In this document: positions 1 through 64,000 of the stretch, piece after piece
Position numbering within the stretch: the stretch's first letter is position 1
Layout of the letters: every line of letters starts with the position of its first letter
Virus record (IMG/VR): IMGVR_UViG_3300021440_000015
Span: 56,258-120,257 of that record
From: a virus
Length of the DNA stretch: 64,000 bases
Reading direction: 5' to 3' (one strand)
The notes under the pieces: model-generated
The model's database searches: none
What the model was told of the DNA's origin: nothing
What the model saw: only the letters and a program-made list of their open reading frames with translations
Made by a program: the position numbers and the translations under genes

Positions 1-2
1 TG

Positions 3-269
3 GATAAAGATTTAAAACTCCGACGTGCCATGAACATCACTTCTGAGCTTTGCCAGATACAAGAATACTTTAAAGCTCAATCTGAATACTTCTGCACACC
101 AGCAGAACTCTATAAAGATTTGAAAGAGCTGGGTTATGATTGGGATATGATCCTGTCACAAACCCGTGGTTGGTGGACCGTGAATAACGAAACCCACCCA
201 CTGAAGTTTTTGAGTACCATGGATTTGCTCAGAATGCGCAAGGGTGAATATAAACCCTATTGGCTGTAA
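3..269 (+). CDS. hypothetical protein, possibly 5'-truncated
   Basis: Small soluble protein of unknown function. An ATG at 30 gives 79 residues, but the frame stays open to the left edge (Asp-Lys-Asp-Leu-Lys precedes), so the gene may begin outside the window. The sequence is rich in Trp and Tyr, with two adjacent Trp in the middle and Tyr-Trp-Leu at the C-terminus. It is followed directly by a hairpin at 281-309. I recognise no family. Confidence 0.6.
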   Translation, partial: DKDLKLRRAMNITSELCQIQEYFKAQSEYFCTPAELYKDLKELGYDWDMILSQTRGWWTVNNETHPLKFLSTMDLLRMRKGEYKPYWL

Positions 270-280
270 CTTAACAAAAA

Positions 281-309
281 ACATGAATGACCTTGATGGT
301 CATTCATGT
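281..309. terminator. perfect 12-bp hairpin
   Basis: ACATGAATGACC, loop TTGAT, then the exact reverse complement. There is no strong U-tract, so it may act in mRNA processing as much as in termination. It includes an ATG at 306 in frame with the next gene, which argues against using that ATG as a start. Confidence 0.6.
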
Positions 310-335
310 CTCATTTACTGAAAAGAACAAACATC

Positions 336-665
336 ATGAGTCAAGATTATTTTAAACCAAGAGAAGAAAACGAAATAGACCTAGTGGCAGAAGTTCGACA
401 AATATTGCTAACGAACGGTTTAGGACAATCTATAGATGCCTATGACAACAATCGATTTATCACAGAAGCTGCAGACAAATGCTCATCTGTTCAGCGCTTT
501 CAGTTAAATCGTTATTTCAGCATGCAGTTGATTATGGCAACAGCTGATTCCACTGAAGAAAGATTCTGTCTTATTCCTAACGGAGATGTATCAGATTGGC
601 TGTCTTTATTTAAAGCTAAGATATTGCCGTTTCTGATACAACATAACCTTCCAAGATCTGTATAA
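336..665 (+). CDS. hypothetical protein (109 aa)
   Basis: Unknown function. I place the start at ATG 336 (MSQDYFKP) because the earlier in-frame ATG at 306 is buried in the preceding hairpin. The protein is acidic near its N-terminus (EENEIDLVAEVRQ) and then mixed alpha/beta, with no signal peptide or membrane segment. It lies 9 bp upstream of the RNAP beta C-terminal fragment and is probably co-transcribed with it. Confidence 0.7.
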   Translation: MSQDYFKPREENEIDLVAEVRQILLTNGLGQSIDAYDNNRFITEAADKCSSVQRFQLNRYFSMQLIMATADSTEERFCLIPNGDVSDWLSLFKAKILPFLIQHNLPRSV

Positions 666-674
666 GGCATAGAA

Positions 675-1340
675 ATGGCTAATAGAAAAGAAGCAGAATC
701 GGTTATTATAACCTACATGGAAAAAATAGCTCCTGGTTCAGGTAATAGCCAAATCTATAAAAATATATTTGCAGCTATGACAGATGTGGACTTTGATAAA
801 TTTATCAAAGATCTAGAATCTGGTAAAAATTTCTTAGTCATTCAATTGCCTAACTTTCGTGAAACCGGAGTTACTATAGAGAATAACTTAGAAATAGCTG
901 ACGAACTGGAACATAATTTCTTTCAAAGAGTCTGGATACTCGGAAAGAAAGACACACCAGATCACATGTCACCAATAGAATCTTTGATATTAGACCTGCC
1001 TGTGAGAAGAGCATCTCAACTCCTTATTAAAAAGATATCTGTTCCTGATGATAGTAAAGTCGTAGACGCCATTACAGGACAACCAACTGGTGAGTCTAAA
1101 GGTGCTAAGTTATCTTATCCTGAATTACAGATATGCGCTGCTATGGGGTTAGATAACTCAATGGTGGAGTTGATGAAGTATAGAGGTGGTGATAATAAAG
1201 GTCTAGTGGCCTTTAACGCTATGCTGAGTAAATACGGTCGTGTTAATTTAAAAAGCGTTGAGCCGTATTCCTCAGGCGTAGAGTCTACAAAGACCTTAAA
1301 AACTTTCTTAACATCCATGATGCTAAAGAGTACGTTGTGA
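675..1340 (+). CDS. virion RNA polymerase beta subunit, C-terminal fragment
   Basis: I read this 221-aa protein as the detached C-terminus of the phage multisubunit RNAP beta subunit. Residues 140-190 (GAKLSYPELQICAAMGL followed by a MLSKYG segment) align by eye with the conserved bacterial beta C-terminal block GGQRFGEMEVWALEAYGA. The final 20 residues (GVESTKTLKTFLTSMMLKS) match the PESFNVLLKEIRSLGI segment. In phiKZ-like phages beta is known to be encoded as separate N- and C-parts. The main beta gene at 17783-23460 stops exactly before this block, which supports the assignment. It overlaps the next gene by 3-4 bases (TGTGA), suggesting translational coupling. The alternative is an unrelated virion protein. 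A structure-based comparison would settle it. Confidence 0.7.
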   Translation: MANRKEAESVIITYMEKIAPGSGNSQIYKNIFAAMTDVDFDKFIKDLESGKNFLVIQLPNFRETGVTIENNLEIADELEHNFFQRVWILGKKDTPDHMSPIESLILDLPVRRASQLLIKKISVPDDSKVVDAITGQPTGESKGAKLSYPELQICAAMGLDNSMVELMKYRGGDNKGLVAFNAMLSKYGRVNLKSVEPYSSGVESTKTLKTFLTSMMLKSTL

Positions 1341-2023
1341 CTGAAAAAATAGCAAGACAAACAATCTTTACTGATTTAGATAGTTTACTAGATACCAGAG
1401 CTGGTTGTATATCTACATTTGGTAAAGATAGTCTAGAAACAAATATAACACCTAGCTATTTTGACAGGTTGAGCGATAAGTTTCAAATAGAAGGTTATGG
1501 CGATAGATACAAGGCAAGAGATAAGTCCGTACTTAGTAACTCTTCACTGACACCTATCATAACTCTCATAATGGAATTCGTAGCCTCAACCTTACAAAAT
1601 AATTTAAATTCACCACATGTTTTTAAACCAACAGTCATCATAAATACATATCCTTATGTTTTAAACGATGAAGAATCTAATTTAGTTATAAGAATCATCG
1701 TAAATAAGACAAAAGAACATGCTGATGTACAGTTAGTGTTTATGGATTATGATGAGCTAACGCCTGCATACGTGAGAAACAATGTGTCTCTTATGGTCAT
1801 GTATGATGGTGTTAATTGGTTGGACACGCAGGCCGATGCTGGCAGATTTAATAAAAAAGCCTGTCCAGAAGTAGGTTTGATTGTACCGGCTATAGGCACA
1901 GGACCGGATCCTAAAATGGATAAAAATCCTTTTGAGATCATGGAAACTATAACAGCACCTATAATAGGGTTAAAGTTTTTACCTGTTGAGTCTTTCTCTC
2001 TTTTACTGAATCCGTTTAAATAA
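1337..2023 (+). CDS. conserved hypothetical phage protein (228 aa)
   Basis: Unknown function. It starts with GTG overlapping the stop of the RNAP fragment, so the two are likely translated together. The N-terminal 80 residues are polar, followed by a beta-rich region (VFKPTVIINTYPYVL and LVIRIIVNKTKEHADVQLVFMDYDEL). There is no transmembrane segment or signal peptide. The co-operonic position with an RNAP subunit makes a virion or transcription role plausible, but this is context only. Confidence 0.75.
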   Translation: MTEKIARQTIFTDLDSLLDTRAGCISTFGKDSLETNITPSYFDRLSDKFQIEGYGDRYKARDKSVLSNSSLTPIITLIMEFVASTLQNNLNSPHVFKPTVIINTYPYVLNDEESNLVIRIIVNKTKEHADVQLVFMDYDELTPAYVRNNVSLMVMYDGVNWLDTQADAGRFNKKACPEVGLIVPAIGTGPDPKMDKNPFEIMETITAPIIGLKFLPVESFSLLLNPFK

Positions 2024-2029
2024 ACAATC

Positions 2030-2057
2030 CCATACTGCTCTTCAAAGAGCAGTATGG
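2030..2057. terminator. bidirectional terminator hairpin between convergent genes
   Basis: CCATACTGCTCTT, loop CAA, then its exact complement. It lies between the plus-strand gene ending at 2023 and the minus-strand gene ending at 2066, where a shared terminator is expected. Confidence 0.75.
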
Positions 2058-2065
2058 AGTTGATT

Positions 2066-2458
2066 TTAATTTGGCTTTGTGAAAGTTTCGTAATCTAAGT
2101 TACTAGAATCCTGATCGGTTTCACCCAATACTTTATCAGTAACCTGATGTTTCTGATCAATGACGGGCGCCTCTCTTTGACTATCTGGTAGTCTAGCTGT
2201 GGTTCTGATGAGAATTTCTGAAAGACTTTTAGCAACAGCCTCTTGAGTCTTTTGACCATTGTCATCTGTTTTGATCTTAGCTTTACCTAAGATAGTAGCA
2301 TCCATGGTTTCCATGATCTTTAAAAGAAAATACCTGTCTTTAGGATTTTCAGGCATGGCTCCTTTCTTAGTAAGTTCTCTGATCATGTCTTCTCTTAGAG
2401 AAAGACCTAATTCTAACCTACGCTTATCATCAGGATCTAATACATCTTCAGATGCCAT
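2066..2458 (-). CDS. hypothetical protein (130 aa)
   Basis: Small, charged, mostly helical protein of unknown function; the N-terminus is acidic (MASEDVLDPDDKRR). A strong Shine-Dalgarno (AAAGGGG, minus strand) precedes the ATG. It is the only minus-strand gene among the first few kilobases and is transcribed convergently with 1337-2023. The size and helix-rich character resemble small scaffold or adaptor proteins, but no motif supports a specific call. Confidence 0.7.
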   Translation of the reverse strand: MASEDVLDPDDKRRLELGLSLREDMIRELTKKGAMPENPKDRYFLLKIMETMDATILGKAKIKTDDNGQKTQEAVAKSLSEILIRTTARLPDSQREAPVIDQKHQVTDKVLGETDQDSSNLDYETFTKPN

Positions 2459-2491
2459 GTATGGCCCCTTTCTTTAATTAGTAAAGTAACA

Positions 2492-2507
2492 TATATTTTA
2501 GTTGAGT
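2492..2507 (+). promoter_or_regulatory. early-type phage promoter (variant)
   Basis: TATATTTTAGTTGAGT fits the recurring core TAWAYTYYAYTTGAGC. The start codon of the next gene follows about 30 bases downstream, with GAGG as ribosome binding site. Confidence 0.6.
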
Positions 2508-2536
2508 CGACCCACACTAACCATTCTGAGGATTCA

Positions 2537-3034
2537 ATGTTTCAAAAAATCAAATCATGGTTTCAAAAACCAAGAGAACCGACACAACAAGAAAAAACAA
2601 CTAAACTTATTCGTAAACTAAAAAACTTGGATTACGGATTTGTTTATTCATCAGATTTAGCTTTGGTTAGACTTAATCTAGTCAAGAAAAATATTTCTGA
2701 CTATATCAGTTATCTCAGAAAGATCAACAGGATGCTTTCAGGTAATGATGAAATCTATCCAAATTCTATTTCGAGTATTCGATATCAGATACAATTACCA
2801 GATTGGTTTATTGTAAAAGGTGGTTTTATTAACCCAAATGAACAAATGGTTTTATTCTTAGAGGAAATAGAATCGTTCATGGATATTTATAACAAGCTTG
2901 ATAATAATCATGCTCGTACCTATAATCAAGATCATAATCTGAAAATCGTGGGTAATATCTGCGGTGATCTTCTACTATTTATGAAAGATATTGAAAATGT
3001 CTGGAATCAATCCCTTCAGTCTGGATCTCAATAG
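2537..3034 (+). CDS. hypothetical protein (165 aa)
   Basis: Unknown. It has a basic, Trp/Phe-rich N-terminus (MFQKIKSWFQKPRE) and then a mostly helical body. A GAGG ribosome binding site sits 6 bases before the ATG, and a promoter-like motif lies just upstream. Its 3' end overlaps the next gene by about 38 bases in another frame. Not recognised as belonging to a known family. Confidence 0.75.
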   Translation: MFQKIKSWFQKPREPTQQEKTTKLIRKLKNLDYGFVYSSDLALVRLNLVKKNISDYISYLRKINRMLSGNDEIYPNSISSIRYQIQLPDWFIVKGGFINPNEQMVLFLEEIESFMDIYNKLDNNHARTYNQDHNLKIVGNICGDLLLFMKDIENVWNQSLQSGSQ

Positions 3035-3734
3035 ACAAATTAAAACAGGTAGTGTTAACAATATGCTGACACGTCTCTTTATCGAGATGTTGAAAAACAT
3101 GGGTGTTGACAGTATCATGTACGAGAACAGAATAGACCAGTATATAACGAATGCAGGTCTTCCCAAAAACATGAAGGAACTCAGTTCTGTTCGTGGTAAT
3201 ATCAAAAAAGAACTTGCCAAGTCATCTATGTCTTGGAAAGTGTTTTTGAAATCTATGGTTTTTCTGGGTGTCAAACAGTTTAATCTGTCTGTTACTTATA
3301 AGGACATAAATGATGTAATTAAAAATATCGAACAGCAACATACTTTTGATTACAAAACCATTAACATGAAGTTGTTTGGCGGTACTGATAAAGAAAAAGA
3401 CGATGTTGGAGAAACAAACGTTCTACATAGCCTTTATCAAAAAATCCATCAGGACTTTGTTAATTCAGGTGTGACCGAACAGTCTATGGTCGTCAATTAT
3501 GCTAAGAAAACTATGCTTAATAAAGACGAACGTGACCTGTCGGCTATAAAAGGCAGCATCAAGAAAGAAATTTCTCGTGGTAATATGACTTGGAGAGTCT
3601 TTATCAAAGGACTTTGTTTCTTGGGGATAGAACATTACGTCATTGCTTTAGAAGTGATCAGGTTTGATAAAAGGGTGTTCCGAGTAGGTTTCCCTGTATC
3701 AATGACTGCCGCTGATATTGAAAATGACTACTGA
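2997..3734 (+). CDS. protein with internally duplicated domain (245 aa)
   Basis: Unknown function. I chose ATG 2997 (MSGINPFSLDL) over the TTG two codons earlier. The protein contains two copies of a domain of roughly 70 residues. The first has SVRGNIKKELAKSSMSWKVF then LKSMVFLGV. The second has AIKGSIKKEISRGNMTWRVF then IKGLCFLGI. The shared pattern is x(2)-G-x-IKKE-x(5)-M-[ST]-W-[KR]-VF-[LI]-K-x(3)-FLG[VI], so this is an ancient tandem duplication in one chain. It is followed after 9 bp by 3744-4286. Confidence 0.75.
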   Translation: MSGINPFSLDLNRQIKTGSVNNMLTRLFIEMLKNMGVDSIMYENRIDQYITNAGLPKNMKELSSVRGNIKKELAKSSMSWKVFLKSMVFLGVKQFNLSVTYKDINDVIKNIEQQHTFDYKTINMKLFGGTDKEKDDVGETNVLHSLYQKIHQDFVNSGVTEQSMVVNYAKKTMLNKDERDLSAIKGSIKKEISRGNMTWRVFIKGLCFLGIEHYVIALEVIRFDKRVFRVGFPVSMTAADIENDY

Positions 3735-3743
3735 TGAAAATAT

Positions 3744-4286
3744 ATGTACAAATCAAACATAGTATCGGTACTCAACGCTGTTGACAGCAGTTGTGTCAAG
3801 CAACTCATTCTGTCAAAAACTGATAAAGATGCTGGGAATGTGTTAAATGAATTCTTTGAAATGGCTTTGGGATTCCAACCTTTTTATGCTTTCATGCCCA
3901 CGCGACTAGCTCATTTCGTAGACAGGATTCATTCTGACTCTGCATTGCGTGATTTTGTTTACAACACAGCTGAAAGTATGGTCTTCAAACTGAGATGTTT
4001 AAAAACATCTGAAGGTGTTGATGAGTACGCAGAGCTTGTTAAAATAATAGCATCCATACCTTCAGTGGCAAGAGATCACAACAATCATCTTTCACCAGAA
4101 GCTTTTCTTTCGACCGTGGATATCGCCAGTAGATATCGAGACATCACAGGCAGCAGCACATCCTCTTCTGTAAAGCTGCAAGCGTTTCTTTACGCCAATC
4201 CCATTATTGTGATGTTCTATGTGTTATCTCAACATGTAAATGAACTTCAGACATTTAACGAAATCTACATCAAGGATAGAAAATAA
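3744..4286 (+). CDS. hypothetical protein (180 aa)
   Basis: Predicted all-helical soluble protein of unknown function. Visible features are a serine-rich stretch near residue 135 (GSSTSSSVKL) and a hydrophobic segment (FLYANPIIVMFYVLSQH) that is too polar at its edges for a confident membrane helix. It sits between two genes with gaps under 10 bp, so it belongs to an operon with 2997-3734 and 4289-5155. Confidence 0.75.
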   Translation: MYKSNIVSVLNAVDSSCVKQLILSKTDKDAGNVLNEFFEMALGFQPFYAFMPTRLAHFVDRIHSDSALRDFVYNTAESMVFKLRCLKTSEGVDEYAELVKIIASIPSVARDHNNHLSPEAFLSTVDIASRYRDITGSSTSSSVKLQAFLYANPIIVMFYVLSQHVNELQTFNEIYIKDRK

Positions 4287-4288
4287 TC

Positions 4289-5155
4289 ATGGCACAAAAA
4301 TCTCTCTATGACGAACTTGTTCGTATTAAAAAAGCTCGGCTGAAGAACTCCGAATACGACAACAACAAACAATCAAGGTCTGGTTTTAGAGACAATCGTC
4401 GCTTTAATAATGAACCAGAATACATGAAACCTTTCAAAGATGTTATGTCTTTGCTCGGTGATGGTGTGGATCACATCAATGTCTGGACAGGCGCTGAAAC
4501 AGATTTGGGCATGGTCTTGGATCACGCAGGTCCTTTGCCGCTTAATCATCACGTCTTTGGTTTCTTTGACAACATGACCAGCTTTTGGTTTTACCTACAG
4601 AGTGTGGAGCGTGATGACAGAATCCGCAGAATGACACCACAGGCTGCTTTTAAGTTCAGTAAAAAACTAACGTTTCAAAAGGTTCTGAATTTCAAAGCTA
4701 TCATAGCTGATTCTAATTGGCAGCGGATTAAATCTAAACCAATATTGATGAATCTGCTTAAGAAATCGACGTTGCCATTTGACGCATATATGGTCAACCC
4801 AGAAACTGGTTTTAGAACAAGACCTGCATTCTTCGGTTGGTTGGTTTGGTCTTTTGAAGAGATTCGACGAGCCGTTAAAGAAGACCGCGAACCAAACTTC
4901 AACGAAATCATGGATCGTAAAGATTCTGATATTTATGATTTTGCTGTAAGACATCTTCAACATCCTAATAACAGCAGTGGTGAAAACCGTAAAAACACGG
5001 TGAGTGAAAATCTACTGAAGGATGAACATAGCAATTTGTATGAAAAGACTGAAGTCCCACAAAGTTACTCAGACGCAATTGAAGTAATTCCTGATTCAAT
5101 TCCCGAAGTAGCTTTGGATAATAACCAGGCAACGCCTGTTGTTGTTCACAACTAA
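4289..5155 (+). CDS. conserved hypothetical phage protein (288 aa)
   Basis: Unknown function. The N-terminal 45 residues are basic and disordered (KKARLKNSEYDNNKQSRSG). A conserved-looking, aromatic-rich central domain (residues about 50-200, including HVFGFFDNMTSFWFYLQSVERDD) follows. The last 70 residues are acidic and low-complexity. Basic tail, globular core and acidic tail resemble jumbo-phage virion or nucleic-acid-associated proteins, but I cannot name a family. Last gene of its operon; a classical terminator follows. Confidence 0.75.
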   Translation: MAQKSLYDELVRIKKARLKNSEYDNNKQSRSGFRDNRRFNNEPEYMKPFKDVMSLLGDGVDHINVWTGAETDLGMVLDHAGPLPLNHHVFGFFDNMTSFWFYLQSVERDDRIRRMTPQAAFKFSKKLTFQKVLNFKAIIADSNWQRIKSKPILMNLLKKSTLPFDAYMVNPETGFRTRPAFFGWLVWSFEEIRRAVKEDREPNFNEIMDRKDSDIYDFAVRHLQHPNNSSGENRKNTVSENLLKDEHSNLYEKTEVPQSYSDAIEVIPDSIPEVALDNNQATPVVVHN

Positions 5156-5176
5156 GTCTTAAATCAGGTAAGAACG

Positions 5177-5205
5177 ACAGGACCCTAGGGTCCTGTTTTT
5201 TTTTT
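5177..5205 (+). terminator. intrinsic terminator
   Basis: The palindrome ACAGGACCCTAGGGTCCTGT is followed by about ten T residues. Confidence 0.9.
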
Positions 5206-5245
5206 CTGTTCGCAATCTTATAGTTGTTAAACAAAGGATTGAGAA

Positions 5246-6313
5246 ATGGCAATAGCTTCAAAACGTTTTTCCATTATAGGAGAAGAGACTAATTTAAGCA
5301 TTACAGATATAAACGGTCTAGAAGATACGTTTATACGTAACGACCCTGATGCTGATTACAGTGAAATAAGTGATGAGTTAGAAGAGTTTGTCCAGGATAT
5401 GATGGACGAAGTACCTTTTGACTATGAAGATGCTATCGATGAAGCCACCAGAGCTACTAAAGATCTGATAGCTGATATGAAAGATGTGAATCTCTTAGAT
5501 GTCAAAGAGATGGATAAGAGAGTACAGGATCTGTTTCCAGATAACCCTGTAGCCAGGTCTGTGTTCACACAGATGTCTGACAAATGTAAGAGAGAGCCTC
5601 TTAGCATGCAAGGGTTGGGTAAACCTTATGACCCTAGTGTTTCTTGCAACGGTAGAAAAACCAATACTAAGAATAACAGCTGTAATGCAGGTAAGTATGG
5701 AGATATACTTAACAAGCTAACAGGTGGTGCTTATAATTCTTCTTATGAAGATTTGAACGCCATGTTGAAGAAAGCCATGGCTTTGGCTTCCTTCGGTTAC
5801 AAAATGAACATGTGTGGTGTGTTCAATGCTGTTACCAAAGACATGACCAACAAGCCTATGCTCTCCAGAGCCTCTGCTGGCCTTCTAGGCATGCTTAGCA
5901 AGTCTAGCAATAGCCTAGGTGCCCTAGACGTGATAGCGAGCTCTACAGGCTTATCTCCTTTAAGAGAATTACCTGGTGCTTTATCCATGACTCTATCCTC
6001 TTTCAAAATGCCATCTGGTATGAAGGAGTTTGATATGGCTGAGATGTCCGATCGCATGATGGGTGGAGCTGAGTTGCTAGATGGTGAGTTTGACAGAAGT
6101 GAAGATATGTTATCAATCTCTGAGTTTGGAGAATACAACGAAGATCTTTCAGATGTCATGACTGCCAGAAGAACAGCTATAGCTATCGATGAAGACAGTT
6201 TGGATTTTATACCTGATTCAGATCAAGTCTTTTTAAGTTCTGCTTATGAAGCTGCTGGAACAGATGACTTCTATAGTGATGCGGCTGGATTGGTGAGTGA
6301 GGATCTTTGGTGA
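5246..6313 (+). CDS. probable virion structural protein (355 aa)
   Basis: Unknown function; probably a structural protein from its setting next to tail genes. The start is supported by AAGGATTGAGA before the ATG. The N-terminal 110 residues are very acidic. The middle (about 110-260) is Cys- and Met-containing and small-residue-rich. The last 80 residues are again acidic with repeated Ser/Asp. There are no membrane segments. It has its own terminator downstream and stands alone on the plus strand, facing two minus-strand virion genes. Confidence 0.7.
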   Translation: MAIASKRFSIIGEETNLSITDINGLEDTFIRNDPDADYSEISDELEEFVQDMMDEVPFDYEDAIDEATRATKDLIADMKDVNLLDVKEMDKRVQDLFPDNPVARSVFTQMSDKCKREPLSMQGLGKPYDPSVSCNGRKTNTKNNSCNAGKYGDILNKLTGGAYNSSYEDLNAMLKKAMALASFGYKMNMCGVFNAVTKDMTNKPMLSRASAGLLGMLSKSSNSLGALDVIASSTGLSPLRELPGALSMTLSSFKMPSGMKEFDMAEMSDRMMGGAELLDGEFDRSEDMLSISEFGEYNEDLSDVMTARRTAIAIDEDSLDFIPDSDQVFLSSAYEAAGTDDFYSDAAGLVSEDLW

Positions 6314-6322
6314 AGGCTGAAT

Positions 6323-6362
6323 AAAAGTTTACACAGGGGATTTCCCCTGTGTAAACTTTTTT
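6323..6362 (+). terminator. intrinsic terminator
   Basis: A 17-bp perfect stem (AAAAGTTTACACAGGGG and its complement) with a minimal AT loop, ending in a T-tract. A promoter motif follows within 8 bases. Confidence 0.9.
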
Positions 6363-6369
6363 AGTCATA

Positions 6370-6385
6370 TATATTCTATTTGAGC
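6370..6385 (+). promoter_or_regulatory. early-type phage promoter with structured leader
   Basis: TATATTCTATTTGAGC, the consensus form. The leader between GAGC and the start codon forms a nested hairpin: ACCAAT pairs with ATTGGT around a GTTAC/GTAAC stem. It ends in AAGGAGATACTC before the ATG at 6440. The same module recurs at 26840 and 27947. Confidence 0.75.
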
Positions 6386-6439
6386 TATTACCAATGTTTA
6401 AGTTACACATCTGTAACACTATTGGTCAAGGAGATACTC

Positions 6440-6652
6440 ATGATTCAATTCAACAAAGAAAACATCATTGCTTTTGCAGTGGGCGCCGCAGCAATCACTG
6501 TTGTCGATGCTGCCTGTCGCGCAATCTACCGCGCGCGCAAAAACAAAAAAGCTGCAGAAGCCACAAACAAAGCAGCTGCAAAAGAAGCTGGCGAAACAGC
6601 AACCACTGCTGGCGAAACAGCAGCGGCAGCCGCCGCAGCTGCTGCAACCTAA
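6440..6652 (+). CDS. small alanine-rich membrane-type protein (70 aa)
   Basis: ATG 6440 follows a near-perfect Shine-Dalgarno (AAGGAGATACTC). The N-terminal part contains one hydrophobic segment (IIAFAVGAAAITVVDAAC) followed by positive charges (RAIYRARKNKK), the topology of a single-pass inner-membrane protein with its C-terminus in the cytoplasm. The remaining 35 residues are almost only Ala, Glu, Thr and Lys. It stands in its own promoter-leader-terminator cassette and is probably early. Function unknown; a small host-modifying membrane protein is one possibility. Confidence 0.75.
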   Translation: MIQFNKENIIAFAVGAAAITVVDAACRAIYRARKNKKAAEATNKAAAKEAGETATTAGETAAAAAAAAAT

Positions 6653-6664
6653 GTTGCTGCGGTC

Positions 6665-6700
6665 AAAAAAGACACCCTTTTTAGGGGTGTCTTTTTTTTT
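6665..6700. terminator. bidirectional terminator
   Basis: AAAAAAGACACCC, loop, GGGTGTCTTTTTTTTT. It serves the plus-strand small gene and, in reverse, the minus-strand gene ending at 6704. Confidence 0.9.
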
Positions 6701-6703
6701 GCT

Positions 6704-8854
6704 TTAAACGCGTGTTGCGTCTGTGGCTCCGCTTAAAATAGATGAGTTACCAACTATACCTTCTAATATATTACCGACTAATGTCCATGACAGTGAACCA
6801 GATGTGGTTGTGTCATGTATTATAGAAGCCCATTCTGCTGAAGAAGTTAATCTATTAAGTCTGAGCATTTCTTTAGCCATTCTTAATTTAGCCTTAGGGA
6901 AGGAAAAGAACTGGCTGTAAAGATCTTGACCAGCGAGAACTGCTAAATAGTCATGCAGGATATTATCTTCATCTAAAGTCATCTCAACTGTACTTCCAAA
7001 AATACCTGATGCGGTTAAAGGCATATGCATAATAGAAGACAGATCAACAACTGTAAAGCTTACATCAAGGGCCAGTGCAGTACCTTTTGTATTGAAAGGT
7101 AGATTAGACGTGCCTCTTGTTATAGTGAGGGATTCTATCATACCTAGTTTAATTTGACATCTACCCCTGTCGTACAGCTGACAGATCATAGGGCTACCAT
7201 AAGCTGCCCTGCCTACTGACATAGGTAATGTACCAGCTAATAGCATACACAAAGGTATGTATATGTTCTGCATTTGAGACATCACGTTTCCATAAGGACT
7301 TATGAGTTTTATTTTATAACTTCCTGATGGTAAACGAGCATTTGAATTTTGCCAGTGTTTGGGTATGTCTATATAACCAGCACTAGCCAGACCCATTAAG
7401 AAATTAGAAACACCGAAAGTCACGCTGCTGAGTCCGCCAGATACCATATCGCCTATGGCTCCTGTTACACTCTTAGCCATATCAGTTATAGTAGAGCTTA
7501 ACAGATTACCATCTGCCAACGAAAAACGTATGTCCCTTATACTAGATGCTGTGCCGTTTAGCGTAGAGGATATTTGAGATTCCACACTAACGTTAGAAAA
7601 AGATTCTGTGACACTCCCAGTATTATCTACTTTAAAGATAGCAAATTGGCTACCTTGTCTAAACTCAGCATTAAAATATTCAGCAAAACCAGCTGGTGGT
7701 TCTTTAACTTGACTATTTTCTTTGGATGATGAATCTATTCTAGGGTCTAATTCAGTTTGACTAGCCTTACCATCCGGTGTTTCACTTTTGGTTTTATAGT
7801 AATCGGAACCAAGCATGAACTTACTGTTAAGCCAATTCCCAAGATTACTGAATATATCATTCTCTCCTGGGTTAATATCAGTCAAAAGAACATCACTTCT
7901 TTTTTTCAAAAAGCCTTTATAAGCTGTAAGAGTGTCTTGTTTATTGGCTTCGTATTCAGCCATAAATACTCTATTAGCTGTTCTTTGGGCTTTTGAAGCT
8001 ATAGCGAAAACGTCTATGTAGTTAGCGTCATCTTCAGAAACACCAGTAAATAGATCAGGCATCAGACCTCTGATTTCTTTAAGATATTCTTTATCTAATT
8101 CAAAAGGCTGACCACCAGCTTTTTGTGCAGTTTCATCTCTAAGAACTTTAGGCATCAATCCTCTGTTAATAGCTAAAGTATTGACAAGCACATTAACAGC
8201 TGACCAGTACATATTCATAGTTGGTTTCAATGAATAGAACTTTGTTGTAGGTCTGCCAAATATGGCAGTGGTCACATTACCTAAGAACACACCTAAAGCT
8301 ATTAACGGAAATGCTCTGGCACCAATAAAGGTACCGGCAGCCTCACCTAGTTTATAAAAAAAGCTAATACCTCTGCCTGTTTTAGCTAAAGTAGCCATAT
8401 TGCTATCATAGGCTCTTGTTAAAAAGTTTAAGAGCCCATTAAACTGCGGAACACCAAATCTTAAAAAGATAGTTTGACTAGGGTCATCAATAGCTTCTGA
8501 ATAGTATCTACCCATACCACTATTTCTTACTGACCCCACTGTGGGTTCAGTAAATACACTTTTATTTTTTCCTTGTCTTATATCAGCATATGGTGTAAAA
8601 CCAGGTCTTGCATTCATCCCTATGTTGTTTCCAAGCTTAGTGCTTGTGAATTTTAAAGACGCTGAGGTGAAGTATCTGTTATAGATATCAGCCGCATCAT
8701 CTATTTCAGAATCTGAAACTAAAAATGCCTGTTTGACCCAAGCTGCATCTCTTTGCAATCCTGAAGAATCACTTACTACCTTCTTAATAGGAAATATAGA
8801 ACCACCATCTGGTGTTTCTACTATACCTGTATCTATAGTGATGTTGTTTGCCAT
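6704..8854 (-). CDS. virion structural (tail/baseplate-associated) protein, 716 aa
   Basis: Large virion protein located directly downstream of the giant tail lysin, the arrangement of phiKZ gp181-gp182. It is glycine/serine-rich, with two short hydrophobic stretches (near residues 180-200 and 475-500) typical of proteins that contact membranes or tails. A beta-rich C-terminal region (residues about 510-640: SGSYKIKLISPYGNV, GRCQIKLGMIESLTITRG, ALALDVSFTVVDLS) resembles tail-hub or tube-initiator folds. I infer a tail or baseplate role; the exact role is unknown. Confidence 0.7.
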   Translation of the reverse strand: MANNITIDTGIVETPDGGSIFPIKKVVSDSSGLQRDAAWVKQAFLVSDSEIDDAADIYNRYFTSASLKFTSTKLGNNIGMNARPGFTPYADIRQGKNKSVFTEPTVGSVRNSGMGRYYSEAIDDPSQTIFLRFGVPQFNGLLNFLTRAYDSNMATLAKTGRGISFFYKLGEAAGTFIGARAFPLIALGVFLGNVTTAIFGRPTTKFYSLKPTMNMYWSAVNVLVNTLAINRGLMPKVLRDETAQKAGGQPFELDKEYLKEIRGLMPDLFTGVSEDDANYIDVFAIASKAQRTANRVFMAEYEANKQDTLTAYKGFLKKRSDVLLTDINPGENDIFSNLGNWLNSKFMLGSDYYKTKSETPDGKASQTELDPRIDSSSKENSQVKEPPAGFAEYFNAEFRQGSQFAIFKVDNTGSVTESFSNVSVESQISSTLNGTASSIRDIRFSLADGNLLSSTITDMAKSVTGAIGDMVSGGLSSVTFGVSNFLMGLASAGYIDIPKHWQNSNARLPSGSYKIKLISPYGNVMSQMQNIYIPLCMLLAGTLPMSVGRAAYGSPMICQLYDRGRCQIKLGMIESLTITRGTSNLPFNTKGTALALDVSFTVVDLSSIMHMPLTASGIFGSTVEMTLDEDNILHDYLAVLAGQDLYSQFFSFPKAKLRMAKEMLRLNRLTSSAEWASIIHDTTTSGSLSWTLVGNILEGIVGNSSILSGATDATRV

Positions 8855-8869
8855 GTTTCACCTTTTCGG

Positions 8870-8906
8870 AAAAGTAGACAGGCGTTTAAAGCCTGTCTAC
8901 TTTTTT
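8870..8906. terminator. terminator downstream of the giant tail gene
   Basis: AAAAGTAGACAGGC, loop, GCCTGTCTACTTTT, with T-tracts on both strands. On the minus strand it follows the gene ending at 8910 and precedes the start of 6704-8854, so these two genes need not share all transcripts. Confidence 0.85.
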
Positions 8907-8909
8907 ATT

Positions 8910-11900
8910 TTAAACGGTTCTTCTTCTCAGGTCCAATGCCGGATTTGGTAAAGTATCTTTCTTTTGAGCATCTGGCATCTTAGGAGAAGGTGCTGTTTGC
9001 TCAGAAGTAGGTTTCTCACTTGCTTGAGATTTACCAGCTATAAGGCTATGTATTTTACTCAAGACATCCAGCATTTGTTTTTGGACATTCAAAGAATCCC
9101 CAAGATTAGTATTCACAGTATTAAGATCCGTGTTATTATTTTTAACACTATCAGGAGCTGTTTTGACAACACCTTGTAGATCTGGGGCCTGTTGATAAGA
9201 ACTAAAAGATTTCTTCTGAGGCACATCTTGATAAGATGTATTCTGAATACCTTCTTTAGGTTTATTATTCTCAGTTGGGTTTATAGTAGCTGTAGTCGAC
9301 ACTGCTGTATTTGTAGATGTCGGACTATCATCTGTTTTAGATTTCAACTGACCAAGTGCTTTACCACCGGCTTTATTTACTTTCTTTTTAAATAGCTCGT
9401 AGATTTCCGCCAGAGTCCTCGGACGTCTTCCGTCATAGAAGATTTCTTTATTAGAACCAGCAGCCGCTGGAAATAACTGAGATCCAGGTACGTTAGGATG
9501 TGATGATAGAAATTTACTAGCACCAGCTGGTCCTAAGAAATGAGCCAGATATAAATCTAAATCATCGGGATTAGGTTTAACTTTAGATAGTGTTTCTATA
9601 TTACTTTTAACATACTCACCTGCCATTAAACTGGCTGGTATGGGATCTGTAGGACTTGCATCCGTGGATACGTTATGTTTTCTGCCATATTTTCTTAATT
9701 GTTCCAACCACGTAGCTTTGGTGAATTGGAATAAACCTAAAGCAGAAGAGTTAGGATTCTTTGCGTTTGGATTCATGTTAGATTCCAGAACAGCAAAAGT
9801 CTTAAGTAAATTAGCATCAACACCTGTTGAAGAAGCAGCCTTTTGTATAGCTGTTTGAACATCAGAGTTTTTATTATCTGTGCTATTACCAGTAGAAGGT
9901 TTATTAGAGCCATCCTCACTACCAGTTACATTACCCATAGCGTCATAAGAAGCTGCGGGTGTTTGTTTGAGAACAGTAGCTGGCGGAGCCTTAGCTGCTT
10001 TAATAGAAGATTCGTTAGCCACACCTGTAAAATTACCTAAAGCGTCGTAAGACTCAGAATTATTAAAATAATTTTCCTGAGGTTTTTCTTCTTTAGGTTT
10101 AGGTGTCATAGCTTTACCGGCTATATTGACATCATCTTCTTTTAATTGATTATTGATGGTCCCATTAGCTGTAGATTCTAGCAAAGCTTTAGCCATATCA
10201 TAGTTCCTACCAGATAGACCACCCTGCATAATAGTGCCATATCCACCACCACCGCGACCTATGCCATAATTTATAAGTTCAGATGCTTTACCAGGATCTG
10301 CTTTAGAATCTTTTAATGATAATTGAATACCAGCTGGTTCAAAATGCCATGGTTCTGAACCAACAGGTCTTGTGAACCCGTATTTTTTCATCAGACCCAT
10401 TTTATCAAGTTCGTTAAGTATAGTTCTATCAGCATCAAGTGCTAGACCGAATTCATGTAATGATTTTCCTGGTGGTGCTGACGTGCCAGGAGATCTTCTG
10501 TGTATCTCAGCTTGTTTCTGATAAGATCTAAATGCATCATTTAGAGAAACTTTCTTACCAGTTAGCTCACCATATTCCTGAGCCATAGCTAATAAATTCT
10601 TTTTAACGTCAGGGTGTAGGTTTTCTATATCCACCTCATCTTTTAAACTGATGAATTGCATTCCGGTACTACCATCACGCATGGGTCCATTAGCTAAGCC
10701 TGGTGTTTTAAAACCAGATAATGGAGTGTCGGTTTTACCTGTGTTGGTTTTATCCGATATTTTACCATCTTCACTGTCGGTGCTCACAGAAGCAGTTTTC
10801 TTATTGATTTTAGATGGTTTTATAAGATCTTCCTCAGGCTTAGTTATAAGCACTGGGGTTTTCTTCTTTTCAGCCTGTACTTCGTTTTCAGTTTTAACAG
10901 GTTCTGTTTTAACTAAATTAGAAACCTTAGCCAATAGGTTTCTAATCTCTATTTTAATAAGTTCTCGATTATCTGAAAGTTCTGCAACATCTTTAACAGG
11001 ACTCACTTTTAAATCATGAGGTCCGTCGTCGAAAGATGTCAATTCAAGATATCTTTTTAACTCAGTTGGCTTAAGTGTGTCTACCTTAGATAAAGATATC
11101 TTAGGATTGATTTTAGATAAAACTCTTAAATGGTTTATAAAAAAGAATTTGAATCTATCACTAAACCAAGCTTTTAACTTTTGGGTCTGTTCTTTATCTT
11201 CTTCATTAACACCAAAGATACCGGCTATATCTACCCATTTAAGATTGTTTGATATTTTAGGCTCGTCGCCAGATAAAGACACATTATCATCTAACATCAG
11301 AGCTTCAAGCTCCATTAGTTTATGATGATGCTGGGAATGTTCGGGACGATTACTAAAGCCGTATTGATAAGCTCTATAAAGCTCGTATTTATTAAGATTG
11401 TTTTTGGTAAGGCTTTTATAGCCTTTGTAAAGGCCGTATCCAGCACCAGCTATGACCATAGCGGCTATACCAGGCGGTGATAATAACGCACCTAATGCAG
11501 CAGTACCTACAGCAGCAACAGCTCCCACAGCACCACCTAGGGTACCGGCTGTCAAGGCTGTCAAAGCAGCTGGTAAAGCTCTTGCTATAGTAGGTAAGTT
11601 ACTGACAACGGCTTTACCGACGCCAAATATACCATTACCGACAAATTTACTTACAGAAGCAAGTCCTCTAAATACGGTACCCACACCACTTATTAAACCG
11701 CCGATACCGGTTATCAGTCCTGATAATTTTCCAAGCAGATCATTTAAAAGACCGCCTTCTCTATATTTAACAGTCATATCAGGTTTATGTTCCTGATTTG
11801 GTTCCTTATTCTGGCTGGGATCTTTATTAGATTTAAGTTTATTTAATCTATCTATCCAGGATCCGTCGCGTCTACCGCTTCCATCCTTATCATTGAATAG

Positions 11901-14900
11901 CTTTGTCTGCTGCCTGTCCTCTATTCGCTTAAGGCGCTCTTCGCGTGTTCCTTTTTCTGCCTTAACAGGTATTTTCTCACGTTTTGTTGCTACCGTTTGT
12001 GATTTTATACTAGATGAAGGTAATTTACCAGCAACACTTTTAAAAATACCTTTCAATAAAGAAGGTTTTTCATTTTTATTGCTTTGTTCTCTTCTAGTCT
12101 CTATTCGTTTAAGACGCTCTTCTCTAGTACCCTTTTCTGCCTTGGTAGGCATCTTTTCTTTTTCTTTGACAGAAGCAGGTTCTGAATTATCAGATACCAT
12201 ACTTGAGATACTACCTGAGATTTTATCTTTATAAACTTTCAAGTCTGCTGAAGCACCAGACTTATCCATAAGAGTTTTAAATTTATTATCTAATCCGGTT
12301 AACTTTACTATAGCAGCTAAACCATTTCTTCCTATGGCTTTTATCAAAGTGCCTCTTGGATCGACAAGACCTTTAGCGATATCACTGCTCTGTAGGACAA
12401 TATTACCTCTCTTGTCTATTACGTCGCCTTTTATATCTTCATATTTAGATATAGGTTTACCAGAGGCTTTGTCAAAATAATAACCAGCGTCGGTTTTATG
12501 TTTTGTCATTCTAGGTAAAAATTCACCCTTTATATACAAATCAGTACCTATTACTGTATTTTTAGTTTCTCTATATATACCTTTAACATAAGCAACTGCT
12601 AATTTCTTAGTTATGTCAAAAGCTGCTTTACCAACATAACTGGTTACTTTAGCAGCGCCGCCTGCTAGTAACCCTAAGTTTTGCATACTTGAGTTTATGT
12701 TGTCTTTATTATCGGTTATATATTTAGTTACCTTCTGAGAAGTAACAGGCGCTTTCTTAACAAAAGCTTCTGTGAGCTTTCTACCTACTCTGCCAGAACC
12801 AACAGACATACTTTTCAATATATCTTTAATGGTGAGTGTTGATTTGGATAATTCTTTAACGAAAGGTTTAGTTGGTTTTATTTCCTCAGACTGTACTAAG
12901 GATAGCTTAGCCATATCGTCTATTTTACCAGACATCGCCTCTGTCAAAGAAAGTGTGTTTTTTATATCCAGAGCGGTTTGTACTTCTGGATTTATTTTAT
13001 TTTTCGATAACTGAGCAGAATCCGCACCAGCTTTAACTTTAGAAACATTTGTGATTTTATCGTCTAGCTGCTTAATAGCCGACATAGTTATGCCGTTTAA
13101 AGAAACCAAATCGATCTTTTTACCACCAGGCGCTACAGAGTCGCCAAGGTTACGTTTCACATCTTGAGCCATAGGACCGATTTTATAATCTGTGTCTTTT
13201 AAACCTGATGTTGTTTTATATTTCCAAGAAAAGTCTGGGATATTCTTAATAGCAGTTAGAGCTTTAGACGAATCAAAAGGTTTTCTGTCTGTCTTGACAT
13301 TAACATCAGAGACAGCCTCATCACTTTCAAATTCCATCTTAGTTAGGAACTTTTTATAGTTTTTAACATTAAGTTTATATTTACCATCTGATTCAAGAGT
13401 CACCAATCCTTGTTTAATCAGTTCCTTGTCTTGCCCAGCTGATAATAGCTTGTTTATATCTGTTTGGACGTTCGGTGAATACTTTCTCATGGTAGCTATA
13501 GTTTCCATGAACTCATTTTTATTACCGATTGCGTCTCTATCTATATCAGGATTATATTTTTGTGAGAATTTATCTTTGAACCTGGTTTGCTGCTCTGGAC
13601 TAAGTTCCTTAAAACTTTCGGATCTCAGCAAAGCATCAGGACTGCTGTCACCTCTATGTTCTTTAGAGAAAGAGCTAAGTAACTTTTTAAAGGACTTTTC
13701 ATCCTCACCAGTCAGCTGACCTTCAAATAACTTCTCTGTGAAGTCTTTAGCTGTTTTCTGATTGCCGTAACTAGTATCTTTTATTTTTTTCTTTAAACTA
13801 GCTAGAATGTCTTTAGACAAAGCGGTCTCAGTTTTAAATTCCCCAGTTAGTTTATCGAAAACTGTTAAAGAGGTTTTATCACCGAGTCTGGTAGTTTGCA
13901 ATTCTCTATAGATCCTAGCTAAATATCCAGGTATTATTTCAGTTACGCTGATATTTAGATTATTATCTGTTTGCTTGTCTATAGTGGCTATATCACCAGC
14001 ATAAGCTTTTTTAACATTTATTTTACTCTGTGCATCTGAAGGTGATAGTAATCCTAAAACATCATCAGCCACTGAGTAAGCCATCCCTTTAACTAAATTG
14101 TCGCTATATAAGCCATCTTCCATGGCCTCTGAATTTCTTATTTTGCCGACATACTCGAAAGGATTAGCTATGACACCGGCTAATTTTTTACCAGTTTCGT
14201 CTAGCTTAGGGAACTTCTTATTAAGATAAGTACTCATCTTACCATATGGAAGTTTTTCCTTACCGTAGTCCATCATCATACTGGTGACAGCACCACCTGC
14301 TAACTTAAATGGCGATGATTGTCCAGCCATAGTTTCTTTAGCATTGTAGACTTCTTCCGTCATAAAGGAAGCTTGCTCAACACCTTCTTTGAATTCATCT
14401 ATTTTCTCTTTAGTATAAGAAGATATCTTTTCAAGCGTTTCATCTAGCCAATCATTATCACCAAAGAGTCGTGTATTGATTCTATTGGCTAATCTTCTTT
14501 GCATCTCTTCTTTCATTATTTCACTTTTTTGAATTTTAGTGAATTCTGGAAGAGCTGTATTTATAATGATGCCTTTAAATTGCTCAGATGATGTTTCTTG
14601 ATATCTCTTTGTCGTAAAAAGTAATTCTTTTTGAACAAAAAAGGATCTTAATTGTAACTCAAGACTTTTCTTTTGATAGGCTTGAGTTATAGTGTCATTA
14701 TAACTTGTTAATCTAGCTATATTGTCACTCATTGACGACAATACGCCAAACTCTGATTCAAATCTTTTCTTAGTTAAATTTTCTTTAACAAGATCTTCGG
14801 CGTTGTCTCTTGCTCTTAACTTTAGATCAAGCTCTTGATTAACTTTAAAAGTATCAGCTATTGTACTTTGAATAGAGCTTTCAAGAGCAGCTTCAGGGTT

Positions 14901-15329
14901 GTAACCGCTAGTTACATATTCTTCACCACCTGTAGCGTCTAGTAACTTATCGACTATTTTTCTTAAGAAGCCTTCTTCTTTAGGTACAAGCTTATCTATC
15001 TTTCTAGCTAGACCGTTTGCCTGAGGTTTTATTTCCTGGATAGATTGATCATATAGCTTAGATATACCAGTAGTAATTTTTTCACCGGCGTTAAAGATCG
15101 TGGTATATTCCTTAGGTAGTGTTCTCTCAGCTATGTCTTTTATAAAATTCACATCCTGAAGAGTATCACTTGCCTGAGAGATGACACCTTTGAAAACCTC
15201 AGATACGGGCTTTCTTTCTTTAGGGTTAGTAGCTTCTAAATCGTCAGGGAAATCAAAGTCACCAAAATCAAGTTCGTCATCAAGATCGAACTCATCTCTT
15301 TTTAATTTTTTCTTAACATCCTTAGCCAT
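8910..15329 (-). CDS. giant tail protein with S74-like, M15 peptidase and lytic transglycosylase domains (2139 aa)
   Basis: Counterpart of phiKZ gp181/EL gp183, the tail-associated peptidoglycan-degrading protein, judged by size and by position beside the virion RNAP. Domains I can see: an acidic N-terminus; a coiled-coil-rich region; an intramolecular-chaperone (S74)-like block at about 680-760 (KIGPMAQDVKRNLGDS, then LNGITMSAIKQLDD); two copies of KGTREERLKRIE near 1060 and 1125; a long hydrophobic Gly/Ala segment at about 1195-1305; a VanY/M15 D,D-carboxypeptidase domain at about 1545-1665 (SLHEFGLALDAD and PWHFEP metal ligands); and a soluble-lytic-transglycosylase domain at about 1820-1985 (catalytic Glu in VLESNMNP, then ALGLFQFT). 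The likely role is tape measure or injection protein that opens the cell wall. Confidence 0.9.
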   Translation of the reverse strand: MAKDVKKKLKRDEFDLDDELDFGDFDFPDDLEATNPKERKPVSEVFKGVISQASDTLQDVNFIKDIAERTLPKEYTTIFNAGEKITTGISKLYDQSIQEIKPQANGLARKIDKLVPKEEGFLRKIVDKLLDATGGEEYVTSGYNPEAALESSIQSTIADTFKVNQELDLKLRARDNAEDLVKENLTKKRFESEFGVLSSMSDNIARLTSYNDTITQAYQKKSLELQLRSFFVQKELLFTTKRYQETSSEQFKGIIINTALPEFTKIQKSEIMKEEMQRRLANRINTRLFGDNDWLDETLEKISSYTKEKIDEFKEGVEQASFMTEEVYNAKETMAGQSSPFKLAGGAVTSMMMDYGKEKLPYGKMSTYLNKKFPKLDETGKKLAGVIANPFEYVGKIRNSEAMEDGLYSDNLVKGMAYSVADDVLGLLSPSDAQSKINVKKAYAGDIATIDKQTDNNLNISVTEIIPGYLARIYRELQTTRLGDKTSLTVFDKLTGEFKTETALSKDILASLKKKIKDTSYGNQKTAKDFTEKLFEGQLTGEDEKSFKKLLSSFSKEHRGDSSPDALLRSESFKELSPEQQTRFKDKFSQKYNPDIDRDAIGNKNEFMETIATMRKYSPNVQTDINKLLSAGQDKELIKQGLVTLESDGKYKLNVKNYKKFLTKMEFESDEAVSDVNVKTDRKPFDSSKALTAIKNIPDFSWKYKTTSGLKDTDYKIGPMAQDVKRNLGDSVAPGGKKIDLVSLNGITMSAIKQLDDKITNVSKVKAGADSAQLSKNKINPEVQTALDIKNTLSLTEAMSGKIDDMAKLSLVQSEEIKPTKPFVKELSKSTLTIKDILKSMSVGSGRVGRKLTEAFVKKAPVTSQKVTKYITDNKDNINSSMQNLGLLAGGAAKVTSYVGKAAFDITKKLAVAYVKGIYRETKNTVIGTDLYIKGEFLPRMTKHKTDAGYYFDKASGKPISKYEDIKGDVIDKRGNIVLQSSDIAKGLVDPRGTLIKAIGRNGLAAIVKLTGLDNKFKTLMDKSGASADLKVYKDKISGSISSMVSDNSEPASVKEKEKMPTKAEKGTREERLKRIETRREQSNKNEKPSLLKGIFKSVAGKLPSSSIKSQTVATKREKIPVKAEKGTREERLKRIEDRQQTKLFNDKDGSGRRDGSWIDRLNKLKSNKDPSQNKEPNQEHKPDMTVKYREGGLLNDLLGKLSGLITGIGGLISGVGTVFRGLASVSKFVGNGIFGVGKAVVSNLPTIARALPAALTALTAGTLGGAVGAVAAVGTAALGALLSPPGIAAMVIAGAGYGLYKGYKSLTKNNLNKYELYRAYQYGFSNRPEHSQHHHKLMELEALMLDDNVSLSGDEPKISNNLKWVDIAGIFGVNEEDKEQTQKLKAWFSDRFKFFFINHLRVLSKINPKISLSKVDTLKPTELKRYLELTSFDDGPHDLKVSPVKDVAELSDNRELIKIEIRNLLAKVSNLVKTEPVKTENEVQAEKKKTPVLITKPEEDLIKPSKINKKTASVSTDSEDGKISDKTNTGKTDTPLSGFKTPGLANGPMRDGSTGMQFISLKDEVDIENLHPDVKKNLLAMAQEYGELTGKKVSLNDAFRSYQKQAEIHRRSPGTSAPPGKSLHEFGLALDADRTILNELDKMGLMKKYGFTRPVGSEPWHFEPAGIQLSLKDSKADPGKASELINYGIGRGGGGYGTIMQGGLSGRNYDMAKALLESTANGTINNQLKEDDVNIAGKAMTPKPKEEKPQENYFNNSESYDALGNFTGVANESSIKAAKAPPATVLKQTPAASYDAMGNVTGSEDGSNKPSTGNSTDNKNSDVQTAIQKAASSTGVDANLLKTFAVLESNMNPNAKNPNSSALGLFQFTKATWLEQLRKYGRKHNVSTDASPTDPIPASLMAGEYVKSNIETLSKVKPNPDDLDLYLAHFLGPAGASKFLSSHPNVPGSQLFPAAAGSNKEIFYDGRRPRTLAEIYELFKKKVNKAGGKALGQLKSKTDDSPTSTNTAVSTTATINPTENNKPKEGIQNTSYQDVPQKKSFSSYQQAPDLQGVVKTAPDSVKNNNTDLNTVNTNLGDSLNVQKQMLDVLSKIHSLIAGKSQASEKPTSEQTAPSPKMPDAQKKDTLPNPALDLRRRTV

Positions 15330-15416
15330 TTTGGGTAATCCTTTTTAGGCTGATACAAAAGTTTTCATAAGATTCATTTTAGATTTGATAAAATGGAGCT
15401 TTTAAAGAGGAAAAAC

Positions 15417-17778
15417 ATGCAAACTGCTATGCTGCCATTTAACATAGACCTGTTAAACCTTTCTGACATAGACATCAGAACCATCAGACCTGTTAAGGTT
15501 CTAGACATAACCGATGGGCTGACCAAGAACTTTCATCCGGATGGTTTATTCAGCACCCAAACCTTTGGTATGGTGGGTGAAGAAAAACGAAATAGGATGT
15601 TCTCTTATATTAATCTGAATATAAAAGTGCTACACCCTATCATCTTTAAATCTTTATACGATCTAAAGTCTCTTTATGGAGATATCATGTCGTCTAAAGC
15701 ATACGCTATATTTGACCCAGAGTTGAAAGATTTTGTAAAATCTGATCAGATAGATGGTCAAACTGGTTTCGATTTCTTCATCAAACATCTACCAGAGCTT
15801 AAATTTGAACAAAACAGTTCTGTAAGAAGACAGTTTAATATCAAGCTAGTGGATAAGTACAGACAAAAAGCTCTTATAGATAAGTTTGTCGTAATGCCTG
15901 CTGGTTTAAGAGATTACGTTTTAGACGAGAATAATCAACCTAGTGAGGATGAAATAAATACACTTTACAGAAGAGTATTATCTTTATCTAGTATTATAGG
16001 TACCGTAAACTCACAGCTAAATGCTGAATACTTCAACAACATGCGGTTTCAGCTACAGCTTGCCTGTAATGAGATTTTTGAATACATAAAAAATCTTCTT
16101 GAGGGTAAAAGCAAACTCATACTTGGTAAATGGGCAGGTAGAAAAACCTTTCACTCCACCAGAAATGTTATTACGTCCTATATCAGCAAGAATACACAGC
16201 TATTTGGTCCTAGACATGTATCATCCACGCAAACTGTAGTAGGCCTGTACCAGTATTTAAGAGCTACTCTGCCTTTATCCATAAAGAATGTGAGGGACGG
16301 TTTTATAGGAAGTGTCTTTACAGGGCCGAACTCACCTATGATACTGGTGAATAAAAAGACGCTGAAAAAAGTAGTAGTTCCTATCAATCCTAAGGAATAT
16401 GACAAATGGATGACTAATGAAGGCTTGGAGAAAGTCTTTGCTACCTATGGACAAGAGAACCTCAGACACAGTTATGTGGAGATATCTGATCACTACGCAG
16501 GTTTAATTTTTAAAGGTAAGGACGGGACTTATAAAATCTTCCAGGACATAGATGAGTTACCCGAACGTTACAGTAGAGAAGATGTGACACCTCTGACTAT
16601 AACAGAACTCATTATGTTGAGTGTCTATGGAGATTCATCTGAAACACCTTGTTTCACAACAAGATATCCTATTACAGGATATGGTAGCATATATCCCAGT
16701 TATGTATATCTTAAAACCACAGTAGAATCTGACACAAGAACCCTGCTAGATGACAAATGGGAACCTACCGAATTTGCTTGTGCTGAGTTTCCAATATACG
16801 GAAATGGGTTTTATAATTCCTTTTCAGTAGCCTCTAAAAATTTATCAAGACTTGGTGCTGATAAAAAGGATAAAAAATGAGTTAAACGTATTCTCATTTT
16901 GTTATCCAATTGTCCTCTTAAATAGTAATATTTAAAGAGATTTTTCTTGAATTGCTGGAACATCCTAAAGTTAATCCACCACCGCTAGATGAAAATCAAA
17001 GCCAAGGTTTGAAAACGGATTAAATGAAACAATGGGTAATCAGCAGCTAAGACGCTAAAGTTGACTCTATAGTCAACCATGCGTAAAGTTCAACGACTAA
17101 CCCTTAAGCAAGGTGTAGGAGATAGTATCTCCGAAGTGGGAAACGCCCTACTGTTTATACAGAGGGTGAAGATATAGTCTGCTCCTTTGGGAAAGCCAAA
17201 GGCGGGTGTCTTAACACACCGGGTTACTTTATGATAGGTTTGAAACCGAACGACTGTAACTGGACAATAGGTTCGATAAGTAACATTGTCGCATACAGAA
17301 GAAATTCTGTAATGAAAACTTCTTGAATTGCTGGAACTCCCTTAGAGCCTAATCACCACTGCGAGGCGAAAGCTAAAGCCAAGGTTTGAAAAGATTAGGA
17401 TTGGGTTATCAGCAGCGAAGCACCGTATAGGTGAACGTTCAACGACCATCCCGTAAGGGAGTAGGATCTAGCAGATCCGAAGTGGGAAGCATCTTATCAG
17501 ATAAAGCTGAAGATGGTGATATGGTCTGTTCCTGTATGAAAGTACAGGCGGGTGTCTGAGCACACCGGGTAAAGAGTGTAGGTTTATATAACCGAGCGAC
17601 TTTACTGGACAATAAGGGTGATACAATGTCCTTAGTTTGCGTTATGTCTGAAGAAGCTAAAGCAGAAATCAGAAATAAGATAAACTCTAGAGATTTTTAC
17701 GTGGGTGTGAACAATAAAATGAACTTTAGTGGTTCTGATGATGTTCTTGACCTTACCTTAGCTAATATGACGGGCTAA
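15417..17778 (+). CDS. virion RNA polymerase beta' subunit, N-terminal part, split by two group I introns
   Basis: Exons are proposed at 15417-16862, 17272-17277 and 17617-17778 (537 aa in total). Start ATG 15417 has AAAGAGG upstream; the earlier in-frame ATG at 15393 lacks one. Exon 1 carries the beta' GK..GR block (LGKWAGRKTFHSTRNVITS). The exons join to read LGAD-FD-GDTMSLVCVMSEEAKAE, matching bacterial [22 protein letters not shown], so the metal-binding triad is rebuilt only after both introns are removed. Unspliced mRNA stops five codons into intron 1. The protein ends shortly after the active site, as in the phiKZ virion RNAP, whose other beta' part must lie outside this window. It is followed after 4 bp by the beta gene. 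Confidence 0.85.
16863..17271 (+). ncRNA. group I intron 1 in RNAP beta'
   Basis: About 409 nt without an ORF. Group I core elements are visible in order: P (AATTGCTGGAA), Q (AATCAGCAGC), R (GTTCAACGACTA) and S (GAAGATATAGTC). A long P1 extension is formed by GGATAA...TGAG with CTCA...TTATCC. P1 itself pairs GATAA across the 5' splice site with TTGTC, giving the expected U-G at the junction. The intron ends in G at 17271. Boundaries come from protein continuity plus P1 pairing. Confidence 0.85.
17272..17277 (+). other. six-nucleotide micro-exon (Phe-Asp)
   Basis: TTCGAT lies between the 3' end of intron 1 and the 5' end of intron 2. It restores frame and supplies Phe-Asp of the catalytic ADFDGD motif. 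Its 3' end pairs with intron 2 (CGATAA with TTGTCG). Confidence 0.8.
17278..17616 (+). ncRNA. group I intron 2 in RNAP beta'
   Basis: About 339 nt with the same P/Q/R/S elements (AATTGCTGGAA, ATCAGCAGC, GTTCAACGAC, GAAGATGGTGATATGGTCTG). P1 is six pairs, CGATAA with TTGTCG around GTAACA, with U-G at the splice site. It ends at G17616. Its 3' third is nearly identical to that of the beta intron. Confidence 0.85.
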
Positions 17779-17782
17779 AAAC

Positions 17783-20700
17783 ATGCAAAAACTTTTCAAT
17801 CTTTTCTATAAAGAAGTAGGCACAAGACGGATACAGAATCTTGCCAGTCCTAAATTAATAGACTTTATAAGCTTCCCAAGAAACTCTGTATATCACCATC
17901 ACACCAGAGATGATGGAAGAGAGTTAGATGTATCTAAATTGTATTTCAAAGGTTATAAAACAAAAATAGCCGTAGACTACATAACTGAATCTATTTTCAC
18001 AGACGGCGGTGTCAGAAAAGTTAACCTGAATATAAAGAATCTCATAAGAGACTTCTTTAATACTAATAAACAATTTCAATACAGACCTGATGCTTTATCC
18101 GTAGTTAAAGATTCCGGTACTTTAATAGTAGAAAATTATAACTATCTGAATGATAGTTATAAATACATAGAAACATCTCTCACCCCCTACTATAAATTTC
18201 TAAATCATTACAGAACCATTCTGTCTAACATGGCTCTCGCCATGGATAAAAACGACAGACAACATTTCTTTTTTGTAAACACACCCAGAGAGATACCTGC
18301 TTTAAGTTTTATAGTTCAATTTTCATCAAGCAAACCTTCGACAGGGATGCTTACAATTTTCAATAATGAGGAAAAGTTACTTATTCTAGAAATGTTTAAA
18401 TGGTTAAATACAGAGAAAGCTTCTGAAAGTATTTTCTCTGTATTTAAAAAATCACATCTTTCTAGAATTAACTTTGTTTTCTTCAGCAGAACAAACAAAG
18501 CTTCTATATTGAACTTAGGTTATTTACACGGTTGGGTCAAAGGCAATGACCTTAATACAAATTCAACCGATAAAGTTCAAGTAGAAGACAACGACCTTCA
18601 AAAATTATTTCTTAAGTTTCTTTTAAGTATTAATTTTGTCTCTGATGTTGAAGAGATTACAGAACACCCGACTGATCAAGACAACTTTACCTTAAAAACA
18701 AGATCTGATTCTGAACTAGGTGATGACTTTGATGAAAACTTTGAGATCAGCCCAGAGTTCACAACATTAAAAACCACACCTGTGATAGACCTTTCACCCA
18801 GTTCGATAAATACAAGTATCCCATCCTTGGATGAAATACCTGACGATTTAGACTCAGATATATCTACAGACGAAACTATTGCCGCCTTACTGAATCAAAT
18901 TGAACAAGATTTATCTGTCACAGAGAAGAAGCAGAAAATAACTCTTTCTAAAAAAGGGATTTCTATAGGTTCAGATGGTGATCTAGTTCAAACTAAAGTC
19001 ACTAAGGAAATGACAGAAGAGCAAATTACTTCTGAAGTTTTTGGTGATAAAACATATCGGGAAGGGTTGCTGTCAGCTATTGAAGCAGCAGCCGATACTG
19101 GACGATTGTCTGCCGCAGAGTATAGAAAATTTCTAACTGCTGTGAGTGACTTTGAAAATATGCCTGATCCCTATAAAACAGGCAAGGTTATTTCAGAAGT
19201 TAACAAGGTAACCGTTAACGATATTGTCATTAACGACTCTGAAAATGAAATTGTGACATCAGAGATGATGATAGACAAAACCATGGGTGAGTCATCTTTA
19301 CAAACTTTTGACAGTAAGTACATTAAAAATGTTTTGTCAAAAGACATGCTTATGATGGTGTCCAGCATTCAGAAAGCTGGTGTTGTAATAGCCAGTTATG
19401 AAATAGAAACTGAAAGAAGCATAGCTGGAACCTATCAAGTACATGAGATTCAGTTAAAACCAGTCGATGGTGCAGGTTCTACTCTTAGGTTTAGAGTTCC
19501 GGTTCCTGATGAAAATGGTGTTATGAAAGTTGGTGGTAGTCTCTATAGCTATAGAAAACAGATAGTAGATCTACCTGTCCGTAAGATAGATCCGGTAACA
19601 GTTGCTTTATCTAGCTATTACGGTAAGACCTTTGTAGCTGTGTCTGACAAAAAAGCCAATAGTTCTTATGACTGGTTGTTAAGAAACATATCTAAATTAA
19701 GTATTTTGGATAATCCGGTCATTACTGATTTGGGCCCCGCTGATGTTTTCAACAATTTATTCAAAGCTCCTTATCTTTATAGTTTCTTATCTAAAAACTA
19801 TAAAACTTTCAAAATAAAAGGTAATACTTTTGTTTTTGATGAAAGGGAAAGATCTATAATCTACCCAAATTTCTCAAAGATAGAGAAAAACGGTAGTGTG
19901 GTTTGTGGTTTCACAGAGACATCAGAACCTATAGTCATGTCAGAGACCGAAGAGTTTCTAATCTATAGAGCTGGCGGTTATGTCAGTCTCGGTAACATAG
20001 AAACTATGTTAGGCATAGACAAGACTAAGTCACCTGTAGATTTTACTGAACTAAGGGTCTTTGCTAAAACAGTTCCTGTGGGTGTGGTTCTTGGTTATTA
20101 TATCGGTTTTGGCAAACTTTTAAAATTGATCAAGGCTGAGTACAGAGCTGTAGAAGGTAGATCTCTTAAGAATTTACAAGCAGATGAATATGTTGTAGCA
20201 TTTTCTGATACTTCTTATATCTTTACAAGAAAACAAAGAGCTGTAAGTCTCATGGTTTCTGGTTTCCTTGAGTATGAGAAGGTAATAAAACAGTTTCCTG
20301 TAGAAACATTTAACGATAAAGATGTTTACTTCAATCTTTTTGACAGTAAATCTATGTCTGCTCTGTATATAAGAGAGTTGGACATATATCGTCAGTTGTT
20401 CATAGACGGCATAACTAAGACTATCTTAGAACAAATGGGTCTGCCTGTGACTTTTGAAGGTCTTTTAGTAAAGTCTACTGAAATGCTTTGTGAATATGGT
20501 TACCCTGATACCCAGGATATGAATCACATGCGCATCAGAGGTTACGAAAGAATACCAGGTATCGTATACAGTCAATTGGCTACTGCTATACGTCAGTACA
20601 GAACAAAGAATATCTCAGGCAGATCCAAGATAGAGATGTCGCCTTTTGCTGTATGGTCTACAATAATGAAAGACCCTGCTATTAAGTTAGTGGAAGATAT

Positions 20701-23460
20701 TAACCCTATCCAGAACATGAAAGAATCTGAGATAGTCACATACGTAGGTGAAGGCGGAAGAGGAAAAGAATCTATGAACAAAGCCACTAGGGCTTTTCAT
20801 GTTTCTAATGTGGGTGTGGTATCTGAAGCCTCTGTAGATAGTGGTGACGTAGGTATAAACTTTTATCTTTCATCTAACCCTAATTTTAAGGACATGCGAG
20901 GCATAGTTAAATCTGACAAGAAGATAACTCCTACGTCTATGGTAAGTACAGCCACCATGCTTGCACCAGGTAGTAGTAAAGATGATTAAATATATACAGT
21001 GAGGAACTGTATATGATTGAATGTAATACACCTAATTTTAAGATTCCAAAAGGTTACTCTAAATACAGAGTCTCGCCAGATGGAAAAGTTTTTTCGTTTC
21101 ATAAAGAAAAGTTTTTAAAAGGGTCTATAAATCCAGCAGGTTACACCAATATTAGATTAACATCCGATAATGGTGTAACATTAACTTGGGGATTGCATAG
21201 ACTGATAGCGTTTTGTTTTATTTGTAGTGATTATGAAAAGTTTGGTGAGTTGTATGTAAACCATAAGGACGGTAATAAACACAACAACGCACTTGAAAAT
21301 CTTGAAATCGTAACACCTAAACAGAACGTTGAACACGCAGGTCTTAACAACTTAAGTAGAAAGTGTTTACCTATTTTGGTAAGAGATGTTAAAAGTGGTT
21401 TGATATCGGAATACCCTAGCATCATTGAATGTTCCAAACATCTTGGTGTTAGTAAGGATACTGTTTTATACAGATTAAGATATCTAGGTAAGAGATTATC
21501 GCCATCTGGTCAACAATTCAAACTGAAGAAAGATAAAACACCTTGGGTTGAAATAAAAGATTTAGAAGAAGCGAAAAAACTTTACGGTAGGAACAAAAGC
21601 GTTGCGGTGAGAACATATCCAGCTATTGAAAGAATCACTATCTACAGTAGTTGTAATGAAGTATCGTCAAAATTAGGCTTAAGCGCAGGTTATGTTTCTC
21701 AGTTGTTTTACAACAAAGATCAGCCGGTTATAGATAATTTTATTCAGCTTAAACCTAATGATAATTCGATACCTTGGGTAACACACACAGATTTCATTGA
21801 AAGTTATGAAAATTTCACAGGGTGTAAAGTCATAACTGTTTGGAACTGTTTGACAGACGAAAGAAAAATATATAAGTCTGTCACAAGTTGCGCTAGTGAT
21901 AATGGTATTAAAATAACTACCTTACATTGGCGTTTAAACCAAGAAGCAAAGGTTCACCGTGACGGTAGAAAGTATGTGTATTACAGTCAGTTAAGTCCTT
22001 TGGAAAAGAAACTTTTCAAAGAATCTCTTTGAATTGCTGGGAACTCTTGTTAGATCACTGAACCACTGCGAGGCGAAAGCCAAAGCCAAGGTTTGAAAAT
22101 CAGTGAGTAGAGACAATCAGCAGCTAAGACGCTAAAGTTGATTCTGATCAACCATGCGTAAAGTTCAACGACTAAGGTTTTATCAACCTGTAGGGTACCT
22201 AGCGGTATTCGAAGCGGAGAGCACCCTACTGTATACAGAGGGTGAAGATATAGTCTGTTCCTGTATGAGAATATAGGCGGGTGTCTGAGCACACCGGGTA
22301 AAGAGGGTAAGCTGTGAAGCTGAGCGACTTTACTGGACAGTAAGGGAAAACGCGTCAACTTTGTCCAAATACAGATGTCTCATTTAATCGCGTGTAAAGA
22401 TTATCATCAACCTATCGTAAGAACAGGTTATGAGTATGTAGTACCTAATAGAACATCTGAAATATTTGCCTATAATGCCAAAGACGACGGTGAGGTTATC
22501 TCATTGGCTAAAACTGGTTTGATCGTCAAGTATAAAAACGGCGAGCAAAAAGGCATACAGCTTGGTCGTATTTACGGAAAAGCTGAAGGTAGTGTATACC
22601 CACATGACATTGTTTCTAGTGTTAAACTCGGTGATAAGTTTATCAAAGGTGATAACATAGCTTATAATACAGGTTTCTTTGAGAAAGATTTACTTGATCC
22701 AAAAAGAGTAGTTATGAAAAACTCTATGACGATCAAAGTAGCTCTGATGGAAACCAACCAGACTCACGAAGATAGTTGCTCTATTTCTAATAGAGTGTCT
22801 TTAATGTCTAGTGCCAAAACCACAAAAATGAAATCGGTCACTGTTTCCTTTAAACAAAACTTGCACAATGTTGCATCTTTTGGACAAAGAATAAAACCGA
22901 ATGATATTTTGATGGTAATGGAAGATGAAATTACTTCCACAGGTCATTTTGATGAAGAATCACTTTCACTATTAGCCGACTTATCTAAACAGTCTATTAA
23001 GTCTAAATACGACGGGGTTTTAGATAGAATAGAAGTTTACTATCACGGTAGTAAAGAAGATATGAGTCCTTCTTTAAGAGCACTTGCTGATAAAAGTGAT
23101 CAGGTATTAGAAACTATATGTAAATCGACTAACTCGCCTGTAGTCACGGGTGAAGTTAACGATGAATACAGAGTAGCTGGTTCTCGTCTGAGTTTAGACA
23201 AAGCTGAGATAAAACTTTATATAACCATGGATACAATCAGCGGTACAGGTGATAAACTTGTGTTCGCTAATCAAATGAAGAGTGTGGTGGGTGAGGTAAT
23301 GGATTATGATGTAAAGACAGAATCCGGTGAGAGAGTAGATGCCATATTTGGTTTTCGCTCAATCATGGCTCGTGTAGTGACATCACCTATAATCATAGGT
23401 ACCACAACCACCTTACTTAAAAAAGTTGCTGAAAAAGCTGTCAAAGTTTACAAAGGTTAA
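17783..23460 (+). CDS. virion RNA polymerase beta subunit, main part, split by a group I intron
   Basis: Exons 17783-20986 and 22345-23460 give 1439 aa. The region near residue 935-1040 (PGIVYSQLATAIRQYRTKNI through VSEASVDSGDVGINFYLSSNP) corresponds to the bacterial beta block ending in CPIETPEGPNIGLI. Exon 2 opens with KRVNFVQIQMSH (bacterial NRALMGANMQRQ), then holds ETNQTHEDSCSISNRVS (bacterial NFEDSILVSERV) and ISGTGDKLVFANQMKSVVGEV (bacterial PGDKMAGRHGNKGVI). The chain stops before the beta C-terminal clamp, which I find separately at 675-1340. It carries a large acidic insertion (residues about 290-380) not present in bacterial beta. Without splicing, translation would end at 20989, three bases past the exon. 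Confidence 0.9.
20987..22344 (+). ncRNA. group I intron 3 in RNAP beta, carrying an HNH endonuclease
   Basis: The 1358-nt intron has its core at the 3' side (22030-22344): P at TTGAATTGCTGGG, Q at AATCAGCAGC, R at GTTCAACGACTAA, S at GAAGATATAGTCTG, ending CAGTAAG. An ATATACAG/CTGTATAT stem at 20992-21014 near the 5' end probably extends P1. The endonuclease ORF sits upstream of the core and its stop overlaps element P. Protein continuity (SSKDD|GKRVNF) fixes the boundaries. Confidence 0.85.
21013..22032 (+). CDS. intron-encoded HNH homing endonuclease (339 aa)
   Basis: NUMOD/HNH-type homing endonuclease. There is a NUMOD4-like start (YRVSPDGKVFSF), an HNH_3 core at about residues 60-115 (LHRLIAFCFI, then NHKDGNKHNNALENLEIVTPKQN) and at least three NUMOD1-like DNA-binding repeats (YPSIIECSKHLGVSKDT, CNEVSSKLGLSAGYVSQLF, KSVTSCASDNGIKITTLHW). 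It lies wholly inside the RNAP beta intron and would spread that intron by cutting intronless beta alleles. The start ATG falls in the P1 extension stem, which may limit translation until the RNA refolds. Confidence 0.9.
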   Translation: MIECNTPNFKIPKGYSKYRVSPDGKVFSFHKEKFLKGSINPAGYTNIRLTSDNGVTLTWGLHRLIAFCFICSDYEKFGELYVNHKDGNKHNNALENLEIVTPKQNVEHAGLNNLSRKCLPILVRDVKSGLISEYPSIIECSKHLGVSKDTVLYRLRYLGKRLSPSGQQFKLKKDKTPWVEIKDLEEAKKLYGRNKSVAVRTYPAIERITIYSSCNEVSSKLGLSAGYVSQLFYNKDQPVIDNFIQLKPNDNSIPWVTHTDFIESYENFTGCKVITVWNCLTDERKIYKSVTSCASDNGIKITTLHWRLNQEAKVHRDGRKYVYYSQLSPLEKKLFKESL

Positions 23461-23462
23461 TC

Positions 23463-23654
23463 ATGGCAATTCCTAACTTAACTGTGCATAATACAGTTGT
23501 CATAGCTAATATCGGTCAAGTTGTTAATAGCATTTTGACTAATATTGCTGGTAATGACATTTCTAACGCTATCAACGGCTCTAAGGCTACTGTTGAAGTA
23601 ATTCACAGCTTGGTTAAACAACGCATCCAAGCCAAAATAAAAAACACTAAATAA
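23463..23654 (+). CDS. hypothetical protein (63 aa)
   Basis: Short protein starting 2 bp after the RNAP beta stop, so probably translated by coupling. The sequence is amphipathic with many Asn, Ile and Val and ends basic (KQRIQAKIKNTK). No recognised family. A hairpin follows at 23660-23693. Confidence 0.7.
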   Translation: MAIPNLTVHNTVVIANIGQVVNSILTNIAGNDISNAINGSKATVEVIHSLVKQRIQAKIKNTK

Positions 23655-23659
23655 AAATA

Positions 23660-23693
23660 GATACCTAGCTAGGTAATACTAGCTGGGTATTTA
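23660..23693 (+). terminator. hairpin after RNAP beta operon
   Basis: ATACCTAGCT pairs with AGCTGGGTAT. It lacks a clear T-tract, so it is a weak terminator or processing site. Confidence 0.5.
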
Positions 23694-23723
23694 AACACCG
23701 CATTCTTTCTTTAGGAACAGATC

Positions 23724-25187
23724 ATGTTAGATAAAGTAATTTTGACTTCTTCGTTTGAATTGGCAGAAAGACTCGCCAGCGAGAAAAAAGTTATAGTTGT
23801 AAATTCAAATAGCTTACTTGGACAGCTGACTGCTTTGTCAACTGCTAATGTAAACAACAGTGTGCTACCTCAATCTGCTGAAGCTAATACACCAGAGCAG
23901 ATTTCTTTTTTAGCAGACATTATTTCTAATTTTACATCTGGAAATGGTGAAAATGCAACATTACACGACAGTGCTCTTGACGACATAGTCAGCAATCTGA
24001 GTAAAGTTGTTACTAACCACATAGCTATTGCAAGAACCGTTGTTAAACCGCATGTATTAGACTTTATGTCTGATTACGCAGAATATTGCAACAGGACCAA
24101 ACTTATAGATCCAGCCGGATCGTTTAATATTGTTCAAAAAGAACTTCCATCTTTATTTGAAGATGAATCTTTTATAGAGCAATTTAAATATTACGAAGGT
24201 AAAATGGCTGTGATGCCAAAGACATATGTAGATATGTCTAATGTAAGGTTGGATCCTGAAACTATTTTAAAGACAGGTTCGGCTCGTATCGACAAAATGA
24301 TAGATGAGATCGCTCAGGAAATGGGGCCTGATTTCATCTCTGGTGTTTTAAGTTCTTTTATAACTAAGAACAACGTAACATCCAATGATGTTGGCTATAG
24401 TAACTTAGGCCAGCAGAACTTATACGACGCTATGTATATTTCACTTGTGTTGTATCTGAGTGCTCAGAAACTACACAATAACGTACCTGAAGGACTAGAC
24501 ACAAGTCTAGAAATTTATCAGAACTGCATGCTTGAGATAAGAGACTTTGCAGGCTCCATGCTTAACAACCTCATTAAGCGTGCCTATTTCATGCTTAAGA
24601 GCAACACTCTGATATTGAAATCTGACAGTCGGAATAAAACTGTCTACGTTCAAGGGTCTGTTTATAGATCTTTCATTGAGCAGGGCGGTGCTGTTGAGAT
24701 GATTTTAGGTATTTGTGCGACGGATAGCGGTTTGGCTATTATGGGCTCTATACTTGACAATAGAGATGTACTAATTAAAGGCTGGAATTCTTACTGTACC
24801 TTTATGTCAGTAACAGCTGAAAATTCTAAACTTGAAAATACCAAGTCGTATTTAACAAGTGTTTTTAACACGGCTATGAATAATCTGTCCGATGTTGAAA
24901 AAGAATACTCGCTGAAAAATCCAAAATACGTGGAAACTGCAGTTAAGCTTGCTAATGATTATATCAAAGAACTCAAGCTGCATGATTTAGACCTTGTATC
25001 CGAATTATCACTCAACCTGATGGCTAATTGTCGGTTCTTCTTTACTGCTGGGTATCAGATTTTGTCCGGTATTGAACAAGCCACCAAACTCAATGTGAAT
25101 CTTGATCCAAGAGAAGCTGCTTTGGTCTCCGCTGTTAACTACATTACTGATTTCTTAGTAGATCAGACTACAATAGCACAAGTATGA
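23724..25187 (+). CDS. conserved phiKZ-like virion protein (487 aa)
   Basis: Unknown function. Soluble, mostly helical protein between the RNAP beta gene and the prohead protease, a neighbourhood made of virion genes in phiKZ (gp178 to gp175 order). No signal peptide, membrane segment or catalytic motif is visible. Its stop overlaps the next ATG (ATGA at 25184-25187), indicating translational coupling. A virion structural role is inferred from context. Confidence 0.75.
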   Translation: MLDKVILTSSFELAERLASEKKVIVVNSNSLLGQLTALSTANVNNSVLPQSAEANTPEQISFLADIISNFTSGNGENATLHDSALDDIVSNLSKVVTNHIAIARTVVKPHVLDFMSDYAEYCNRTKLIDPAGSFNIVQKELPSLFEDESFIEQFKYYEGKMAVMPKTYVDMSNVRLDPETILKTGSARIDKMIDEIAQEMGPDFISGVLSSFITKNNVTSNDVGYSNLGQQNLYDAMYISLVLYLSAQKLHNNVPEGLDTSLEIYQNCMLEIRDFAGSMLNNLIKRAYFMLKSNTLILKSDSRNKTVYVQGSVYRSFIEQGGAVEMILGICATDSGLAIMGSILDNRDVLIKGWNSYCTFMSVTAENSKLENTKSYLTSVFNTAMNNLSDVEKEYSLKNPKYVETAVKLANDYIKELKLHDLDLVSELSLNLMANCRFFFTAGYQILSGIEQATKLNVNLDPREAALVSAVNYITDFLVDQTTIAQV

Positions 25188-25897
25188 AATACATACGCAG
25201 CTCAGCGTGTAAAAGAAATTTAATAGAAAACGAAAAAGGACAGATCATTACAAAAGAAAATTGTAAGATACAGATACCTTTTCGTTTTTCTGTTAGAGGT
25301 CTTGGTGAAGTAGGTGTTAACACTCGTGCTTATGGGTGCTTACCTATCATCTTTGAGAATGGAGAATTTACTCTGTGTAATGTAACTGCTATTTTAGATT
25401 TAAATCCATTTAAAACAGCTGTTGTAATGATAGATGATGTTGAGTACTATGAATTTACATTCAGAGCAGGTGACGTCGTTATTAAGAACACAGAGGTAGT
25501 TAGAGATGACCTGTTAATGTATAACATCTTTGACGAGTTTATTTTCAAAGGTAAGATACCTTGGTATATGGGCTATGAAGATGTAGGTAAGTTATTCGAC
25601 ACAGCCGATAGCCATGCTGGTAGTGCGGTTGCTTCTAACTATGAGGTTATTGAACTAATAGCCTCTATGGTTACAAGAAGTAAAGATGACAGAACTAAAT
25701 ATATACGATCTGTTGCTAAAACTGATGAAGATTTTAATGACAGTAAAATTAGTTATGTACCTCTAAGTAGTATTTTCTACTCTGTTAACAGCACAGTTAA
25801 CAAAATAGCTGGTAGTTATTTCTCTGATGGTGTTGTGAGTGCTTTGGTTACTCCTACTACTAAAGTAGATAAAATTGAAAGCATACTTCGAGCTTAA
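25184..25897 (+). CDS. conserved phiKZ-like virion protein (237 aa)
   Basis: Unknown function. The N-terminal half is beta-rich (IQIPFRFSVRGLGEVGV, FTLCNVTAILDLNPF, VVMIDDVEYYEFTF). The C-terminal half is helical with several SK/D motifs. The start overlaps the previous gene's stop by four bases. Order and size suit the gene between the virion RNAP and the protease in phiKZ relatives. A hairpin follows. Confidence 0.75.
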   Translation: MKYIRSSACKRNLIENEKGQIITKENCKIQIPFRFSVRGLGEVGVNTRAYGCLPIIFENGEFTLCNVTAILDLNPFKTAVVMIDDVEYYEFTFRAGDVVIKNTEVVRDDLLMYNIFDEFIFKGKIPWYMGYEDVGKLFDTADSHAGSAVASNYEVIELIASMVTRSKDDRTKYIRSVAKTDEDFNDSKISYVPLSSIFYSVNSTVNKIAGSYFSDGVVSALVTPTTKVDKIESILRA

Positions 25898-25899
25898 GC

Positions 25900-25927
25900 C
25901 TATCTGGAGCCATTAGGCTCCAGATAG
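25900..25927 (+). terminator. hairpin terminator
   Basis: CTATCTGGAGCC, loop ATTA, GGCTCCAGATAG, followed by a short T-rich stretch. Confidence 0.7.
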
Positions 25928-25989
25928 TTCTTATCGTTTTTAATTAAATACAGTGGTTGCAGTTATTTTTATCTTATATTGAGGCAGGC

Positions 25990-26763
25990 ATGGGACAAAT
26001 CAAATTTACATCTACCAGGCTTGAGGGCACTGGTAAAAAAGGGTTATTGAAACCTGACAGTGCAGGATACTATACACTGCCTGTAGGTGGTCTTAACGTG
26101 TTTAATAGCGTAGGTCAGTTCTATACAGCAGATGGTGCTAAGAAGTTGTTTGAGGCTAGTAGCATCTTTATGCGTAGAGTTAAGTCAGGATGTCTTAAAG
26201 GTGAATCAGGTCATCCTAAGAGATCACCTGGTATGTCTATGGATGACTACCTGAACAGGATACTGACTATTGAAGAAACCAATGTGGTCTGTCACTTTTC
26301 TGAGATTTGGCTAGATGAAGATTTCGGAAGAAGAAATCCTAAGTTTAACAACAAAGATTTGATAGCTATTATGGCTAGAGTGAAGCCAGCTGGTCCTCAT
26401 GCTGCATCTTTGGAAGCTTCTTTAAATAATCCTGAAGAAGAAGTTTGCTTCTCTATCAGAGCTTTAACCAGAGACTTTATGTTTAAAGGTACGACCCATC
26501 GCGTACTTGAACAAATCGTAACTTGGGATAACGTGGTGGAACCAGGCTTATCCTTAGCTAAGAAAACATACAGTCCTGTATTAGAGTGCATGGCTGAACA
26601 GGAAGTTAAAGTAAGTCAGCTTGAGAAATTAGCTACAAGCATGGGTTCTTTAGTAGCTACTGAATCTTCTCTGGCTTTGGCTAAAGAAGCTTATGAGGCT
26701 GTTAGGAACACAAACCCTTCTGGTCTTAAAGTAGTTACTCTTCCAACGTTTTCTCGTTGGTGA
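25990..26763 (+). CDS. prohead core protease (T4 gp21-like), 257 aa
   Basis: Head-maturation serine protease that trims capsid and inner-body proteins after scaffold assembly. ATG 25990 follows GAGGCAGGC and fits the family N-terminus; the open frame to its left has no good start. The family motifs are present: GESGHPKR (catalytic His, about residue 75) and CFSIRAL (catalytic Ser, about residue 155). Position downstream of the RNAP/virion genes matches phiKZ gp175. By family knowledge it should cleave after small-residue-x-Glu sites. It ends with TFSRW and a terminator follows. Confidence 0.85.
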   Translation: MGQIKFTSTRLEGTGKKGLLKPDSAGYYTLPVGGLNVFNSVGQFYTADGAKKLFEASSIFMRRVKSGCLKGESGHPKRSPGMSMDDYLNRILTIEETNVVCHFSEIWLDEDFGRRNPKFNNKDLIAIMARVKPAGPHAASLEASLNNPEEEVCFSIRALTRDFMFKGTTHRVLEQIVTWDNVVEPGLSLAKKTYSPVLECMAEQEVKVSQLEKLATSMGSLVATESSLALAKEAYEAVRNTNPSGLKVVTLPTFSRW

Positions 26764-26772
26764 TAAACATCT

Positions 26773-26810
26773 ATCTATACACCCGAGCCATATAGGCCGG
26801 GTGTATAGAT
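26773..26810 (+). terminator. terminator hairpin after protease
   Basis: ATCTATACACCCG pairs with CGGGTGTATAGAT around an 11-12-nt loop. Confidence 0.75.
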
Positions 26811-26839
26811 ATATCTGCTTATAAATAAATACAGTCACA

Positions 26840-26855
26840 TATATTTTATTTGAGC
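26840..26855 (+). promoter_or_regulatory. early-type phage promoter with structured leader
   Basis: TATATTTTATTTGAGC preceded by ACAGTCACA. The leader starts GAGCTATCGCTGTGGTTTAA, can pair GCTG with CAGC just before the Shine-Dalgarno, and ends AAGGAGATAATC before ATG 26912. GAGCTATCGCTGT is shared exactly with the module at 27947. Confidence 0.8.
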
Positions 26856-26911
26856 TATCGCTGTGGTTTAATGGATCTGTTCTGATCTGACTCTCAGCTA
26901 AGGAGATAATC

Positions 26912-27205
26912 ATGAGGGATGTGATGAAACATCTCATCCACCCGACTTTGTCGGCGTGGGTCTTCGGTCTCGTCCGAGAGGATGAGACCGTACTCGCCTT
27001 TGGGTGGGTTGACGACACGGGTGCGAAGACCCGTGTAGGCTCCATCACACGAGAGTGTGATGGAGAGGGCTTCATTGTCCTCACCATGAGTGGTGAGGAA
27101 GCCCGGCCGTCCAGCCAGAACGAACTGTTCTGGTTTCTGTGGGCGCTTGACGCCCACGGCGGGGACATGGACAAAGCCACGATCTGGATGCACAGTCGTG
27201 GCTAA
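26912..27205 (+). CDS. small protein (97 aa) encoded by a string of perfect RNA hairpins
   Basis: Strong Shine-Dalgarno and ATG 26912. The protein is soluble, Trp-rich and acidic (AWVFGLVREDETVLAFGWVDD, later NELFWFLWALDA), with no recognised family. The GC content is clearly higher than its neighbours. The coding sequence folds into at least nine successive stem-loops: 26917/26939, 26942/26954, 26965/26990 (11 bp, GAGA loop), 27015/27036 (8 bp), 27040/27065 (11 bp, GAGA loop), 27067/27104 with an inner 8-bp stem, 27115/27133 (7 bp), 27139/27157 (7 bp) and 27175/27203 (8 bp), then the terminator. Codon choice has been bent to the RNA fold. It may act as protein, RNA or both. Confidence 0.75.
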   Translation: MRDVMKHLIHPTLSAWVFGLVREDETVLAFGWVDDTGAKTRVGSITRECDGEGFIVLTMSGEEARPSSQNELFWFLWALDAHGGDMDKATIWMHSRG

Positions 27206-27240
27206 AAAGATACCAGGGAAATCCCTGGTATCTTTTTTTT
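27204..27240 (+). terminator. intrinsic terminator
   Basis: AAAAAGATACCAGGGA, loop AAT, the complement, then nine or more T residues. Confidence 0.9.
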
Positions 27241-27284
27241 TGTTTTAAATATCTATTTATGTATGTAGATTTTTTTTGGGCATA

Positions 27285-27300
27285 TTTACTTAAACTGAAC
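27285..27300 (+). promoter_or_regulatory. possible early-type promoter (variant)
   Basis: TTTACTTAAACTGAAC resembles the variant at 59366, with the start codon of the next gene 28 bases on and AGAAAGGA as ribosome binding site. Weaker match than others. Confidence 0.4.
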
Positions 27301-27327
27301 AAACTTCAGAACCCAGAAAGGACACAA

Positions 27328-27921
27328 ATGTTTATCGAAATCAAAAAAGAAATAGCTGCTAAGTATAGCCAGCATTGGGAATTGCTAGATCCAGCACATC
27401 GCCAATCTCATTTTGATATGGTTTTTAATAACGGACTGATCATATCAAAAAGACTCAACATCGACATTCGACCTGAAGAAATATTGGCAGTGGCTTATTT
27501 TCACGATCTGTTTACTTGGTCTAGGTCAAATCACCATTTTCTGTCGGAGACTTTTATACGCACTACAAAGTGTAGTATTGTGCAGTCACTTTGCGACACT
27601 TCTGAAAGTATAGAAAGAGTAGCTTTAGCGTGTCGTGAACACAGGGCGTCGTAGACTGGTTCCTACAGTGGGGATTTAAGTATTGTAATGTCAGCTGCTG
27701 ATAGAGATATACCTAAGACAGCGTCTGAGTTACTAAACAGATCTGTACTGTATACAAAAACCCATAATCCTGAAATGAGCGCTGCTGAAGTAAGAGATAC
27801 TGCTATAACCCACATCAAGGAAAAATATGGAAGAAATGGCTATGCTAGAATACCTGAAATTCATAAAAGAAGCTATGTAAATGAGTATGAAGTTCTGTAT
27901 AAAGAAATAGATCTTTTATAA
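27328..27921 (+). pseudogene. HD-domain phosphohydrolase-like gene interrupted by an in-frame amber codon
   Basis: The reading frame from ATG 27328 runs to 27921 except for one TAG at 27652-27654. The first part holds the HD pattern: an early His (HFDMVFNNGLIISKRL), the HD doublet in LAVAYFHDLF and following histidines. The second part supplies the expected last Asp (SIVMSAADRDIPKT). So the stop separates the metal ligands of one domain, and Tyr to amber (TAC or TAT to TAG) by one substitution explains it. Either the gene is inactivated and yields a 108-aa fragment, with an ATG at 27688 possibly making a second one, or the amber is read through. HD enzymes hydrolyse (d)NTPs, cyclic nucleotides or phosphoesters; the substrate here is unknown. 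Confidence 0.7.
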
Positions 27922-27946
27922 GTTCTTGTAAAATATTTCAGTCACG

Positions 27947-27962
27947 TATATTCTATTTGAGC
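27947..27962 (+). promoter_or_regulatory. early-type phage promoter with structured leader
   Basis: TATATTCTATTTGAGC preceded by TTGTAAAATATTTCAGTCACG, an upstream part shared with the modules at 55569 and 58954. In the leader GTCG pairs with CGAC and the flanking TAGT with ACTA, just before AAGGAGATACTC and ATG 28018. Confidence 0.8.
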
Positions 27963-28017
27963 TATCGCTGTAGTTTAAGTCGTTCTTTCTGCGACACTAT
28001 CAGTTAAGGAGATACTC

Positions 28018-28506
28018 ATGATCAAATTAAACGGCATTTTGGCTGTGTCCAATGGCGTGAACCTGTCTGGCGTTGAAGGTATAGTGGGGTCTAATAGCCT
28101 GTGTCGGTACAAGCTGGTGCGTAGTAAATACTTGCCCGTATTCGTTGTCATCACAGACTTTATTTGCGATGATGATCCTGCTGAGATAATAGCCGCTATT
28201 GACAGCGGCAAGTTTGATTTCAAACCTTTGAGGACATTCAAAGGGTATGATGCTATACCAGAACTTCGGAAAAGTCTGATCGATAAGATCAAGCAAGAAG
28301 AAGCAGAGAAACGCTTCGAGGAAAAAGTCGCTCTGATTGGTTTGTCAGCTGAAGAGCTGCAACAGCTGAAAACGGTGGACTGGTATCATGATTATACTGA
28401 TGACGGTGCAGTCTGGCGTTCAGCAGAAGCTCGTCATAAAGAGGTTAAATCTTCAGTCGGAGAATGGAAGTATAACGAGTATCGAAACGCGGTACTTGAC
28501 AAGTAA
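28018..28506 (+). CDS. hypothetical early protein (162 aa)
   Basis: Unknown function. It has a strong Shine-Dalgarno and its own promoter and terminator. The N-terminal 60 residues are beta-rich (GILAVSNGVNLSGV, YLPVFVVITDFICDDD). A helical, charged region follows (about 85-120: KIKQEEAEKRFEEKVALIGL). The C-terminus is Trp/Tyr-containing. The mRNA has several short perfect hairpins (for example GCCGCT/AGCGGC, CCTTTGA/TTCAAAGG and GGTAT/ATACC between 28190 and 28265), though far fewer than the gene at 26912. Confidence 0.75.
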   Translation: MIKLNGILAVSNGVNLSGVEGIVGSNSLCRYKLVRSKYLPVFVVITDFICDDDPAEIIAAIDSGKFDFKPLRTFKGYDAIPELRKSLIDKIKQEEAEKRFEEKVALIGLSAEELQQLKTVDWYHDYTDDGAVWRSAEARHKEVKSSVGEWKYNEYRNAVLDK

Positions 28507-28540
28507 AATAAACCCTGGCTTCGGCTGGGGTTTATTTTTT
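28506..28540 (+). terminator. intrinsic terminator
   Basis: AAATAAACCC...GGGTTTATTT with a TTCGG-containing loop, then a T-tract. Confidence 0.85.
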
Positions 28541-28600
28541 ATTCAGAACCCTATTCTTTATGGCTGGTTTTAAACGGCCTTTGTAGAGTAAGTTAGCTAC

Positions 28601-28616
28601 TTAAACTTTACTTGAC
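28601..28616 (+). promoter_or_regulatory. early-type phage promoter (TTGAC variant)
   Basis: TTAAACTTTACTTGAC, matching 42162 and 59366. The leader contains CACTTTTGCAAAAGTTG, an ACTTTTGCAAAAGT palindrome, and ends in AAGGAATTAAA before ATG 28673. Confidence 0.7.
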
Positions 28617-28672
28617 TATATCAGTCACTTTTGCAAAAGTTGTATTTCAACCCAACCATTTAAGGAATTAAA

Positions 28673-29146
28673 ATGTCTGAATCCAAACTCAAAGAACGCG
28701 TGTTGTCTCTGGCGACACAAATCGAAGCCAGCATTAAGCTGGATAAAGCGACTGGCATCGGCACCAGTGAAGGTGACGTGTATGGCAGCAACTTGCCCGA
28801 AGGTATTACCATGGAGACCGTGAAGACGGTCAACGGTTATGACGCTGACTACGTCGCAGCTGGTACCTACGCCTTCGGTAGACTCTCTGTCGAAGCCATG
28901 AAGAAGAACAAGGGTCTGGAGAAGACCTCTGTTGAGCTCGACATGGGTGTCAACAAAATGACAGTGGCATTTGACCGCACCAAAGAGTACACTAACTCTT
29001 TGGCAAAAGAAGGCGAACCAAACAAGATCACCAAGTTCGGCGTTGCTACAACCACCTTCGAGGTGCGTGGTGGTAAGAACTCTGGTGAGCTGAAGAAAGC
29101 TCGTCAGGAGCTGAATTCATTGGCGCAGGAAGCCTTTGGTAAGTAA
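28673..29146 (+). CDS. probably abundant conserved protein of unknown function (157 aa)
   Basis: No recognised family. The protein is soluble with a helical N-terminus (KLKERVLSLATQIEASIKL), a beta-rich middle (SVELDMGVNKMTVAFDRT) and a basic helical C-terminus. Codon use is biased (many GGT, CTG, AAC, ACC), as in highly expressed phage genes such as the sheath and PhuZ, and differs from the AT-rich genes upstream. The mRNA carries perfect hairpins such as CCAAAGAGT/ACTCTTTGG at 28980-29003. It lies alone in a promoter-terminator cassette next to the tail tube gene. An abundant early or structural accessory protein is plausible. Confidence 0.75.
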   Translation: MSESKLKERVLSLATQIEASIKLDKATGIGTSEGDVYGSNLPEGITMETVKTVNGYDADYVAAGTYAFGRLSVEAMKKNKGLEKTSVELDMGVNKMTVAFDRTKEYTNSLAKEGEPNKITKFGVATTTFEVRGGKNSGELKKARQELNSLAQEAFGK

Positions 29147-29148
29147 TC

Positions 29149-29180
29149 AAGATACCAGACTTCGGTCTGGTATTTTTTTT
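29149..29180 (+). terminator. intrinsic terminator with UUCG tetraloop
   Basis: GATACCAGAC-TTCG-GTCTGGTATTTTTTTT. Confidence 0.95.
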
Positions 29181-29190
29181 CAGGAAAAAT

Positions 29191-29228
29191 CCACTCCCCT
29201 CTAGACCCGAAGGTCTAGAGGGGAGTGG
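29191..29228 (-). terminator. long terminator hairpin of the tail tube gene
   Basis: CCACTCCCCTCTAGACC pairs perfectly with its complement over 17 bp around a four-base loop. On the minus strand it follows the tube gene and is followed by ATTTTT. Confidence 0.85.
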
Positions 29229-29241
29229 TCCTAGCTGAGGA

Positions 29242-30105
29242 TTAGGAAATGATAGCAGACTTGCTCAGATCATCAGTACCCTTGAAGTAACCTTCAGAAG
29301 TTTCACTGATGTTGGAATCCATCTTCTGAATGAAGGAAGGACGCAGATATGGGTTAGCGTTAGTCAGATTGATCTTATCAAGGATCGACTGAGCAAACTT
29401 GTTGGTACCCAAGTTGAACTGAGAGATACCAGTGAAAGGAATTGTCAAAGTCAATGTTTCACTTGCAGCAGTCAGATCGCGCTTGCCTTCAATAGCACCA
29501 GTTTCCTTAGGGAACATGTTCGTGGTAACCCACGACTTGACCACGCGACGATGCGTAGGATCTGGTTCAAAGAACAAGCAGCTTGCAGAATACCAGTCAG
29601 GCAGCATGTCGGTAGGGCGTTCACCACCCAAAGTACCCACCATGGCATACTTGGTATCAGGATCCATCAAACCGTAGGTGATCCAGTTATACAGGAAAGT
29701 CTGGATAGGCATACCAGCTTTTTCCATAAACGTGAATGAAGGTTCGGTACGAGCGCGAGTAACGTTAGTCACTTCGTCTTGCATCTCACCAGCGCCACCC
29801 ACAGGATGCGGATCCGTTTCAACAGTAAGAGCACCGTTGAAACCTTCAATAGAACGCGCATGCAGTTCAAACAAAGACTTCAGGGTATCTACCCATTTCT
29901 GTGGCTCAGGCATCAGTTGGAAGAACCGTGGCGATTCCAATAGAATGCAAACCAGATTACGACGAACGTAAGCTTGGTTACTGACCCACTCGGTTAAGTT
30001 AGGCGCCCAGCCAAACTGACCACCGTGAACCGGATCCAGCATGTACTGATTGGCATTCTTACCGAAGGCTTTTTGATCAAGCAAAGCTTCTGTAATACGA
30101 GACAT
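29242..30105 (-). CDS. tail tube protein (287 aa)
   Basis: The inner tube of the contractile tail, through which DNA is ejected. The call rests on position directly downstream of the sheath gene, length in the range of phiKZ-family tube proteins, high-expression codon use and a beta-rich composition with a long central sheet region (SFTFMEKAGMPIQTFLYNWI, ASETLTLTIPFTGISQFNLG). AGGAG precedes the ATG. It shares orientation with the sheath, with a hairpin between them that could set their ratio. Order matches phiKZ gp29-gp30. Confidence 0.8.
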   Translation of the reverse strand: MSRITEALLDQKAFGKNANQYMLDPVHGGQFGWAPNLTEWVSNQAYVRRNLVCILLESPRFFQLMPEPQKWVDTLKSLFELHARSIEGFNGALTVETDPHPVGGAGEMQDEVTNVTRARTEPSFTFMEKAGMPIQTFLYNWITYGLMDPDTKYAMVGTLGGERPTDMLPDWYSASCLFFEPDPTHRRVVKSWVTTNMFPKETGAIEGKRDLTAASETLTLTIPFTGISQFNLGTNKFAQSILDKINLTNANPYLRPSFIQKMDSNISETSEGYFKGTDDLSKSAIIS

Positions 30106-30131
30106 ATTTTAACTCCTGTTTTTTGTTCAGA

Positions 30132-30157
30132 GAGGGAGAGTGTTTAAGCTCTCCCTC
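30132..30157. other. intergenic hairpin between sheath and tube genes
   Basis: GAGGGAGAG pairs with CTCTCCCTC. On the minus strand the bases after it are A-rich, not T-rich, so this is more likely a processing or mRNA-stability element than a terminator. Confidence 0.6.
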
Positions 30158-30168
30158 ATGGTCATGGA

Positions 30169-32253
30169 TCAGGCCGCAGGCAAATCGCTGATGCGATAAG
30201 CTTGGACATAGGTAGTCATGACAGTCTTCATGGATGGAGCGTACAGCTTGATAGGCAGAGTCCAAGAGAACCCGCGAACCTCATCCATGTCGGTGAACAA
30301 CGCATCGGGTTGGATCACAAACCGTCCGTCAAATTTACCCTGTACCCGTGCAGTCACAGCGTCGTTAACACGAGAAGCCAGCTGGGTGTTGGTCAAGTGA
30401 CTCACGCCAGTAAACTGACGCCATACGCTGTTGGCAACTTTGTTCAGCTGTGCACAAGCCATAGCCGTGAAGTAGCTATTCAGCACAGAAGTGTCATTGT
30501 CATAAACAGTCTTCAGCGCAGGGAAGAAGTACGATTTACGATCATAAGTCAGAACCCAGTTCAGACCCACATCCCAGAAACGATTCCGAACAGAAGCAGG
30601 CACCCAGGTGATATTGATATCAGTGAAGTTATCAATAACAGAACCAGGCGCTCCATCAAAATGGAAACCATTCTTCCAACGACCGTCGGCAGCGCCCATG
30701 TACTTAGCAGACTTGATCAACACCTCACCAGTCATAGGCAAGCGATCGGTGTACTGACTGTTACGCAGAACACCAGAACAACCCATGATCATACCACGAG
30801 ACACAGGAGTGCCGAAGTAATCAGATTCAGGATACATCTGCATGTGAGTACGCAAAGCAATAGCCACAGATTGTTCTTCGGACTGAGTCAGCGCACGTTC
30901 GCCAGCGGTATGTGTACCAACAGCAACAAACGTATCCTTACGGACAGCCATGATAGAGCAAAGATCTTTCTTAGTCTGAAGTGGGAATCCAGAGTCATAG
31001 ACAATAGATTCAACATGGTAAGCCAGATCCATCAACTCATCGTTGGGGTTCAGATACCGAAGAGCTTCAGCAGAAGTCAGAGCTGCGTGTACTGTGTTGT
31101 TCATTGTGCCGTCAGAACCACCTTTGGCATAGACGTTAGTTACTTCAGACAAACGAGTCGAAGTAGTGTCGTCAATGAAAGTGAAGCTGTGGTATTTCAC
31201 GTTCTGGCTGGAAACACCAGATACAATATTGAACAGATGTTTGTCTGCTGTATTAGCTGTGAAATCACTGAATCCGTCAATATGAGCCACTTCAGCAGCG
31301 TGGAATTGACCCAACAACAGTTCTAAGTTAGCCTGATAAACATGAAGCTTACCGAAGTTACCAAACAGCTTAGGATAACGTGCGTCAGTCAGGTTCTGAT
31401 AGCTATTCAGGAAGACTTCTGTCAGATTCATAGACCGATCGGTCAGTGGATCAATAACATTTTCCTTCAGAGTAACCATCAAACGTTGTTCACCAAACAA
31501 CGTAGGCACCACAGCAGCAGAAGATTGCGCATCAACACGCTCAACCACAGAGATGTAATATGGATAAGCTTTCTCAGCCACCATCATCTTGTTAGGCATA
31601 GCCGACACTGTTTTAACAGTAGGCGCCCACAGACGCAGACCAGAGTTATTACCCCATTCGCCTTCGCTGGAGACTTCCAGTTCAAACATAGGGTAACGCT
31701 GAGACTGCACACCAGCCGTCACATCAATCTGATCACCAGCAGAAATAGCAGCCAAACCAAATTGAGTAGTTTGATCTGCAACAGTAGTGCGGTTAGTGAA
31801 AACCCATTTTACTTTGTGACCAGTGGTGGTACCGATCACTTCAGGTTGGTTCAACGCATCCAAATAAATAGAACCATCGGAATTCCGACGATACAAATCT
31901 ACGGTGGTGGGAAGAACGTCAAGCCATGCGATGATGTTAGACTTAGGACCCATATCTGTTGGGAACAGACGCTGGATCATGCAGGCATTACCCTGAGCAT
32001 TAGCTAAGTTAGCAAAAACCGTCTGGTGATTAGAGAATTTACCTCTGTAATCAAAAGACGCAGAACCGAAAAGACGGTCGCGTTCAGCTCCAGAACAAAG
32101 TTGCGGAGCCTTGGGTCCCTTCTGGGTAAACAGGTAGAACTTTGGTAGATGTTGTGGAATTGCTTCCGGTACCCGAGGGGGCTGACGAGTGCTCAAGTCT
32201 TGAGTGCCGTACTCCACCACCATCGGTGCTGCATTGACAATTTGATTTGCCAT
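30169..32253 (-). CDS. contractile tail sheath protein (694 aa)
   Basis: Forms the outer sheath whose contraction drives the tube through the envelope. The N-terminus (MANQIVNAAPMVVEYGTQD), the length near 700 residues and the pairing with the tube gene match phiKZ gp29-type sheaths. The C-terminal part contains a segment (RNRFWDVGLNWVLTYDRKSY through LPIKLYAPSMKTVMTTYVQA) consistent with the conserved sheath C-terminal domain. A strong Shine-Dalgarno (GAAGAGGAAATT) and optimal codons indicate very high late expression. Confidence 0.88.
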   Translation of the reverse strand: MANQIVNAAPMVVEYGTQDLSTRQPPRVPEAIPQHLPKFYLFTQKGPKAPQLCSGAERDRLFGSASFDYRGKFSNHQTVFANLANAQGNACMIQRLFPTDMGPKSNIIAWLDVLPTTVDLYRRNSDGSIYLDALNQPEVIGTTTGHKVKWVFTNRTTVADQTTQFGLAAISAGDQIDVTAGVQSQRYPMFELEVSSEGEWGNNSGLRLWAPTVKTVSAMPNKMMVAEKAYPYYISVVERVDAQSSAAVVPTLFGEQRLMVTLKENVIDPLTDRSMNLTEVFLNSYQNLTDARYPKLFGNFGKLHVYQANLELLLGQFHAAEVAHIDGFSDFTANTADKHLFNIVSGVSSQNVKYHSFTFIDDTTSTRLSEVTNVYAKGGSDGTMNNTVHAALTSAEALRYLNPNDELMDLAYHVESIVYDSGFPLQTKKDLCSIMAVRKDTFVAVGTHTAGERALTQSEEQSVAIALRTHMQMYPESDYFGTPVSRGMIMGCSGVLRNSQYTDRLPMTGEVLIKSAKYMGAADGRWKNGFHFDGAPGSVIDNFTDINITWVPASVRNRFWDVGLNWVLTYDRKSYFFPALKTVYDNDTSVLNSYFTAMACAQLNKVANSVWRQFTGVSHLTNTQLASRVNDAVTARVQGKFDGRFVIQPDALFTDMDEVRGFSWTLPIKLYAPSMKTVMTTYVQAYRISDLPAA

Positions 32254-32300
32254 AATTTCCTCTTCAGCTAGGTTTCCTAAAAAATCACAAAGGTTTCGTC

Positions 32301-33278
32301 ATGTCGATATACAAAGATGCTTACATGACTTCGATCGGATCGATGTATCCAACACGACAACTCGAAGTCTCCATCAAAGAAGCCCTAATCAAAGATCCAG
32401 GTCTTCAAGACGAAAGTCTAGGTCTTGTCGATAACGGAGAGTATCGAGCTGTTTTCATCACCGGAAAATTTTCAAGTGAAGTCGACATACCGCTATTCAC
32501 TCATCCGATAACCATAAATAATTTCCAAGGAAAAAATTTTTTGGTAACGGATTTGAGACTGTTTCTCGGTAAATGGTCTTGGGACACTAAGATAGAAGAT
32601 CTTGTTAAAAATAGAACTGACTTTAACTTTGCAAAAAGCAGAGCTATGTTGAACCTCATTTGGTTAAATGAAGGTCCATCAGTTCTCAAGAATAACATGG
32701 CTTTTTCAGCAAGTGTTTTTTCCTCTGTTGTCAGTGAAACAATCAGCAGAGCTTTTGCTCTCGACTTTAACGATCTTATCACTATCGGTGTTCTTGCAGA
32801 GATATATTACTATAGCCTCTTTTTAGAAACCGAAAGTTTGTCAGATGACGACAAACAGAAAATTGTTGTCCATATTATCAGATCAGGTAAAATTAAGGCT
32901 GATTACATATATGACATTTTGGACAGAATAGAACCCATGAAGGATTTATCAGGTTTCTGTCTGAATGTCGGCAAGGTTGTTCAAAACGTTAGATTGAATA
33001 AATTTAACTCGGCTATTTTACTTAGCATTCTATCTAATAGTTGGTACGGCATAAATGCTAAAGAAATCATCAGTGTTTCTTTAGAACACCCGCCTACATG
33101 GACAGCTCTGGTTTACACAGCCCTTTCTGAAAAAACTTTTAAAACAAGTGCTATTTTTAAAGCAGCCGAAAGATTAGGCAAACGAGGCGTGGCAGATCAA
33201 TTTATGTTGACTTACGCGTCTGTTGTTAAAAATCATACTTTAGCTGTAGAAAAGTTAGCAATACGGGACTTTGAATAA
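32301..33278 (+). CDS. virion-associated protein of unknown function (325 aa)
   Basis: Starts divergently from the sheath gene, 47 bp away. The protein is mostly helical, with an N-terminal beta region (GEYRAVFITGKFSSEVDIPLF). No membrane or signal segment. The gene ends one base before the next ATG, so it is coupled to the 863-aa protein. In phiKZ relatives the genes beside the sheath encode tail components, which makes that the likeliest role; no motif proves it. Confidence 0.75.
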   Translation: MSIYKDAYMTSIGSMYPTRQLEVSIKEALIKDPGLQDESLGLVDNGEYRAVFITGKFSSEVDIPLFTHPITINNFQGKNFLVTDLRLFLGKWSWDTKIEDLVKNRTDFNFAKSRAMLNLIWLNEGPSVLKNNMAFSASVFSSVVSETISRAFALDFNDLITIGVLAEIYYYSLFLETESLSDDDKQKIVVHIIRSGKIKADYIYDILDRIEPMKDLSGFCLNVGKVVQNVRLNKFNSAILLSILSNSWYGINAKEIISVSLEHPPTWTALVYTALSEKTFKTSAIFKAAERLGKRGVADQFMLTYASVVKNHTLAVEKLAIRDFE

Positions 33279-33279
33279 A

Positions 33280-35871
33280 ATGTTTAACCACCTGGTAGAC
33301 CACGCAATTAAAAATGTCTGGTGTACACCTAGACAAGATAACAGTTACGTGTTCAAACCAGCTAGGATCAGCAAGCCCACAGGTGAACTGAATCGCATGT
33401 ACTTCATGGGAAGATATGTGACGTTTCCTGTGTCTTCTGTTAAGATGCATGTTTACCAGGTAGGTCAGGTAAAACCTGAGGTGCTTGGTTTAACTACAGA
33501 TGATCCTGGCTGGGTCAGAGAAACCTGGAAATCATTTTCGACTGTCATGAATGAACAAGAAATCCATGTGGATCTCTATAATGACAATGGCGTACAGCTA
33601 CCAAGATATAAAGCTTGGTATATGTACACCAACGAAAACAATTTACTGGTGGCTTTCTCTGAAACACAAAGACTACCTATTAATTACACAACAGATAACA
33701 TCTATCTGAGGTTTTACAGCAACTCTTATTTTGAATCGGTAAGATCTGGTGGTTCAACCACCAAACTGTTTACCACAGGCAGAACAATACTTAATAACCA
33801 AGAAGTGTTGCAACTTCAGTTTGATGAGGGTAACTATAGGACCATGACTGGTTCTGTTAAGTCTTATGTCAATGGTTTTGTGGTTGATAAAATTGATCTT
33901 CTAAACGCAACTGTTGGTGATGAGGTAGAATTTGTATATGACGCCAGTGTGAAAACACTGGTTTCTTTTCCTTATTCTGGTTTAAACACTTTCTCGTCTA
34001 CGTTAGATAGCTGCTATAAGTATCTGTTAAGCTTTGATGGTGATGGAGACCAGATCGATTATCAGGATGATATAGATGTTTATATCTATAAAAGAACTGG
34101 TGATAAATACAGAGGATTGTACTTTTCAAGGAATCTTCTTAAACACCATCGGATGATCACGCATAAAGATTATGCGATAGATCTGGCTCAGGCTGAAAAC
34201 TTATTCAGTTTCATGAGAGAGATCTCTGGAGTTATGGATAATACAGACATGGTCGTACAAGTAACTGTGCGTAAGTCTGGATATGCCAGACCTTTGATCT
34301 ACGAGAACAGTCGTATCTTTGAACTGTTTAAACTCAGTTATGAAGAACGAGTGCAGGCTCTATTGGGTTTACAGTCCAGCTTAGATATCTGGACAGCACC
34401 TTATCTAGAGAATAGTGGTTATACAGAGTTGATGAGGGCTGACATGAATACTGTCGATCAGAGTATGGTGCAGAGAGCTTATGGATACAACTCTATAAGT
34501 AAATTAGTGGGTAACACACCTACTAAGACTGTATTAAGAAGCGGTCGACAATACGTATCAGTACCTTACTTATTAGCTGAAGGGTCTACAGCTTATGAGT
34601 ACGATGCTGATGGCTATCTGTTAGGCAGCTATTATCATCTGTCAGGCACTGATTACTACTGTCAGAACAACAATGCCAGGCTAGTGGAAATGATTGCCGG
34701 TAGAGGTAGTGATACCCCTAACGTTATCTTTGGTATAGACAACATACTCTTACCCGCTTATGATAATTATAGAGTATACATGTCTGGCATGATAGCTGGT
34801 AACTCTGATGAAAAGTGGGTAGACATAACAGGCAGTGATAAATATCATGTCTCCGGTAACAGATTGGTTTGGGACAGTCCTGTCACTGACTATTTACTGA
34901 TGGTCAGAATCGATAGTGATTTTCTAGAGTTTGATTTAAGTATGTTACCTGTAGCAGGTAATCTACATTTTACACTTTTTGAAAAGGAAAATCGAAACGG
35001 TAGTTTGTTACCTCACACTCTACCTGTGCCTATGGGTGAGTTGGACATTTGGCTAAATGGTAGGTCTTTGATACGTGGTTTGGACTATGTATTAGACTTC
35101 CCTGAAGTTCATTTGGTCAATAAGAGATATCTAAGGCAGCAGTCTGGAAGTGGATTACAAGATATCAAAGTAAGGTTCACAGGGTTCTGTGATGCTAATC
35201 TGTCTGTAGATGCTATTGAGGACTATGGGTTTGTCGAGCATGGTGTGTTGTCTAATAACAATAGATACGATGTCAGAGATGATAAAGTAATGAGAATATC
35301 TTTAGGTGGTAAGTTAGTTACTGCTGAAGATGTGGTATTCTCAGAAGAACACTTAGGCATTAACGTAACCTCAGTCTTAAACGGATTGCCTTACCAGATC
35401 AAAGATATCGTGGTGCCTCTTAAGGGATTGGTGAATGAAAACACCTATAGCCTAAGAAACAAGTCTATGGTAATAGATAAGAAGGTATCCGACTTCATGA
35501 CGACCAGGTTGCCTCAACCTGCCAGAAATGGCATCTCAGCTATACCTGGTAAATATGAGTTGCTAAGTCCTTTCTTTTCACACCTCATCAATGACCTAGC
35601 CAGTGAACAGATCAACACATCACACGTCATGGATGCTATCACAGATATGCAAGTCATGGATGTGTGTAAGACTTATGAGCATCTTCTTAAGTATGATCCT
35701 ATCACTTACAGGGATTCACTGAACTGGGATTATCTGATCCTGCATCCACACAACTTAACCAACGTCGTGACTCTCACTCTTTATGAGTATAGATTTCTGA
35801 CTAAGGTTGTACGACTTTATGGACATGGACTGATTAATCTTTCCTCGTTCGTGAATTTCACTGAACTATAA
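33280..35871 (+). CDS. large tail/baseplate structural protein (863 aa)
   Basis: ATG 33280 (MFNHLVDHAIKNVW) is two bases past the previous stop and is preferred to the TTG at 33271. The protein is beta-rich and Tyr/Asp-rich throughout with no enzyme motif, typical of baseplate wedge or fibre-anchor proteins. Repeated patterns such as MPVAGNLHFTLFEKENRN and the tandem WLNGRSLIRGLDYVLDFPEV recall phage structural proteins that bear fibres. It is followed by a second, similar-style protein (35885) and a huge adhesin (37670), forming one tail module. Confidence 0.75.
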   Translation: MFNHLVDHAIKNVWCTPRQDNSYVFKPARISKPTGELNRMYFMGRYVTFPVSSVKMHVYQVGQVKPEVLGLTTDDPGWVRETWKSFSTVMNEQEIHVDLYNDNGVQLPRYKAWYMYTNENNLLVAFSETQRLPINYTTDNIYLRFYSNSYFESVRSGGSTTKLFTTGRTILNNQEVLQLQFDEGNYRTMTGSVKSYVNGFVVDKIDLLNATVGDEVEFVYDASVKTLVSFPYSGLNTFSSTLDSCYKYLLSFDGDGDQIDYQDDIDVYIYKRTGDKYRGLYFSRNLLKHHRMITHKDYAIDLAQAENLFSFMREISGVMDNTDMVVQVTVRKSGYARPLIYENSRIFELFKLSYEERVQALLGLQSSLDIWTAPYLENSGYTELMRADMNTVDQSMVQRAYGYNSISKLVGNTPTKTVLRSGRQYVSVPYLLAEGSTAYEYDADGYLLGSYYHLSGTDYYCQNNNARLVEMIAGRGSDTPNVIFGIDNILLPAYDNYRVYMSGMIAGNSDEKWVDITGSDKYHVSGNRLVWDSPVTDYLLMVRIDSDFLEFDLSMLPVAGNLHFTLFEKENRNGSLLPHTLPVPMGELDIWLNGRSLIRGLDYVLDFPEVHLVNKRYLRQQSGSGLQDIKVRFTGFCDANLSVDAIEDYGFVEHGVLSNNNRYDVRDDKVMRISLGGKLVTAEDVVFSEEHLGINVTSVLNGLPYQIKDIVVPLKGLVNENTYSLRNKSMVIDKKVSDFMTTRLPQPARNGISAIPGKYELLSPFFSHLINDLASEQINTSHVMDAITDMQVMDVCKTYEHLLKYDPITYRDSLNWDYLILHPHNLTNVVTLTLYEYRFLTKVVRLYGHGLINLSSFVNFTEL

Positions 35872-35884
35872 GGAGTTTAACAAT

Positions 35885-37564
35885 ATGCCTAACAATGCAG
35901 CTTTGCTAGGGATTGTAGGAACTGATGGCATCTCACCGGTTTATAACCCAGACAGCAGATGGTGTTGGTGGGGTCTACATGAAGTCTATCGCGGCGAGAC
36001 CGGCACTAATATGTATGTGCCTAAAGTCAAAGACTATGTAATGGATACAGAAAGTTACACTGCTTTTGTGGTAGACCATCTGGATCCTGTCACTCTCATA
36101 CCCACACTGAGAGAAATCAGACCTGCTAATATGTCATTCAGTTTGTCAAGGACTGATGTGTTATTTGGTACTGGTCCGGGTACTGCTTCTGAAATCTACA
36201 GAGTTTACATTGATAAATCTGTAACACCTCATGTGTTATCAGTAGATGCAGCTCTTAAGGTAGCAGGAACGCAGTGTCAATATGCTAAGATCTTCAGATC
36301 CACAGATGTGACTGTGATGGGTAAAGTGGTCAGTATGGTGTACGATTCCAGTGGGAATCTGATCACTAATAACGTACCGCTTGAGTTGGCTGCTATGGAC
36401 AGTCATGTAAACCACACTGTCAAAGTAGTGGCTCCTTGTTTCACTACAGAGAATTTAGTGGACGGTGAGTTAGTAACTGTGGTTTATTACAGTGCTGCTG
36501 GACATGTAGTGCATAAGAGACAATTGATGGTGGAAGTATCTTCTTTCATCAGGAATATCAATGCGTCTACCAAGTACATCAGCCATATTTCGTTGGATAC
36601 AGCTTTCTTGTCGCCTACTTTGGATCACGTCATCAACTTCCCTGTCAACATACCGTTGAACAGCTTAAACATGATGGGTGTGGTTCATTATAGTGATGGC
36701 AGTACTTTGACTCTGCCTGTAGACGGCACCAAGTTCAGAATGTTTGGATTGGATCAGTATGTATCTACTATAGTAGGTCAATCTGTTAATCTGGTACTGA
36801 GTTATGAATTAGGTGCTGGTGAGGTAGCTTACAACGGACTGAGTGAAGACAACAGACGTATCAATGAACCTTACGATCTAGTCACCGTCAATCCTAATAA
36901 CAGTTACGCTGTTAAACTCTTTGTCTATCCTGAATGGATTAGTGAGTTGGAAGGATACGGACTGAGATGGTGGATGTTTAACATGGATAGAAACGTTTAC
37001 TTTGATGTAACCGGTAAAGTCATGTTGAATAGTCAGACCGGACCTTTTGCACAAAAAGGTTATGGTTATCAACAGGTCAAGAACGTCAGTGTTAACTTAG
37101 GTGAAGTATCTAGTATCTTTAAGAACTTCATCCATACACAAACCGTGGAAGTGAATTTGTTTAGACATCCTAACGAAAGTGCAGATGCTTGGACTGTCAG
37201 TCATGAGTATGTGGTGGGCAGACCTACTTACGGTGCTGGGTTACTGGCCAAACTAGTCAATAACTTTACAGTAAGACTTAAGTCTGGTGCAGAAACCTAT
37301 ACAGAGTGGAAACAGAGAGTTTACTTGAGCACACACCCTATCTTGGATGTGATGAACACAACAGCTCCGCCTGAACCTACCCATTTCATCCTTCAAGTAG
37401 GTGGTGTGATTAAAGAATGCACCATCGATCAGTGGGGTGATGATATTGCTATGCCTGCTGAAATTAACCAATACGCTAATAAGAATCTGTTTATCAGGTT
37501 TGTTAGGAAGATTGGATCTCAAGAATTGCAGTTGGGTATGGCTGCTATGGTCATTAAAGCGTAA
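35885..37564 (+). CDS. tail/baseplate structural protein (559 aa)
   Basis: AGGAG precedes the ATG. The N-terminus is Trp-rich (SRWCWWGLHEVYRGE). The remainder is a series of beta domains (VTVMGKVVSMVYDSSGNL, LVTVVYYSAAGHVVHKRQL, NSYAVKLFVYPEWISELEG). The C-terminus ends in a compact domain (HFILQVGGVIKECTIDQWG). No catalytic motif. Between a baseplate-like protein and an adhesin, it most likely joins fibre to baseplate. A strong terminator follows. Confidence 0.75.
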   Translation: MPNNAALLGIVGTDGISPVYNPDSRWCWWGLHEVYRGETGTNMYVPKVKDYVMDTESYTAFVVDHLDPVTLIPTLREIRPANMSFSLSRTDVLFGTGPGTASEIYRVYIDKSVTPHVLSVDAALKVAGTQCQYAKIFRSTDVTVMGKVVSMVYDSSGNLITNNVPLELAAMDSHVNHTVKVVAPCFTTENLVDGELVTVVYYSAAGHVVHKRQLMVEVSSFIRNINASTKYISHISLDTAFLSPTLDHVINFPVNIPLNSLNMMGVVHYSDGSTLTLPVDGTKFRMFGLDQYVSTIVGQSVNLVLSYELGAGEVAYNGLSEDNRRINEPYDLVTVNPNNSYAVKLFVYPEWISELEGYGLRWWMFNMDRNVYFDVTGKVMLNSQTGPFAQKGYGYQQVKNVSVNLGEVSSIFKNFIHTQTVEVNLFRHPNESADAWTVSHEYVVGRPTYGAGLLAKLVNNFTVRLKSGAETYTEWKQRVYLSTHPILDVMNTTAPPEPTHFILQVGGVIKECTIDQWGDDIAMPAEINQYANKNLFIRFVRKIGSQELQLGMAAMVIKA

Positions 37565-37570
37565 CGATAT

Positions 37571-37602
37571 AGATACAGGAGACCTAATGGTCTCCTGTAT
37601 CT
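37571..37602 (+). terminator. terminator hairpin
   Basis: AGATACAGGAGACC-TAAT-GGTCTCCTGTATCT followed by TATTGTCTTTG. Confidence 0.8.
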
Positions 37603-37669
37603 TATTGTCTTTGTTTAACTCAATCAAGTGGTTCAAGTTTAAATAGTCGTATTCGACGGAGAAGCAAAC

Positions 37670-40600
37670 ATGTTTAAAACATATTACCCGAGTCTGGTCG
37701 ATCAGTCTGCCGTACCTATCCAAAAAGGTGGTACAGACGGTGTGACTGCGATAGAAGCCACAGACAATCTGTCAATGGTGACAGATATCATGAATAACAA
37801 ACCCAACGGTTGGTTGGCTATGCCTGCTGGTGGCATAGTAGACCCTTCAAGATTGCCTTTGGGTATGCAAAGTAAAAAGGTTGCGATCTACGGACCTTTG
37901 ACATTAGTGGGTGGTGTCCCTACTGAATATCTGATCACCAATTTTGATAGCTTTGATCAGTATGTGTTTACTGATGTAGATGGTACTATCAGCAGAGCAG
38001 ATGATATCATTACGTTCATACCATTGATTTCAGGTGGTGTGTTGGGTTACGCAGTTAATGGCTGGAGATATGAGTTTGACGTAACGCCAGTGACTGTGAA
38101 TAAACCTATTATCGACGGTTTGGAAAACAGTACTGATTTGGGTCCTTATCAGAGTTTCACATCTTCTCCGTTTAGCGTGGATGGTGGTACTGGTACTCAT
38201 GTGTCTTCTGACTGGCAAATCAGTGAAAGCAATAGTTTCTCTAGCATTTTACCTAGTTCGGTAAATGCTTCTACTGGTAATAAGACTTCTTTTGAGGTAA
38301 GTAATTTACCAGCTAATAAATCTTTGTTTATTAGAGTCAGGTATAATTCTCAGATCCATGGCGTAAGTGCGTGGAGTGACCCTGTGTCTTTCAGCACACG
38401 AATGTCTTATCTGCCTGAGACACCTAGCATCACTTTCCCTGTGAATAATGCTACAGGTATATCTAGCTCTATCACCGTTACTTCTACAGCTTATGTAGGA
38501 CATGGCACTACTTCCACTGGTATGGATACCATGACAAGTGCTCAGTGGGAGTACAGCGCTGATAACACATTCCCTGGAGCCAACACAACATCTGTTATTA
38601 AGTTAGTGGATAACAGTCCCACTAATTTAGCCATAACTGGACTGACTGCAAATATTTCTTACTATGTAAGAGTTAGATATTTAAGCAGTCTGGGTGGAGC
38701 AGCTTTCAGTGATTGGTCTCCTACTGTGATGTTTACCACAGCTGTGAGTTTTAAGCCTGGTGCGCCTAGTATCACTTCTCCTTCTTCTGGCGCTATAGAG
38801 CAAGACAGTAATCTGACGATCACAAGTTCTGCCTTTATCACCACAAGTGGCGATACTCATCAGGGTACCTCATGGGAAGTTAATACAAACGCTAGTTTTA
38901 GCGGTACTTCTTATGCAAGTGTCAATAACTCAGCTACGAATAAGTTGTCTTTGTCTCTGGTGAACTTACCAGCCAACACAACTCTGTATGCCAGAGTGAT
39001 GCATCATGGTGTTGTTACAGGGGCTAGTGATTGGTCTTCCCCTATTAACTTTAGAACAAAGACAGTAACTATAAACACACCTAGTGTCAGTGGTAGTGCT
39101 ACGGTATCTATACTGACACCCAGTTTTACATCCACAGCTTATGCTTTAAGCGATCCTGCTGCTACGTTAGACGCACACCTGCAATCTATCTGGGAAGTAT
39201 ACGCAGTAGCTAATCCAAGTGTTATCATAGCTGATAGTCAAAACTCTGTAGGTAGCAAGACTGCTTTCCAAGTAGGTGCTGGATTATTGAGCTATGGTAC
39301 AGCTTATGCTATACGTGTTAAATACATCGGTAGTCTGTATGGTGAAAGTGCTTACAGCACACCTTTTAACTTCTCTGTAAGTTCCGTAACGGTAAATACA
39401 CCCAGTGTGTTGATAGCTGCTTTCGGCGGCGGTGGCGGAGCTACAGTAAATAGTATCACACCTACGTTTACATCCAGCGCTTTTGCTCAAACACCTACTT
39501 CGGGTGGGTTGATACATATACAGTCTACCTGGGAAGTATCGGATACTTCTTCGTTTACAAATATCATGTCTACCAACACAGGGTTTGTTATTGGTGGTAG
39601 CAATACTCTTACGTCTTGGACTGTAGGTACAGGTACTGTCAATACACCTATGGTGGCTGGTGGGTCCTATTATGTACGTGTTAAACATACAGGTACTGGC
39701 AACATAGACAGTCAGTGGAGTACACCTCAGGCATTTACAGTAACAGTTGGTGTTAATAGTAATTGGACACCAACTGTTATTGGTAATACAGCTTTAGTTG
39801 CGCTAGGAGCTACTGAAAGTTACAGAATATCTTTAGATAATGCCACTGTTGGTCAAACTTATACTTATACAGCTACGGCTAATGGTGTTAGTATAGGTAG
39901 TGGCAGCATAACAGCCACAGCGACAACATTCACACTGTATAACGCAACTGGTATGTCTTTGACAATACCTAGCCAAAATACAACAGCCTCTTGGAACATA
40001 TCGGTTATAGTAACTAACAATGGTGTTAGTAAAACTGTGACGACAACGACTCAGGCTGCTGTTTATACTAATACAGCTAATTGGACACCAACTTTAATAG
40101 GACCTGCTGGTACTGTAGCATTAGGAACAGCGGCTAATTACAACATAACGCTTAACGGCGCCACTGTTGGTCAAACTTATACTTATACAGCTACAGCCAA
40201 TGGTGTTAGTATAGGCAGTGGTTCTATTGTAGCTACTGCTGTAAATAACACCTACAGTGCTTCTGGTATATCTTGGGGTGTGGCTGCTACTAACACAGTA
40301 GCTAACTGGAACATAGTTTTAAGTATGTTTAATAACGGTGTTAACAAGTCCAGTTCTACCACAACTACTGCTGCTACATATACAGCTCCTGTAAATATAA
40401 CAGGTACGACTTTAAGTATATCTCCTACTACTTTAGACCCATATGCTACTGCTAATTTTACAGTGGTTGTAAATGGAGCACCTGATTCACTAGGTAACAT
40501 TAAAGTACAGATAGAGGGATTCGACGGTACCAACTGGATAGATTTAGATGCTACTTATTACCTTAAAGATGCTCCTGTATCAGGTTCATCAACACGAACT

Positions 40601-41104
40601 GTTAGCTTTAGTATTACACACATTAATCCTGGCACAAGCGATATAACTGTACCTGTAAGAGCCAGAGCCTATCAGGCTTCTAATACAAGTAATTTATTTA
40701 GAAGCGATCCGCCAATAAACGTCACACTAAAAGGTGTCGTGCCTAGTTATAATCCTTCGACTTCTGCATCAACGCAACAAAACTTACAGTATTGGTTTTC
40801 GGGTAATAACAGTAATTATGGTAGTTACTGGTATATGTTTACATTTTCAGAACTTGTTAATCTTAATATTTCTGGCGGTCCACCAAATACGACGTTTACT
40901 CTAGATATAGGATACAGATCCGCTAATCCCACTTTTACACTTAATTCAGCTGGTGGTTATTCTGGTTCTTTTGTCAGCAGCCATGCTTCACCAGGACTTG
41001 TGTTATCTTGGACCAATACGGCCAATGTCGTATTTTCAACTGGAGATGCAAGATCTATAAGTTGGGTATCCGCACCTAATTTCCCAGCTGATGGTGGTGG
41101 TTAA
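37670..41104 (+). CDS. large adhesin/tail fibre with tandem fibronectin-III- and Ig-like repeats (1144 aa)
   Basis: Host-contact protein. A short N-terminal anchor (about 1-140) precedes at least five FN3-like units of roughly 100 residues, each with a W-x-[IV] start and a conserved end such as LFIRVRYNSQIHGVSAWSDP, YYVRVRYLSS, LYARVMHHGV, YAIRVKYIGS and YYVRVKHTGT. Two Ig-like units follow (about 700-900) that share VGQTYTYTATANGVSIGSGS and are nearly identical in DNA at 39844-39902 and 40161-40219. The C-terminal part has a further beta domain and a Gly-rich end (NFPADGGG). A fibre that binds surface glycan or protein is the usual role for such architecture. Confidence 0.85.
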   Translation: MFKTYYPSLVDQSAVPIQKGGTDGVTAIEATDNLSMVTDIMNNKPNGWLAMPAGGIVDPSRLPLGMQSKKVAIYGPLTLVGGVPTEYLITNFDSFDQYVFTDVDGTISRADDIITFIPLISGGVLGYAVNGWRYEFDVTPVTVNKPIIDGLENSTDLGPYQSFTSSPFSVDGGTGTHVSSDWQISESNSFSSILPSSVNASTGNKTSFEVSNLPANKSLFIRVRYNSQIHGVSAWSDPVSFSTRMSYLPETPSITFPVNNATGISSSITVTSTAYVGHGTTSTGMDTMTSAQWEYSADNTFPGANTTSVIKLVDNSPTNLAITGLTANISYYVRVRYLSSLGGAAFSDWSPTVMFTTAVSFKPGAPSITSPSSGAIEQDSNLTITSSAFITTSGDTHQGTSWEVNTNASFSGTSYASVNNSATNKLSLSLVNLPANTTLYARVMHHGVVTGASDWSSPINFRTKTVTINTPSVSGSATVSILTPSFTSTAYALSDPAATLDAHLQSIWEVYAVANPSVIIADSQNSVGSKTAFQVGAGLLSYGTAYAIRVKYIGSLYGESAYSTPFNFSVSSVTVNTPSVLIAAFGGGGGATVNSITPTFTSSAFAQTPTSGGLIHIQSTWEVSDTSSFTNIMSTNTGFVIGGSNTLTSWTVGTGTVNTPMVAGGSYYVRVKHTGTGNIDSQWSTPQAFTVTVGVNSNWTPTVIGNTALVALGATESYRISLDNATVGQTYTYTATANGVSIGSGSITATATTFTLYNATGMSLTIPSQNTTASWNISVIVTNNGVSKTVTTTTQAAVYTNTANWTPTLIGPAGTVALGTAANYNITLNGATVGQTYTYTATANGVSIGSGSIVATAVNNTYSASGISWGVAATNTVANWNIVLSMFNNGVNKSSSTTTTAATYTAPVNITGTTLSISPTTLDPYATANFTVVVNGAPDSLGNIKVQIEGFDGTNWIDLDATYYLKDAPVSGSSTRTVSFSITHINPGTSDITVPVRARAYQASNTSNLFRSDPPINVTLKGVVPSYNPSTSASTQQNLQYWFSGNNSNYGSYWYMFTFSELVNLNISGGPPNTTFTLDIGYRSANPTFTLNSAGGYSGSFVSSHASPGLVLSWTNTANVVFSTGDARSISWVSAPNFPADGGG

Positions 41105-41120
41105 TACATTATCATAACTT

Positions 41121-41154
41121 AAGTTAACAGAGAGCCTAGGCTCTCTGTTAACTT
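41121..41154 (+). terminator. terminator palindrome
   Basis: AAGTTAACAGAGAGCC pairs perfectly with GGCTCTCTGTTAACTT around TA; T-rich sequence follows. Confidence 0.8.
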
Positions 41155-41200
41155 TTATACCCTATCTTTATAACTTGATATAACTTAACGTAACTTACAA

Positions 41201-41605
41201 ATGAACTTCGGTATCAGAAATTTCAAAGATATAGAAACCACTATTTTTCTCATAGCCTCAGAGTCAGAAGGTAATGAGTACATACTTACCCAAGCTCTTT
41301 TAAATAACAACAGATTTAACTTCTCTGAAAACATTATACTCTGTTATTTAAACTCTAAAGAGTTTTTAAGAAAGTCAGAAGATGGAGATATTCTCTTTCA
41401 CTACTTTCTTTTAAACCAAAACGATAAAGAGATACTAGCTACTTCTTCCACCAAAAGAGGTCTGGCTATTAAGAAACATGAAGTTGTAAATGAAATGAAC
41501 GCATACATGTCTAGACATGTACTGAGTTTTAAAATAGTCAAATCTTTTAACAAATCAGATATTTTATCTAAAATCATAGATAATGAAGATCGTTGCTTTC
41601 ACTGA
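41201..41605 (+). CDS. hypothetical protein (134 aa)
   Basis: Unknown. Soluble, charged, helical. The DNA is markedly AT-rich and no clear Shine-Dalgarno is visible before ATG 41201 (the upstream bases read AACTTAACGTAACTTACAA), so expression may be low or depend on context. It is followed after 6 bp by the next gene, forming a two-gene unit between the adhesin and the repeat protein. Confidence 0.65.
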   Translation: MNFGIRNFKDIETTIFLIASESEGNEYILTQALLNNNRFNFSENIILCYLNSKEFLRKSEDGDILFHYFLLNQNDKEILATSSTKRGLAIKKHEVVNEMNAYMSRHVLSFKIVKSFNKSDILSKIIDNEDRCFH

Positions 41606-41611
41606 GACATC

Positions 41612-42148
41612 ATGCATTTCCTACCTTCAGCCAAAGACTATACCAGACATACTTTAACAATTACACCTGGTCAAACAGTAAGAGATCTATTCACATCCAA
41701 CGGGTACACAGTAGCCAACTTTACCTCTGGTAATATACAAGGCTCCTCAGCTGCTCTTCATGTGGGTACGATGGAAGACAACAATATCTTTTCATTTGTG
41801 CTTACTACAAATGGTTGGGTATGGATACGAGATAGGACTTTAACTAACGGAGAAGTTAAATCTTCTTTGGTTTATGTTTCAGGTACTTTAAAACCTTCTC
41901 ATGTACAAGGTCTGCTTACTTCTAATGTGGGTAAGAGATTTATAGCTGAATGGTGTAAGACTGTGTTGATGAGTGATATAGGTAGTGCGGATATAGATCA
42001 GAAAGAACTTATAGATTACTATCTAGATCTGAATGAACCTGAAAAGTATCTGGGTAGCTCCTTAGAAAGATATGCTTGTGAGCAGGCTTTGCAGTTAATC
42101 AAAGAAGGATATTTATCACAGACACTTTTTGATTGGATAGGTTTGTAA
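41612..42148 (+). CDS. hypothetical, possibly virion-associated protein (178 aa)
   Basis: Unknown function. The N-terminal 90 residues look like a beta-sandwich (TLTITPGQTVRDLFTSNGY, NIFSFVLTTNGWVWIRDR), the type seen in minor tail proteins. The C-terminal 80 residues are helical with two Cys/Trp (FIAEWCKTVLMSDIG, YACEQALQLIKEGY). The preceding gene ends 6 bp upstream. Position after tail genes suggests a small tail component or chaperone; no motif confirms it. Confidence 0.7.
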   Translation: MHFLPSAKDYTRHTLTITPGQTVRDLFTSNGYTVANFTSGNIQGSSAALHVGTMEDNNIFSFVLTTNGWVWIRDRTLTNGEVKSSLVYVSGTLKPSHVQGLLTSNVGKRFIAEWCKTVLMSDIGSADIDQKELIDYYLDLNEPEKYLGSSLERYACEQALQLIKEGYLSQTLFDWIGL

Positions 42149-42161
42149 ATTTTTACGATCA

Positions 42162-42178
42162 TTTAAACTCTATTTGAC
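42162..42178 (+). promoter_or_regulatory. early-type phage promoter (TTGAC variant)
   Basis: TTTAAACTCTATTTGAC; the next start codon (42209) is only about 30 bases on, preceded by AAAAAGGAAAGTATC. The distance rules out a sigma70 -35/-10 reading. Confidence 0.7.
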
Positions 42179-42208
42179 AATCCTGTCTCAATCAAAAAGG
42201 AAAGTATC

Positions 42209-43450
42209 ATGAAAAACGGAAAAGTTGTTGACAATCAAGGCACTGTTACTTGGTATAAAGACGACCTTTGTCATCGAGAGGATGGACCCGCCATTGAACT
42301 AACAGACGGAACCAAGATATGGTACCGAAACAGTAAATATCATCGGGAAGACGGACCGGCCATTGAACGCGAAGACGGAACCAAGATATGGTACCGTTCA
42401 GGTGAGGTTCATCGAGAAGACGGACCGGCTGCCATACTGTCAAACGGTGATAAATACTGGTACCAACATGGTAAGCGCCATCGTACTGACGGACCTGCTG
42501 TAGAATTTACCGACGGGTGTAAGGAGTGGTGGGTTGATGGTAAAAACGTGTCGCAACAGGAAGCAGAACAAAAAGAGTCTTCTGCCATGACTCGGATTGA
42601 TTACATTGAAGAAGTAGCTGTCGACGACAGACCCATCCCGCGACCAAAGGTCAACATGATGCAGAAACCAGAAGTCTGCGTGGTGTACAACCACTTCAGT
42701 TTGGACGCCATGCTGGCTGCTGCCATCTACAAAAGCAACACGCCAAACTGTGTTGTCTACAGTTCCATTAAGTCTATCCCGACTAACATTGAAAAATATG
42801 TTATCATTGGGATGCGCAAGGTGGAAGGACCTGATGATATCTTGGCTCGCATCTTTGGAAACGTCAAGCTTGACTATCCAGAGAACATGGACTTCTATTG
42901 GGTGGATAACAAAGGTCATGACTATATGTCAGCACCTTCGTTGTTTCACAAGGTGTGTGCTGATCTCATCCCTACAGAAAATGCTTTGTTCTCTGTGATC
43001 GATCAGCTGTCTTACGCAGTTAATCGTATCTATGAGAAAGATCTGACACTGAAGCAACTGGTACTCTTGTACACCAACATGAAACTGGCCGAAGCTTCGA
43101 TTGTTTCACCCAATCGGAAGTTCAAACCGCGTTACGTGATTGATGAGCAAGGGAATCTGCGCGAGTCCGATGTTGAAAATTTCCGAGACTATGTGCGATT
43201 TATTCAACACAAAGTCAACGGCAGTATCAACACTAAATACTTCCGTGCACACGGTCGTACCTTCAAGACCATCCTCACTAACATGACGGATGATTACTTC
43301 TGGTCCATGCGCTTGATTCGTCTTGCTCATGAACACGTTGTAAACTTGGCTATTACCCCTCGTGGGTATGTGGTGGACTCCACCATCGGTGACGAGGACT
43401 ACAAGTCCATCGAACTCCAGATAGATCTCATGAAAGCTGAGATGTTTTAA
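42209..43450 (+). CDS. HREDGPA-repeat protein fused to a DHH-like domain (413 aa)
   Basis: The N-terminal 115 residues are four 23-residue repeats with the pattern [HR]-x-DGPA-x(3-4)-DG-x-K-x-WY (His at 22, 45, 68 and 91), the MORN-like beta-hairpin repeat found in bacterial effector and phage proteins. The C-terminal 260 residues begin with VCVVYNHFSLDAMLAAAIYK, which resembles motif I of DHH-family phosphoesterases with partial loss of the metal ligands. A following region (YVIIGMRKVEGPD, MDFYWVDNKGHDYMS) fits the same Rossmann-like core. Well-expressed codons and its own promoter and terminator suggest an early protein. A nucleotide- or RNA-related role is possible but unproved. Confidence 0.75.
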   Translation: MKNGKVVDNQGTVTWYKDDLCHREDGPAIELTDGTKIWYRNSKYHREDGPAIEREDGTKIWYRSGEVHREDGPAAILSNGDKYWYQHGKRHRTDGPAVEFTDGCKEWWVDGKNVSQQEAEQKESSAMTRIDYIEEVAVDDRPIPRPKVNMMQKPEVCVVYNHFSLDAMLAAAIYKSNTPNCVVYSSIKSIPTNIEKYVIIGMRKVEGPDDILARIFGNVKLDYPENMDFYWVDNKGHDYMSAPSLFHKVCADLIPTENALFSVIDQLSYAVNRIYEKDLTLKQLVLLYTNMKLAEASIVSPNRKFKPRYVIDEQGNLRESDVENFRDYVRFIQHKVNGSINTKYFRAHGRTFKTILTNMTDDYFWSMRLIRLAHEHVVNLAITPRGYVVDSTIGDEDYKSIELQIDLMKAEMF

Positions 43451-43466
43451 AAGTTAAGCACATAGC

Positions 43467-43494
43467 TCTACTCACCCCAAAAGGGTGAGTAGAG
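43467..43494. terminator. bidirectional terminator
   Basis: CTCTACTCACCCC/GGGTGAGTAGAG hairpin between converging genes (42209 plus, 43504 minus). Confidence 0.85.
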
Positions 43495-43503
43495 TCTTGT
43501 GTT

Positions 43504-45636
43504 TTATATTTTTTTGTATCTTTTACTATCTCTGATGTTTTGTATCAATTCATCCACAGACAGAACTTTCTTATCCTCATCGGTAAGGCTTACAGCCAGA
43601 TGTCTTAGCTTCTGTTCTAAGCGATGGATAATGTACGGATCTTTTTCTTTTCGGATCTCATCCACTATGTTCTCGATAGATATACGAAGCTGAGCTTGCT
43701 GATGCTGTTGCCTTAACTTAGCTGGATCGTTGTCCTGATTATTTTGTCTGTTGTCTATAAGGATATCTTTGGGGTTCATACCGTAGTAGGATAACCCTGT
43801 ACCCTTACTGATAAGCCAGAATGACAATATCCAGGTGATAACCAAGTCGTCATGTGAACCATCAGCATGATCCACCCTACCGTTTTTAATAACCAAAGAC
43901 AACATCTGATCTATCAACATCACATCCCGTACGCTATCAGCCGTAAGTCTGGTAGCGTTTTGTAAGGTGTTGCTATACAGATCAGATCTGCTTGTCATCC
44001 CAGAAGATGAGGTAGCGAAACCAAAATCTTTCTTATGTTCTATAAGTAGATCTGGTAAAGCCAATAGGTTATACCTTAACAACGTCTCTATGCGGTTTAA
44101 CGGACCAGGGTTTTCCACAGACATCTGCACTACTTTGTTATAGAGTCTCTTAAAAGGGTTTATTCCCTTACCTGGTAACATCAATAGCAAGTAATCTATA
44201 ATAGCAGATCCAGAAGATCTTCTTTCTATAATGCAAGTGAAGTTCTCAAACCGAACAAACCACTCCACCAACCATTGAGCAAATAGTATCAGGTTGGTCT
44301 CATTGTAGTTACCTACAGCTACTACCTCACCTGTCTGCACATCTCTCATGGTAAGAGCTATATCATCTCCACCAGCTGCATCACTGGTATCAAGAGCCAT
44401 AGAGTAATGACCTCTAGCCATCCTCATGTTGATTTCATTCTCAGGTATATACCACCTGGTGATGTAACCAAACTTACTAGACATCTCACTGTAGTAATCT
44501 AATCTCTGAGAGTTTCTTATTTTCTCAGATTGCTCCACTGTAAAAGGAGAAGTGATGCTACCAGATGTCCATTTGTTAAAGAAGTCTCTGTCAGCATCCT
44601 CACCTTTAGCACCAGTGATCTCAAGAGTCTCTCTTAACCAATCATCTGTATAACCTAACTGTCTATGACTAAACGTACAGTTAACACGAGCTTCTCCCTT
44701 AGGAGAGTTCTTTCTAACTGTTCTGTATAGATCATCTATGTTTACACAATCCAATAACTTCTCAGACCATAAAGCACTACCAGCCATTAGCTCATGAGCG
44801 TACTTACCATCAGGATCGTCTTTTTTACCAGCTGTTGTGGTAAATACGTTTCCGTAAGGTTCATGTTTTCTTTTAGCCAAAGCACGAGCAGCTGTGGTAG
44901 AAGCCAAAGCTGCTGGTAAAGTAATACCTACGTTGTATAAGAAAGCGATCTCATCTACTTTAAAAATAGGTGATGTAAGACCACGACCTACGTTCAAAGC
45001 AGCTTTAGGCGACTTGTTAGGTAAATGACCTTCATAGGAGTTGTCCAGATTACCGACTATTAACTTATCAGTGTTGGCTATATCACCTTTCTTACGCATG
45101 TTAAGATAGAAAGGTAGTTCATCTATGATGTCTTTAAGACGTATCAAGTTAGCTGATCTGAGCTTATCGTCTTTGGTAAGTAGATTAATCTTACCATGAG
45201 TCATGCCTATGTTCAACAAATAAGCATCTAGTACGTCAGAAGAGAAAGACTTACCTGTTTGACGAGGTTGTATCAAGAATAGAGTCATGTGGTTAAAGAA
45301 CAACCACGGTAAAGCTATGCCACCTCTATTGGCTCTGTAAACGATAGGATCATCTACTGCACCGCCAGGCGCTCTGGCTATCTCTCTTAAGTAGTACCAA
45401 TAGTTACTCTTACATTCAAAAAGTATATCAGCCATTATCTCTACAGTCAAACTACTGTAGTCGTATGGATCTATACCTTGTAATCTTGGGTTATGTAAAG
45501 CCAAAGGGAAGGCATGGTTTTTAACACCCATGTCTCTATACATGGCAGCCATTCTAACAAAGGACTTGTTGTTTGTTCTGTCATCTACGATAGCGTCTGG
45601 ATAACTTTTCCAGTCATCAGCAAAAAGTATGGTCAT
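43504..45636 (-). CDS. terminase large subunit (710 aa)
   Basis: ATP-driven DNA packaging motor with nuclease domain (phiKZ gp25-type TerL). A Walker A variant is seen near residue 125 (LIQPRQTGKSFSSD). An acidic strand with VDEIAFL near 225 is a candidate Walker B, followed by a coupling segment (YGNVFTTTAGKKDDPDG). The RNase H-like nuclease begins near 410 with SMALDTSDAAGGDD, whose Asp residues would bind metal. The length suits the family. The C-terminal 100 residues are coiled-coil and charged. It is last in a minus-strand run and ends in a terminator shared with 42209-43450. Confidence 0.9.
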   Translation of the reverse strand: MTILFADDWKSYPDAIVDDRTNNKSFVRMAAMYRDMGVKNHAFPLALHNPRLQGIDPYDYSSLTVEIMADILFECKSNYWYYLREIARAPGGAVDDPIVYRANRGGIALPWLFFNHMTLFLIQPRQTGKSFSSDVLDAYLLNIGMTHGKINLLTKDDKLRSANLIRLKDIIDELPFYLNMRKKGDIANTDKLIVGNLDNSYEGHLPNKSPKAALNVGRGLTSPIFKVDEIAFLYNVGITLPAALASTTAARALAKRKHEPYGNVFTTTAGKKDDPDGKYAHELMAGSALWSEKLLDCVNIDDLYRTVRKNSPKGEARVNCTFSHRQLGYTDDWLRETLEITGAKGEDADRDFFNKWTSGSITSPFTVEQSEKIRNSQRLDYYSEMSSKFGYITRWYIPENEINMRMARGHYSMALDTSDAAGGDDIALTMRDVQTGEVVAVGNYNETNLILFAQWLVEWFVRFENFTCIIERRSSGSAIIDYLLLMLPGKGINPFKRLYNKVVQMSVENPGPLNRIETLLRYNLLALPDLLIEHKKDFGFATSSSGMTSRSDLYSNTLQNATRLTADSVRDVMLIDQMLSLVIKNGRVDHADGSHDDLVITWILSFWLISKGTGLSYYGMNPKDILIDNRQNNQDNDPAKLRQQHQQAQLRISIENIVDEIRKEKDPYIIHRLEQKLRHLAVSLTDEDKKVLSVDELIQNIRDSKRYKKI

Positions 45637-45679
45637 TTTTTATGTATCTTTCATAAACATAAAATAAAAATACATAATA

Positions 45680-45713
45680 AAATACACACCAGCCCTTGTG
45701 AGGCTGGTGTGTA
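45680..45713 (-). terminator. terminator between minus-strand genes
   Basis: ATACACACCAGCC pairs with GGCTGGTGTGTAT. On the minus strand it follows 45728-46138 and is followed by TTTATTATGTATTTTT. Confidence 0.85.
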
Positions 45714-45727
45714 TCAAATTGAAACGA

Positions 45728-46138
45728 TCAAGGTATTGTTGGTTTCAGCGCTTGCTTTTGGATCAGGTCTTCGAGAAAGTGAAGATATCGCACCAGAAGG
45801 ATCCTGTGGAGATCGTCTTCAAGAAACTCTGCTATGCTGTCGTATTTAAAGACTACTTTAAGATTGTTAAATTGTCTAAGGTGATTAGGCATGGTGTCAT
45901 CCACCTGCATGCGGATCGAGTAAGCCACATGCTGCACTTCCATCGTAGAGAAATACTTTCTAACATAGTCCGTATATACTTCTTTATAGAAGAAGAATTC
46001 TACTTTTTTCCCACCCACGACCAGGAATTCAGATTTCATGAATTCAGGGCTGACCGGAGTGCGATCTGTGGTATAAAAGCGAATCCCTTTCATACCGACA
46101 TAAATCTTCAATATCTGTCTTTTGAACATTTTGAACAT
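45728..46138 (-). CDS. hypothetical protein (136 aa)
   Basis: Unknown. Basic, aromatic N-terminus (MFKMFKRQILKIYVGMKG), then a mixed alpha/beta body with many Phe and Tyr. It is separated from its upstream neighbour (ending at 46165) by 26 bases and has its own terminator downstream, so it is the last gene of the 47909-45728 minus-strand unit. Confidence 0.75.
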   Translation of the reverse strand: MFKMFKRQILKIYVGMKGIRFYTTDRTPVSPEFMKSEFLVVGGKKVEFFFYKEVYTDYVRKYFSTMEVQHVAYSIRMQVDDTMPNHLRQFNNLKVVFKYDSIAEFLEDDLHRILLVRYLHFLEDLIQKQALKPTIP

Positions 46139-46164
46139 ACGGTCCTCTCTAGATTACCATACGA

Positions 46165-47382
46165 TCAACTATTTCTTCCTATCAAAGCCCTTAAACAGAT
46201 GTAAAGAATCAAAGAAGTGCGAGTAGCCATCATCAAACTTTCAGAGATTTTACTACCAGCAGTCATAGTGACTATCCTACTACCCAATTCTCTAATAGCT
46301 AACAGCTCACTATCTGTGGATCGAGTAGATAAATATAAATTTTTCAGATTAGTCAAGACTTTAGGATAGTCTCTCATGTTGGTGATGTTGTTTTGATGTA
46401 GTAGATGGTAACTATATATAACCACCCTCTGAACAAAATCCTGCATAAGGGTTGCATTTCCACCGACGCTACCTTCATATACATTCTGCAACGTGATAGA
46501 TAACATCTTGTTAGATGTGTTTTTGTTAATACTTACAATAACCTGTACTAAGTTAGGTTTTATAAAACTGTTTCTATCGCTTAGTATCTGAAGCATATAT
46601 CTAACATCCGACTCTACTGATTTTGTTTTATCACGTAAAGTTTCTTCACCATCTGCATCAAGGTATGTACCGCCTGTGGTATTTATTCTACCACCAGACT
46701 CTCTTACAGCCATAAATTCAGCATAGTAGTTTTTAATCATGTCTCTAAATCTACCTTGGCTGTCAGATATAGCATAGACTATACTGTTATCGTCAGTGAA
46801 ATTATATAAGTTTTTCAAATGGATGCTGTTTTTACCTACCATTTCTTCACTTCTATAATCCACTACAGCATGCCAGCTGCCTAATCTTTTAATAAGGTAC
46901 TTATTACTAAGGTTAGCATATGTCATCTGAGCCACATGAGGGTCAGCAGGATATTTAAAGTAATGGCTAAACAAAGCAGCTAAACACCTACAGCAAAAAA
47001 TAACAGCTACGTCATAGGCAGCTCTTTTTTTCCTATCTTCATTTAGTAGGTTAGATCTCAAGAAACCGTGTATAAGATACATACACGTCAAGTTCATGAT
47101 ATCGCCGCCTACTTTGTAGCTGTGATCAATCGTGGTAAGTGATCTTATATCTTCAGTAAGGTCATTTAAGTTAATATCAAGAACTTCTTCATAAAACCTT
47201 CTCAAGTCACTATCTTTAAACCTAACTACATTAACACCTAGAAGATTACCACCAAAGAACTGTAGGTGTTCAGAGTTTTGATTGATGTAACCTATCTGAA
47301 ATCTATAAAGTTTATCAGCTGATTTACTGTCAAACTTAAAATTTGAAAAATTCTTTTGAAAAGCCTCGTAAAGATTCTTCAT
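46165..47382 (-). CDS. conserved hypothetical phage protein (405 aa)
   Basis: Unknown function. Helix-rich, soluble protein with several aromatic clusters, a Cys-Cys-Arg-Cys patch near residue 140 (AVIFCCRCLAALFSHYFKY) and a Gly/Thr-rich loop (GGRINTTGGTYLDADG). Its start overlaps the stop of 47379-47909 by four bases, so the pair is co-translated. Its place next to terminase suggests head or packaging, but nothing in the sequence proves it. Confidence 0.75.
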   Translation of the reverse strand: MKNLYEAFQKNFSNFKFDSKSADKLYRFQIGYINQNSEHLQFFGGNLLGVNVVRFKDSDLRRFYEEVLDINLNDLTEDIRSLTTIDHSYKVGGDIMNLTCMYLIHGFLRSNLLNEDRKKRAAYDVAVIFCCRCLAALFSHYFKYPADPHVAQMTYANLSNKYLIKRLGSWHAVVDYRSEEMVGKNSIHLKNLYNFTDDNSIVYAISDSQGRFRDMIKNYYAEFMAVRESGGRINTTGGTYLDADGEETLRDKTKSVESDVRYMLQILSDRNSFIKPNLVQVIVSINKNTSNKMLSITLQNVYEGSVGGNATLMQDFVQRVVIYSYHLLHQNNITNMRDYPKVLTNLKNLYLSTRSTDSELLAIRELGSRIVTMTAGSKISESLMMATRTSLILYICLRALIGRNS

Positions 47383-47909
47383 GTTAAAAGAGCTTTCATA
47401 TTTTTTAAGGCCGTTTCTCTGTCTGATGTCACTGTGACACCCATATCAGTGGCTAAATTTGACAACAGGGTAATCTTTCTATTATAAACTCCACCCTCGA
47501 CAGCTAAAATAACTTTTTTATACTTTTTGCTGTCTAAAGCTAATCTAAGGTCATTACCCATTTTGACTATTTCTCTACCATCTATATGCTCACCATCCAC
47601 AGTAAAAACATACAGATCCTTAACAGCGACATCGTCTTCACTGCTAATTTCACTGCTAATAGTTTCAGGGTCTATCATGTTAGTAATGGACTCTTTACCA
47701 TAAACAAGATTCAAAGCCTCGCTATAAATCTTACTTAATGGACCAGTCATAGTCACGGTTTTGACTTTTTTAACATCGCCAGAAGAATCAACTGATGATG
47801 ATAATTCACTAGAATCAGTATTTACTTGTGAGCTGTTTTGACCGGTAACAGGTTCAGTTGATTCAAACTTACTGTCTTTGGTTATATTAGTTACATTAAA
47901 GATACCCAT
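47379..47909 (-). CDS. conserved hypothetical phage protein (176 aa)
   Basis: Unknown function. The N-terminal 50 residues are Ser/Asp-rich and probably disordered (SQVNTDSSELSSSVDSSGD). The rest is alpha/beta (VAVKDLYVFTVDGEHIDGREIV, YKKVILAVEGGVYNRKITLLSN). First gene of the minus-strand unit that leads to 46165 and 45728. The 600-bp gene-free region at 47910-48528 lies upstream and probably holds its promoter. Confidence 0.75.
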   Translation of the reverse strand: MGIFNVTNITKDSKFESTEPVTGQNSSQVNTDSSELSSSVDSSGDVKKVKTVTMTGPLSKIYSEALNLVYGKESITNMIDPETISSEISSEDDVAVKDLYVFTVDGEHIDGREIVKMGNDLRLALDSKKYKKVILAVEGGVYNRKITLLSNLATDMGVTVTSDRETALKNMKALLT

Positions 47910-48045
47910 GATTGTACACCTATGTTAAGATACTATAATCCAAATTTGCTTTTTACTAGCTTTCATAGCATTGATCCTAATGGTTTTTTGGCTTTAAGTA
48001 AAAAAATATTTTTAGGATCAAGTTATGGGGGACATATTTATAACG

Positions 48046-48084
48046 ACAGCTATAAGGGGCTCTCGCCCCTTATAGCAGCTGTCT
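48046..48084. repeat. strong inverted repeat
   Basis: GACAGCTATAAGGGG-CTCTCG-CCCCTTATA-GC-AGCTGTC. No T-tract follows directly, so it may be a structural element rather than a terminator. Confidence 0.75.
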
Positions 48085-48451
48085 AGTATATAACTGGGCT
48101 TTAAGCTTTTCTAGCTATCTTTTCTATTATTAGAAATGGTCGACTTAGGACTGCGACATAATATATAAACGAATGAATAAAAGAATAATAGTTAAATCTC
48201 ATTGGGTAAATGAGATTTAAAAAGTTAAGAAGGAAGAGATATAAAACCTAAGATAACTTAAGATAGTTTTAGAGTATGGATTATCGGTAGTAGCTGATAG
48301 TTTATTTTTTATTTTAGGGAAATAAAAAATAATAAAGATTACACTTACTTAACTATTAAGTATAACAAATCTGGTATCCGCGTTTATAAGGGCGCGATTT
48401 TTCGAGATCGATAGGTCTCATCCAAAGGGCTTTCTAGTTATAGTCAATGAC

Positions 48452-48467
48452 TTAAACTTTATTTGGA
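48452..48467 (+). promoter_or_regulatory. early-type phage promoter (variant)
   Basis: TTAAACTTTATTTGGA in front of the transglycosylase-PhuZ operon, about 60 bases before ATG 48529. Confidence 0.6.
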
Positions 48468-48528
48468 CTCTGGCTATAATGTGCTTAGGTAGATTTTCTA
48501 ACTAGGTATTAACTTTGAAAGGATATAG

Positions 48529-48999
48529 ATGATTAAGCTGTCCGTATTGTTCAGTCTGTTGATTGCTCTGGCACCTGTAAGTGCCAACAATATCACAGAC
48601 TACATCGACGGTCGCTGCGGTAACAAATGTACTCATGTTGGCAACATGATCCACGAGGCAGTGCAGATAGCCTCAGAATCACATCAGGTAGAACCTAATG
48701 TGATAATCGCAGTGATGCAGGTAGAATCTAACTTTAACCCTAAAGCTCAGAATATGAGTAATAAAGGGTTGATGCAGGTGAACCTGAAGTATCATCGGGA
48801 GAAGTTCAAAGGAACCAACCCTATGAACGTATACGCTAATGTATACGTAGGTACATACATCTTGAAAGAGTGTATGGATAAGCGACGAGGTAATCTAAGC
48901 CTAGCATTAATTTGCTATAATGGCGGTGGTGATCCTCGGTATGTGCGTAAGGTAAAGAAGGTCTTAGCTGATCTCAATCAAAAGAAAGTAACATCATGA
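48529..48999 (+). CDS. exported lytic transglycosylase (SLT family), 156 aa
   Basis: Cleaves the glycan strands of peptidoglycan. A signal peptide is visible (MIKLSVLFSLLIALAPVSA, probable cleavage before NNITD), so the enzyme is sent to the periplasm by the host Sec system. The SLT motif is complete: catalytic Glu66 in MQVESNFNPKA, then SNKGLMQVN and later ALICYNGG. AAAGGA precedes the ATG. The stop overlaps the PhuZ start by four bases, an unusual coupling of a periplasmic enzyme and a cytoskeletal protein. It could aid lysis or local wall opening. Confidence 0.88.
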   Translation: MIKLSVLFSLLIALAPVSANNITDYIDGRCGNKCTHVGNMIHEAVQIASESHQVEPNVIIAVMQVESNFNPKAQNMSNKGLMQVNLKYHREKFKGTNPMNVYANVYVGTYILKECMDKRRGNLSLALICYNGGGDPRYVRKVKKVLADLNQKKVTS

Positions 49000-49970
49000 G
49001 CAACAAAACGATCGCTATCTACGGCGCGGGCGGGTTCGGTATCAACATCACCCAACAGTTCCAACGCTTTGCTGGGCAGAAAGATCCTGGTTTTGCCAAG
49101 ATCACTCCTTACTTCATTGACACTAGCAAGTCTAACATGCTGGATGAAGTTCCTGAAAACACTTACTTGTTTGACGGTCTTGACGGTTCTGGTAAATTGC
49201 GTAGTAGTAACTATGCTGTGATCTCTGAACGCTGTAAGGAAATCCTTCACAAGTTCAAGCCAGCTGATGTAAACATCGTCGTACACTCAGCTGCTGGGGG
49301 CAGTGGGAGTACCGCGGGGCCAGTCCTCGTGTCTGAGCTTTTGTCTCGCAACGAGACTGTGATTGTTCTGTTAGGCGGGAGCACTGCTTCCAAGATCGAG
49401 ACTGAGAACACCAAGAAGACTCTCCAGTCGTACGAGGTCATCTCACAAAAGCGTGACAAGCCTGTCATCTGCTTCTATCGTGAGAACACAAAGGACACTC
49501 CTCGTGGTGCGGTGGATAATCAGATGCAAACCGCAGTGGTCATCCTGGCGGCTATCTTCTCTGGTGCTAACCGTGAGTTGGAATCTGCTGACCTGGGTAA
49601 CTGGATCAACTACAACCGTGTGACCAGCTACAGTCCTAAGCTGAACCTGTTGGAGTTCCACTCAGGTACTATCAAGCTGAACAAAGGTCAGTCTTTGATT
49701 TCCCTGGCTACGTTGACAGACGATAACCACGACAGCGGTACTGAGGTACCTGTGGAATATCAGTGTGTGGGCTACGTGTCTCCTGAAGCTCAGAAAGCTA
49801 TCTCTATGGAAATGCCTATCCACGCATCTATCGTGGGTGGTGTGTTCAATGAGACAGTGGCTCGTTTGGAAGCACGTCTGGCTGTCTATGATGAGGCTCG
49901 TGCTGTGGTGGTGGAGAAGTCCATCGTCAAGAACTCTGCTGCATCTACAGATGACGGCTTGATTCTGTAA
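48996..49970 (+). CDS. phuZ: PhuZ-like phage tubulin/FtsZ GTPase (324 aa)
   Basis: Forms the bipolar spindle that centres the phage nucleus in phiKZ-like infections. The tubulin signature loop is present at about residues 99-107 (AAGGSGSTAGPV), preceded by an N-terminal Rossmann start (KTIAIYGAGGFGIN) and followed by a loop with VILLGGSTASKIE. The C-terminus is short and acidic (ASTDDGLIL), comparable to the PhuZ tail needed for polymerisation. The length matches the family (about 310-330). Codons are strongly optimised, pointing to high expression. Translation is coupled to the upstream transglycosylase; a terminator follows at once. Confidence 0.92.
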   Translation: MSNKTIAIYGAGGFGINITQQFQRFAGQKDPGFAKITPYFIDTSKSNMLDEVPENTYLFDGLDGSGKLRSSNYAVISERCKEILHKFKPADVNIVVHSAAGGSGSTAGPVLVSELLSRNETVIVLLGGSTASKIETENTKKTLQSYEVISQKRDKPVICFYRENTKDTPRGAVDNQMQTAVVILAAIFSGANRELESADLGNWINYNRVTSYSPKLNLLEFHSGTIKLNKGQSLISLATLTDDNHDSGTEVPVEYQCVGYVSPEAQKAISMEMPIHASIVGGVFNETVARLEARLAVYDEARAVVVEKSIVKNSAASTDDGLIL

Positions 49971-49976
49971 ACATAA

Positions 49977-50015
49977 ATAACACCCTAGCCCAAAAGGCCG
50001 GGGTGTTATTTTTTT
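49977..50015 (+). terminator. intrinsic terminator
   Basis: AATAACACC...GGTGTTATT followed by a T-tract. Confidence 0.9.
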
Positions 50016-50062
50016 GTCTAATTAATACCTTATATAGAGGCTTTTAAAAAGTACTATGACGA

Positions 50063-50079
50063 TACATACTTTGATTGAC
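50063..50079 (+). promoter_or_regulatory. possible early-type promoter (variant)
   Basis: TACATACTTTGATTGAC, about 30 bases before ATG 50111. It resembles the other modules in position and ending but is a weaker match. Confidence 0.45.
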
Positions 50080-50110
50080 CCCATCCCCTCAATCAAAGAA
50101 AGAATGTAAC

Positions 50111-50482
50111 ATGGATCTTAAAATTCTAGCTAACTATACAACATACGTGATATCGATAGCTACGATGCGTGTGACGTATACTCAGCTTCTACCTGAGATA
50201 GTACAATCCTATCTTATCCGAATGGATGAATTAGAAGACTTGTTTGACTGGCTGATACAAGAAAGTTTCACTAGCCTTATGCAAGGAAGTCATTACAGAC
50301 TCAGTACTCACTACAGACACGATGTGTTTAGAGTGGTTTACGATAGTCATTTTAAATACACGATGCCTATGTTCTTAAGGGGCAGAATGAGGGATATCAA
50401 TATGTCCCACCCAGGTTCCACAAACTGTCCGTATAAGCTGATGGTTTGTGGGGATGTCTTATTTATTTCAAAAGGAATGTAA
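50111..50482 (+). CDS. hypothetical protein (123 aa)
   Basis: Start ATG 50111, with AAAGAAAGAATGTAAC upstream, is preferred over any earlier codon. The protein is helical and aromatic with a central patch (LIQESFTSLMQGSHYRLSTHYRHDVFRVVYDSHF). First of a compact run of nine or more small plus-strand genes up to dCTP deaminase, with overlaps or short gaps. Unknown function; probably early host-takeover genes. Confidence 0.7.
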   Translation: MDLKILANYTTYVISIATMRVTYTQLLPEIVQSYLIRMDELEDLFDWLIQESFTSLMQGSHYRLSTHYRHDVFRVVYDSHFKYTMPMFLRGRMRDINMSHPGSTNCPYKLMVCGDVLFISKGM

Positions 50483-50483
50483 C

Positions 50484-51203
50484 ATGTACGATTATAAAGA
50501 CTTGAACGAGCTGTTGACTAAGGTGTCAGATGTGACTGTGATAGATCTGATGGACAAGGTCTCCTACATCACTGACTTCAGTGAGTTGATGTTACCCTTG
50601 GCTAAAGGTTATTACAACCGTGTAAACAACGAGCTTGTGTTTAGTGCTGACGTTGAGTATTCTACCATCATGAAGGATGGTACAAAGAAACAACTCATCA
50701 CCATGAGGGATTTCCAGACTTGTACTGGTATCATCTATAGTGAAGCCATCGGGTTTATCCAGAAACCCACGCCTCAAAACGTGATGATCAGGAAAAACAT
50801 CTGTGAAAAGCCTGTGTTTGATCTCAGGCTTCTCTCTGTAGTAGAGAAAATCATCGATGATTATCTCTATCGTTTATGCCCTCACACCCACACCACAGCC
50901 AATAATCTCGACTTAGACAAGCTGCTTCGACAGGATGTCAAAGAGGAAAAACGTGAGATAGCTATTGGTAATCTGGAAACAGATCTTATTGCTGTAATTG
51001 ATGAAGTCTCTAGTTTTGTGGGTCCTGACAGCTGGCACTTCTATTTTACCAAGAGACGTGGTACCGCTATAGTCATCAGTAAGACTGTGGACTTCCGGAT
51101 CTATGATTGGTATCGAATGAAGTGGGAGCGTGAGCAGCCTGACACAGACGAGAGTTCTATGCTGGCTATTTGTCAGGCTTTTGCTGATTTCAAGAAATCA
51201 TGA
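50484..51203 (+). CDS. hypothetical protein (239 aa)
   Basis: ATG 50484 follows AAAAGGAATGTAAC, a good ribosome binding site, and lies one base past the previous stop. Mixed alpha/beta, acidic, with a Cys/His/Thr-containing stretch (YRLCPHTHTTANNLDLDKLL) but no proper metal motif. Unknown function. The 3' end overlaps the next ATG by four bases. Confidence 0.75.
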   Translation: MYDYKDLNELLTKVSDVTVIDLMDKVSYITDFSELMLPLAKGYYNRVNNELVFSADVEYSTIMKDGTKKQLITMRDFQTCTGIIYSEAIGFIQKPTPQNVMIRKNICEKPVFDLRLLSVVEKIIDDYLYRLCPHTHTTANNLDLDKLLRQDVKEEKREIAIGNLETDLIAVIDEVSSFVGPDSWHFYFTKRRGTAIVISKTVDFRIYDWYRMKWEREQPDTDESSMLAICQAFADFKKS

Positions 51204-51580
51204 AACCGACTCTGTACACCTTAGATCTCAGATCTGAGTTAGGGTACTACAGAACCGTAGAAGAGCTTCAACCCATGTATTCAGCGGTTACGTTAAATAC
51301 TCTTGTTCAGCATATACTTACAGTACCTGGTAATAGTGATGATGAAGAGTATGTCTGGCAAGCTATAGAGAACTCTGTAGATGAGAATCCAGACGTATTT
51401 AACGAAGGCTATCTGCTAGAGCATATAGACTACTGGGTAGATGATATGAAAATATCACTGGACAGAGCCAATATAAAACAAGCTCCTCACGGAGTAGACC
51501 CTGGTGAATCCTATTTCGTTGGTTGGGTTGACCCCACCACAGTTCTTATGAGGTCACCATGTTACCTGAATCAAAACTGA
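51200..51580 (+). CDS. hypothetical protein (126 aa)
   Basis: Overlaps its upstream neighbour (ATGA) and its downstream neighbour (22 bases), so it is clearly part of a translationally coupled run. Acidic, with a Trp-containing C-terminal end (SYFVGWVDPTTVLMRSPC). No recognised family. Confidence 0.7.
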   Translation: MKPTLYTLDLRSELGYYRTVEELQPMYSAVTLNTLVQHILTVPGNSDDEEYVWQAIENSVDENPDVFNEGYLLEHIDYWVDDMKISLDRANIKQAPHGVDPGESYFVGWVDPTTVLMRSPCYLNQN

Positions 51581-51933
51581 AGCTGTATGTAGTAGACATA
51601 CCTGTTGAGATTGCCAATCTGGATTTGGTCCAGTTGGATACAGAGTCTGAAATGAGTAACGAGGATTGGATGAATCTTATTTGGCTTTGTTTGCTTAGAA
51701 ATAGAATCCTGATCAACAAGCTTAAAAAGCATAAATCATTACCTTCACACAAAGCTCTTACAGACATACTGACGACTCTTCTGCTTCAAGAATCCACAGA
51801 AGCATTTGAGGAAGCTTACGATCAGCTCTATCAGATAGTCGTTGACAGACTCCAAAAAGTTAATCTCGATCCTATCAAGATAAGAGGTATGACCATCACA
51901 GAACCCAATAACCTCTACGTGTATCATGTCTAA
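51559..51933 (+). CDS. hypothetical protein (124 aa)
   Basis: Helical, Leu-rich protein (NLDLVQLDTESEMSNEDWMN, LLLQESTEAFEEAYDQLYQI) of unknown function. The start lies inside the preceding gene, and its end overlaps the next start by eight bases. Confidence 0.7.
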   Translation: MLPESKLKLYVVDIPVEIANLDLVQLDTESEMSNEDWMNLIWLCLLRNRILINKLKKHKSLPSHKALTDILTTLLLQESTEAFEEAYDQLYQIVVDRLQKVNLDPIKIRGMTITEPNNLYVYHV

Positions 51934-52387
51934 TGGTTTTTTGTTGATGATTTCCATAGACGACAGACTGGGACAGATCCTACATACTCATATAACTGAA
52001 AAGATGTATGAGTGTTTGGGTAATTCTGTCAACAGAGGTGTTCTGTCTGAGCTTTGTGACAATACCTTTAGGGACATGGTGTCTCAGGTAGTTATGAATA
52101 CTTCAGACGATCACTCTGATTTCTGTTTCAATCTGTTGTCTCTGCCTAATTACTCTGGCTTGCGATTTGGTGCTAAAGGTGAAATTCACCCATTTGCTTT
52201 TCGACAAGAAAGAGAACTTACAGGACTTAGCCACGCATTGAAAGACTTAGGTCTCTTCATGTTCTTCGCAATCGCCAGAAACAAACCTCAGGGTATGTAC
52301 TTGGTCGATGTCAAATATGTAGATCAGTTTAGTATCGGATTGATCTATAAACCCAATCACCTCTCTGGTATCATAGAAAGCTTTTAA
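51926..52387 (+). CDS. hypothetical protein (153 aa)
   Basis: Unknown. Soluble alpha/beta protein with a Cys-containing helix (MYECLGNSVNRGVLSELC) and a central basic/aromatic segment (SGLRFGAKGEIHPFAFRQER). No signal peptide. Tightly packed in the same run; the next gene begins two bases after its stop. Confidence 0.7.
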   Translation: MSNGFLLMISIDDRLGQILHTHITEKMYECLGNSVNRGVLSELCDNTFRDMVSQVVMNTSDDHSDFCFNLLSLPNYSGLRFGAKGEIHPFAFRQERELTGLSHALKDLGLFMFFAIARNKPQGMYLVDVKYVDQFSIGLIYKPNHLSGIIESF

Positions 52388-52389
52388 AA

Positions 52390-52794
52390 ATGGCTGCTCA
52401 ATTTAGTCTGAATAAGACTTTTACCTTTGTCACAAGAGCACCCAGTATTCTGGGTGCATCTGTTATCAACGCCAAGTTGGTTGGTATTATGGTAGCTGAC
52501 ACTGCCAGAAAGACCAGTAATATAGATCTTCATTATCGGAAGATCTTTCCTTTGCTTCCAGCAGGCACGCCTGATGACGTCAACAGCTGTACGTACTATG
52601 AGTTCATTGGGGAATCAGGGGAACGATTCATCTATGCCGATCAGTGGATCGACATGGCCAGTGTGGAACTCATCGACAGTATTACTATCACAGCTGTGAT
52701 AGCAAATGCCAGTATGAATGACGTGAGTCGTATTCGTGACGCTCTTAACGCCATGGGTTACCGCTCTTACAACCTCACCACCAGAACAACCTAA
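52390..52794 (+). CDS. small beta-barrel-like protein (134 aa)
   Basis: Beta-rich (KTFTFVTRAPSILGASVINA, KLVGIMVADTARK, SIDSITITAVIANA); the C-terminal part with DVSRIRDALNAMGYRSYNL resembles a ferredoxin-like or SH3-type fold. No enzyme motif. Unknown function; part of the same operon. Confidence 0.7.
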   Translation: MAAQFSLNKTFTFVTRAPSILGASVINAKLVGIMVADTARKTSNIDLHYRKIFPLLPAGTPDDVNSCTYYEFIGESGERFIYADQWIDMASVELIDSITITAVIANASMNDVSRIRDALNAMGYRSYNLTTRTT

Positions 52795-52825
52795 TCATTT
52801 ACCCACCTCAAGAAAAGAAAGTATC

Positions 52826-53227
52826 ATGCCCTATTTTAGAGATGATTATCAAGACCTTGGTCAGGAAACTCTGATCCTTACACCTGTGGCTATACCTGGT
52901 CATGTCACTAACTTCGGTACTGTGGGTAATTTCACTTATCTGGAAATGTCCACAGGTCTGATCTATGTTCGTGAAAAAGACAGCAGTCTGAAAACACATC
53001 TAGGTTGGATCTTCCTTCATCAGTCTTGCATTGATGAATGTTTCCGTGAGAATATGACTTACGCTATGTTTGATATGGAATGCATGGCTTTGATCAAAGC
53101 TAAGTCTGACAATAAGTTAGATGACATAGCTGTGTTCCAGGAAAAATATAAGCAACTCTTTAACAAGTATGGTGTACCCATGCTCCATAAAGAGTACTTT
53201 GTCAACGGAACCAAAGAAGGACTTTAA
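52826..53227 (+). CDS. hypothetical protein (133 aa)
   Basis: ATG 52826 follows AAGAAAAGAAAGTATC; an upstream open frame lacks a good start. Mixed alpha/beta with a conserved-looking start (PYFRDDYQDLGQETLILTPV) and a charged C-terminus. Unknown function. Confidence 0.7.
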   Translation: MPYFRDDYQDLGQETLILTPVAIPGHVTNFGTVGNFTYLEMSTGLIYVREKDSSLKTHLGWIFLHQSCIDECFRENMTYAMFDMECMALIKAKSDNKLDDIAVFQEKYKQLFNKYGVPMLHKEYFVNGTKEGL

Positions 53228-53231
53228 TATC

Positions 53232-53558
53232 ATGTCTGATCGAACCTACAAACACGTGGATGATTTCATTGACGCTCCTTGTTTCCAGATGTCAGAATCA
53301 GAAACCTATGCAGCTTGGATGCTTAATCATTTCAGGTTTCCGGCTGGTCTGAAGTATAAGTTTGATAAGTTTATGAAAGCTCATAAGCTGTTTGCTACTT
53401 ACGAAGGCAAAGTTTACCTGGTGACAGGTGCTTCTCGCATGGGGGATGTTTGGTTAGCTAAAGATTTCGATCGTAAAAGTGGTTATGATCTTCGTATAGA
53501 CATCAATGTCATCCAAAGCTGGAGTAATAAACCAGACGGTCCCTACCAACTACCTTAA
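53232..53558 (+). CDS. hypothetical protein (108 aa)
   Basis: ATG 53232 comes 4 bases after the previous stop. Small alpha/beta protein with central KFMKAHKLFATYEGKVYLV. No recognised family. Directly upstream of dCTP deaminase (9-base gap with AAGGAAAAA as ribosome binding site), so co-transcribed with it. Confidence 0.7.
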   Translation: MSDRTYKHVDDFIDAPCFQMSESETYAAWMLNHFRFPAGLKYKFDKFMKAHKLFATYEGKVYLVTGASRMGDVWLAKDFDRKSGYDLRIDINVIQSWSNKPDGPYQLP

Positions 53559-53567
53559 GGAAAAAAT

Positions 53568-55226
53568 ATGAGTATCAAGTCTGATAAATGGATTCGTGAG
53601 AATTCTCTGTTGCGGGACATGATTGTTCCGTTTGTGATGGACAATGAAAACAAGATCGTTGTTCATGGTGAGGAAAAGAAAGTACCTAGCTTTGGCCTTT
53701 CCTCTTACGGTTACGATGTACGCCTGGGTCCTAACTTCAAGTTCTTTCGCGGACAAGAAGCTTACCTGGTGCGTAGCAGCCCTAATTCTGGCGGCGGTCT
53801 GTCTGTTAACACACCTGTATTGGCAAGTACGCTAGGTCGCTCTATCGACATCGCTGATTTTACCAACACTTGTGAGTTGGCTTCTTTTGAAGACCTAGCT
53901 TGGATCGAACTTCCAGCAAAGAGCTTCTGTCTGGGACACACCATCGAAAAAGTGACTGTTCCTCGTGATGTCTCTGTTGTTTGCATGGGTAAATCCACTG
54001 TGGCAAGAGCTGGCATCATCGTTACTGTAACGCCTCTCGAATCTGAATGGTGCTTTACAGGTGATACTGAAGTGGCGTTGGCTAATGGCACGTCAATGTC
54101 TTTTAAGGAAATGGAAGAACGTGCAAAAACCGGCGAGCGTTTCTTTGGATACACATTTAGAAATGACGGAACTATCGGAATAGAAGAATTGTTGAATCCT
54201 AGAAAAACTAGGGCTATGGCAGATCTGGTAGAGGTAACGTTAGACACCGGGGATGTGATACGATGCACGCCGAATCATAAATTCTTAACTAAGAAATTTG
54301 GTTACGTCGAAGCTCAAAATCTAGAAGAAAACATTTCTTTGATGCCTCTTTATAGATATGTCGATAAAAAAGGATATGAGAGCGTGGCCGGCCCTGTTCA
54401 ATATAACACCAGACCTATCTACACTCACAAATTATCAGATCAATGGAATCTTGAAAACCACATCTATCCATTAGTAAATGGGCATGTCCGACATCACATT
54501 GATTTTAATCCAAGAAATAATTACCCTACAAACATTATTAGGATGTCCGATGAAGACCATCATAAGGTTCATGAAACTAAAGAAGGTTACACAGAAGAAC
54601 GTAAGCGCATAGCGGCAATTTCTAGAGAGTCTTTTTATGAAAAATGCAGAACCATTGCAAATTTCAGAGAAATTATGTCAGAAGTATTTAGCAAAGCTGC
54701 TAGAACGTTCTGGGATAGTCCTGAACATGCAGAAACAAGAGCAGGCTGGTTGAAAGCTCACTCTGAACCAAGGCCATATAGACTTAAGTATTTTGACAGG
54801 CAGGTGGTTTTAGATGCTTTTAAAGAATACGGGTCTATAAGGCAAGCAGGCAAAGCGTTGAAAACGAAAGCAGATACATTAGCTAGAAGGTTCCCAGATA
54901 TTGTAGCACAAGCCAGAAGTTTGGGTTACATACCTATGAATCATACAGTAAAATCTGTTAAAAAACTGGTTGAGAAAGAAGATGTTTATTGTCTCACCGT
55001 TCCAAACACGTCAAACTTTGCTTTAGATGCTGGAGTATTTGTTCATAATTGTGGAAATATCACATTGGAAATCACCAACACTACAGATCTTCCTGTGCGT
55101 ATCTACCCTGGCATGGGTATCACTCAGCTTCAGTTCTTTCAGTCGGATGAACAATGTTTGGTGAGCTATGCCGATCGGAATGGTAAGTATCAAAACCAAC
55201 CAGCTGAGCCTGTCCCCCCTATGTAA
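53568..55226 (+). CDS. dcd: dCTP deaminase with in-frame intein (552 aa precursor; 219-aa mature enzyme)
   Basis: Converts dCTP to dUTP on the way to dTMP. Extein motifs are SYGYDVRLG near residue 45 and MGKSTVARAGIIVTVTPLESEW, where the family's catalytic Ser/Arg and Glu reside, continuing after the intein as CGNITLEITN. The intein (residues 162-494) begins with Cys and ends His-Asn, with Cys as the first C-extein residue, so all splicing residues are present. The insertion is in the most conserved active-site loop, so activity depends on splicing. It pairs functionally with thymidylate kinase at 60418. Last gene of the 50-55 kb operon. Confidence 0.9.
   Translation: MSIKSDKWIRENSLLRDMIVPFVMDNENKIVVHGEEKKVPSFGLSSYGYDVRLGPNFKFFRGQEAYLVRSSPNSGGGLSVNTPVLASTLGRSIDIADFTNTCELASFEDLAWIELPAKSFCLGHTIEKVTVPRDVSVVCMGKSTVARAGIIVTVTPLESEWCFTGDTEVALANGTSMSFKEMEERAKTGERFFGYTFRNDGTIGIEELLNPRKTRAMADLVEVTLDTGDVIRCTPNHKFLTKKFGYVEAQNLEENISLMPLYRYVDKKGYESVAGPVQYNTRPIYTHKLSDQWNLENHIYPLVNGHVRHHIDFNPRNNYPTNIIRMSDEDHHKVHETKEGYTEERKRIAAISRESFYEKCRTIANFREIMSEVFSKAARTFWDSPEHAETRAGWLKAHSEPRPYRLKYFDRQVVLDAFKEYGSIRQAGKALKTKADTLARRFPDIVAQARSLGYIPMNHTVKSVKKLVEKEDVYCLTVPNTSNFALDAGVFVHNCGNITLEITNTTDLPVRIYPGMGITQLQFFQSDEQCLVSYADRNGKYQNQPAEPVPPM
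54051..55049 (+). other. mini-HNH intein in dCTP deaminase (333 aa)
   Basis: Starts CFTGDTEVAL (block A), with a block B-like VIRCTPNHKFLT; it ends FALDAGVFVHN before Cys, matching blocks F and G. The middle holds an HNH endonuclease (VRHHIDFNPRNNYPTNIIRM then DHHKVHE) and a helix-turn-helix-like segment (SIRQAGKALKTKADTLARRF). Base composition is more AT-rich than the exteins. All motifs look intact, so both splicing and homing may be active. Confidence 0.9.
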
Positions 55227-55232
55227 ACCCCC

Positions 55233-55268
55233 ATACAGACATCAGCCCATAAAGGCTGATGTCTGTAT
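55233..55268 (+). terminator. terminator hairpin
   Basis: ATACAGACATCAGCC pairs with GGCTGATGTCTGTAT. Ends the dcd operon. Confidence 0.8.
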
Positions 55269-55287
55269 TACCCCAAGGAGTTAAGAA

Positions 55288-55539
55288 ATGTTAATCACGA
55301 TGCAAGGTATGATGAAACAACTGCAAACCAATGATAATCTTATCTTGGTTACTGTGGTAGGCTACACAACAATCAAGAAAGCAGCTCTTGATGAGATTAA
55401 CACAGAGACTTGTGATTTATCATGGGTCTGGAACGCTATGCAAGTTCTGGGTGAGACTCATGAACAGATTTATAAGCGTTTTGAAAATATAGTTTATAGC
55501 TTTCGTATCATGGAAGCTAATAAATGGATCTACCCTTGA
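55288..55539 (+). CDS. hypothetical protein (83 aa)
   Basis: AAGGAG precedes ATG 55288. Short helical protein with two Trp-containing turns (CDLSWVWNAMQVLG) and no known family. Stands between the dcd terminator and the next promoter module. Confidence 0.7.
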   Translation: MLITMQGMMKQLQTNDNLILVTVVGYTTIKKAALDEINTETCDLSWVWNAMQVLGETHEQIYKRFENIVYSFRIMEANKWIYP

Positions 55540-55568
55540 CCATCCTTATGTAAAAGATTTCAGTCACA

Positions 55569-55584
55569 TATACTTAACTTGAGC
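55569..55584 (+). promoter_or_regulatory. early-type phage promoter with structured leader
   Basis: TATACTTAACTTGAGC preceded by GTAAAAGATTTCAGTCACA, upstream bases shared with 58954 and 27947. The leader folds as ATATTC/GAATAT inside AGC/GCT pairing, then GAAGGAGTTATC before ATG 55633. Confidence 0.75.
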
Positions 55585-55632
55585 TTAGGTTCAAATATTC
55601 ATTCGAATATACGCTATGCTGAAGGAGTTATC

Positions 55633-55689
55633 ATGGAAGTCCATGAAATCACCCTGACCGAAGTAGAATGGTTGTTCTACTTCGGTTAA
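55633..55689 (+). CDS. micro-ORF of 18 codons folded into two hairpins
   Basis: ATG 55633 to TAA 55689 encodes MEVHEITLTEVEWLFYFG, with a strong Shine-Dalgarno, its own promoter and an immediate terminator. The RNA forms CATGGA/TCCATG at the start codon and ACCGAAGTAGAA/TTCTACTTCGGT (12 perfect bp) at the end. It could be a real peptide, a leader, or a small RNA that happens to carry an ORF. A full expression cassette for only 18 codons speaks for a product with a function. Confidence 0.6.
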   Translation: MEVHEITLTEVEWLFYFG

Positions 55690-55724
55690 GAGGTGCCCGA
55701 ATTACCGGGCACCTCTTTTTTTTC
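55690..55724 (+). terminator. intrinsic terminator
   Basis: GAGGTGCCCG/CGGGCACCTC followed by T-tracts. Confidence 0.95.
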
Positions 55725-55841
55725 TTTTTTTTTTTGCCCTATCTGTTTAAAAAGTAATCCTTTGACTATAGCGATAACTCTTATCGTTTACAGAAGTTGA
55801 TTGTAATCAGTCAAAGACAACCTTATTTAGCAGAGGTCCAG

Positions 55842-56264
55842 ATGAAAGAACATGACCATATTAAACTGATGGCGTTGACTCTGTTCAACAATCAGTTTAA
55901 CAGAAACCTACGCGTTACAGATTTTGATATGATCTGTATTGCTAAAAAAGCTGATTACCCTATTGCTTTTGAAGCATACACCACAAGAGCAGATGACTTT
56001 CTACGTTTGCGTATTTATTTAAAGATAGGTAAAGCCGATAATCTACTTCCTTTTAAACTGGAAGTAAACGCCCCTTATCACAACACCACATCCGAAGATG
56101 AAGTTTGGGTGACTCTGGGTACCTTAGACGTTTATCATCTTGAGTCAGGCCACCTGAAGGAACAGTTCCTTTATGACTGTCCTGAACAAATGTTGAATTT
56201 AATCCTAGCTGAAGATGGCACACCTATCTTAGGCGAGAATGGTGAATATCTGTTAACAGAATAA
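55842..56264 (+). CDS. hypothetical protein (140 aa)
   Basis: ATG 55842 with GCAGAGG upstream is preferred to an earlier TTG at 55797. Beta-rich protein (DFLRLRIYLKIGKADNLLPF, KLEVNAPYHNTTSEDEVWVT) with a C-terminal ILAEDGTPILGENGEYLL repeat-like end. Unknown function. Confidence 0.7.
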   Translation: MKEHDHIKLMALTLFNNQFNRNLRVTDFDMICIAKKADYPIAFEAYTTRADDFLRLRIYLKIGKADNLLPFKLEVNAPYHNTTSEDEVWVTLGTLDVYHLESGHLKEQFLYDCPEQMLNLILAEDGTPILGENGEYLLTE

Positions 56265-56271
56265 TACTTAC

Positions 56272-56304
56272 ATAGATACTAAGCTGTAAAGGCTTAGTAT
56301 CTAT
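56272..56304 (+). terminator. terminator hairpin
   Basis: ATAGATACTAAGC pairs with GCTTAGTATCTAT. Confidence 0.75.
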
Positions 56305-56331
56305 TAAACACGAAATAGGAAAGAAGGTAAA

Positions 56332-56676
56332 ATGGCTAATAGAAAGATAAGTGACTTTTCGCCGTTAACCACAGCTTCAGGTACTGTTTCTTGGGATTTA
56401 GATACCCATCAAGTCATCCGTATAGAGTTAACCTCTAACGTCACCAACTTCAATATTCAGAACTTAGATCTCACACGGATAGGTTTTGATTACAAAGTGG
56501 TTATTATTCACAAAGGCGGTGATCTTGTATTCCCAGCTAACGTGAAGTTCCCTGATGGTGCAGCACCGGCTCTTACTTTGGTCAACAACAAAATCGATAC
56601 ATTCAGCTTTATGGTGGAGTCCTTTGATGGAGTCACGCCTTATCTGTACTGTGTCGGTTACGCTTTGAACATGTAA
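56332..56676 (+). CDS. small fibre-like protein (114 aa)
   Basis: Starts MANRKISDFSPLTT, the same style of N-terminus as 57126 (MPSKKISEFLMLTT), an attachment sequence common in phage fibre proteins. The rest is beta-rich (VIRIELTSNVTNFNIQNL, YKVVIIHKGGDLVFPANV). Likely a fibre or fibre-tip subunit; the partner is unknown. Confidence 0.75.
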   Translation: MANRKISDFSPLTTASGTVSWDLDTHQVIRIELTSNVTNFNIQNLDLTRIGFDYKVVIIHKGGDLVFPANVKFPDGAAPALTLVNNKIDTFSFMVESFDGVTPYLYCVGYALNM

Positions 56677-56677
56677 A

Positions 56678-56974
56678 ATGAAATTCAATCACCGACTTTC
56701 AGGCAGATACAAGCTAGAGATAGTCGGTAAAGAAGGTATCCGTAACACTCACGTATTCGACAACATGGTGGTCGATAACGGACTTGAACAGATAGGTAAT
56801 AACAACGTATTACTTACTGACTGTCAAGTGGGTGTGGGTAATAATCCAGCTTTACCGACAGATACATCTCTAGAAGTATTGAATAGCTACACAAGTCTGG
56901 TGACTGAAGCCATAAGCTTCAGTCATTCCCAGATTAAACCCTATGTGCTACAGACAACAAAGAGAACGTTATGA
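56678..56974 (+). CDS. truncated fibre-type domain protein (98 aa)
   Basis: N-terminal domain seen at the start of many long phage tail proteins (SGRYKLEIVGKEG, FDNMVVDNGLEQIG, VGVGNNPALPTDTSLEVL), here cut short at KRTL. It starts one base after the previous stop. In relatives the domain continues, so this copy may be a remnant; the frame reopens in the small ORF at 56991-57080. Confidence 0.65.
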   Translation: MKFNHRLSGRYKLEIVGKEGIRNTHVFDNMVVDNGLEQIGNNNVLLTDCQVGVGNNPALPTDTSLEVLNSYTSLVTEAISFSHSQIKPYVLQTTKRTL

Positions 56975-56990
56975 AATAGAGAGAAATCTT

Positions 56991-57080
56991 ATGGCCTTAC
57001 CTAGTAATGTCAAAAGACTTGTCTCAGCAGGTATGGGTACAAGTAATCGTTTACAGGTAAATTATAGCACATTGACTTAA
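56991..57080 (+). pseudogene. possible remnant of the fibre gene (29 codons)
   Basis: ATG 56991 with GAGAGAAATCTT upstream encodes MALPSNVKRLVSAGMG and a short tail. The same frame is open leftwards into the end of the preceding gene, which is in another frame, consistent with a frameshifted or deleted longer gene. Could also be a real small ORF. Confidence 0.35.
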
Positions 57081-57101
57081 CGGTCATGCTATGACCGTTA
57101 A
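57077..57101 (+). terminator. hairpin
   Basis: TTAACGGTCAT-GCT-ATGACCGTTAA; flanking GACT/AGTC extends it. Confidence 0.6.
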
Positions 57102-57125
57102 TAAGTCACTAACAAAGAGGTTATT

Positions 57126-58232
57126 ATGCCTAGTAAAAAAATCAGTGAATTTCTGATGCTTACGACCCCAACGGGTCTTGAGCAAACTGTAGTAGCTATC
57201 GGTGGTGTCAATCACCGTGTCACTTTGAACGCTATCAAGTCTCTGATCACTAAAAATGATCTGGGGTTGGAGTTTGTCAATAATACTTCAGACGCAGATA
57301 AACCTATCTCTACGGCTACTCAAGCCGCATTGGCAGGTAAGTCTAATATGGGTCATACTCACGCCATGGCAGATGTGCCAGGGCTGGTGCAGTATATCAC
57401 CGATCAGTTAACTGCATTAGCAGCTACTCTGTCAGCAGCAGGTCATACTCATCAACTCACAGAAGTGGTGGGATTAGTCACTGCCCTGGCCGATAAGGCT
57501 AATACAGCAGATCTGAACAGTCTGGCGACTGTGGTGGTTAACATCAATACAGCTCTTGCCACCAAAGCAGCTGCAGCACACAGCCACGCTACTGCAGACA
57601 TAATAGGTCTTGATCTGTATGTAGCCAGTCAAATTACCGGTAAAGCTGACGTTAGCCACACACATACAGCTGGTGAAATTTCTGGTTTGACAGCTTTTGT
57701 TCAGGCTCTGATCACAAACGCGATCGCTAGTTTCTCTAGTGTGGGTCACACACATGAGATCTCTGAGATCAATAACCTTACTGCTACTCTAGGTGGTAAA
57801 GCCAATAATTCAGATGTTACTGCATTAGGTACTCTGATCACAGCTTTGCAAACTACTGTAGCTGGTAAAGCAAATACAAACCACCAACATAGTGTAACCG
57901 ATCTCTTGAATTTCGCTTCTGAAGTTCAGGCTATCGTTTCTACTATGAATTTGGCTTCAGTTGCTCACACGCATACAGCAGCACAAGTCACTGACTTTAA
58001 TGCAGCTCTGTCTGTGATCATGCGTGATGTAAATACATTCATGAATGCCACTTCTGGTGCCCATGATGTATTACCACACGCACACACGGCTACTCAGATC
58101 CAAGGCTTGCAAACAGCTATCACTTCTGAACTTACAGTACCTAATCTGGAAACACAGGTGCAGACTATTGTCAATGCTATGGGACTTGGTGCCGTCATAA
58201 ACGCAGTCACTATTGGTGATATCCAGTGGTGA
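57126..58232 (+). CDS. tail fibre protein with repeated HxH motifs (368 aa)
   Basis: N-terminus KKISEFLMLTTPTGLEQT, then an N-terminal domain followed by about eight copies of a histidine motif (GHTHAMADVPGLV, GHTHQLTEVVGLV, HSHATADIIGL, SHTHTAGEISGL, GHTHEISEINNL, HQHSVTDLL, AHTHTAAQVTDF, PHAHTATQIQGL), each followed by a helical spacer. HxH pairs in trimeric phage fibres coordinate metal ions along the axis. The chain ends IGDIQW. The C-terminus lacks a large receptor-binding head, so another protein may supply it. Confidence 0.85.
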   Translation: MPSKKISEFLMLTTPTGLEQTVVAIGGVNHRVTLNAIKSLITKNDLGLEFVNNTSDADKPISTATQAALAGKSNMGHTHAMADVPGLVQYITDQLTALAATLSAAGHTHQLTEVVGLVTALADKANTADLNSLATVVVNINTALATKAAAAHSHATADIIGLDLYVASQITGKADVSHTHTAGEISGLTAFVQALITNAIASFSSVGHTHEISEINNLTATLGGKANNSDVTALGTLITALQTTVAGKANTNHQHSVTDLLNFASEVQAIVSTMNLASVAHTHTAAQVTDFNAALSVIMRDVNTFMNATSGAHDVLPHAHTATQIQGLQTAITSELTVPNLETQVQTIVNAMGLGAVINAVTIGDIQW

Positions 58233-58283
58233 TAAAACCTAGTTCAGGTAATCATTCCCTCTTTAACTTCATAGGAGTCTAAC

Positions 58284-58856
58284 ATGGCACAATTGAAAAT
58301 TAGTAAAGTAACAGCTCTGCCAGGTACCCTGGAAGCTTCTACTCTGTATTTGGTGGCTGATGCCGTTCGTACTAACGACGTTAACATCTATGTGTCCAAC
58401 AGCACCGGCAGTGCTGCTAAACACGTGCCTACGTTTGCTGAACTGGAGACGATGGTCGACGGTAAAGTTACCGCAGGTCTGACCGCTGCTTCTTCGTTGA
58501 AGGTTGTTGCTGACATCACCGCTCGTGATGCTCTGGCTCCTGTCATCGCTACGATGGCTCTGGTGTTGGACGCTACTGGTGATGCTACCGTCTTGGTTGG
58601 CGCTGCCACCTACGTGTATGATCCAGTCGCTCTTGCTTGGTCGAAGATCAGCGAACATGAGTCGCTGGACGTCACCCTGACCTGGGCAAGTATCACTGGC
58701 AAGCCTACCTCGGCTGTGGCTGACATTGATGATGCAGTGACCAAGCGTCATGCACATGCTAACATCGCCGTGTTGGATCTGTTGAGCGACAACACCGGCA
58801 ACCTGTTGTATAACGGTCTGCCTGTTGCTCCCCAGATGCTGGCTGAGCAGTGGTAA
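58284..58856 (+). CDS. fibre-like protein (190 aa)
   Basis: Starts MAQLKISKVTALPGTLEAS, the collagen-like/fibre N-terminal pattern with a predicted beta-sheet (STLYLVADAVRTNDVNIYVS), then an Ala/Val-rich region and HAHANIAVLDLLSDNTGNLL near the end. It finishes AEQW, like the preceding gene's DIQW, suggesting a shared C-terminal capping or assembly signal. Optimal codons indicate high expression. The small size suggests a tip or spacer subunit. Confidence 0.75.
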   Translation: MAQLKISKVTALPGTLEASTLYLVADAVRTNDVNIYVSNSTGSAAKHVPTFAELETMVDGKVTAGLTAASSLKVVADITARDALAPVIATMALVLDATGDATVLVGAATYVYDPVALAWSKISEHESLDVTLTWASITGKPTSAVADIDDAVTKRHAHANIAVLDLLSDNTGNLLYNGLPVAPQMLAEQW

Positions 58857-58880
58857 TCTGACTCATGAGAGTCTAAGAGC

Positions 58881-58918
58881 TTAAGACACACAGAGCCGAA
58901 AGGCTCTGTGTGTCTTAT
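58881..58918 (+). terminator. terminator hairpin
   Basis: AAGACACACAGAGCC-GAAA-GGCTCTGTGTGTCTT. Confidence 0.85.
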
Positions 58919-58953
58919 AAACCCGACTGTCTTTGTAAAAGATTTCAATGTTA

Positions 58954-58969
58954 TATACTTAGTTTGAGC
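58954..58969 (+). promoter_or_regulatory. early-type phage promoter with structured leader
   Basis: TATACTTAGTTTGAGC preceded by TTTGTAAAAGATTTCAATGT. The leader folds as TTCCC/GGGAA and ACCTG/CAGGT stems, then AAGGAGACAAC before ATG 59043. Confidence 0.75.
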
Positions 58970-59042
58970 TATATCGCTAGTTCATTCCCGATCTTGGGAA
59001 AACCTGTAGATGTCAGGTGGTTTAAAACATCAAGGAGACAAC

Positions 59043-59297
59043 ATGAAAGAAGTTACTTCGCAACAGCTCGATATCGAGCTGGCTCGTTTGGCCGGTGAGT
59101 TGGTTAGACGAGCGCGAATGATAGCGCGCATGTGTTCTTCAAAGTCTAAGGATCTTAAGGTTGACACCCTCTTGATCCAAGACTTTGAAGAAAGTCTCAA
59201 AGCTGACCCTTCTATCAAGGGTCAGTTCGCCGCGTGCGACATTATCATGGAAGTATCATACTTCCATGACGTCGAGCCTATCAAGGCAACGGCATGA
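59043..59297 (+). CDS. small protein (84 aa) encoded by a string of RNA hairpins
   Basis: Charged helical protein (SQQLDIELARLAGELVRRAR, KVDTLLIQDFEESLKADPSI) of unknown function, in a promoter-leader-terminator cassette. The mRNA is nearly continuous hairpins: 59064-59081 palindrome, GCTCGT/ACGAGC, GCGCG/CGCGC, 59135-59192 (13 bp TTCTTCAAAGTCT plus GGATC/GATCC), 59203-59225 (9 bp CTGACCCTT/AAGGGTCAG) and 59246-59268 (11 bp CATGGAAGTAT and its complement). The pattern repeats that of 26912-27205, with unrelated sequence. Confidence 0.75.
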   Translation: MKEVTSQQLDIELARLAGELVRRARMIARMCSSKSKDLKVDTLLIQDFEESLKADPSIKGQFAACDIIMEVSYFHDVEPIKATA

Positions 59298-59302
59298 CAG
59301 AG

Positions 59303-59340
59303 AATCCCCAGGGCCAAAAGCTGAGGGGATTTTTTTTTTC
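59303..59340 (+). terminator. intrinsic terminator
   Basis: AATCCCC...GGGGATT then about ten T residues. Confidence 0.9.
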
Positions 59341-59365
59341 AGCCTATGTATAATTTTTTGATCCT

Positions 59366-59381
59366 ATTTACTTTACTTGAC
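59366..59381 (+). promoter_or_regulatory. early-type phage promoter (TTGAC variant)
   Basis: TTTACTTTACTTGACA; ATG 59411 follows 29 bases on, preceded by AAAAAGGAAAGTATC, the same leader end as at 42162. Confidence 0.7.
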
Positions 59382-59410
59382 AGTATCTCATCTTTAAAAA
59401 GGAAAGTATC

Positions 59411-59815
59411 ATGGGTATCGCAGAAAAAACCAAGCTGTTAGAATTTATGCTGGAGAATCCTTTTTTCAAAACCATCTCTCTGATGGAACCTGAGGACATC
59501 GCTGAAATGTTTCAGTCTGAAAAAGAATTCAGAACTGAACTGATAACTATGGAAAGTATGTTTCATGAACTGCTTTGGCAGCAAGGGACATACGACGTCA
59601 TGGTTTTGAGTAACTTCAATCAGACACGCCCTGACAAAAGTAGAAGACTTGAGTTGGTTTCAGAAAAACCTGCGCAAGCTTTTATGGATAAACACATACG
59701 TACCATAAAAGACAAGAAAGTGTTAGCGACTCGCTGGCGTCTGTTTTACCACACACGCAATAGCAAAACCCTGGTCATGGATCGTACCGTGGCTATAATC
59801 AGAAAAGGAGAATAA
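59411..59815 (+). CDS. hypothetical early protein (134 aa)
   Basis: Helical N-terminal half and a charged, basic C-terminal half (KKVLATRWRLFYHTRNSKT). No recognised family. First gene of a short operon that continues through 61618 (gaps of 1 base or overlaps), including thymidylate kinase. Confidence 0.7.
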   Translation: MGIAEKTKLLEFMLENPFFKTISLMEPEDIAEMFQSEKEFRTELITMESMFHELLWQQGTYDVMVLSNFNQTRPDKSRRLELVSEKPAQAFMDKHIRTIKDKKVLATRWRLFYHTRNSKTLVMDRTVAIIRKGE

Positions 59816-59816
59816 C

Positions 59817-60428
59817 ATGTTTAAAATAATGCTGAAAACAACGTTCGATAAATTGCTTGCTGATTGGAAACAATACGGTATCGTGCATGAGCGAAGTGAT
59901 GCAGCGTCTCGTAAAGAAATCGTAGCTGCTACCCTGGCTAAGGATATGCTTTACATGCCTGTTTATCATCAGTCAGATGCATGGGAAGATCCACTGGTTG
60001 GTTTTGTGACTCATGTTCACACAGACCGTAAAGGCGCACCTTTGTATCATGTCTTTGACTGGATTACCGGTGAGACCAAAGTGACTTTCTCAGTCACTAA
60101 GTGGGTCAATATGGACTCATGGAAAAATCATACCAAATCAGGTATACTTCCCATCATGGACCTGACACCTTACCAACGTTACAACTTCTTGGTCTGTAAT
60201 GAGTACAAAAAGAAAGTTGTGGGTGATAACTGGGAAAATCCGGAGTTCACAAACTCTGAACAGCTTCACCATAAGCTTTCGACAAGTGGATTCTTTGATA
60301 TGGTTGAGAAAGTCTATACAGCAGAAAACCCCATGCTTCTGAAGAATATTCTTCTCTCTGCTATTTCAGAACATGAAGATGAATTCATCGCACGCAACTT
60401 TATTAAAGGACAAATCAATGAGCAATAA
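59817..60428 (+). CDS. hypothetical protein (203 aa)
   Basis: ATG 59817 lies one base after the previous stop, with AAAAGGAG just upstream. Trp- and Tyr-rich soluble protein; central segment (VGFVTHVHTDRKGAPLYHVF) is beta-like. Unknown function. Its end overlaps the thymidylate kinase start by 11 bases. Confidence 0.7.
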   Translation: MFKIMLKTTFDKLLADWKQYGIVHERSDAASRKEIVAATLAKDMLYMPVYHQSDAWEDPLVGFVTHVHTDRKGAPLYHVFDWITGETKVTFSVTKWVNMDSWKNHTKSGILPIMDLTPYQRYNFLVCNEYKKKVVGDNWENPEFTNSEQLHHKLSTSGFFDMVEKVYTAENPMLLKNILLSAISEHEDEFIARNFIKGQINEQ

Positions 60429-61077
60429 AATCGGGAAGTTGATCGCTATCGAAGGTATCGATGGCGTTGGTAAAGCCACTCAGGCTAAGCTACTGGCTGA
60501 AAACATGTCTAAGCTTGGCTTGAAAGTTTTCCTCTCTGGTTATCCTCAATACCAATCTGATACAGGTAAGTGCATCGCAGCTTATCTTAACGGAGAAGGT
60601 AAAGATCTGTCCAGAACAGAAATCTCAGATCTTTACACAGCTGATCGCGCAGCTCATAAAGATGTGATCGAACAAGCTCTGTTAGAAAATGATTATGTGA
60701 TATTAGACAGATACATCTTGTCTAACATTCTGTATCAACAAGCTTTAGCTGAGCACCCTGAAGACGCTATATACATGAAAAAGTATACTGAATATTCTGA
60801 GTATGTCCACTCAGCACTCAGACCAGCCGACATCACTTTTGTACTTACTCTGTCAGAAGAAGTAGCTGCTCAACGTGTGCTTCAAAAAGGTCAGCGTGAT
60901 TACACAGACAAGAAGCAAGATGTCCATGAGGCTAATAGCACTCTGATGTCTAAAGTGACTAAGCTGTGTAATGGACTTCCAGATAACTACTATAGTAAAA
61001 TCATCAAGATAGATTGCCACGGTTCTATCGACATGGTCCAAGCCAGCATCTTGATGAAGATCGAAGGTCATGATTGA
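60418..61077 (+). CDS. tmk: thymidylate kinase (219 aa)
   Basis: Phosphorylates dTMP to dTDP. P-loop at residues 12-21 (EGIDGVGKAT), the DR(Y/H) motif in VILDRYILSN, and a lid region around QRVLQKGQRDYT. The start ATG 60418 gives the standard N-terminus (KLIAIEGIDGVGKATQAK). Together with dCTP deaminase it supplies dTTP for phage DNA synthesis. Translationally coupled with both neighbours (overlap of 11 and 8 bases). Confidence 0.92.
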   Translation: MSNKIGKLIAIEGIDGVGKATQAKLLAENMSKLGLKVFLSGYPQYQSDTGKCIAAYLNGEGKDLSRTEISDLYTADRAAHKDVIEQALLENDYVILDRYILSNILYQQALAEHPEDAIYMKKYTEYSEYVHSALRPADITFVLTLSEEVAAQRVLQKGQRDYTDKKQDVHEANSTLMSKVTKLCNGLPDNYYSKIIKIDCHGSIDMVQASILMKIEGHD

Positions 61078-61618
61078 TCTGCTCAGTAACCGTACCTACA
61101 CAGGTATAGGCAACAGAGATACTCCTCAGTTCTATCTAGACGCTATGACTAAAGTAGCTGCCCTTCTGGAGCAGAAACAATATATCTTGCGTTCAGGTGG
61201 TGCTGATGGAGCAGACTCAGCGTTCTATCAAGGTGTTAGAAATAAACTGAATTGTGAAATCTATCTACCCTGGAAAGGTTTCAACGATTTAGATTATCAA
61301 TATCACATACCAAACGAAGCTTACAGAATCCTGGAGAACGTTTGTCCTTACATGGATAAATTGACCCCAGCTATTCTTAAGCTATATGGTAGAAATGTAC
61401 TTCAGATACTAGGGAATGATTTGAGCCATCCTAGTAAGTTTGTTATCTGTTATACCAGAGATGGTTATATAGGTAGAGGGACTACGAGTACAAGAACTGG
61501 TGGTACTAAGATCGCTATAGATTTGGCATGTTTGTATAATGTACCTGTGTTTAATCTCAAGATCACAGAACACTATAACCGCATAGCTAATTTCTTTAAT
61601 GGCGATAGCGTCAATTAA
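61070..61618 (+). CDS. SLOG/DprA-like Rossmann protein (182 aa)
   Basis: The N-terminal pattern TYTGIGNRDTP followed by LRSGGADGADSAFYQGV and IYLPWKGF is characteristic of the DprA/SLOG superfamily found in many large phages. The C-terminal GGTKIAIDLACLYNVPVFNL completes the nucleotide-binding fold. SLOG proteins bind or cleave nucleotide derivatives; the ligand here is unknown. Its start overlaps thymidylate kinase by eight bases. Confidence 0.85.
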   Translation: MIDLLSNRTYTGIGNRDTPQFYLDAMTKVAALLEQKQYILRSGGADGADSAFYQGVRNKLNCEIYLPWKGFNDLDYQYHIPNEAYRILENVCPYMDKLTPAILKLYGRNVLQILGNDLSHPSKFVICYTRDGYIGRGTTSTRTGGTKIAIDLACLYNVPVFNLKITEHYNRIANFFNGDSVN

Positions 61619-61648
61619 AAATACCCTGTGTGACCAGGGTATTTTTTT
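61617..61648 (+). terminator. intrinsic terminator
   Basis: AAAATACCCTG-TGTGAC-CAGGGTATTTT with T-tract. Confidence 0.9.
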
Positions 61649-61728
61649 ATTCGTGTTTGTAATAGAATGCGGAGAGTAAGCCGGATTAGCTCAGGGACGG
61701 ATACTGTTTAAATCAGTGTAAGAACACC

Positions 61729-62241
61729 ATGACTAAAAACGCAAACACGATAATAAATCTTGAGGAACCTTTTTCATATCTTTGGAAAAGAGGATATCTG
61801 CAAACACACCCATCTGGCCGAAAATACGTATGTCTTTTTAACAACAATAGCTGTAGAACATTGATAAGCTATGCCCGTTATCTAATGTCTGTTAAATTAG
61901 GCTGTTTGATACACAAAGATTTGACTGTGGATCACATCAATAACGACAAAACAGATGATCGAGTAGAAAATCTTCAATTGCTGTCTTTGTCTGAAAATAT
62001 AAACAAGGAAGCTAAAAGATACATAGACGAAGTACAGATAAGACATAATTTAAAATGTCAAGTTTGCGATAGAAACTTCGTGATAACAGACAGACTTTAT
62101 AAAATGAAACGTAAACAAACAGATAAAACTTTTTGTAGTAATTCATGTTCAACAAAATTTCACAAAACAAAAAAAAGGATTGTCATAGGTTGTCTGTTCG
62201 ATTCACACCCGTGGCACCAATCCTTTTCCAGAATAATTTAG
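61729..62241 (+). CDS. free-standing HNH homing endonuclease (170 aa)
   Basis: HNH core VDHINNDKTDDRVENLQLLS at residues about 63-82, preceded by a typical RTLISYARYLMSVKLG block. The C-terminus has a zinc-finger-like Cys set (CQVCDRNF, CSNSCSTKFHK). The insert is AT-rich. Flanking sequence shows tRNA-like pieces: GCCGGATTAGCTCAGG at 61682-61697 and TTCGATTCACACCCGTGGCACCA at 62201-62223, suggesting that it invaded a tRNA gene. No RNA splice core is evident. Confidence 0.85.
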   Translation: MTKNANTIINLEEPFSYLWKRGYLQTHPSGRKYVCLFNNNSCRTLISYARYLMSVKLGCLIHKDLTVDHINNDKTDDRVENLQLLSLSENINKEAKRYIDEVQIRHNLKCQVCDRNFVITDRLYKMKRKQTDKTFCSNSCSTKFHKTKKRIVIGCLFDSHPWHQSFSRII

Positions 62242-62284
62242 TGATAAATGATTCTAACTGACTACATCGTGAGATATAGATATT

Positions 62285-62373
62285 ACCAGGATGCCCAAAT
62301 AGGTAAAGGGAACGGATTTAAAATCCGTCGACTGGAGACGGTCTTACGGGTTCGAGTCCCGTTCCTGGTACCA
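62285..62373 (+). tRNA. tRNA-Leu (UAA anticodon)
   Basis: Full cloverleaf: acceptor ACCAGGA/TCCTGGT, anticodon stem ACGGA/TCCGT with loop TTTAAAA (anticodon TAA), long variable arm (CGACTGGAGACGGTC) typical of leucine, T-arm ACGGGTTCGAGTCCCGT and an encoded CCA. Fits the AT-rich codon use of the phage. Confidence 0.9.
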
Positions 62374-62947
62374 TTTAACCTAAGTAAATCGGAATAGACT
62401 TTATCGTATCGATGGTAACTAACAAGTCGCTGCTTAGTAAATCTAGTGTTTAAACATTTCTTAATGTGCGTATATCATTGCGGATTGCGGAGTTAAGTTA
62501 ATAGATCGCTTGCGGGCGTAAGGCTAGGGTGCAGGTATTGACCATTGGTAACTTAGGTAAACGTACTATCGGGACGTTAGCGTGATAACAAAATACACGC
62601 ACGATGGAGCAGTATAAAGTGATCGGTATTTTCACTTAGTTGATAAAACAAGGAAGATATAAACTGTCGATCTAGGACACGGTTTCCCAGAGCTGTGTTT
62701 GATGCTTTTAAAATCCCCTGGGATCATGCATGCTGACCATTGTTCAGGCGCGATGTGGCTCTAGCTTCGAGGGTTAGTACCAAAGCAAGCAGGCGATTCA
62801 CACGTCTTTATTATAATAGGTTGTGGTTATCTACCTTTGTGATATGATAACAAGTTAGCACTCAGGTGTTTGCCTGTAGCAGATTAGATAGACAGAAGTC
62901 ATTTAGTCTGCTATGGGAAAATCCCTTTCTAAAAGAATGAGGTCACA

Positions 62948-62963
62948 TAAACTTCATTTGAGC
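62948..62963 (+). promoter_or_regulatory. early-type phage promoter driving a hammerhead ribozyme
   Basis: TAAACTTCATTTGAGC preceded by GGTCACA. GAGCC, the probable transcript start, is the first strand of ribozyme stem I, so RNA would begin right at the ribozyme. Confidence 0.7.
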
Positions 62964-63037
62964 CTTATCTATCTGATGAGTCCTAAGGCTTTAAACACAA
63001 GGACGAAACACATCACAAGTGTGTAATAGAAAGAGGT
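62961..63037 (+). ncRNA. type I hammerhead self-cleaving ribozyme
   Basis: Core in order: CTGATGA at 62973-62979; stem II GTCC/GGAC (62980-62983 with 63001-63004) around a 17-nt loop; GAAA at 63005-63008; stem III ACACA/TGTGT (63008-63012 with 63020-63024); NUH triplet GTA ending at 63025, so the predicted cut is after 63025; and stem I TCTAT/ATAGA (62968-62972 with 63026-63030), extended by more pairs outward. All catalytic-core nucleotides are present. The open helix is stem I, hence type I. Confidence 0.88.
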
Positions 63038-63527
63038 GCGCTCACGATATTAACCTGCCTTAACTTTTTGTTAGGAGTAGAAGGTGGTCTAACCAACCGC
63101 CAAATCGTACGCCCTATGGATAAAGCTTGTATCGACTACCCTTGGTCGGGAACTTTATGAGCTTTATCTTTGGGAAGTTGTAAACTTTGGGATTGATCAC
63201 CCCAGAGAGCAGCCTATAAGCTATCTTGAAATACAGATAGCTTTAGAGTGCTTAGGTATCAAAAATACAGCGAGATTCTCAATTGAGAACTCGGGTGTCT
63301 TCAGTGTTATGTTGATGAATTAAAACACTGTCGTATTAAGGCTCTGTGCTTATTATAGCACAATCATCTTAACCCTTACCTGAACTACTGGGTATGTGGC
63401 GATTGAGTTAAACAGATGTAGCTTATCCATTCACCAGGTTTTGTTAACCGGTAACACGAGTCGGTGTTATAAATATCTTGGATGTGGTGACTGACACATC
63501 CTTCTCTATCTTGTAATAAATAGAGAA

Positions 63528-63625
63528 ACAAAGCCGTCTGGTATAGACGAGTGGTGAAACTGGAGCAGCGCTGTTCTGCGTAGAAAGTTTACACACTTAA
63601 CATGTTCGATTCATGTTGGCTTTGT
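63528..63625 (+). ncRNA. tRNA-like cloverleaf (degenerate class II form)
   Basis: Acceptor-like stem ACAAAGCC/GGCTTTGT, a perfect T-arm ACATG-TTCGATT-CATGT, an AAGT/ACTT variable stem and a GCAG/CTGC anticodon-like stem. The D-region is replaced by GTCTGGTATAGAC and there is no CCA. The anticodon loop lacks T33 in its simplest reading. More a tRNA relic or mimic than a working tRNA. Confidence 0.5.
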
Positions 63626-63759
63626 TCTTAATTAGGGACAGTTTGTTGATGCAAGTGATCAGTCTACCCAGACTCGGTTGTCACAAGCAGATACAAATTG
63701 TCCCGCCTTTATTTTTTTACCCGAAATTATTTGGCTTTAACTATATCGATGGTGCTAAA

Positions 63760-63981
63760 ATGGATTTTATTATAACAACACATTTGGCTTTTGTAATTTT
63801 TGGTTTTGTCTTAACAGCTATCTGTGCTTATCTTTTTTATGATGAGAGAGGCGTAGACTTCAGTGCTACCACAGGTGGTGTTTTGATAGTGGTATCTTTA
63901 GCCCCTTTGTTGAATATATTTTCAGCTCTGGTGTTATCGATGGTGGTTTTCAGAGAGATAAAAAAGAGGTTTAATAAATGA
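63760..63981 (+). CDS. small two-helix membrane protein (73 aa)
   Basis: ATG 63760 starts MDFIITTHLAFVIFGFVLTAIC, a first membrane segment. A second, GGVLIVVSLAPLLNIFSALVLSMVV, follows, with a basic C-terminus (FREIKKRFNK). The open frame to the left (from 63613) overlaps the tRNA-like structure and is not used here. Small membrane proteins of this form can be holin- or superinfection-related, but there is no direct evidence. The stop overlaps the next ATG. Confidence 0.65.
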   Translation: MDFIITTHLAFVIFGFVLTAICAYLFYDERGVDFSATTGGVLIVVSLAPLLNIFSALVLSMVVFREIKKRFNK

Positions 63982-64000
63982 TGATTGGTAACGAAATAGT
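63978..64000 (+). CDS. start of a truncated gene at the window edge
   Basis: ATG at 63978 (or 63981, same frame) overlaps the stop of the membrane protein and runs off the window; MMIGNEI is visible. Too short to identify. Confidence 0.4.

Follow-up and report, generated by a model that had tools for sequence, protein, structure and literature searches.

How can a working RNA polymerase be made from a gene whose catalytic motif is broken twice, with six nucleotides left between the breaks? This question is raised by a stretch of 64 kb (here called the window) that forms the right-hand part of a 120,257-bp IMG/VR virus record of an uncultured giant phage. At 15417-23460 the window harbors the genes for the N-terminal part of β′ and for β of the virion RNA polymerase (vRNAP) of a phiKZ-like jumbo phage. 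A first-pass annotation had placed two group I introns at 16857-17622, which would put each catalytic Asp of β′ on an exon of its own and would restore the motif ADFDGD via an exon consisting of nothing but TTCGAT (Phe-Asp). The analysis described here upholds this partition and makes it very likely that the β′ gene was invaded by two group I ribozymes six nucleotides apart within the ADFDGD codons, their splicing yielding LGAD-FD-GDTMS.

Reading frame of the interrupted β′ gene

The β′ homologue of phiKZ is PHIKZ180, and the interrupted gene belongs to this gp180 family as judged from its match to phrog_2986 (E 7e-167) and from the DFDGD triad, which once spliced aligns to homologues. Exon 1 ends with GGT GCT GAT at 16862, and exon 3 starts with GGT GAT at 17617 and terminates at a stop codon at 17776-17778 (Table 1). 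Without splicing, the β′ frame runs past 16862 into a stop within six codons (..LGADKKDKK, then stop), and keeping either intron 1 or intron 2 leads to early stops as well. By joining position 16862 to 17272-17277 and these to 17617, all three exon frames stay open and LGADFDGDTMS is encoded. The spliced product aligns gap-free with LGADFDGDT of FLC9, LGADFDGDM of BONAISHI and sm033, LGGDYDGDT of Proteus phage 10 and SA002, and others; in eight intronless phage homologues the same columns read LGADFDGD, LGGDYDGD or LTADFDGD, so that the proposed restoration of the motif is matched residue for residue. A sequence search of the PDB returned no solved relative.

Table 1. Features of the vRNAP β′ and β genes in the window.
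Feature	Position	Strand	Evidence or remark
Exon 1, vRNAP β′ N-part	15417..16862	+	ends ..SRLGAD, first catalytic Asp; phrog_2986 E 7e-167, homologue alignment
P1 5′ strand, intron 1 (exon GAU + intron AA)	16860..16864	+	pairs with 16910-16914
Group I intron 1, 409 nt	16863..17271	+	RF00028, 78.1 bits; boundaries from homologues and P1
P1 3′ strand/internal guide, intron 1 (UUGUC)	16910..16914	+	G16912-U16862 is the U-G pair
Exon 2, six nt, TTCGAT, Phe-Asp, second catalytic Asp	17272..17277	+	identical in L006, L007, L008
P1 5′ strand, intron 2 (exon CGAU + intron AA)	17274..17279	+	pairs with 17286-17291
Group I intron 2, 339 nt	17278..17616	+	RF00028, 79.9 bits
P1 3′ strand/internal guide, intron 2 (UUGUCG)	17286..17291	+	G17288-U17277 is the U-G pair
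Exon 3, GDTMSLVC..LANMTG stop, third catalytic Asp	17617..17778	+	homologue alignment
Exon 1, vRNAP β gene (phiKZ gp178 family)	17783..20986	+	ends ..SSKDD; phrog_3148 E 2e-266
Group I intron 3, after two consecutive Asp codons	20987..22344	+	RF00028 at 21972-22277, 87.6 bits
HNH/NUMOD4 homing-endonuclease ORF inside intron 3	21013..22032	+	Pfam and PHROGs
Exon 2, vRNAP β gene, in frame from GKRVNFVQ	22345..23460	+	phrog_3148

Besides this six-nucleotide partition no other splice boundaries were found that restore ADFDGD, place a U before each 5′ site and end each intron with a G. An assembly artefact or chance is very unlikely, the layout recurring in independent contigs (three distinct sequences). 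Since the catalytic motif itself is interrupted, a working polymerase would be obtained only if both predicted introns are removed exactly.

Ribozyme cores, P1 helices and the fate of the six-nucleotide exon

Both introns match the Rfam group I model RF00028 over its whole length, intron 1 at 16882-17201 (78.1 bits, E 4e-18) and intron 2 at 17268-17548 (79.9 bits, E 1e-18), at a threshold of 50 bits. They contain the conserved catalytic core P3-P9 and end in the terminal guanosine (ωG), intron 1 with ..AATAGG and intron 2 with ..AATAAG. The U-G pairs expected by the first-pass annotation in P1 at the 5′ splice sites are present in both cases (GAU/GUC and CGAU/GUCG, respectively), and the junctions folded alone give exactly the predicted helices, which are GAUAA/UUGUC, lengthened by a long extension, in intron 1 (shuffle z -3.9) and CGAUAA/UUGUCG in intron 2 (shuffle z -2.2). 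As an automatic P1 search picks wrong guides in long ORF-bearing introns, only guides adjoining P2 and the core were used. For intron 1 no convincing P10 was recognized by eye. Introns 1 and 2 are devoid of ORFs of at least 60 amino acids and hence of an intron-encoded homing endonuclease. Cores, guides and relatives together identify group I introns for which guanosine-dependent self-splicing is predicted, and we infer that both are spliced in the cell.

In the proposed mechanism each guide would pair with the GAU at the end of its upstream exon, that is GCUGAU for intron 1 and UUCGAU for intron 2, and each ribozyme, acting on its own P1, would cut after this U, join the next exon at the terminal G and leave. 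The tiny exon would be used twice, as 3′ exon for intron 1 and as 5′ exon for intron 2, TTCGAT serving at once as two codons and as target of the second guide. Guide 1 pairs with just three nucleotides of exon 1, and guide 2 is able to pair with exon 1 too (GCUGAU, 4 bp, weaker), therefore skipping of the tiny exon is physically possible, and it stays in frame. If splicing mainly linked the 5′ site of exon 1 to the 3′ site of intron 2, the main protein would read LGADGDTMS. Such a product would lack an essential Asp, whereas D[F/Y/H]DGD is kept in 189 of 189 uninterrupted loci of the survey described below, a pattern which the search itself required, the remaining loci being accounted for as interrupted or truncated. 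Moreover, TTCGAT is conserved while the adjoining exons are saturated at synonymous sites, and TTCGAT gives intron 2 the more stable P1, guide 2 pairing about 1.5 kcal/mol better with UUCGAU than with GCUGAU, where a U-G takes the place of a C-G pair. Predominant joint excision is thus highly improbable, and retention of the TTCGAT exon in the mature RNA is strongly implied by the homologues. With both introns removed separately, skipping would be kept low by the one stronger P1 pair and by intron 1, whose long P1 extension would hold exon 1 in place.

In relatives of these phages a protein nucleus may keep transcription and translation apart. A chimallin gene is present in the records of the relatives G001 and G003 (E 1e-21 to 1e-23) and was not found in the source record, itself incomplete at 120 kb. 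As the relatives' records encode this chimallin-like protein, the phages may be nucleus-forming, and splicing may then be finished ahead of translation.

Conservation and spread of the intron-exon-intron block

A scan with the exon 1 protein brought up close relatives (80-81% identical) in three contigs (L006, L007 and L008), all of which contain both introns and the same TTCGAT. Including the window the layout is found in four contigs, which correspond to three distinct sequences as L007 and L008 are near-identical and represent one lineage. In L006 the introns differ in length from those of the window (526 and 364 nt), which means that the layout has existed long enough for its introns to diverge. 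The exons are under purifying selection: compared to the L007/G003 lineage, exon 1 shows a dS of 1.86 and a dN of 0.14, the exons being saturated at synonymous sites. These observations also bear on the possibility that the locus is a decayed copy whose introns do not splice, another polymerase gene doing the work. The incompleteness of the source contig (120 kb) leaves room for such a gene, and splicing is predicted here from DNA; against this stand three exons with open frames and dN/dS far below 1, ribozyme cores that are intact and an arrangement shared by three distinct sequences, which render a decayed copy very improbable.

The introns differ far less than the exons which they separate. 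Versus the L007/G003 lineage intron 1 is 96.1% and intron 2 97.6% identical and TTCGAT is conserved in 6/6 positions, while the flanking exons are 77-78% identical in DNA, with a sharp change at the intron edges. This pattern shows that two diverged lineages obtained the whole intron-exon-intron block from a recent common source; the block has probably spread recently as one unit, introns 1 and 2 presumably having been transferred in a single tract that included the six-nucleotide exon, as judged from one lineage represented by two contigs. The near-identical introns may also stem from recombination by other routes. Lacking an endonuclease, introns 1 and 2 would need help in trans or plain recombination in order to move. 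The source record contains one HNH ORF in intron 3 and one further match near 61.9 kb of the window, where an HNH_3 match at ~61915-61998 is located in a 183-aa frame near a tRNA gene at 62285 and possibly represents a free-standing homing endonuclease. That the two endonuclease-free introns and the exon form a composite mobile unit, which would spread between diverged phages carrying two active-site codons and whose parts could be retained or lost only jointly, is a tentative proposal that we rate slightly below an even chance. Near-identical introns next to saturated exons provide a natural experiment on the movement of endonuclease-free introns.

Among introns 1 to 3 only intron 3, in the β gene, encodes a homing endonuclease. 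Compared to G003 this intron is 97.4% and its HNH ORF 98.5% identical vs 75-76% for the β exons, suggesting a recent horizontal spread of intron 3 as well as of the intron 1/2 block. Two further group I introns of the same genome are located in a thymidylate synthase gene (G000:C1 6778-7068, plus strand) and in an apparent replicative helicase gene (G000:C1 10262-10563, minus strand).

Active-site codons as insertion sites, and comparison with known systems

Among 221 β′ loci fetched for the survey, a redundant set, 189 are uninterrupted at the motif, of which 119 differ in their upstream sequence. Interruptions are seen in about 17 distinct loci besides the window, roughly one eighth of the surveyed genes; this fraction is approximate and not an unbiased rate, as the query alignments included interrupted genes. 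The interruptions fall on six adjacent positions of the vRNAP β′ motif, and the DFDGD motif is an intron hot spot. Site A, after GAD, is used in L020, L058, L065, L114, L123, L128, L135, L168, L217, L076 and others, and L070 and L139 are interrupted one or two nucleotides further on. Site B, after FD, is used in Pseudomonas phage EL (SDHD^GDQL), the position after FDG in Aeromonas phage PS1 (FDG^DQ) and site C, after GD, in L023. The guide tracks the insertion site in these phages, with GACU/GGUC one nucleotide past site A (L070) and GGAGAU/GUCUCC at site C (L023). In the interrupted loci L076 and L169 a group I intron was not confirmed at the Rfam gathering threshold; the PS1 insert of ~250 nt between FDG and DQ (L307, ~3224-3474) has no Rfam match and might be a diverged intron or one of another type. 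A pattern match in L098 turned out to be a chance match in an unrelated gene. Among cultured phages, site-A introns occur for instance in OMKO1 (88.4 bits), Vibrio Yong MS32 and Vibrio phage 2 TSL-2019. In the records of OMKO1 (L305), Vibrio Yong MS32 (L306), EL (L242) and Vibrio phage 2 TSL-2019 (L241) vRNAP β′ is annotated as truncated or split, which is attributable to an unannotated group I intron in DFDGD.

A second micro-exon is found in L023, a contig unrelated to the window, where introns at sites A and C surround the 12-nt exon TTCGACGGAGAT (FDGD), the second intron having a 6-bp P1. Micro-exons in the vRNAP motif have thus arisen at least twice. In the intron tree the two L023 introns are sisters (support 1.0) and the two of the window are not; the two micro-exons have perhaps originated by different routes. 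For the window a tandem duplication of one intron, instead of two invasions, would be in line with this precedent, with cores that are ~70% identical and with the UUGUC common to both guides. Intron 1, however, groups with the site-A introns of L114 and L058 (support 0.986) and intron 2 is placed near the nvRNAP, helicase and L020 introns, in a tree that is short, weakly supported in places and omits the two L006 introns (strict anchor). A duplication is accordingly the less probable origin, although a real contender, and two separate invasions are preferred.

In nvRNAP β′ of the relatives G001 and G003 tandem introns are inserted in NADFDG. The G001 gene (L273 3064-4570, equivalent to G001:C1 79063-80569) contains four consecutive group I introns and, between introns, exons of 12 nt, CCAAATGCTGAT (PNAD), and 9 nt, TTTGATGGT (FDG), while in G003 the exon between the tandem introns comprises 21 nt. 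Guide pairing is GAUGGU/GCCAUC in L273 vs GACGGU/GCCGUC in L274. A third catalytic Asp codon was not found after the FDG intron at ~4570 of L273 and ~2790 of L274 (minus strand); the sequences at this point are CTAG^AGA GAG TTA (G001) and CTAG^AGT GAG GTA (G003). The jumbo-phage RNA polymerase active site is hence an intron hot spot in which micro-exons emerged at least twice in vRNAP (6 and 12 nt) and apparently again in nvRNAP.

Introns in virion RNA polymerase genes have a precedent in PhiPA3, where a homing group I intron of gp210 follows two conserved Asp of vRNAP β (PMC11620839). Intron 3 of the window, following ..KDD, fits this described site, and in both phages a group I intron borders on Asp codons that are conserved in this polymerase (PMC11620839). 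In PhiPA3 this is a single HNH-bearing intron in β, whereas introns 1 and 2 of the window reside in β′, encode no nuclease and leave a 6-nt exon.

The first-pass annotation had called an exon of this size between two group I introns exceptional, a term that calls for qualification in view of the mitochondrial exons mentioned below. Exon skipping by group I introns is on record in phages. Staphylococcus phage Twort orf142, a tail tube gene, likewise contains consecutive group I introns, three in number, with exon skipping and small internal exons, reconstructed here as 41 and 23 nt, whereas exon 2 of the window lies in an enzyme active site. In Bacillus phage phiNIT1 nrdE a small exon between two group I introns was found by cDNA reads (PMC11878797); compared to the intronless phage Grass it measures ~66 nt as opposed to 6 nt in the window. 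Of the phage cases measured for comparison, Twort has the smallest internal exon, with 23 nt. The literature searched, with most subscription papers outside its reach, contains neither introns in the β′ DFDGD motif nor a phage micro-exon of so few nucleotides. Provided that the two introns splice as predicted, no smaller internal exon than TTCGAT was found between group I introns of a bacterial virus, and its 6-nt spacing would offer a sharp test of site choice by two neighboring ribozymes.

In mitochondrial genes exons of less than about four codons "occur regularly" (PMC10352661), and the nearest precedent is placozoan cox1, which contains a 1-nt exon between two group IB introns, supported by RNA-seq (PMC5436844). 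As in the window, a tiny exon is flanked there by two group I introns, within a catalytically needed codon (PMC5436844). The placozoan case concerns a single nucleotide in an animal mitochondrion, that of the window six nucleotides of a phage gene, read from DNA, which specify two active-site codons of an RNA polymerase.

Follow-up and report, generated by a model that had tools for sequence, protein, structure and literature searches.

A predicted type I hammerhead ribozyme at the promoter-proximal 5′ end of a large structured noncoding RNA in a jumbo-phage lineage

In the window, the whole 64,000-nucleotide stretch of viral DNA that was analysed (bases 56258–120257 of a 120,257-base IMG/VR virus record), a promoter-driven transcript probably opens with a hammerhead ribozyme that would trim the leader off a large noncoding RNA and leave it with a fixed 5′-OH end, the cleavage being predicted. 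Computation establishes that the hammerhead is present and conserved, that the promoter has a recurrent motif, that the downstream RNA is structured, and that other phages have promoter–hammerhead–tRNA layouts. Hammerheads are common in phages, yet what they do in prokaryotes is, according to one review, still unsettled (PMC6155905); hammerheads that open a noncoding transcript or cut exactly at the start of a tRNA would offer a concrete mechanism for them, accessible to experiment.

The window encodes the beta subunit of a multisubunit RNA polymerase, split over two ORFs by a group I intron, as well as a PhuZ tubulin and a virion structural protein. Known jumbo phages have polymerases with ~30% identity to this one, and a megablast search of positions 55000–64000 against the phage collection returned no close record. 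Judged from these sequences, the phage belongs to a jumbo-phage lineage without a close named relative, and the polymerase and PhuZ bear out the assignment to jumbo phages made in an earlier note on this DNA. Two relatives carry the comparison: L006 (IMGVR_UViG_3300046313_000313) and G004 (IMGVR_UViG_3300046328_000321), the latter a syntenic contig found through its RNA polymerase (66% polymerase identity), in which the order of a dTMP kinase gene, a DprA-like gene and the hammerhead matches that of the window. The elements at the 5′ end of the putative transcript are as follows.

62925–62962, + strand: phage promoter, made up of an upstream TAAA-type element and GGTCACATAAACTTCATTTGAG (62941–62962)
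62960–62966, + strand: 5′ tail of the transcript, complementary to loop II (62985–62991)
62968–63030, + strand: type I hammerhead ribozyme, with cleavage predicted between 63025 and 63026

The ribozyme is composed of stem I (UCUAU 62968–62972 with AUAGA 63026–63030, 5 pairs), the core segments CUGAUGA (62973–62979) and GAA (63005–63007), stem II (GUCCU 62980–62984 with AGGAC 63000–63004, 5 pairs and a 15-nt loop) and stem III (ACACAU 63008–63013 with GUGUGU 63019–63024, 6 pairs). It shares with described type I hammerheads (PMC3088659; RF00163) the CUGANGA ... GAAA core and UH site (here CUGAUGA, GAAA and U63024-A63025), three helices round the core with the open end at stem I, and, by complementarity in a register picked post hoc, a pseudoknot that joins the stem I side to the loop of stem II. 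The earlier note had claimed that all core nucleotides and three helices are present and that cleavage falls after 63025; the first claim is borne out by direct reading, by a three-helix scan and by conservation with covariation in G004, and the second by the placement of A17 at 63025 in both the reading and the scan.

The scan, which required the core and three helices of at least 4 pairs each, had the hammerhead at 62968–63030 as its sole match in the window and gave 2 matches per 19.2 Mb of random strand, or ~0.013 expected per window. The Rfam model Hammerhead_1 (RF00163) matches at the correct position with 16.1 bits, below its gathering cut-off of 34, which is a model threshold and not a defining chemical feature; in our reading, the long loop II lowers this score. 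Since 13 of 14 control genomes also have matches to the model at E ≤ 10, no conclusion can be drawn from the Rfam score by itself. When the segment is folded in isolation, its minimum-energy structure includes all three hammerhead helices, at an unremarkable energy (z −1.43; 19 of 200 shuffles were as good). For a chance resemblance to a hammerhead the low Rfam score would speak, but against it stand the scan estimate and the conservation with covariation in G004; the G004 copy makes it very unlikely, and we put its probability close to nil.

The copy in L006 is identical to that of the window and so adds no covariation. In G004, aligned on the core, both bases have changed in two pairs of stem I, one of stem II and two of stem III, and likewise in pairs of the pseudoknot; the core itself is untouched, with every catalytic nucleotide and the GUA triplet at the cleavage site retained alongside helix sequences that differ. 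Because of this conservation with compensatory changes, we take the hammerhead, as read from its sequence, to be a real feature of type I with predicted cleavage. Persistence of the core in related phages, a check proposed in the earlier note, thus has its answer in one identical copy and one with compensatory stem changes. Across 51 records (relatives and tRNA-array phages), only the hammerheads of the window, L006, G004 and two further contigs, L009 and L010, looked real among the matches listed. Two candidates were set aside: at a weak BLAST match to the hammerhead core in contig G023 there is no ribozyme, and in contig G008 the matched part is the promoter.

Pseudoknots of this kind have been described for all three types of hammerhead, in work that includes prokaryotic and phage examples (Perreault et al. 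2011; PMC3088659). Here, the 5′ tail adjoining stem I is complementary to the 5′ side of loop II in three lineages whose sequences differ, namely the window, G004 and L009/L010, with 5–7 predicted pairs in the window, depending on the exact transcript start. With shuffles constrained to the pairing register, which was picked after the data had been seen, p for a pairing as long as that observed is 0.005 for the window, 0.007 for G004, 0.002 for L009 and 0.0003 for L010; unconstrained, the complementarity is weak (p 0.05 for the window and 0.11 for G004). Only the register-constrained test is convincing, and its register is a post hoc choice. The tail GAGCCUUA (62960–62967) is also perfectly complementary to UAAGGCUC (63337–63344) in the body of the noncoding RNA, a pairing that would compete with the pseudoknot.

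That the motif adjoins a large folded RNA, and that its tail may have this long-range alternative partner, would suit a structural three-way junction within the fold of the noncoding RNA, one that no longer cuts or that cuts and religates. However, a mere junction needs no full core, whereas G004 has retained its catalytic nucleotides and GUA triplet despite its changed helices, and we consider such a junction very unlikely.

The promoter element in front of the ribozyme is a 22-mer that recurs in the window, L006, G004 and G008; G008 is a relative with a polymerase identity of only 40%, yet the 22-mer is present there just before a gene. A matrix built from 15 other sites, with the hammerhead sites excluded, gives it 38.2 bits at 62941–62962 against a maximum of 11.3 in random sequence of similar composition. 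The window has 11 strong sites, all on the + strand, and the ten further copies (at 2485, 6363, 26833, 27940, 28595, 42157, 48446, 55562, 58947 and 59360) amount to a promoter map of the phage. Recurrent AT-rich motifs in AR9, phiKZ and phiR1-37 are reported to be early promoters from which transcription starts ~6 nt downstream (PMC7598289, PMC5312081). With a recurrent motif here and that literature spacing, the transcript should open with the hammerhead, its start, by analogy, probably lying at ~62961–62962, at the ribozyme. Like the early promoters of AR9 and phiKZ (PMC5312081, PMC7598289), which are recurrent conserved AT-rich motifs upstream of operons, the element can be found by sequence alone; the motif sequence, which varies from phage to phage, is unlike theirs. 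The earlier statement that an early-type promoter ends where stem I begins therefore stands as regards the promoter itself, and the recurrence expected of early promoters is seen. The ‘early’ class, however, is an analogy drawn from literature on such phages, and the abutment of promoter and ribozyme is not universal, since G004 has ~47 nt between the end of the promoter match and the pseudoknot tail. A start at 62962 would give a released leader of ~64 nt, in line with the ~65 nt foreseen.

In the order of events that we propose as the simplest account, the promoter would start a transcript whose first ~64 nt form a complete type I hammerhead, the fold of which would be closed when the 5′ tail forms its pseudoknot with loop II. 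After ~70 nt had been transcribed the ribozyme would be complete and would cut co-transcriptionally after A63025; the promoter-derived leader would be discarded with a 2′,3′-cyclic phosphate end, and the 3′ product would be a folded noncoding RNA of ~690 nt with a fixed 5′-OH end. The hammerhead would then be a built-in 5′-end processing device for the noncoding RNA and, apparently, for phage tRNAs elsewhere. Protection from decay that senses 5′ phosphates, correct folding and assembly are candidate uses of the 5′-OH end. From these arrangements we infer that the ribozyme cuts in infected cells, where exactly transcription starts and what the trimming is for. The parts of the predicted 3′ product are listed below.

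63026–63718, + strand: 3′ cleavage product, a structured noncoding RNA of ~690 nt, from its fold z-score and conserved pairing
63044–63256, + strand: core domain of the noncoding RNA common to G004, from sequence comparison
63527–63626, + strand: tRNA-like element, read by eye on the consensus fold
63635–63718, + strand: 3′ terminal helix GGGACAGUUUGU/ACAAAUUGUCCC followed by a T-run, a likely intrinsic terminator

No credible ORF is found between 63026 and ~63718. The predicted folding energy of this region is −230 kcal/mol, compared with −178 for shuffled sequences (z −9.83); for short windows such z-scores are a weak argument, as one coding control reached −4.25. The consensus fold of the window and L006 has 211 pairs, of which three are changed on both sides, seven on one side and none is broken, and 172 pairs predicted in the window are kept in L006, against 95 ± 23 with the same number of random substitutions. 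The order of hammerhead and noncoding RNA is the same in G004, and within the shared core domain 8 of 52 consensus pairs have both bases replaced in one or more of the sequences. The tRNA-like element has a 9-pair acceptor-like stem, a GG-containing D-like hairpin and a UUCGAUU T-like loop and lacks a normal anticodon arm; neither ARAGORN nor Rfam calls a tRNA at this place. In the terminal helix a U-to-C change in L006 preserves pairing, and the noncoding RNA of G004 likewise ends in a helix and a T-run. Taken as modelled, the downstream RNA is a large structured noncoding RNA and not the mRNA of a gene.

The RNA matches no Rfam family. GOLLD (RF02032) at E ≤ 10 has no match in the window record, the L006 record or G004, and ROOL (RF03087) has none either, in a search whose control was silent as well; the full Rfam scan was also without ROOL. 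An identity with GOLLD, ROOL (with the reservation of that silent control) or another known RNA was rejected for want of any match. Relatives in pattern searches of viral contigs came to L006, G004 and two chance protein-coding matches; the scan is not exhaustive, as G004 contains one of the patterns yet was not returned for it, apparently because the stored contigs are in pieces. A further 48 matches in bacterial contigs, about the number expected by chance and with no further similarity, were rejected as relatives. Just three contigs are known to have the noncoding RNA, and two of these share 94% identity; if our reading holds, a large structured RNA not described before is present in a lineage with a PhuZ tubulin and an RNA polymerase of its own.

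Upstream of the promoter, after a tRNA-Leu, lies another structured noncoding stretch (62374–62930), which is conserved with L006, folds less strongly than the downstream RNA (z −2.44) and has no counterpart in G004, where the hammerhead is kept. It raises the alternative that the hammerhead separates two RNAs of a longer transcript: the stretch is conserved and folds somewhat better than shuffles, and read-through from upstream would include the hammerhead as well. A strong promoter match stands between the two RNAs, however, and G004 has the ribozyme without the upstream stretch, so we regard such a separation as unlikely. These two observations also weakened an arrangement in which the hammerhead is the middle of a single 1.35-kb RNA.

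The earlier note had placed the hammerhead at the 5′ end of a phage transcript, which is upheld, and had expected cleavage to alter the stability or reading of what follows, which is the less likely role as far as a downstream gene goes, the cargo being a ~690-nt noncoding RNA with a terminator. Tuning of the stability or translation of a downstream protein gene, whose mRNA would be protected or exposed by a 5′-OH end, might be sought in the small ORF that follows (63613–63981, with a likelier start near 63760), and other phages do have a promoter and hammerhead directly before ordinary ORFs (L104, 2660–2830; L026, − strand, near 4611), which means that the device is not confined to noncoding cargo. 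Here, however, the structured and conserved noncoding RNA and its terminator intervene between the cut and the ORF, and in G004 the gene past the terminator runs in the opposite direction. We judge control of a downstream gene to be distinctly unlikely; 5′-end maturation of the noncoding RNA is the more likely role, since the RNA downstream of the cut is large, structured and noncoding and ends in a terminator.

Similar layouts occur in other phage lineages: several of the 110 distinct hammerheads from viral loci, a sample that the search patterns had enriched, are linked to tRNA genes. L009 and L010, T4-like by gene content and with nearest named phages that include Melnitz, have TTGACA-17-TATAAT, a hammerhead and tRNA-Asn in this order; in L009 the tRNA-Asn called by ARAGORN lies 11 nt past A17, and in L010 the same spacer precedes a disrupted tRNA-Asn. 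L362, a 302-kb contig, combines at 7510–7708 a perfect TTGACA-17-TATAAT, a hammerhead and a tRNA-His 16 nt past the predicted cut. The −10 box ends 25–26 nt before the core in L009, L010, L362 and L049, and a scan for the promoter and CTGATGAG gave 80 matches, three of them with complete hammerheads (L009, L010 and L362). As the predicted cut falls 10–16 nt before the tRNA in L009/L010 and L362, RNase P would still be needed there. Closer still, L053 (8394–8525) has one tRNA-Tyr and L058 (347-kb contig; 6478–6756) two whose first base directly follows the predicted cut, and in both contigs the 3′ strand of stem I is the start of the acceptor stem; the first tRNA-Tyr of L058 was read by eye and has only a partial Rfam match. 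From their sequences, these tRNA-Tyr hammerheads are a possible substitute for RNase P. In L052, a permuted tmRNA (RF04321, 65.6 bits) lies at 12111–12325, and the same viral contig has a hammerhead 66 nt before a tRNA-Gln.

We tentatively suggest, as an idea for which the chances are nearly balanced, that promoter-proximal or tRNA-fused hammerheads have repeatedly served phages as processing enzymes of their own for the 5′ ends of structured RNAs, for the giant noncoding RNA here and for the exact mature 5′ end of tRNA-Tyr elsewhere, where they would replace host RNase P at that step. If so, phages would have an RNase P-independent route to RNA 5′ ends.

Phage hammerheads, their pseudoknots, tRNA-associated theta ribozymes and large ornate phage RNAs are already known (PMC3088659, PMC10879173, PMC12286853). 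Described phage hammerheads lie in prophage gene blocks or intergenic regions (PMC3088659); the one reported here differs in forming the first nucleotides of a putative phage-promoter transcript and in having a large noncoding RNA as its cargo. The HDV-like theta ribozymes (Kienbeck et al. 2024; PMC10879173) are likewise small self-cleaving ribozymes beside gut-phage tRNAs with a proposed part in end maturation, but they have another fold and are proposed to act on 3′ trailers, whereas the hammerheads here are on the 5′ side, by prediction; that study makes no mention of hammerheads. The ornate RNAs GOLLD and ROOL (PMC12286853) are, like the RNA described here, large, highly structured phage noncoding RNAs close to a tRNA gene, but GOLLD has no match here, nor has ROOL in the search with the silent control, and PMC12286853 mentions no self-cleavage for them. 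In the open-access literature searched, which took in few subscription papers and no bioRxiv preprints, we came across no description of a hammerhead joined to the promoter of a phage noncoding RNA, nor of one that cuts at the 5′ end of a phage tRNA. The view that promoter-coupled hammerheads of jumbo phages are undescribed is in keeping with that search, although the layout itself is not limited to jumbo phages.

Three group I introns were found in the window (16882–17201, 17268–17548 and 21972–22277), the first two almost adjoining each other ahead of the RNA polymerase gene and the third inside it, where it splits the beta subunit into two ORFs. A dCTP deaminase-like ORF at 53568–55226 contains an HNH endonuclease domain, possibly as an intein. 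On the reverse strand of L006 (3800–4720 of the reverse complement), the counterpart of the window's intact tRNA-Leu is broken up by an HNH ORF and a second tRNA-Leu; the latter itself has a group I intron.
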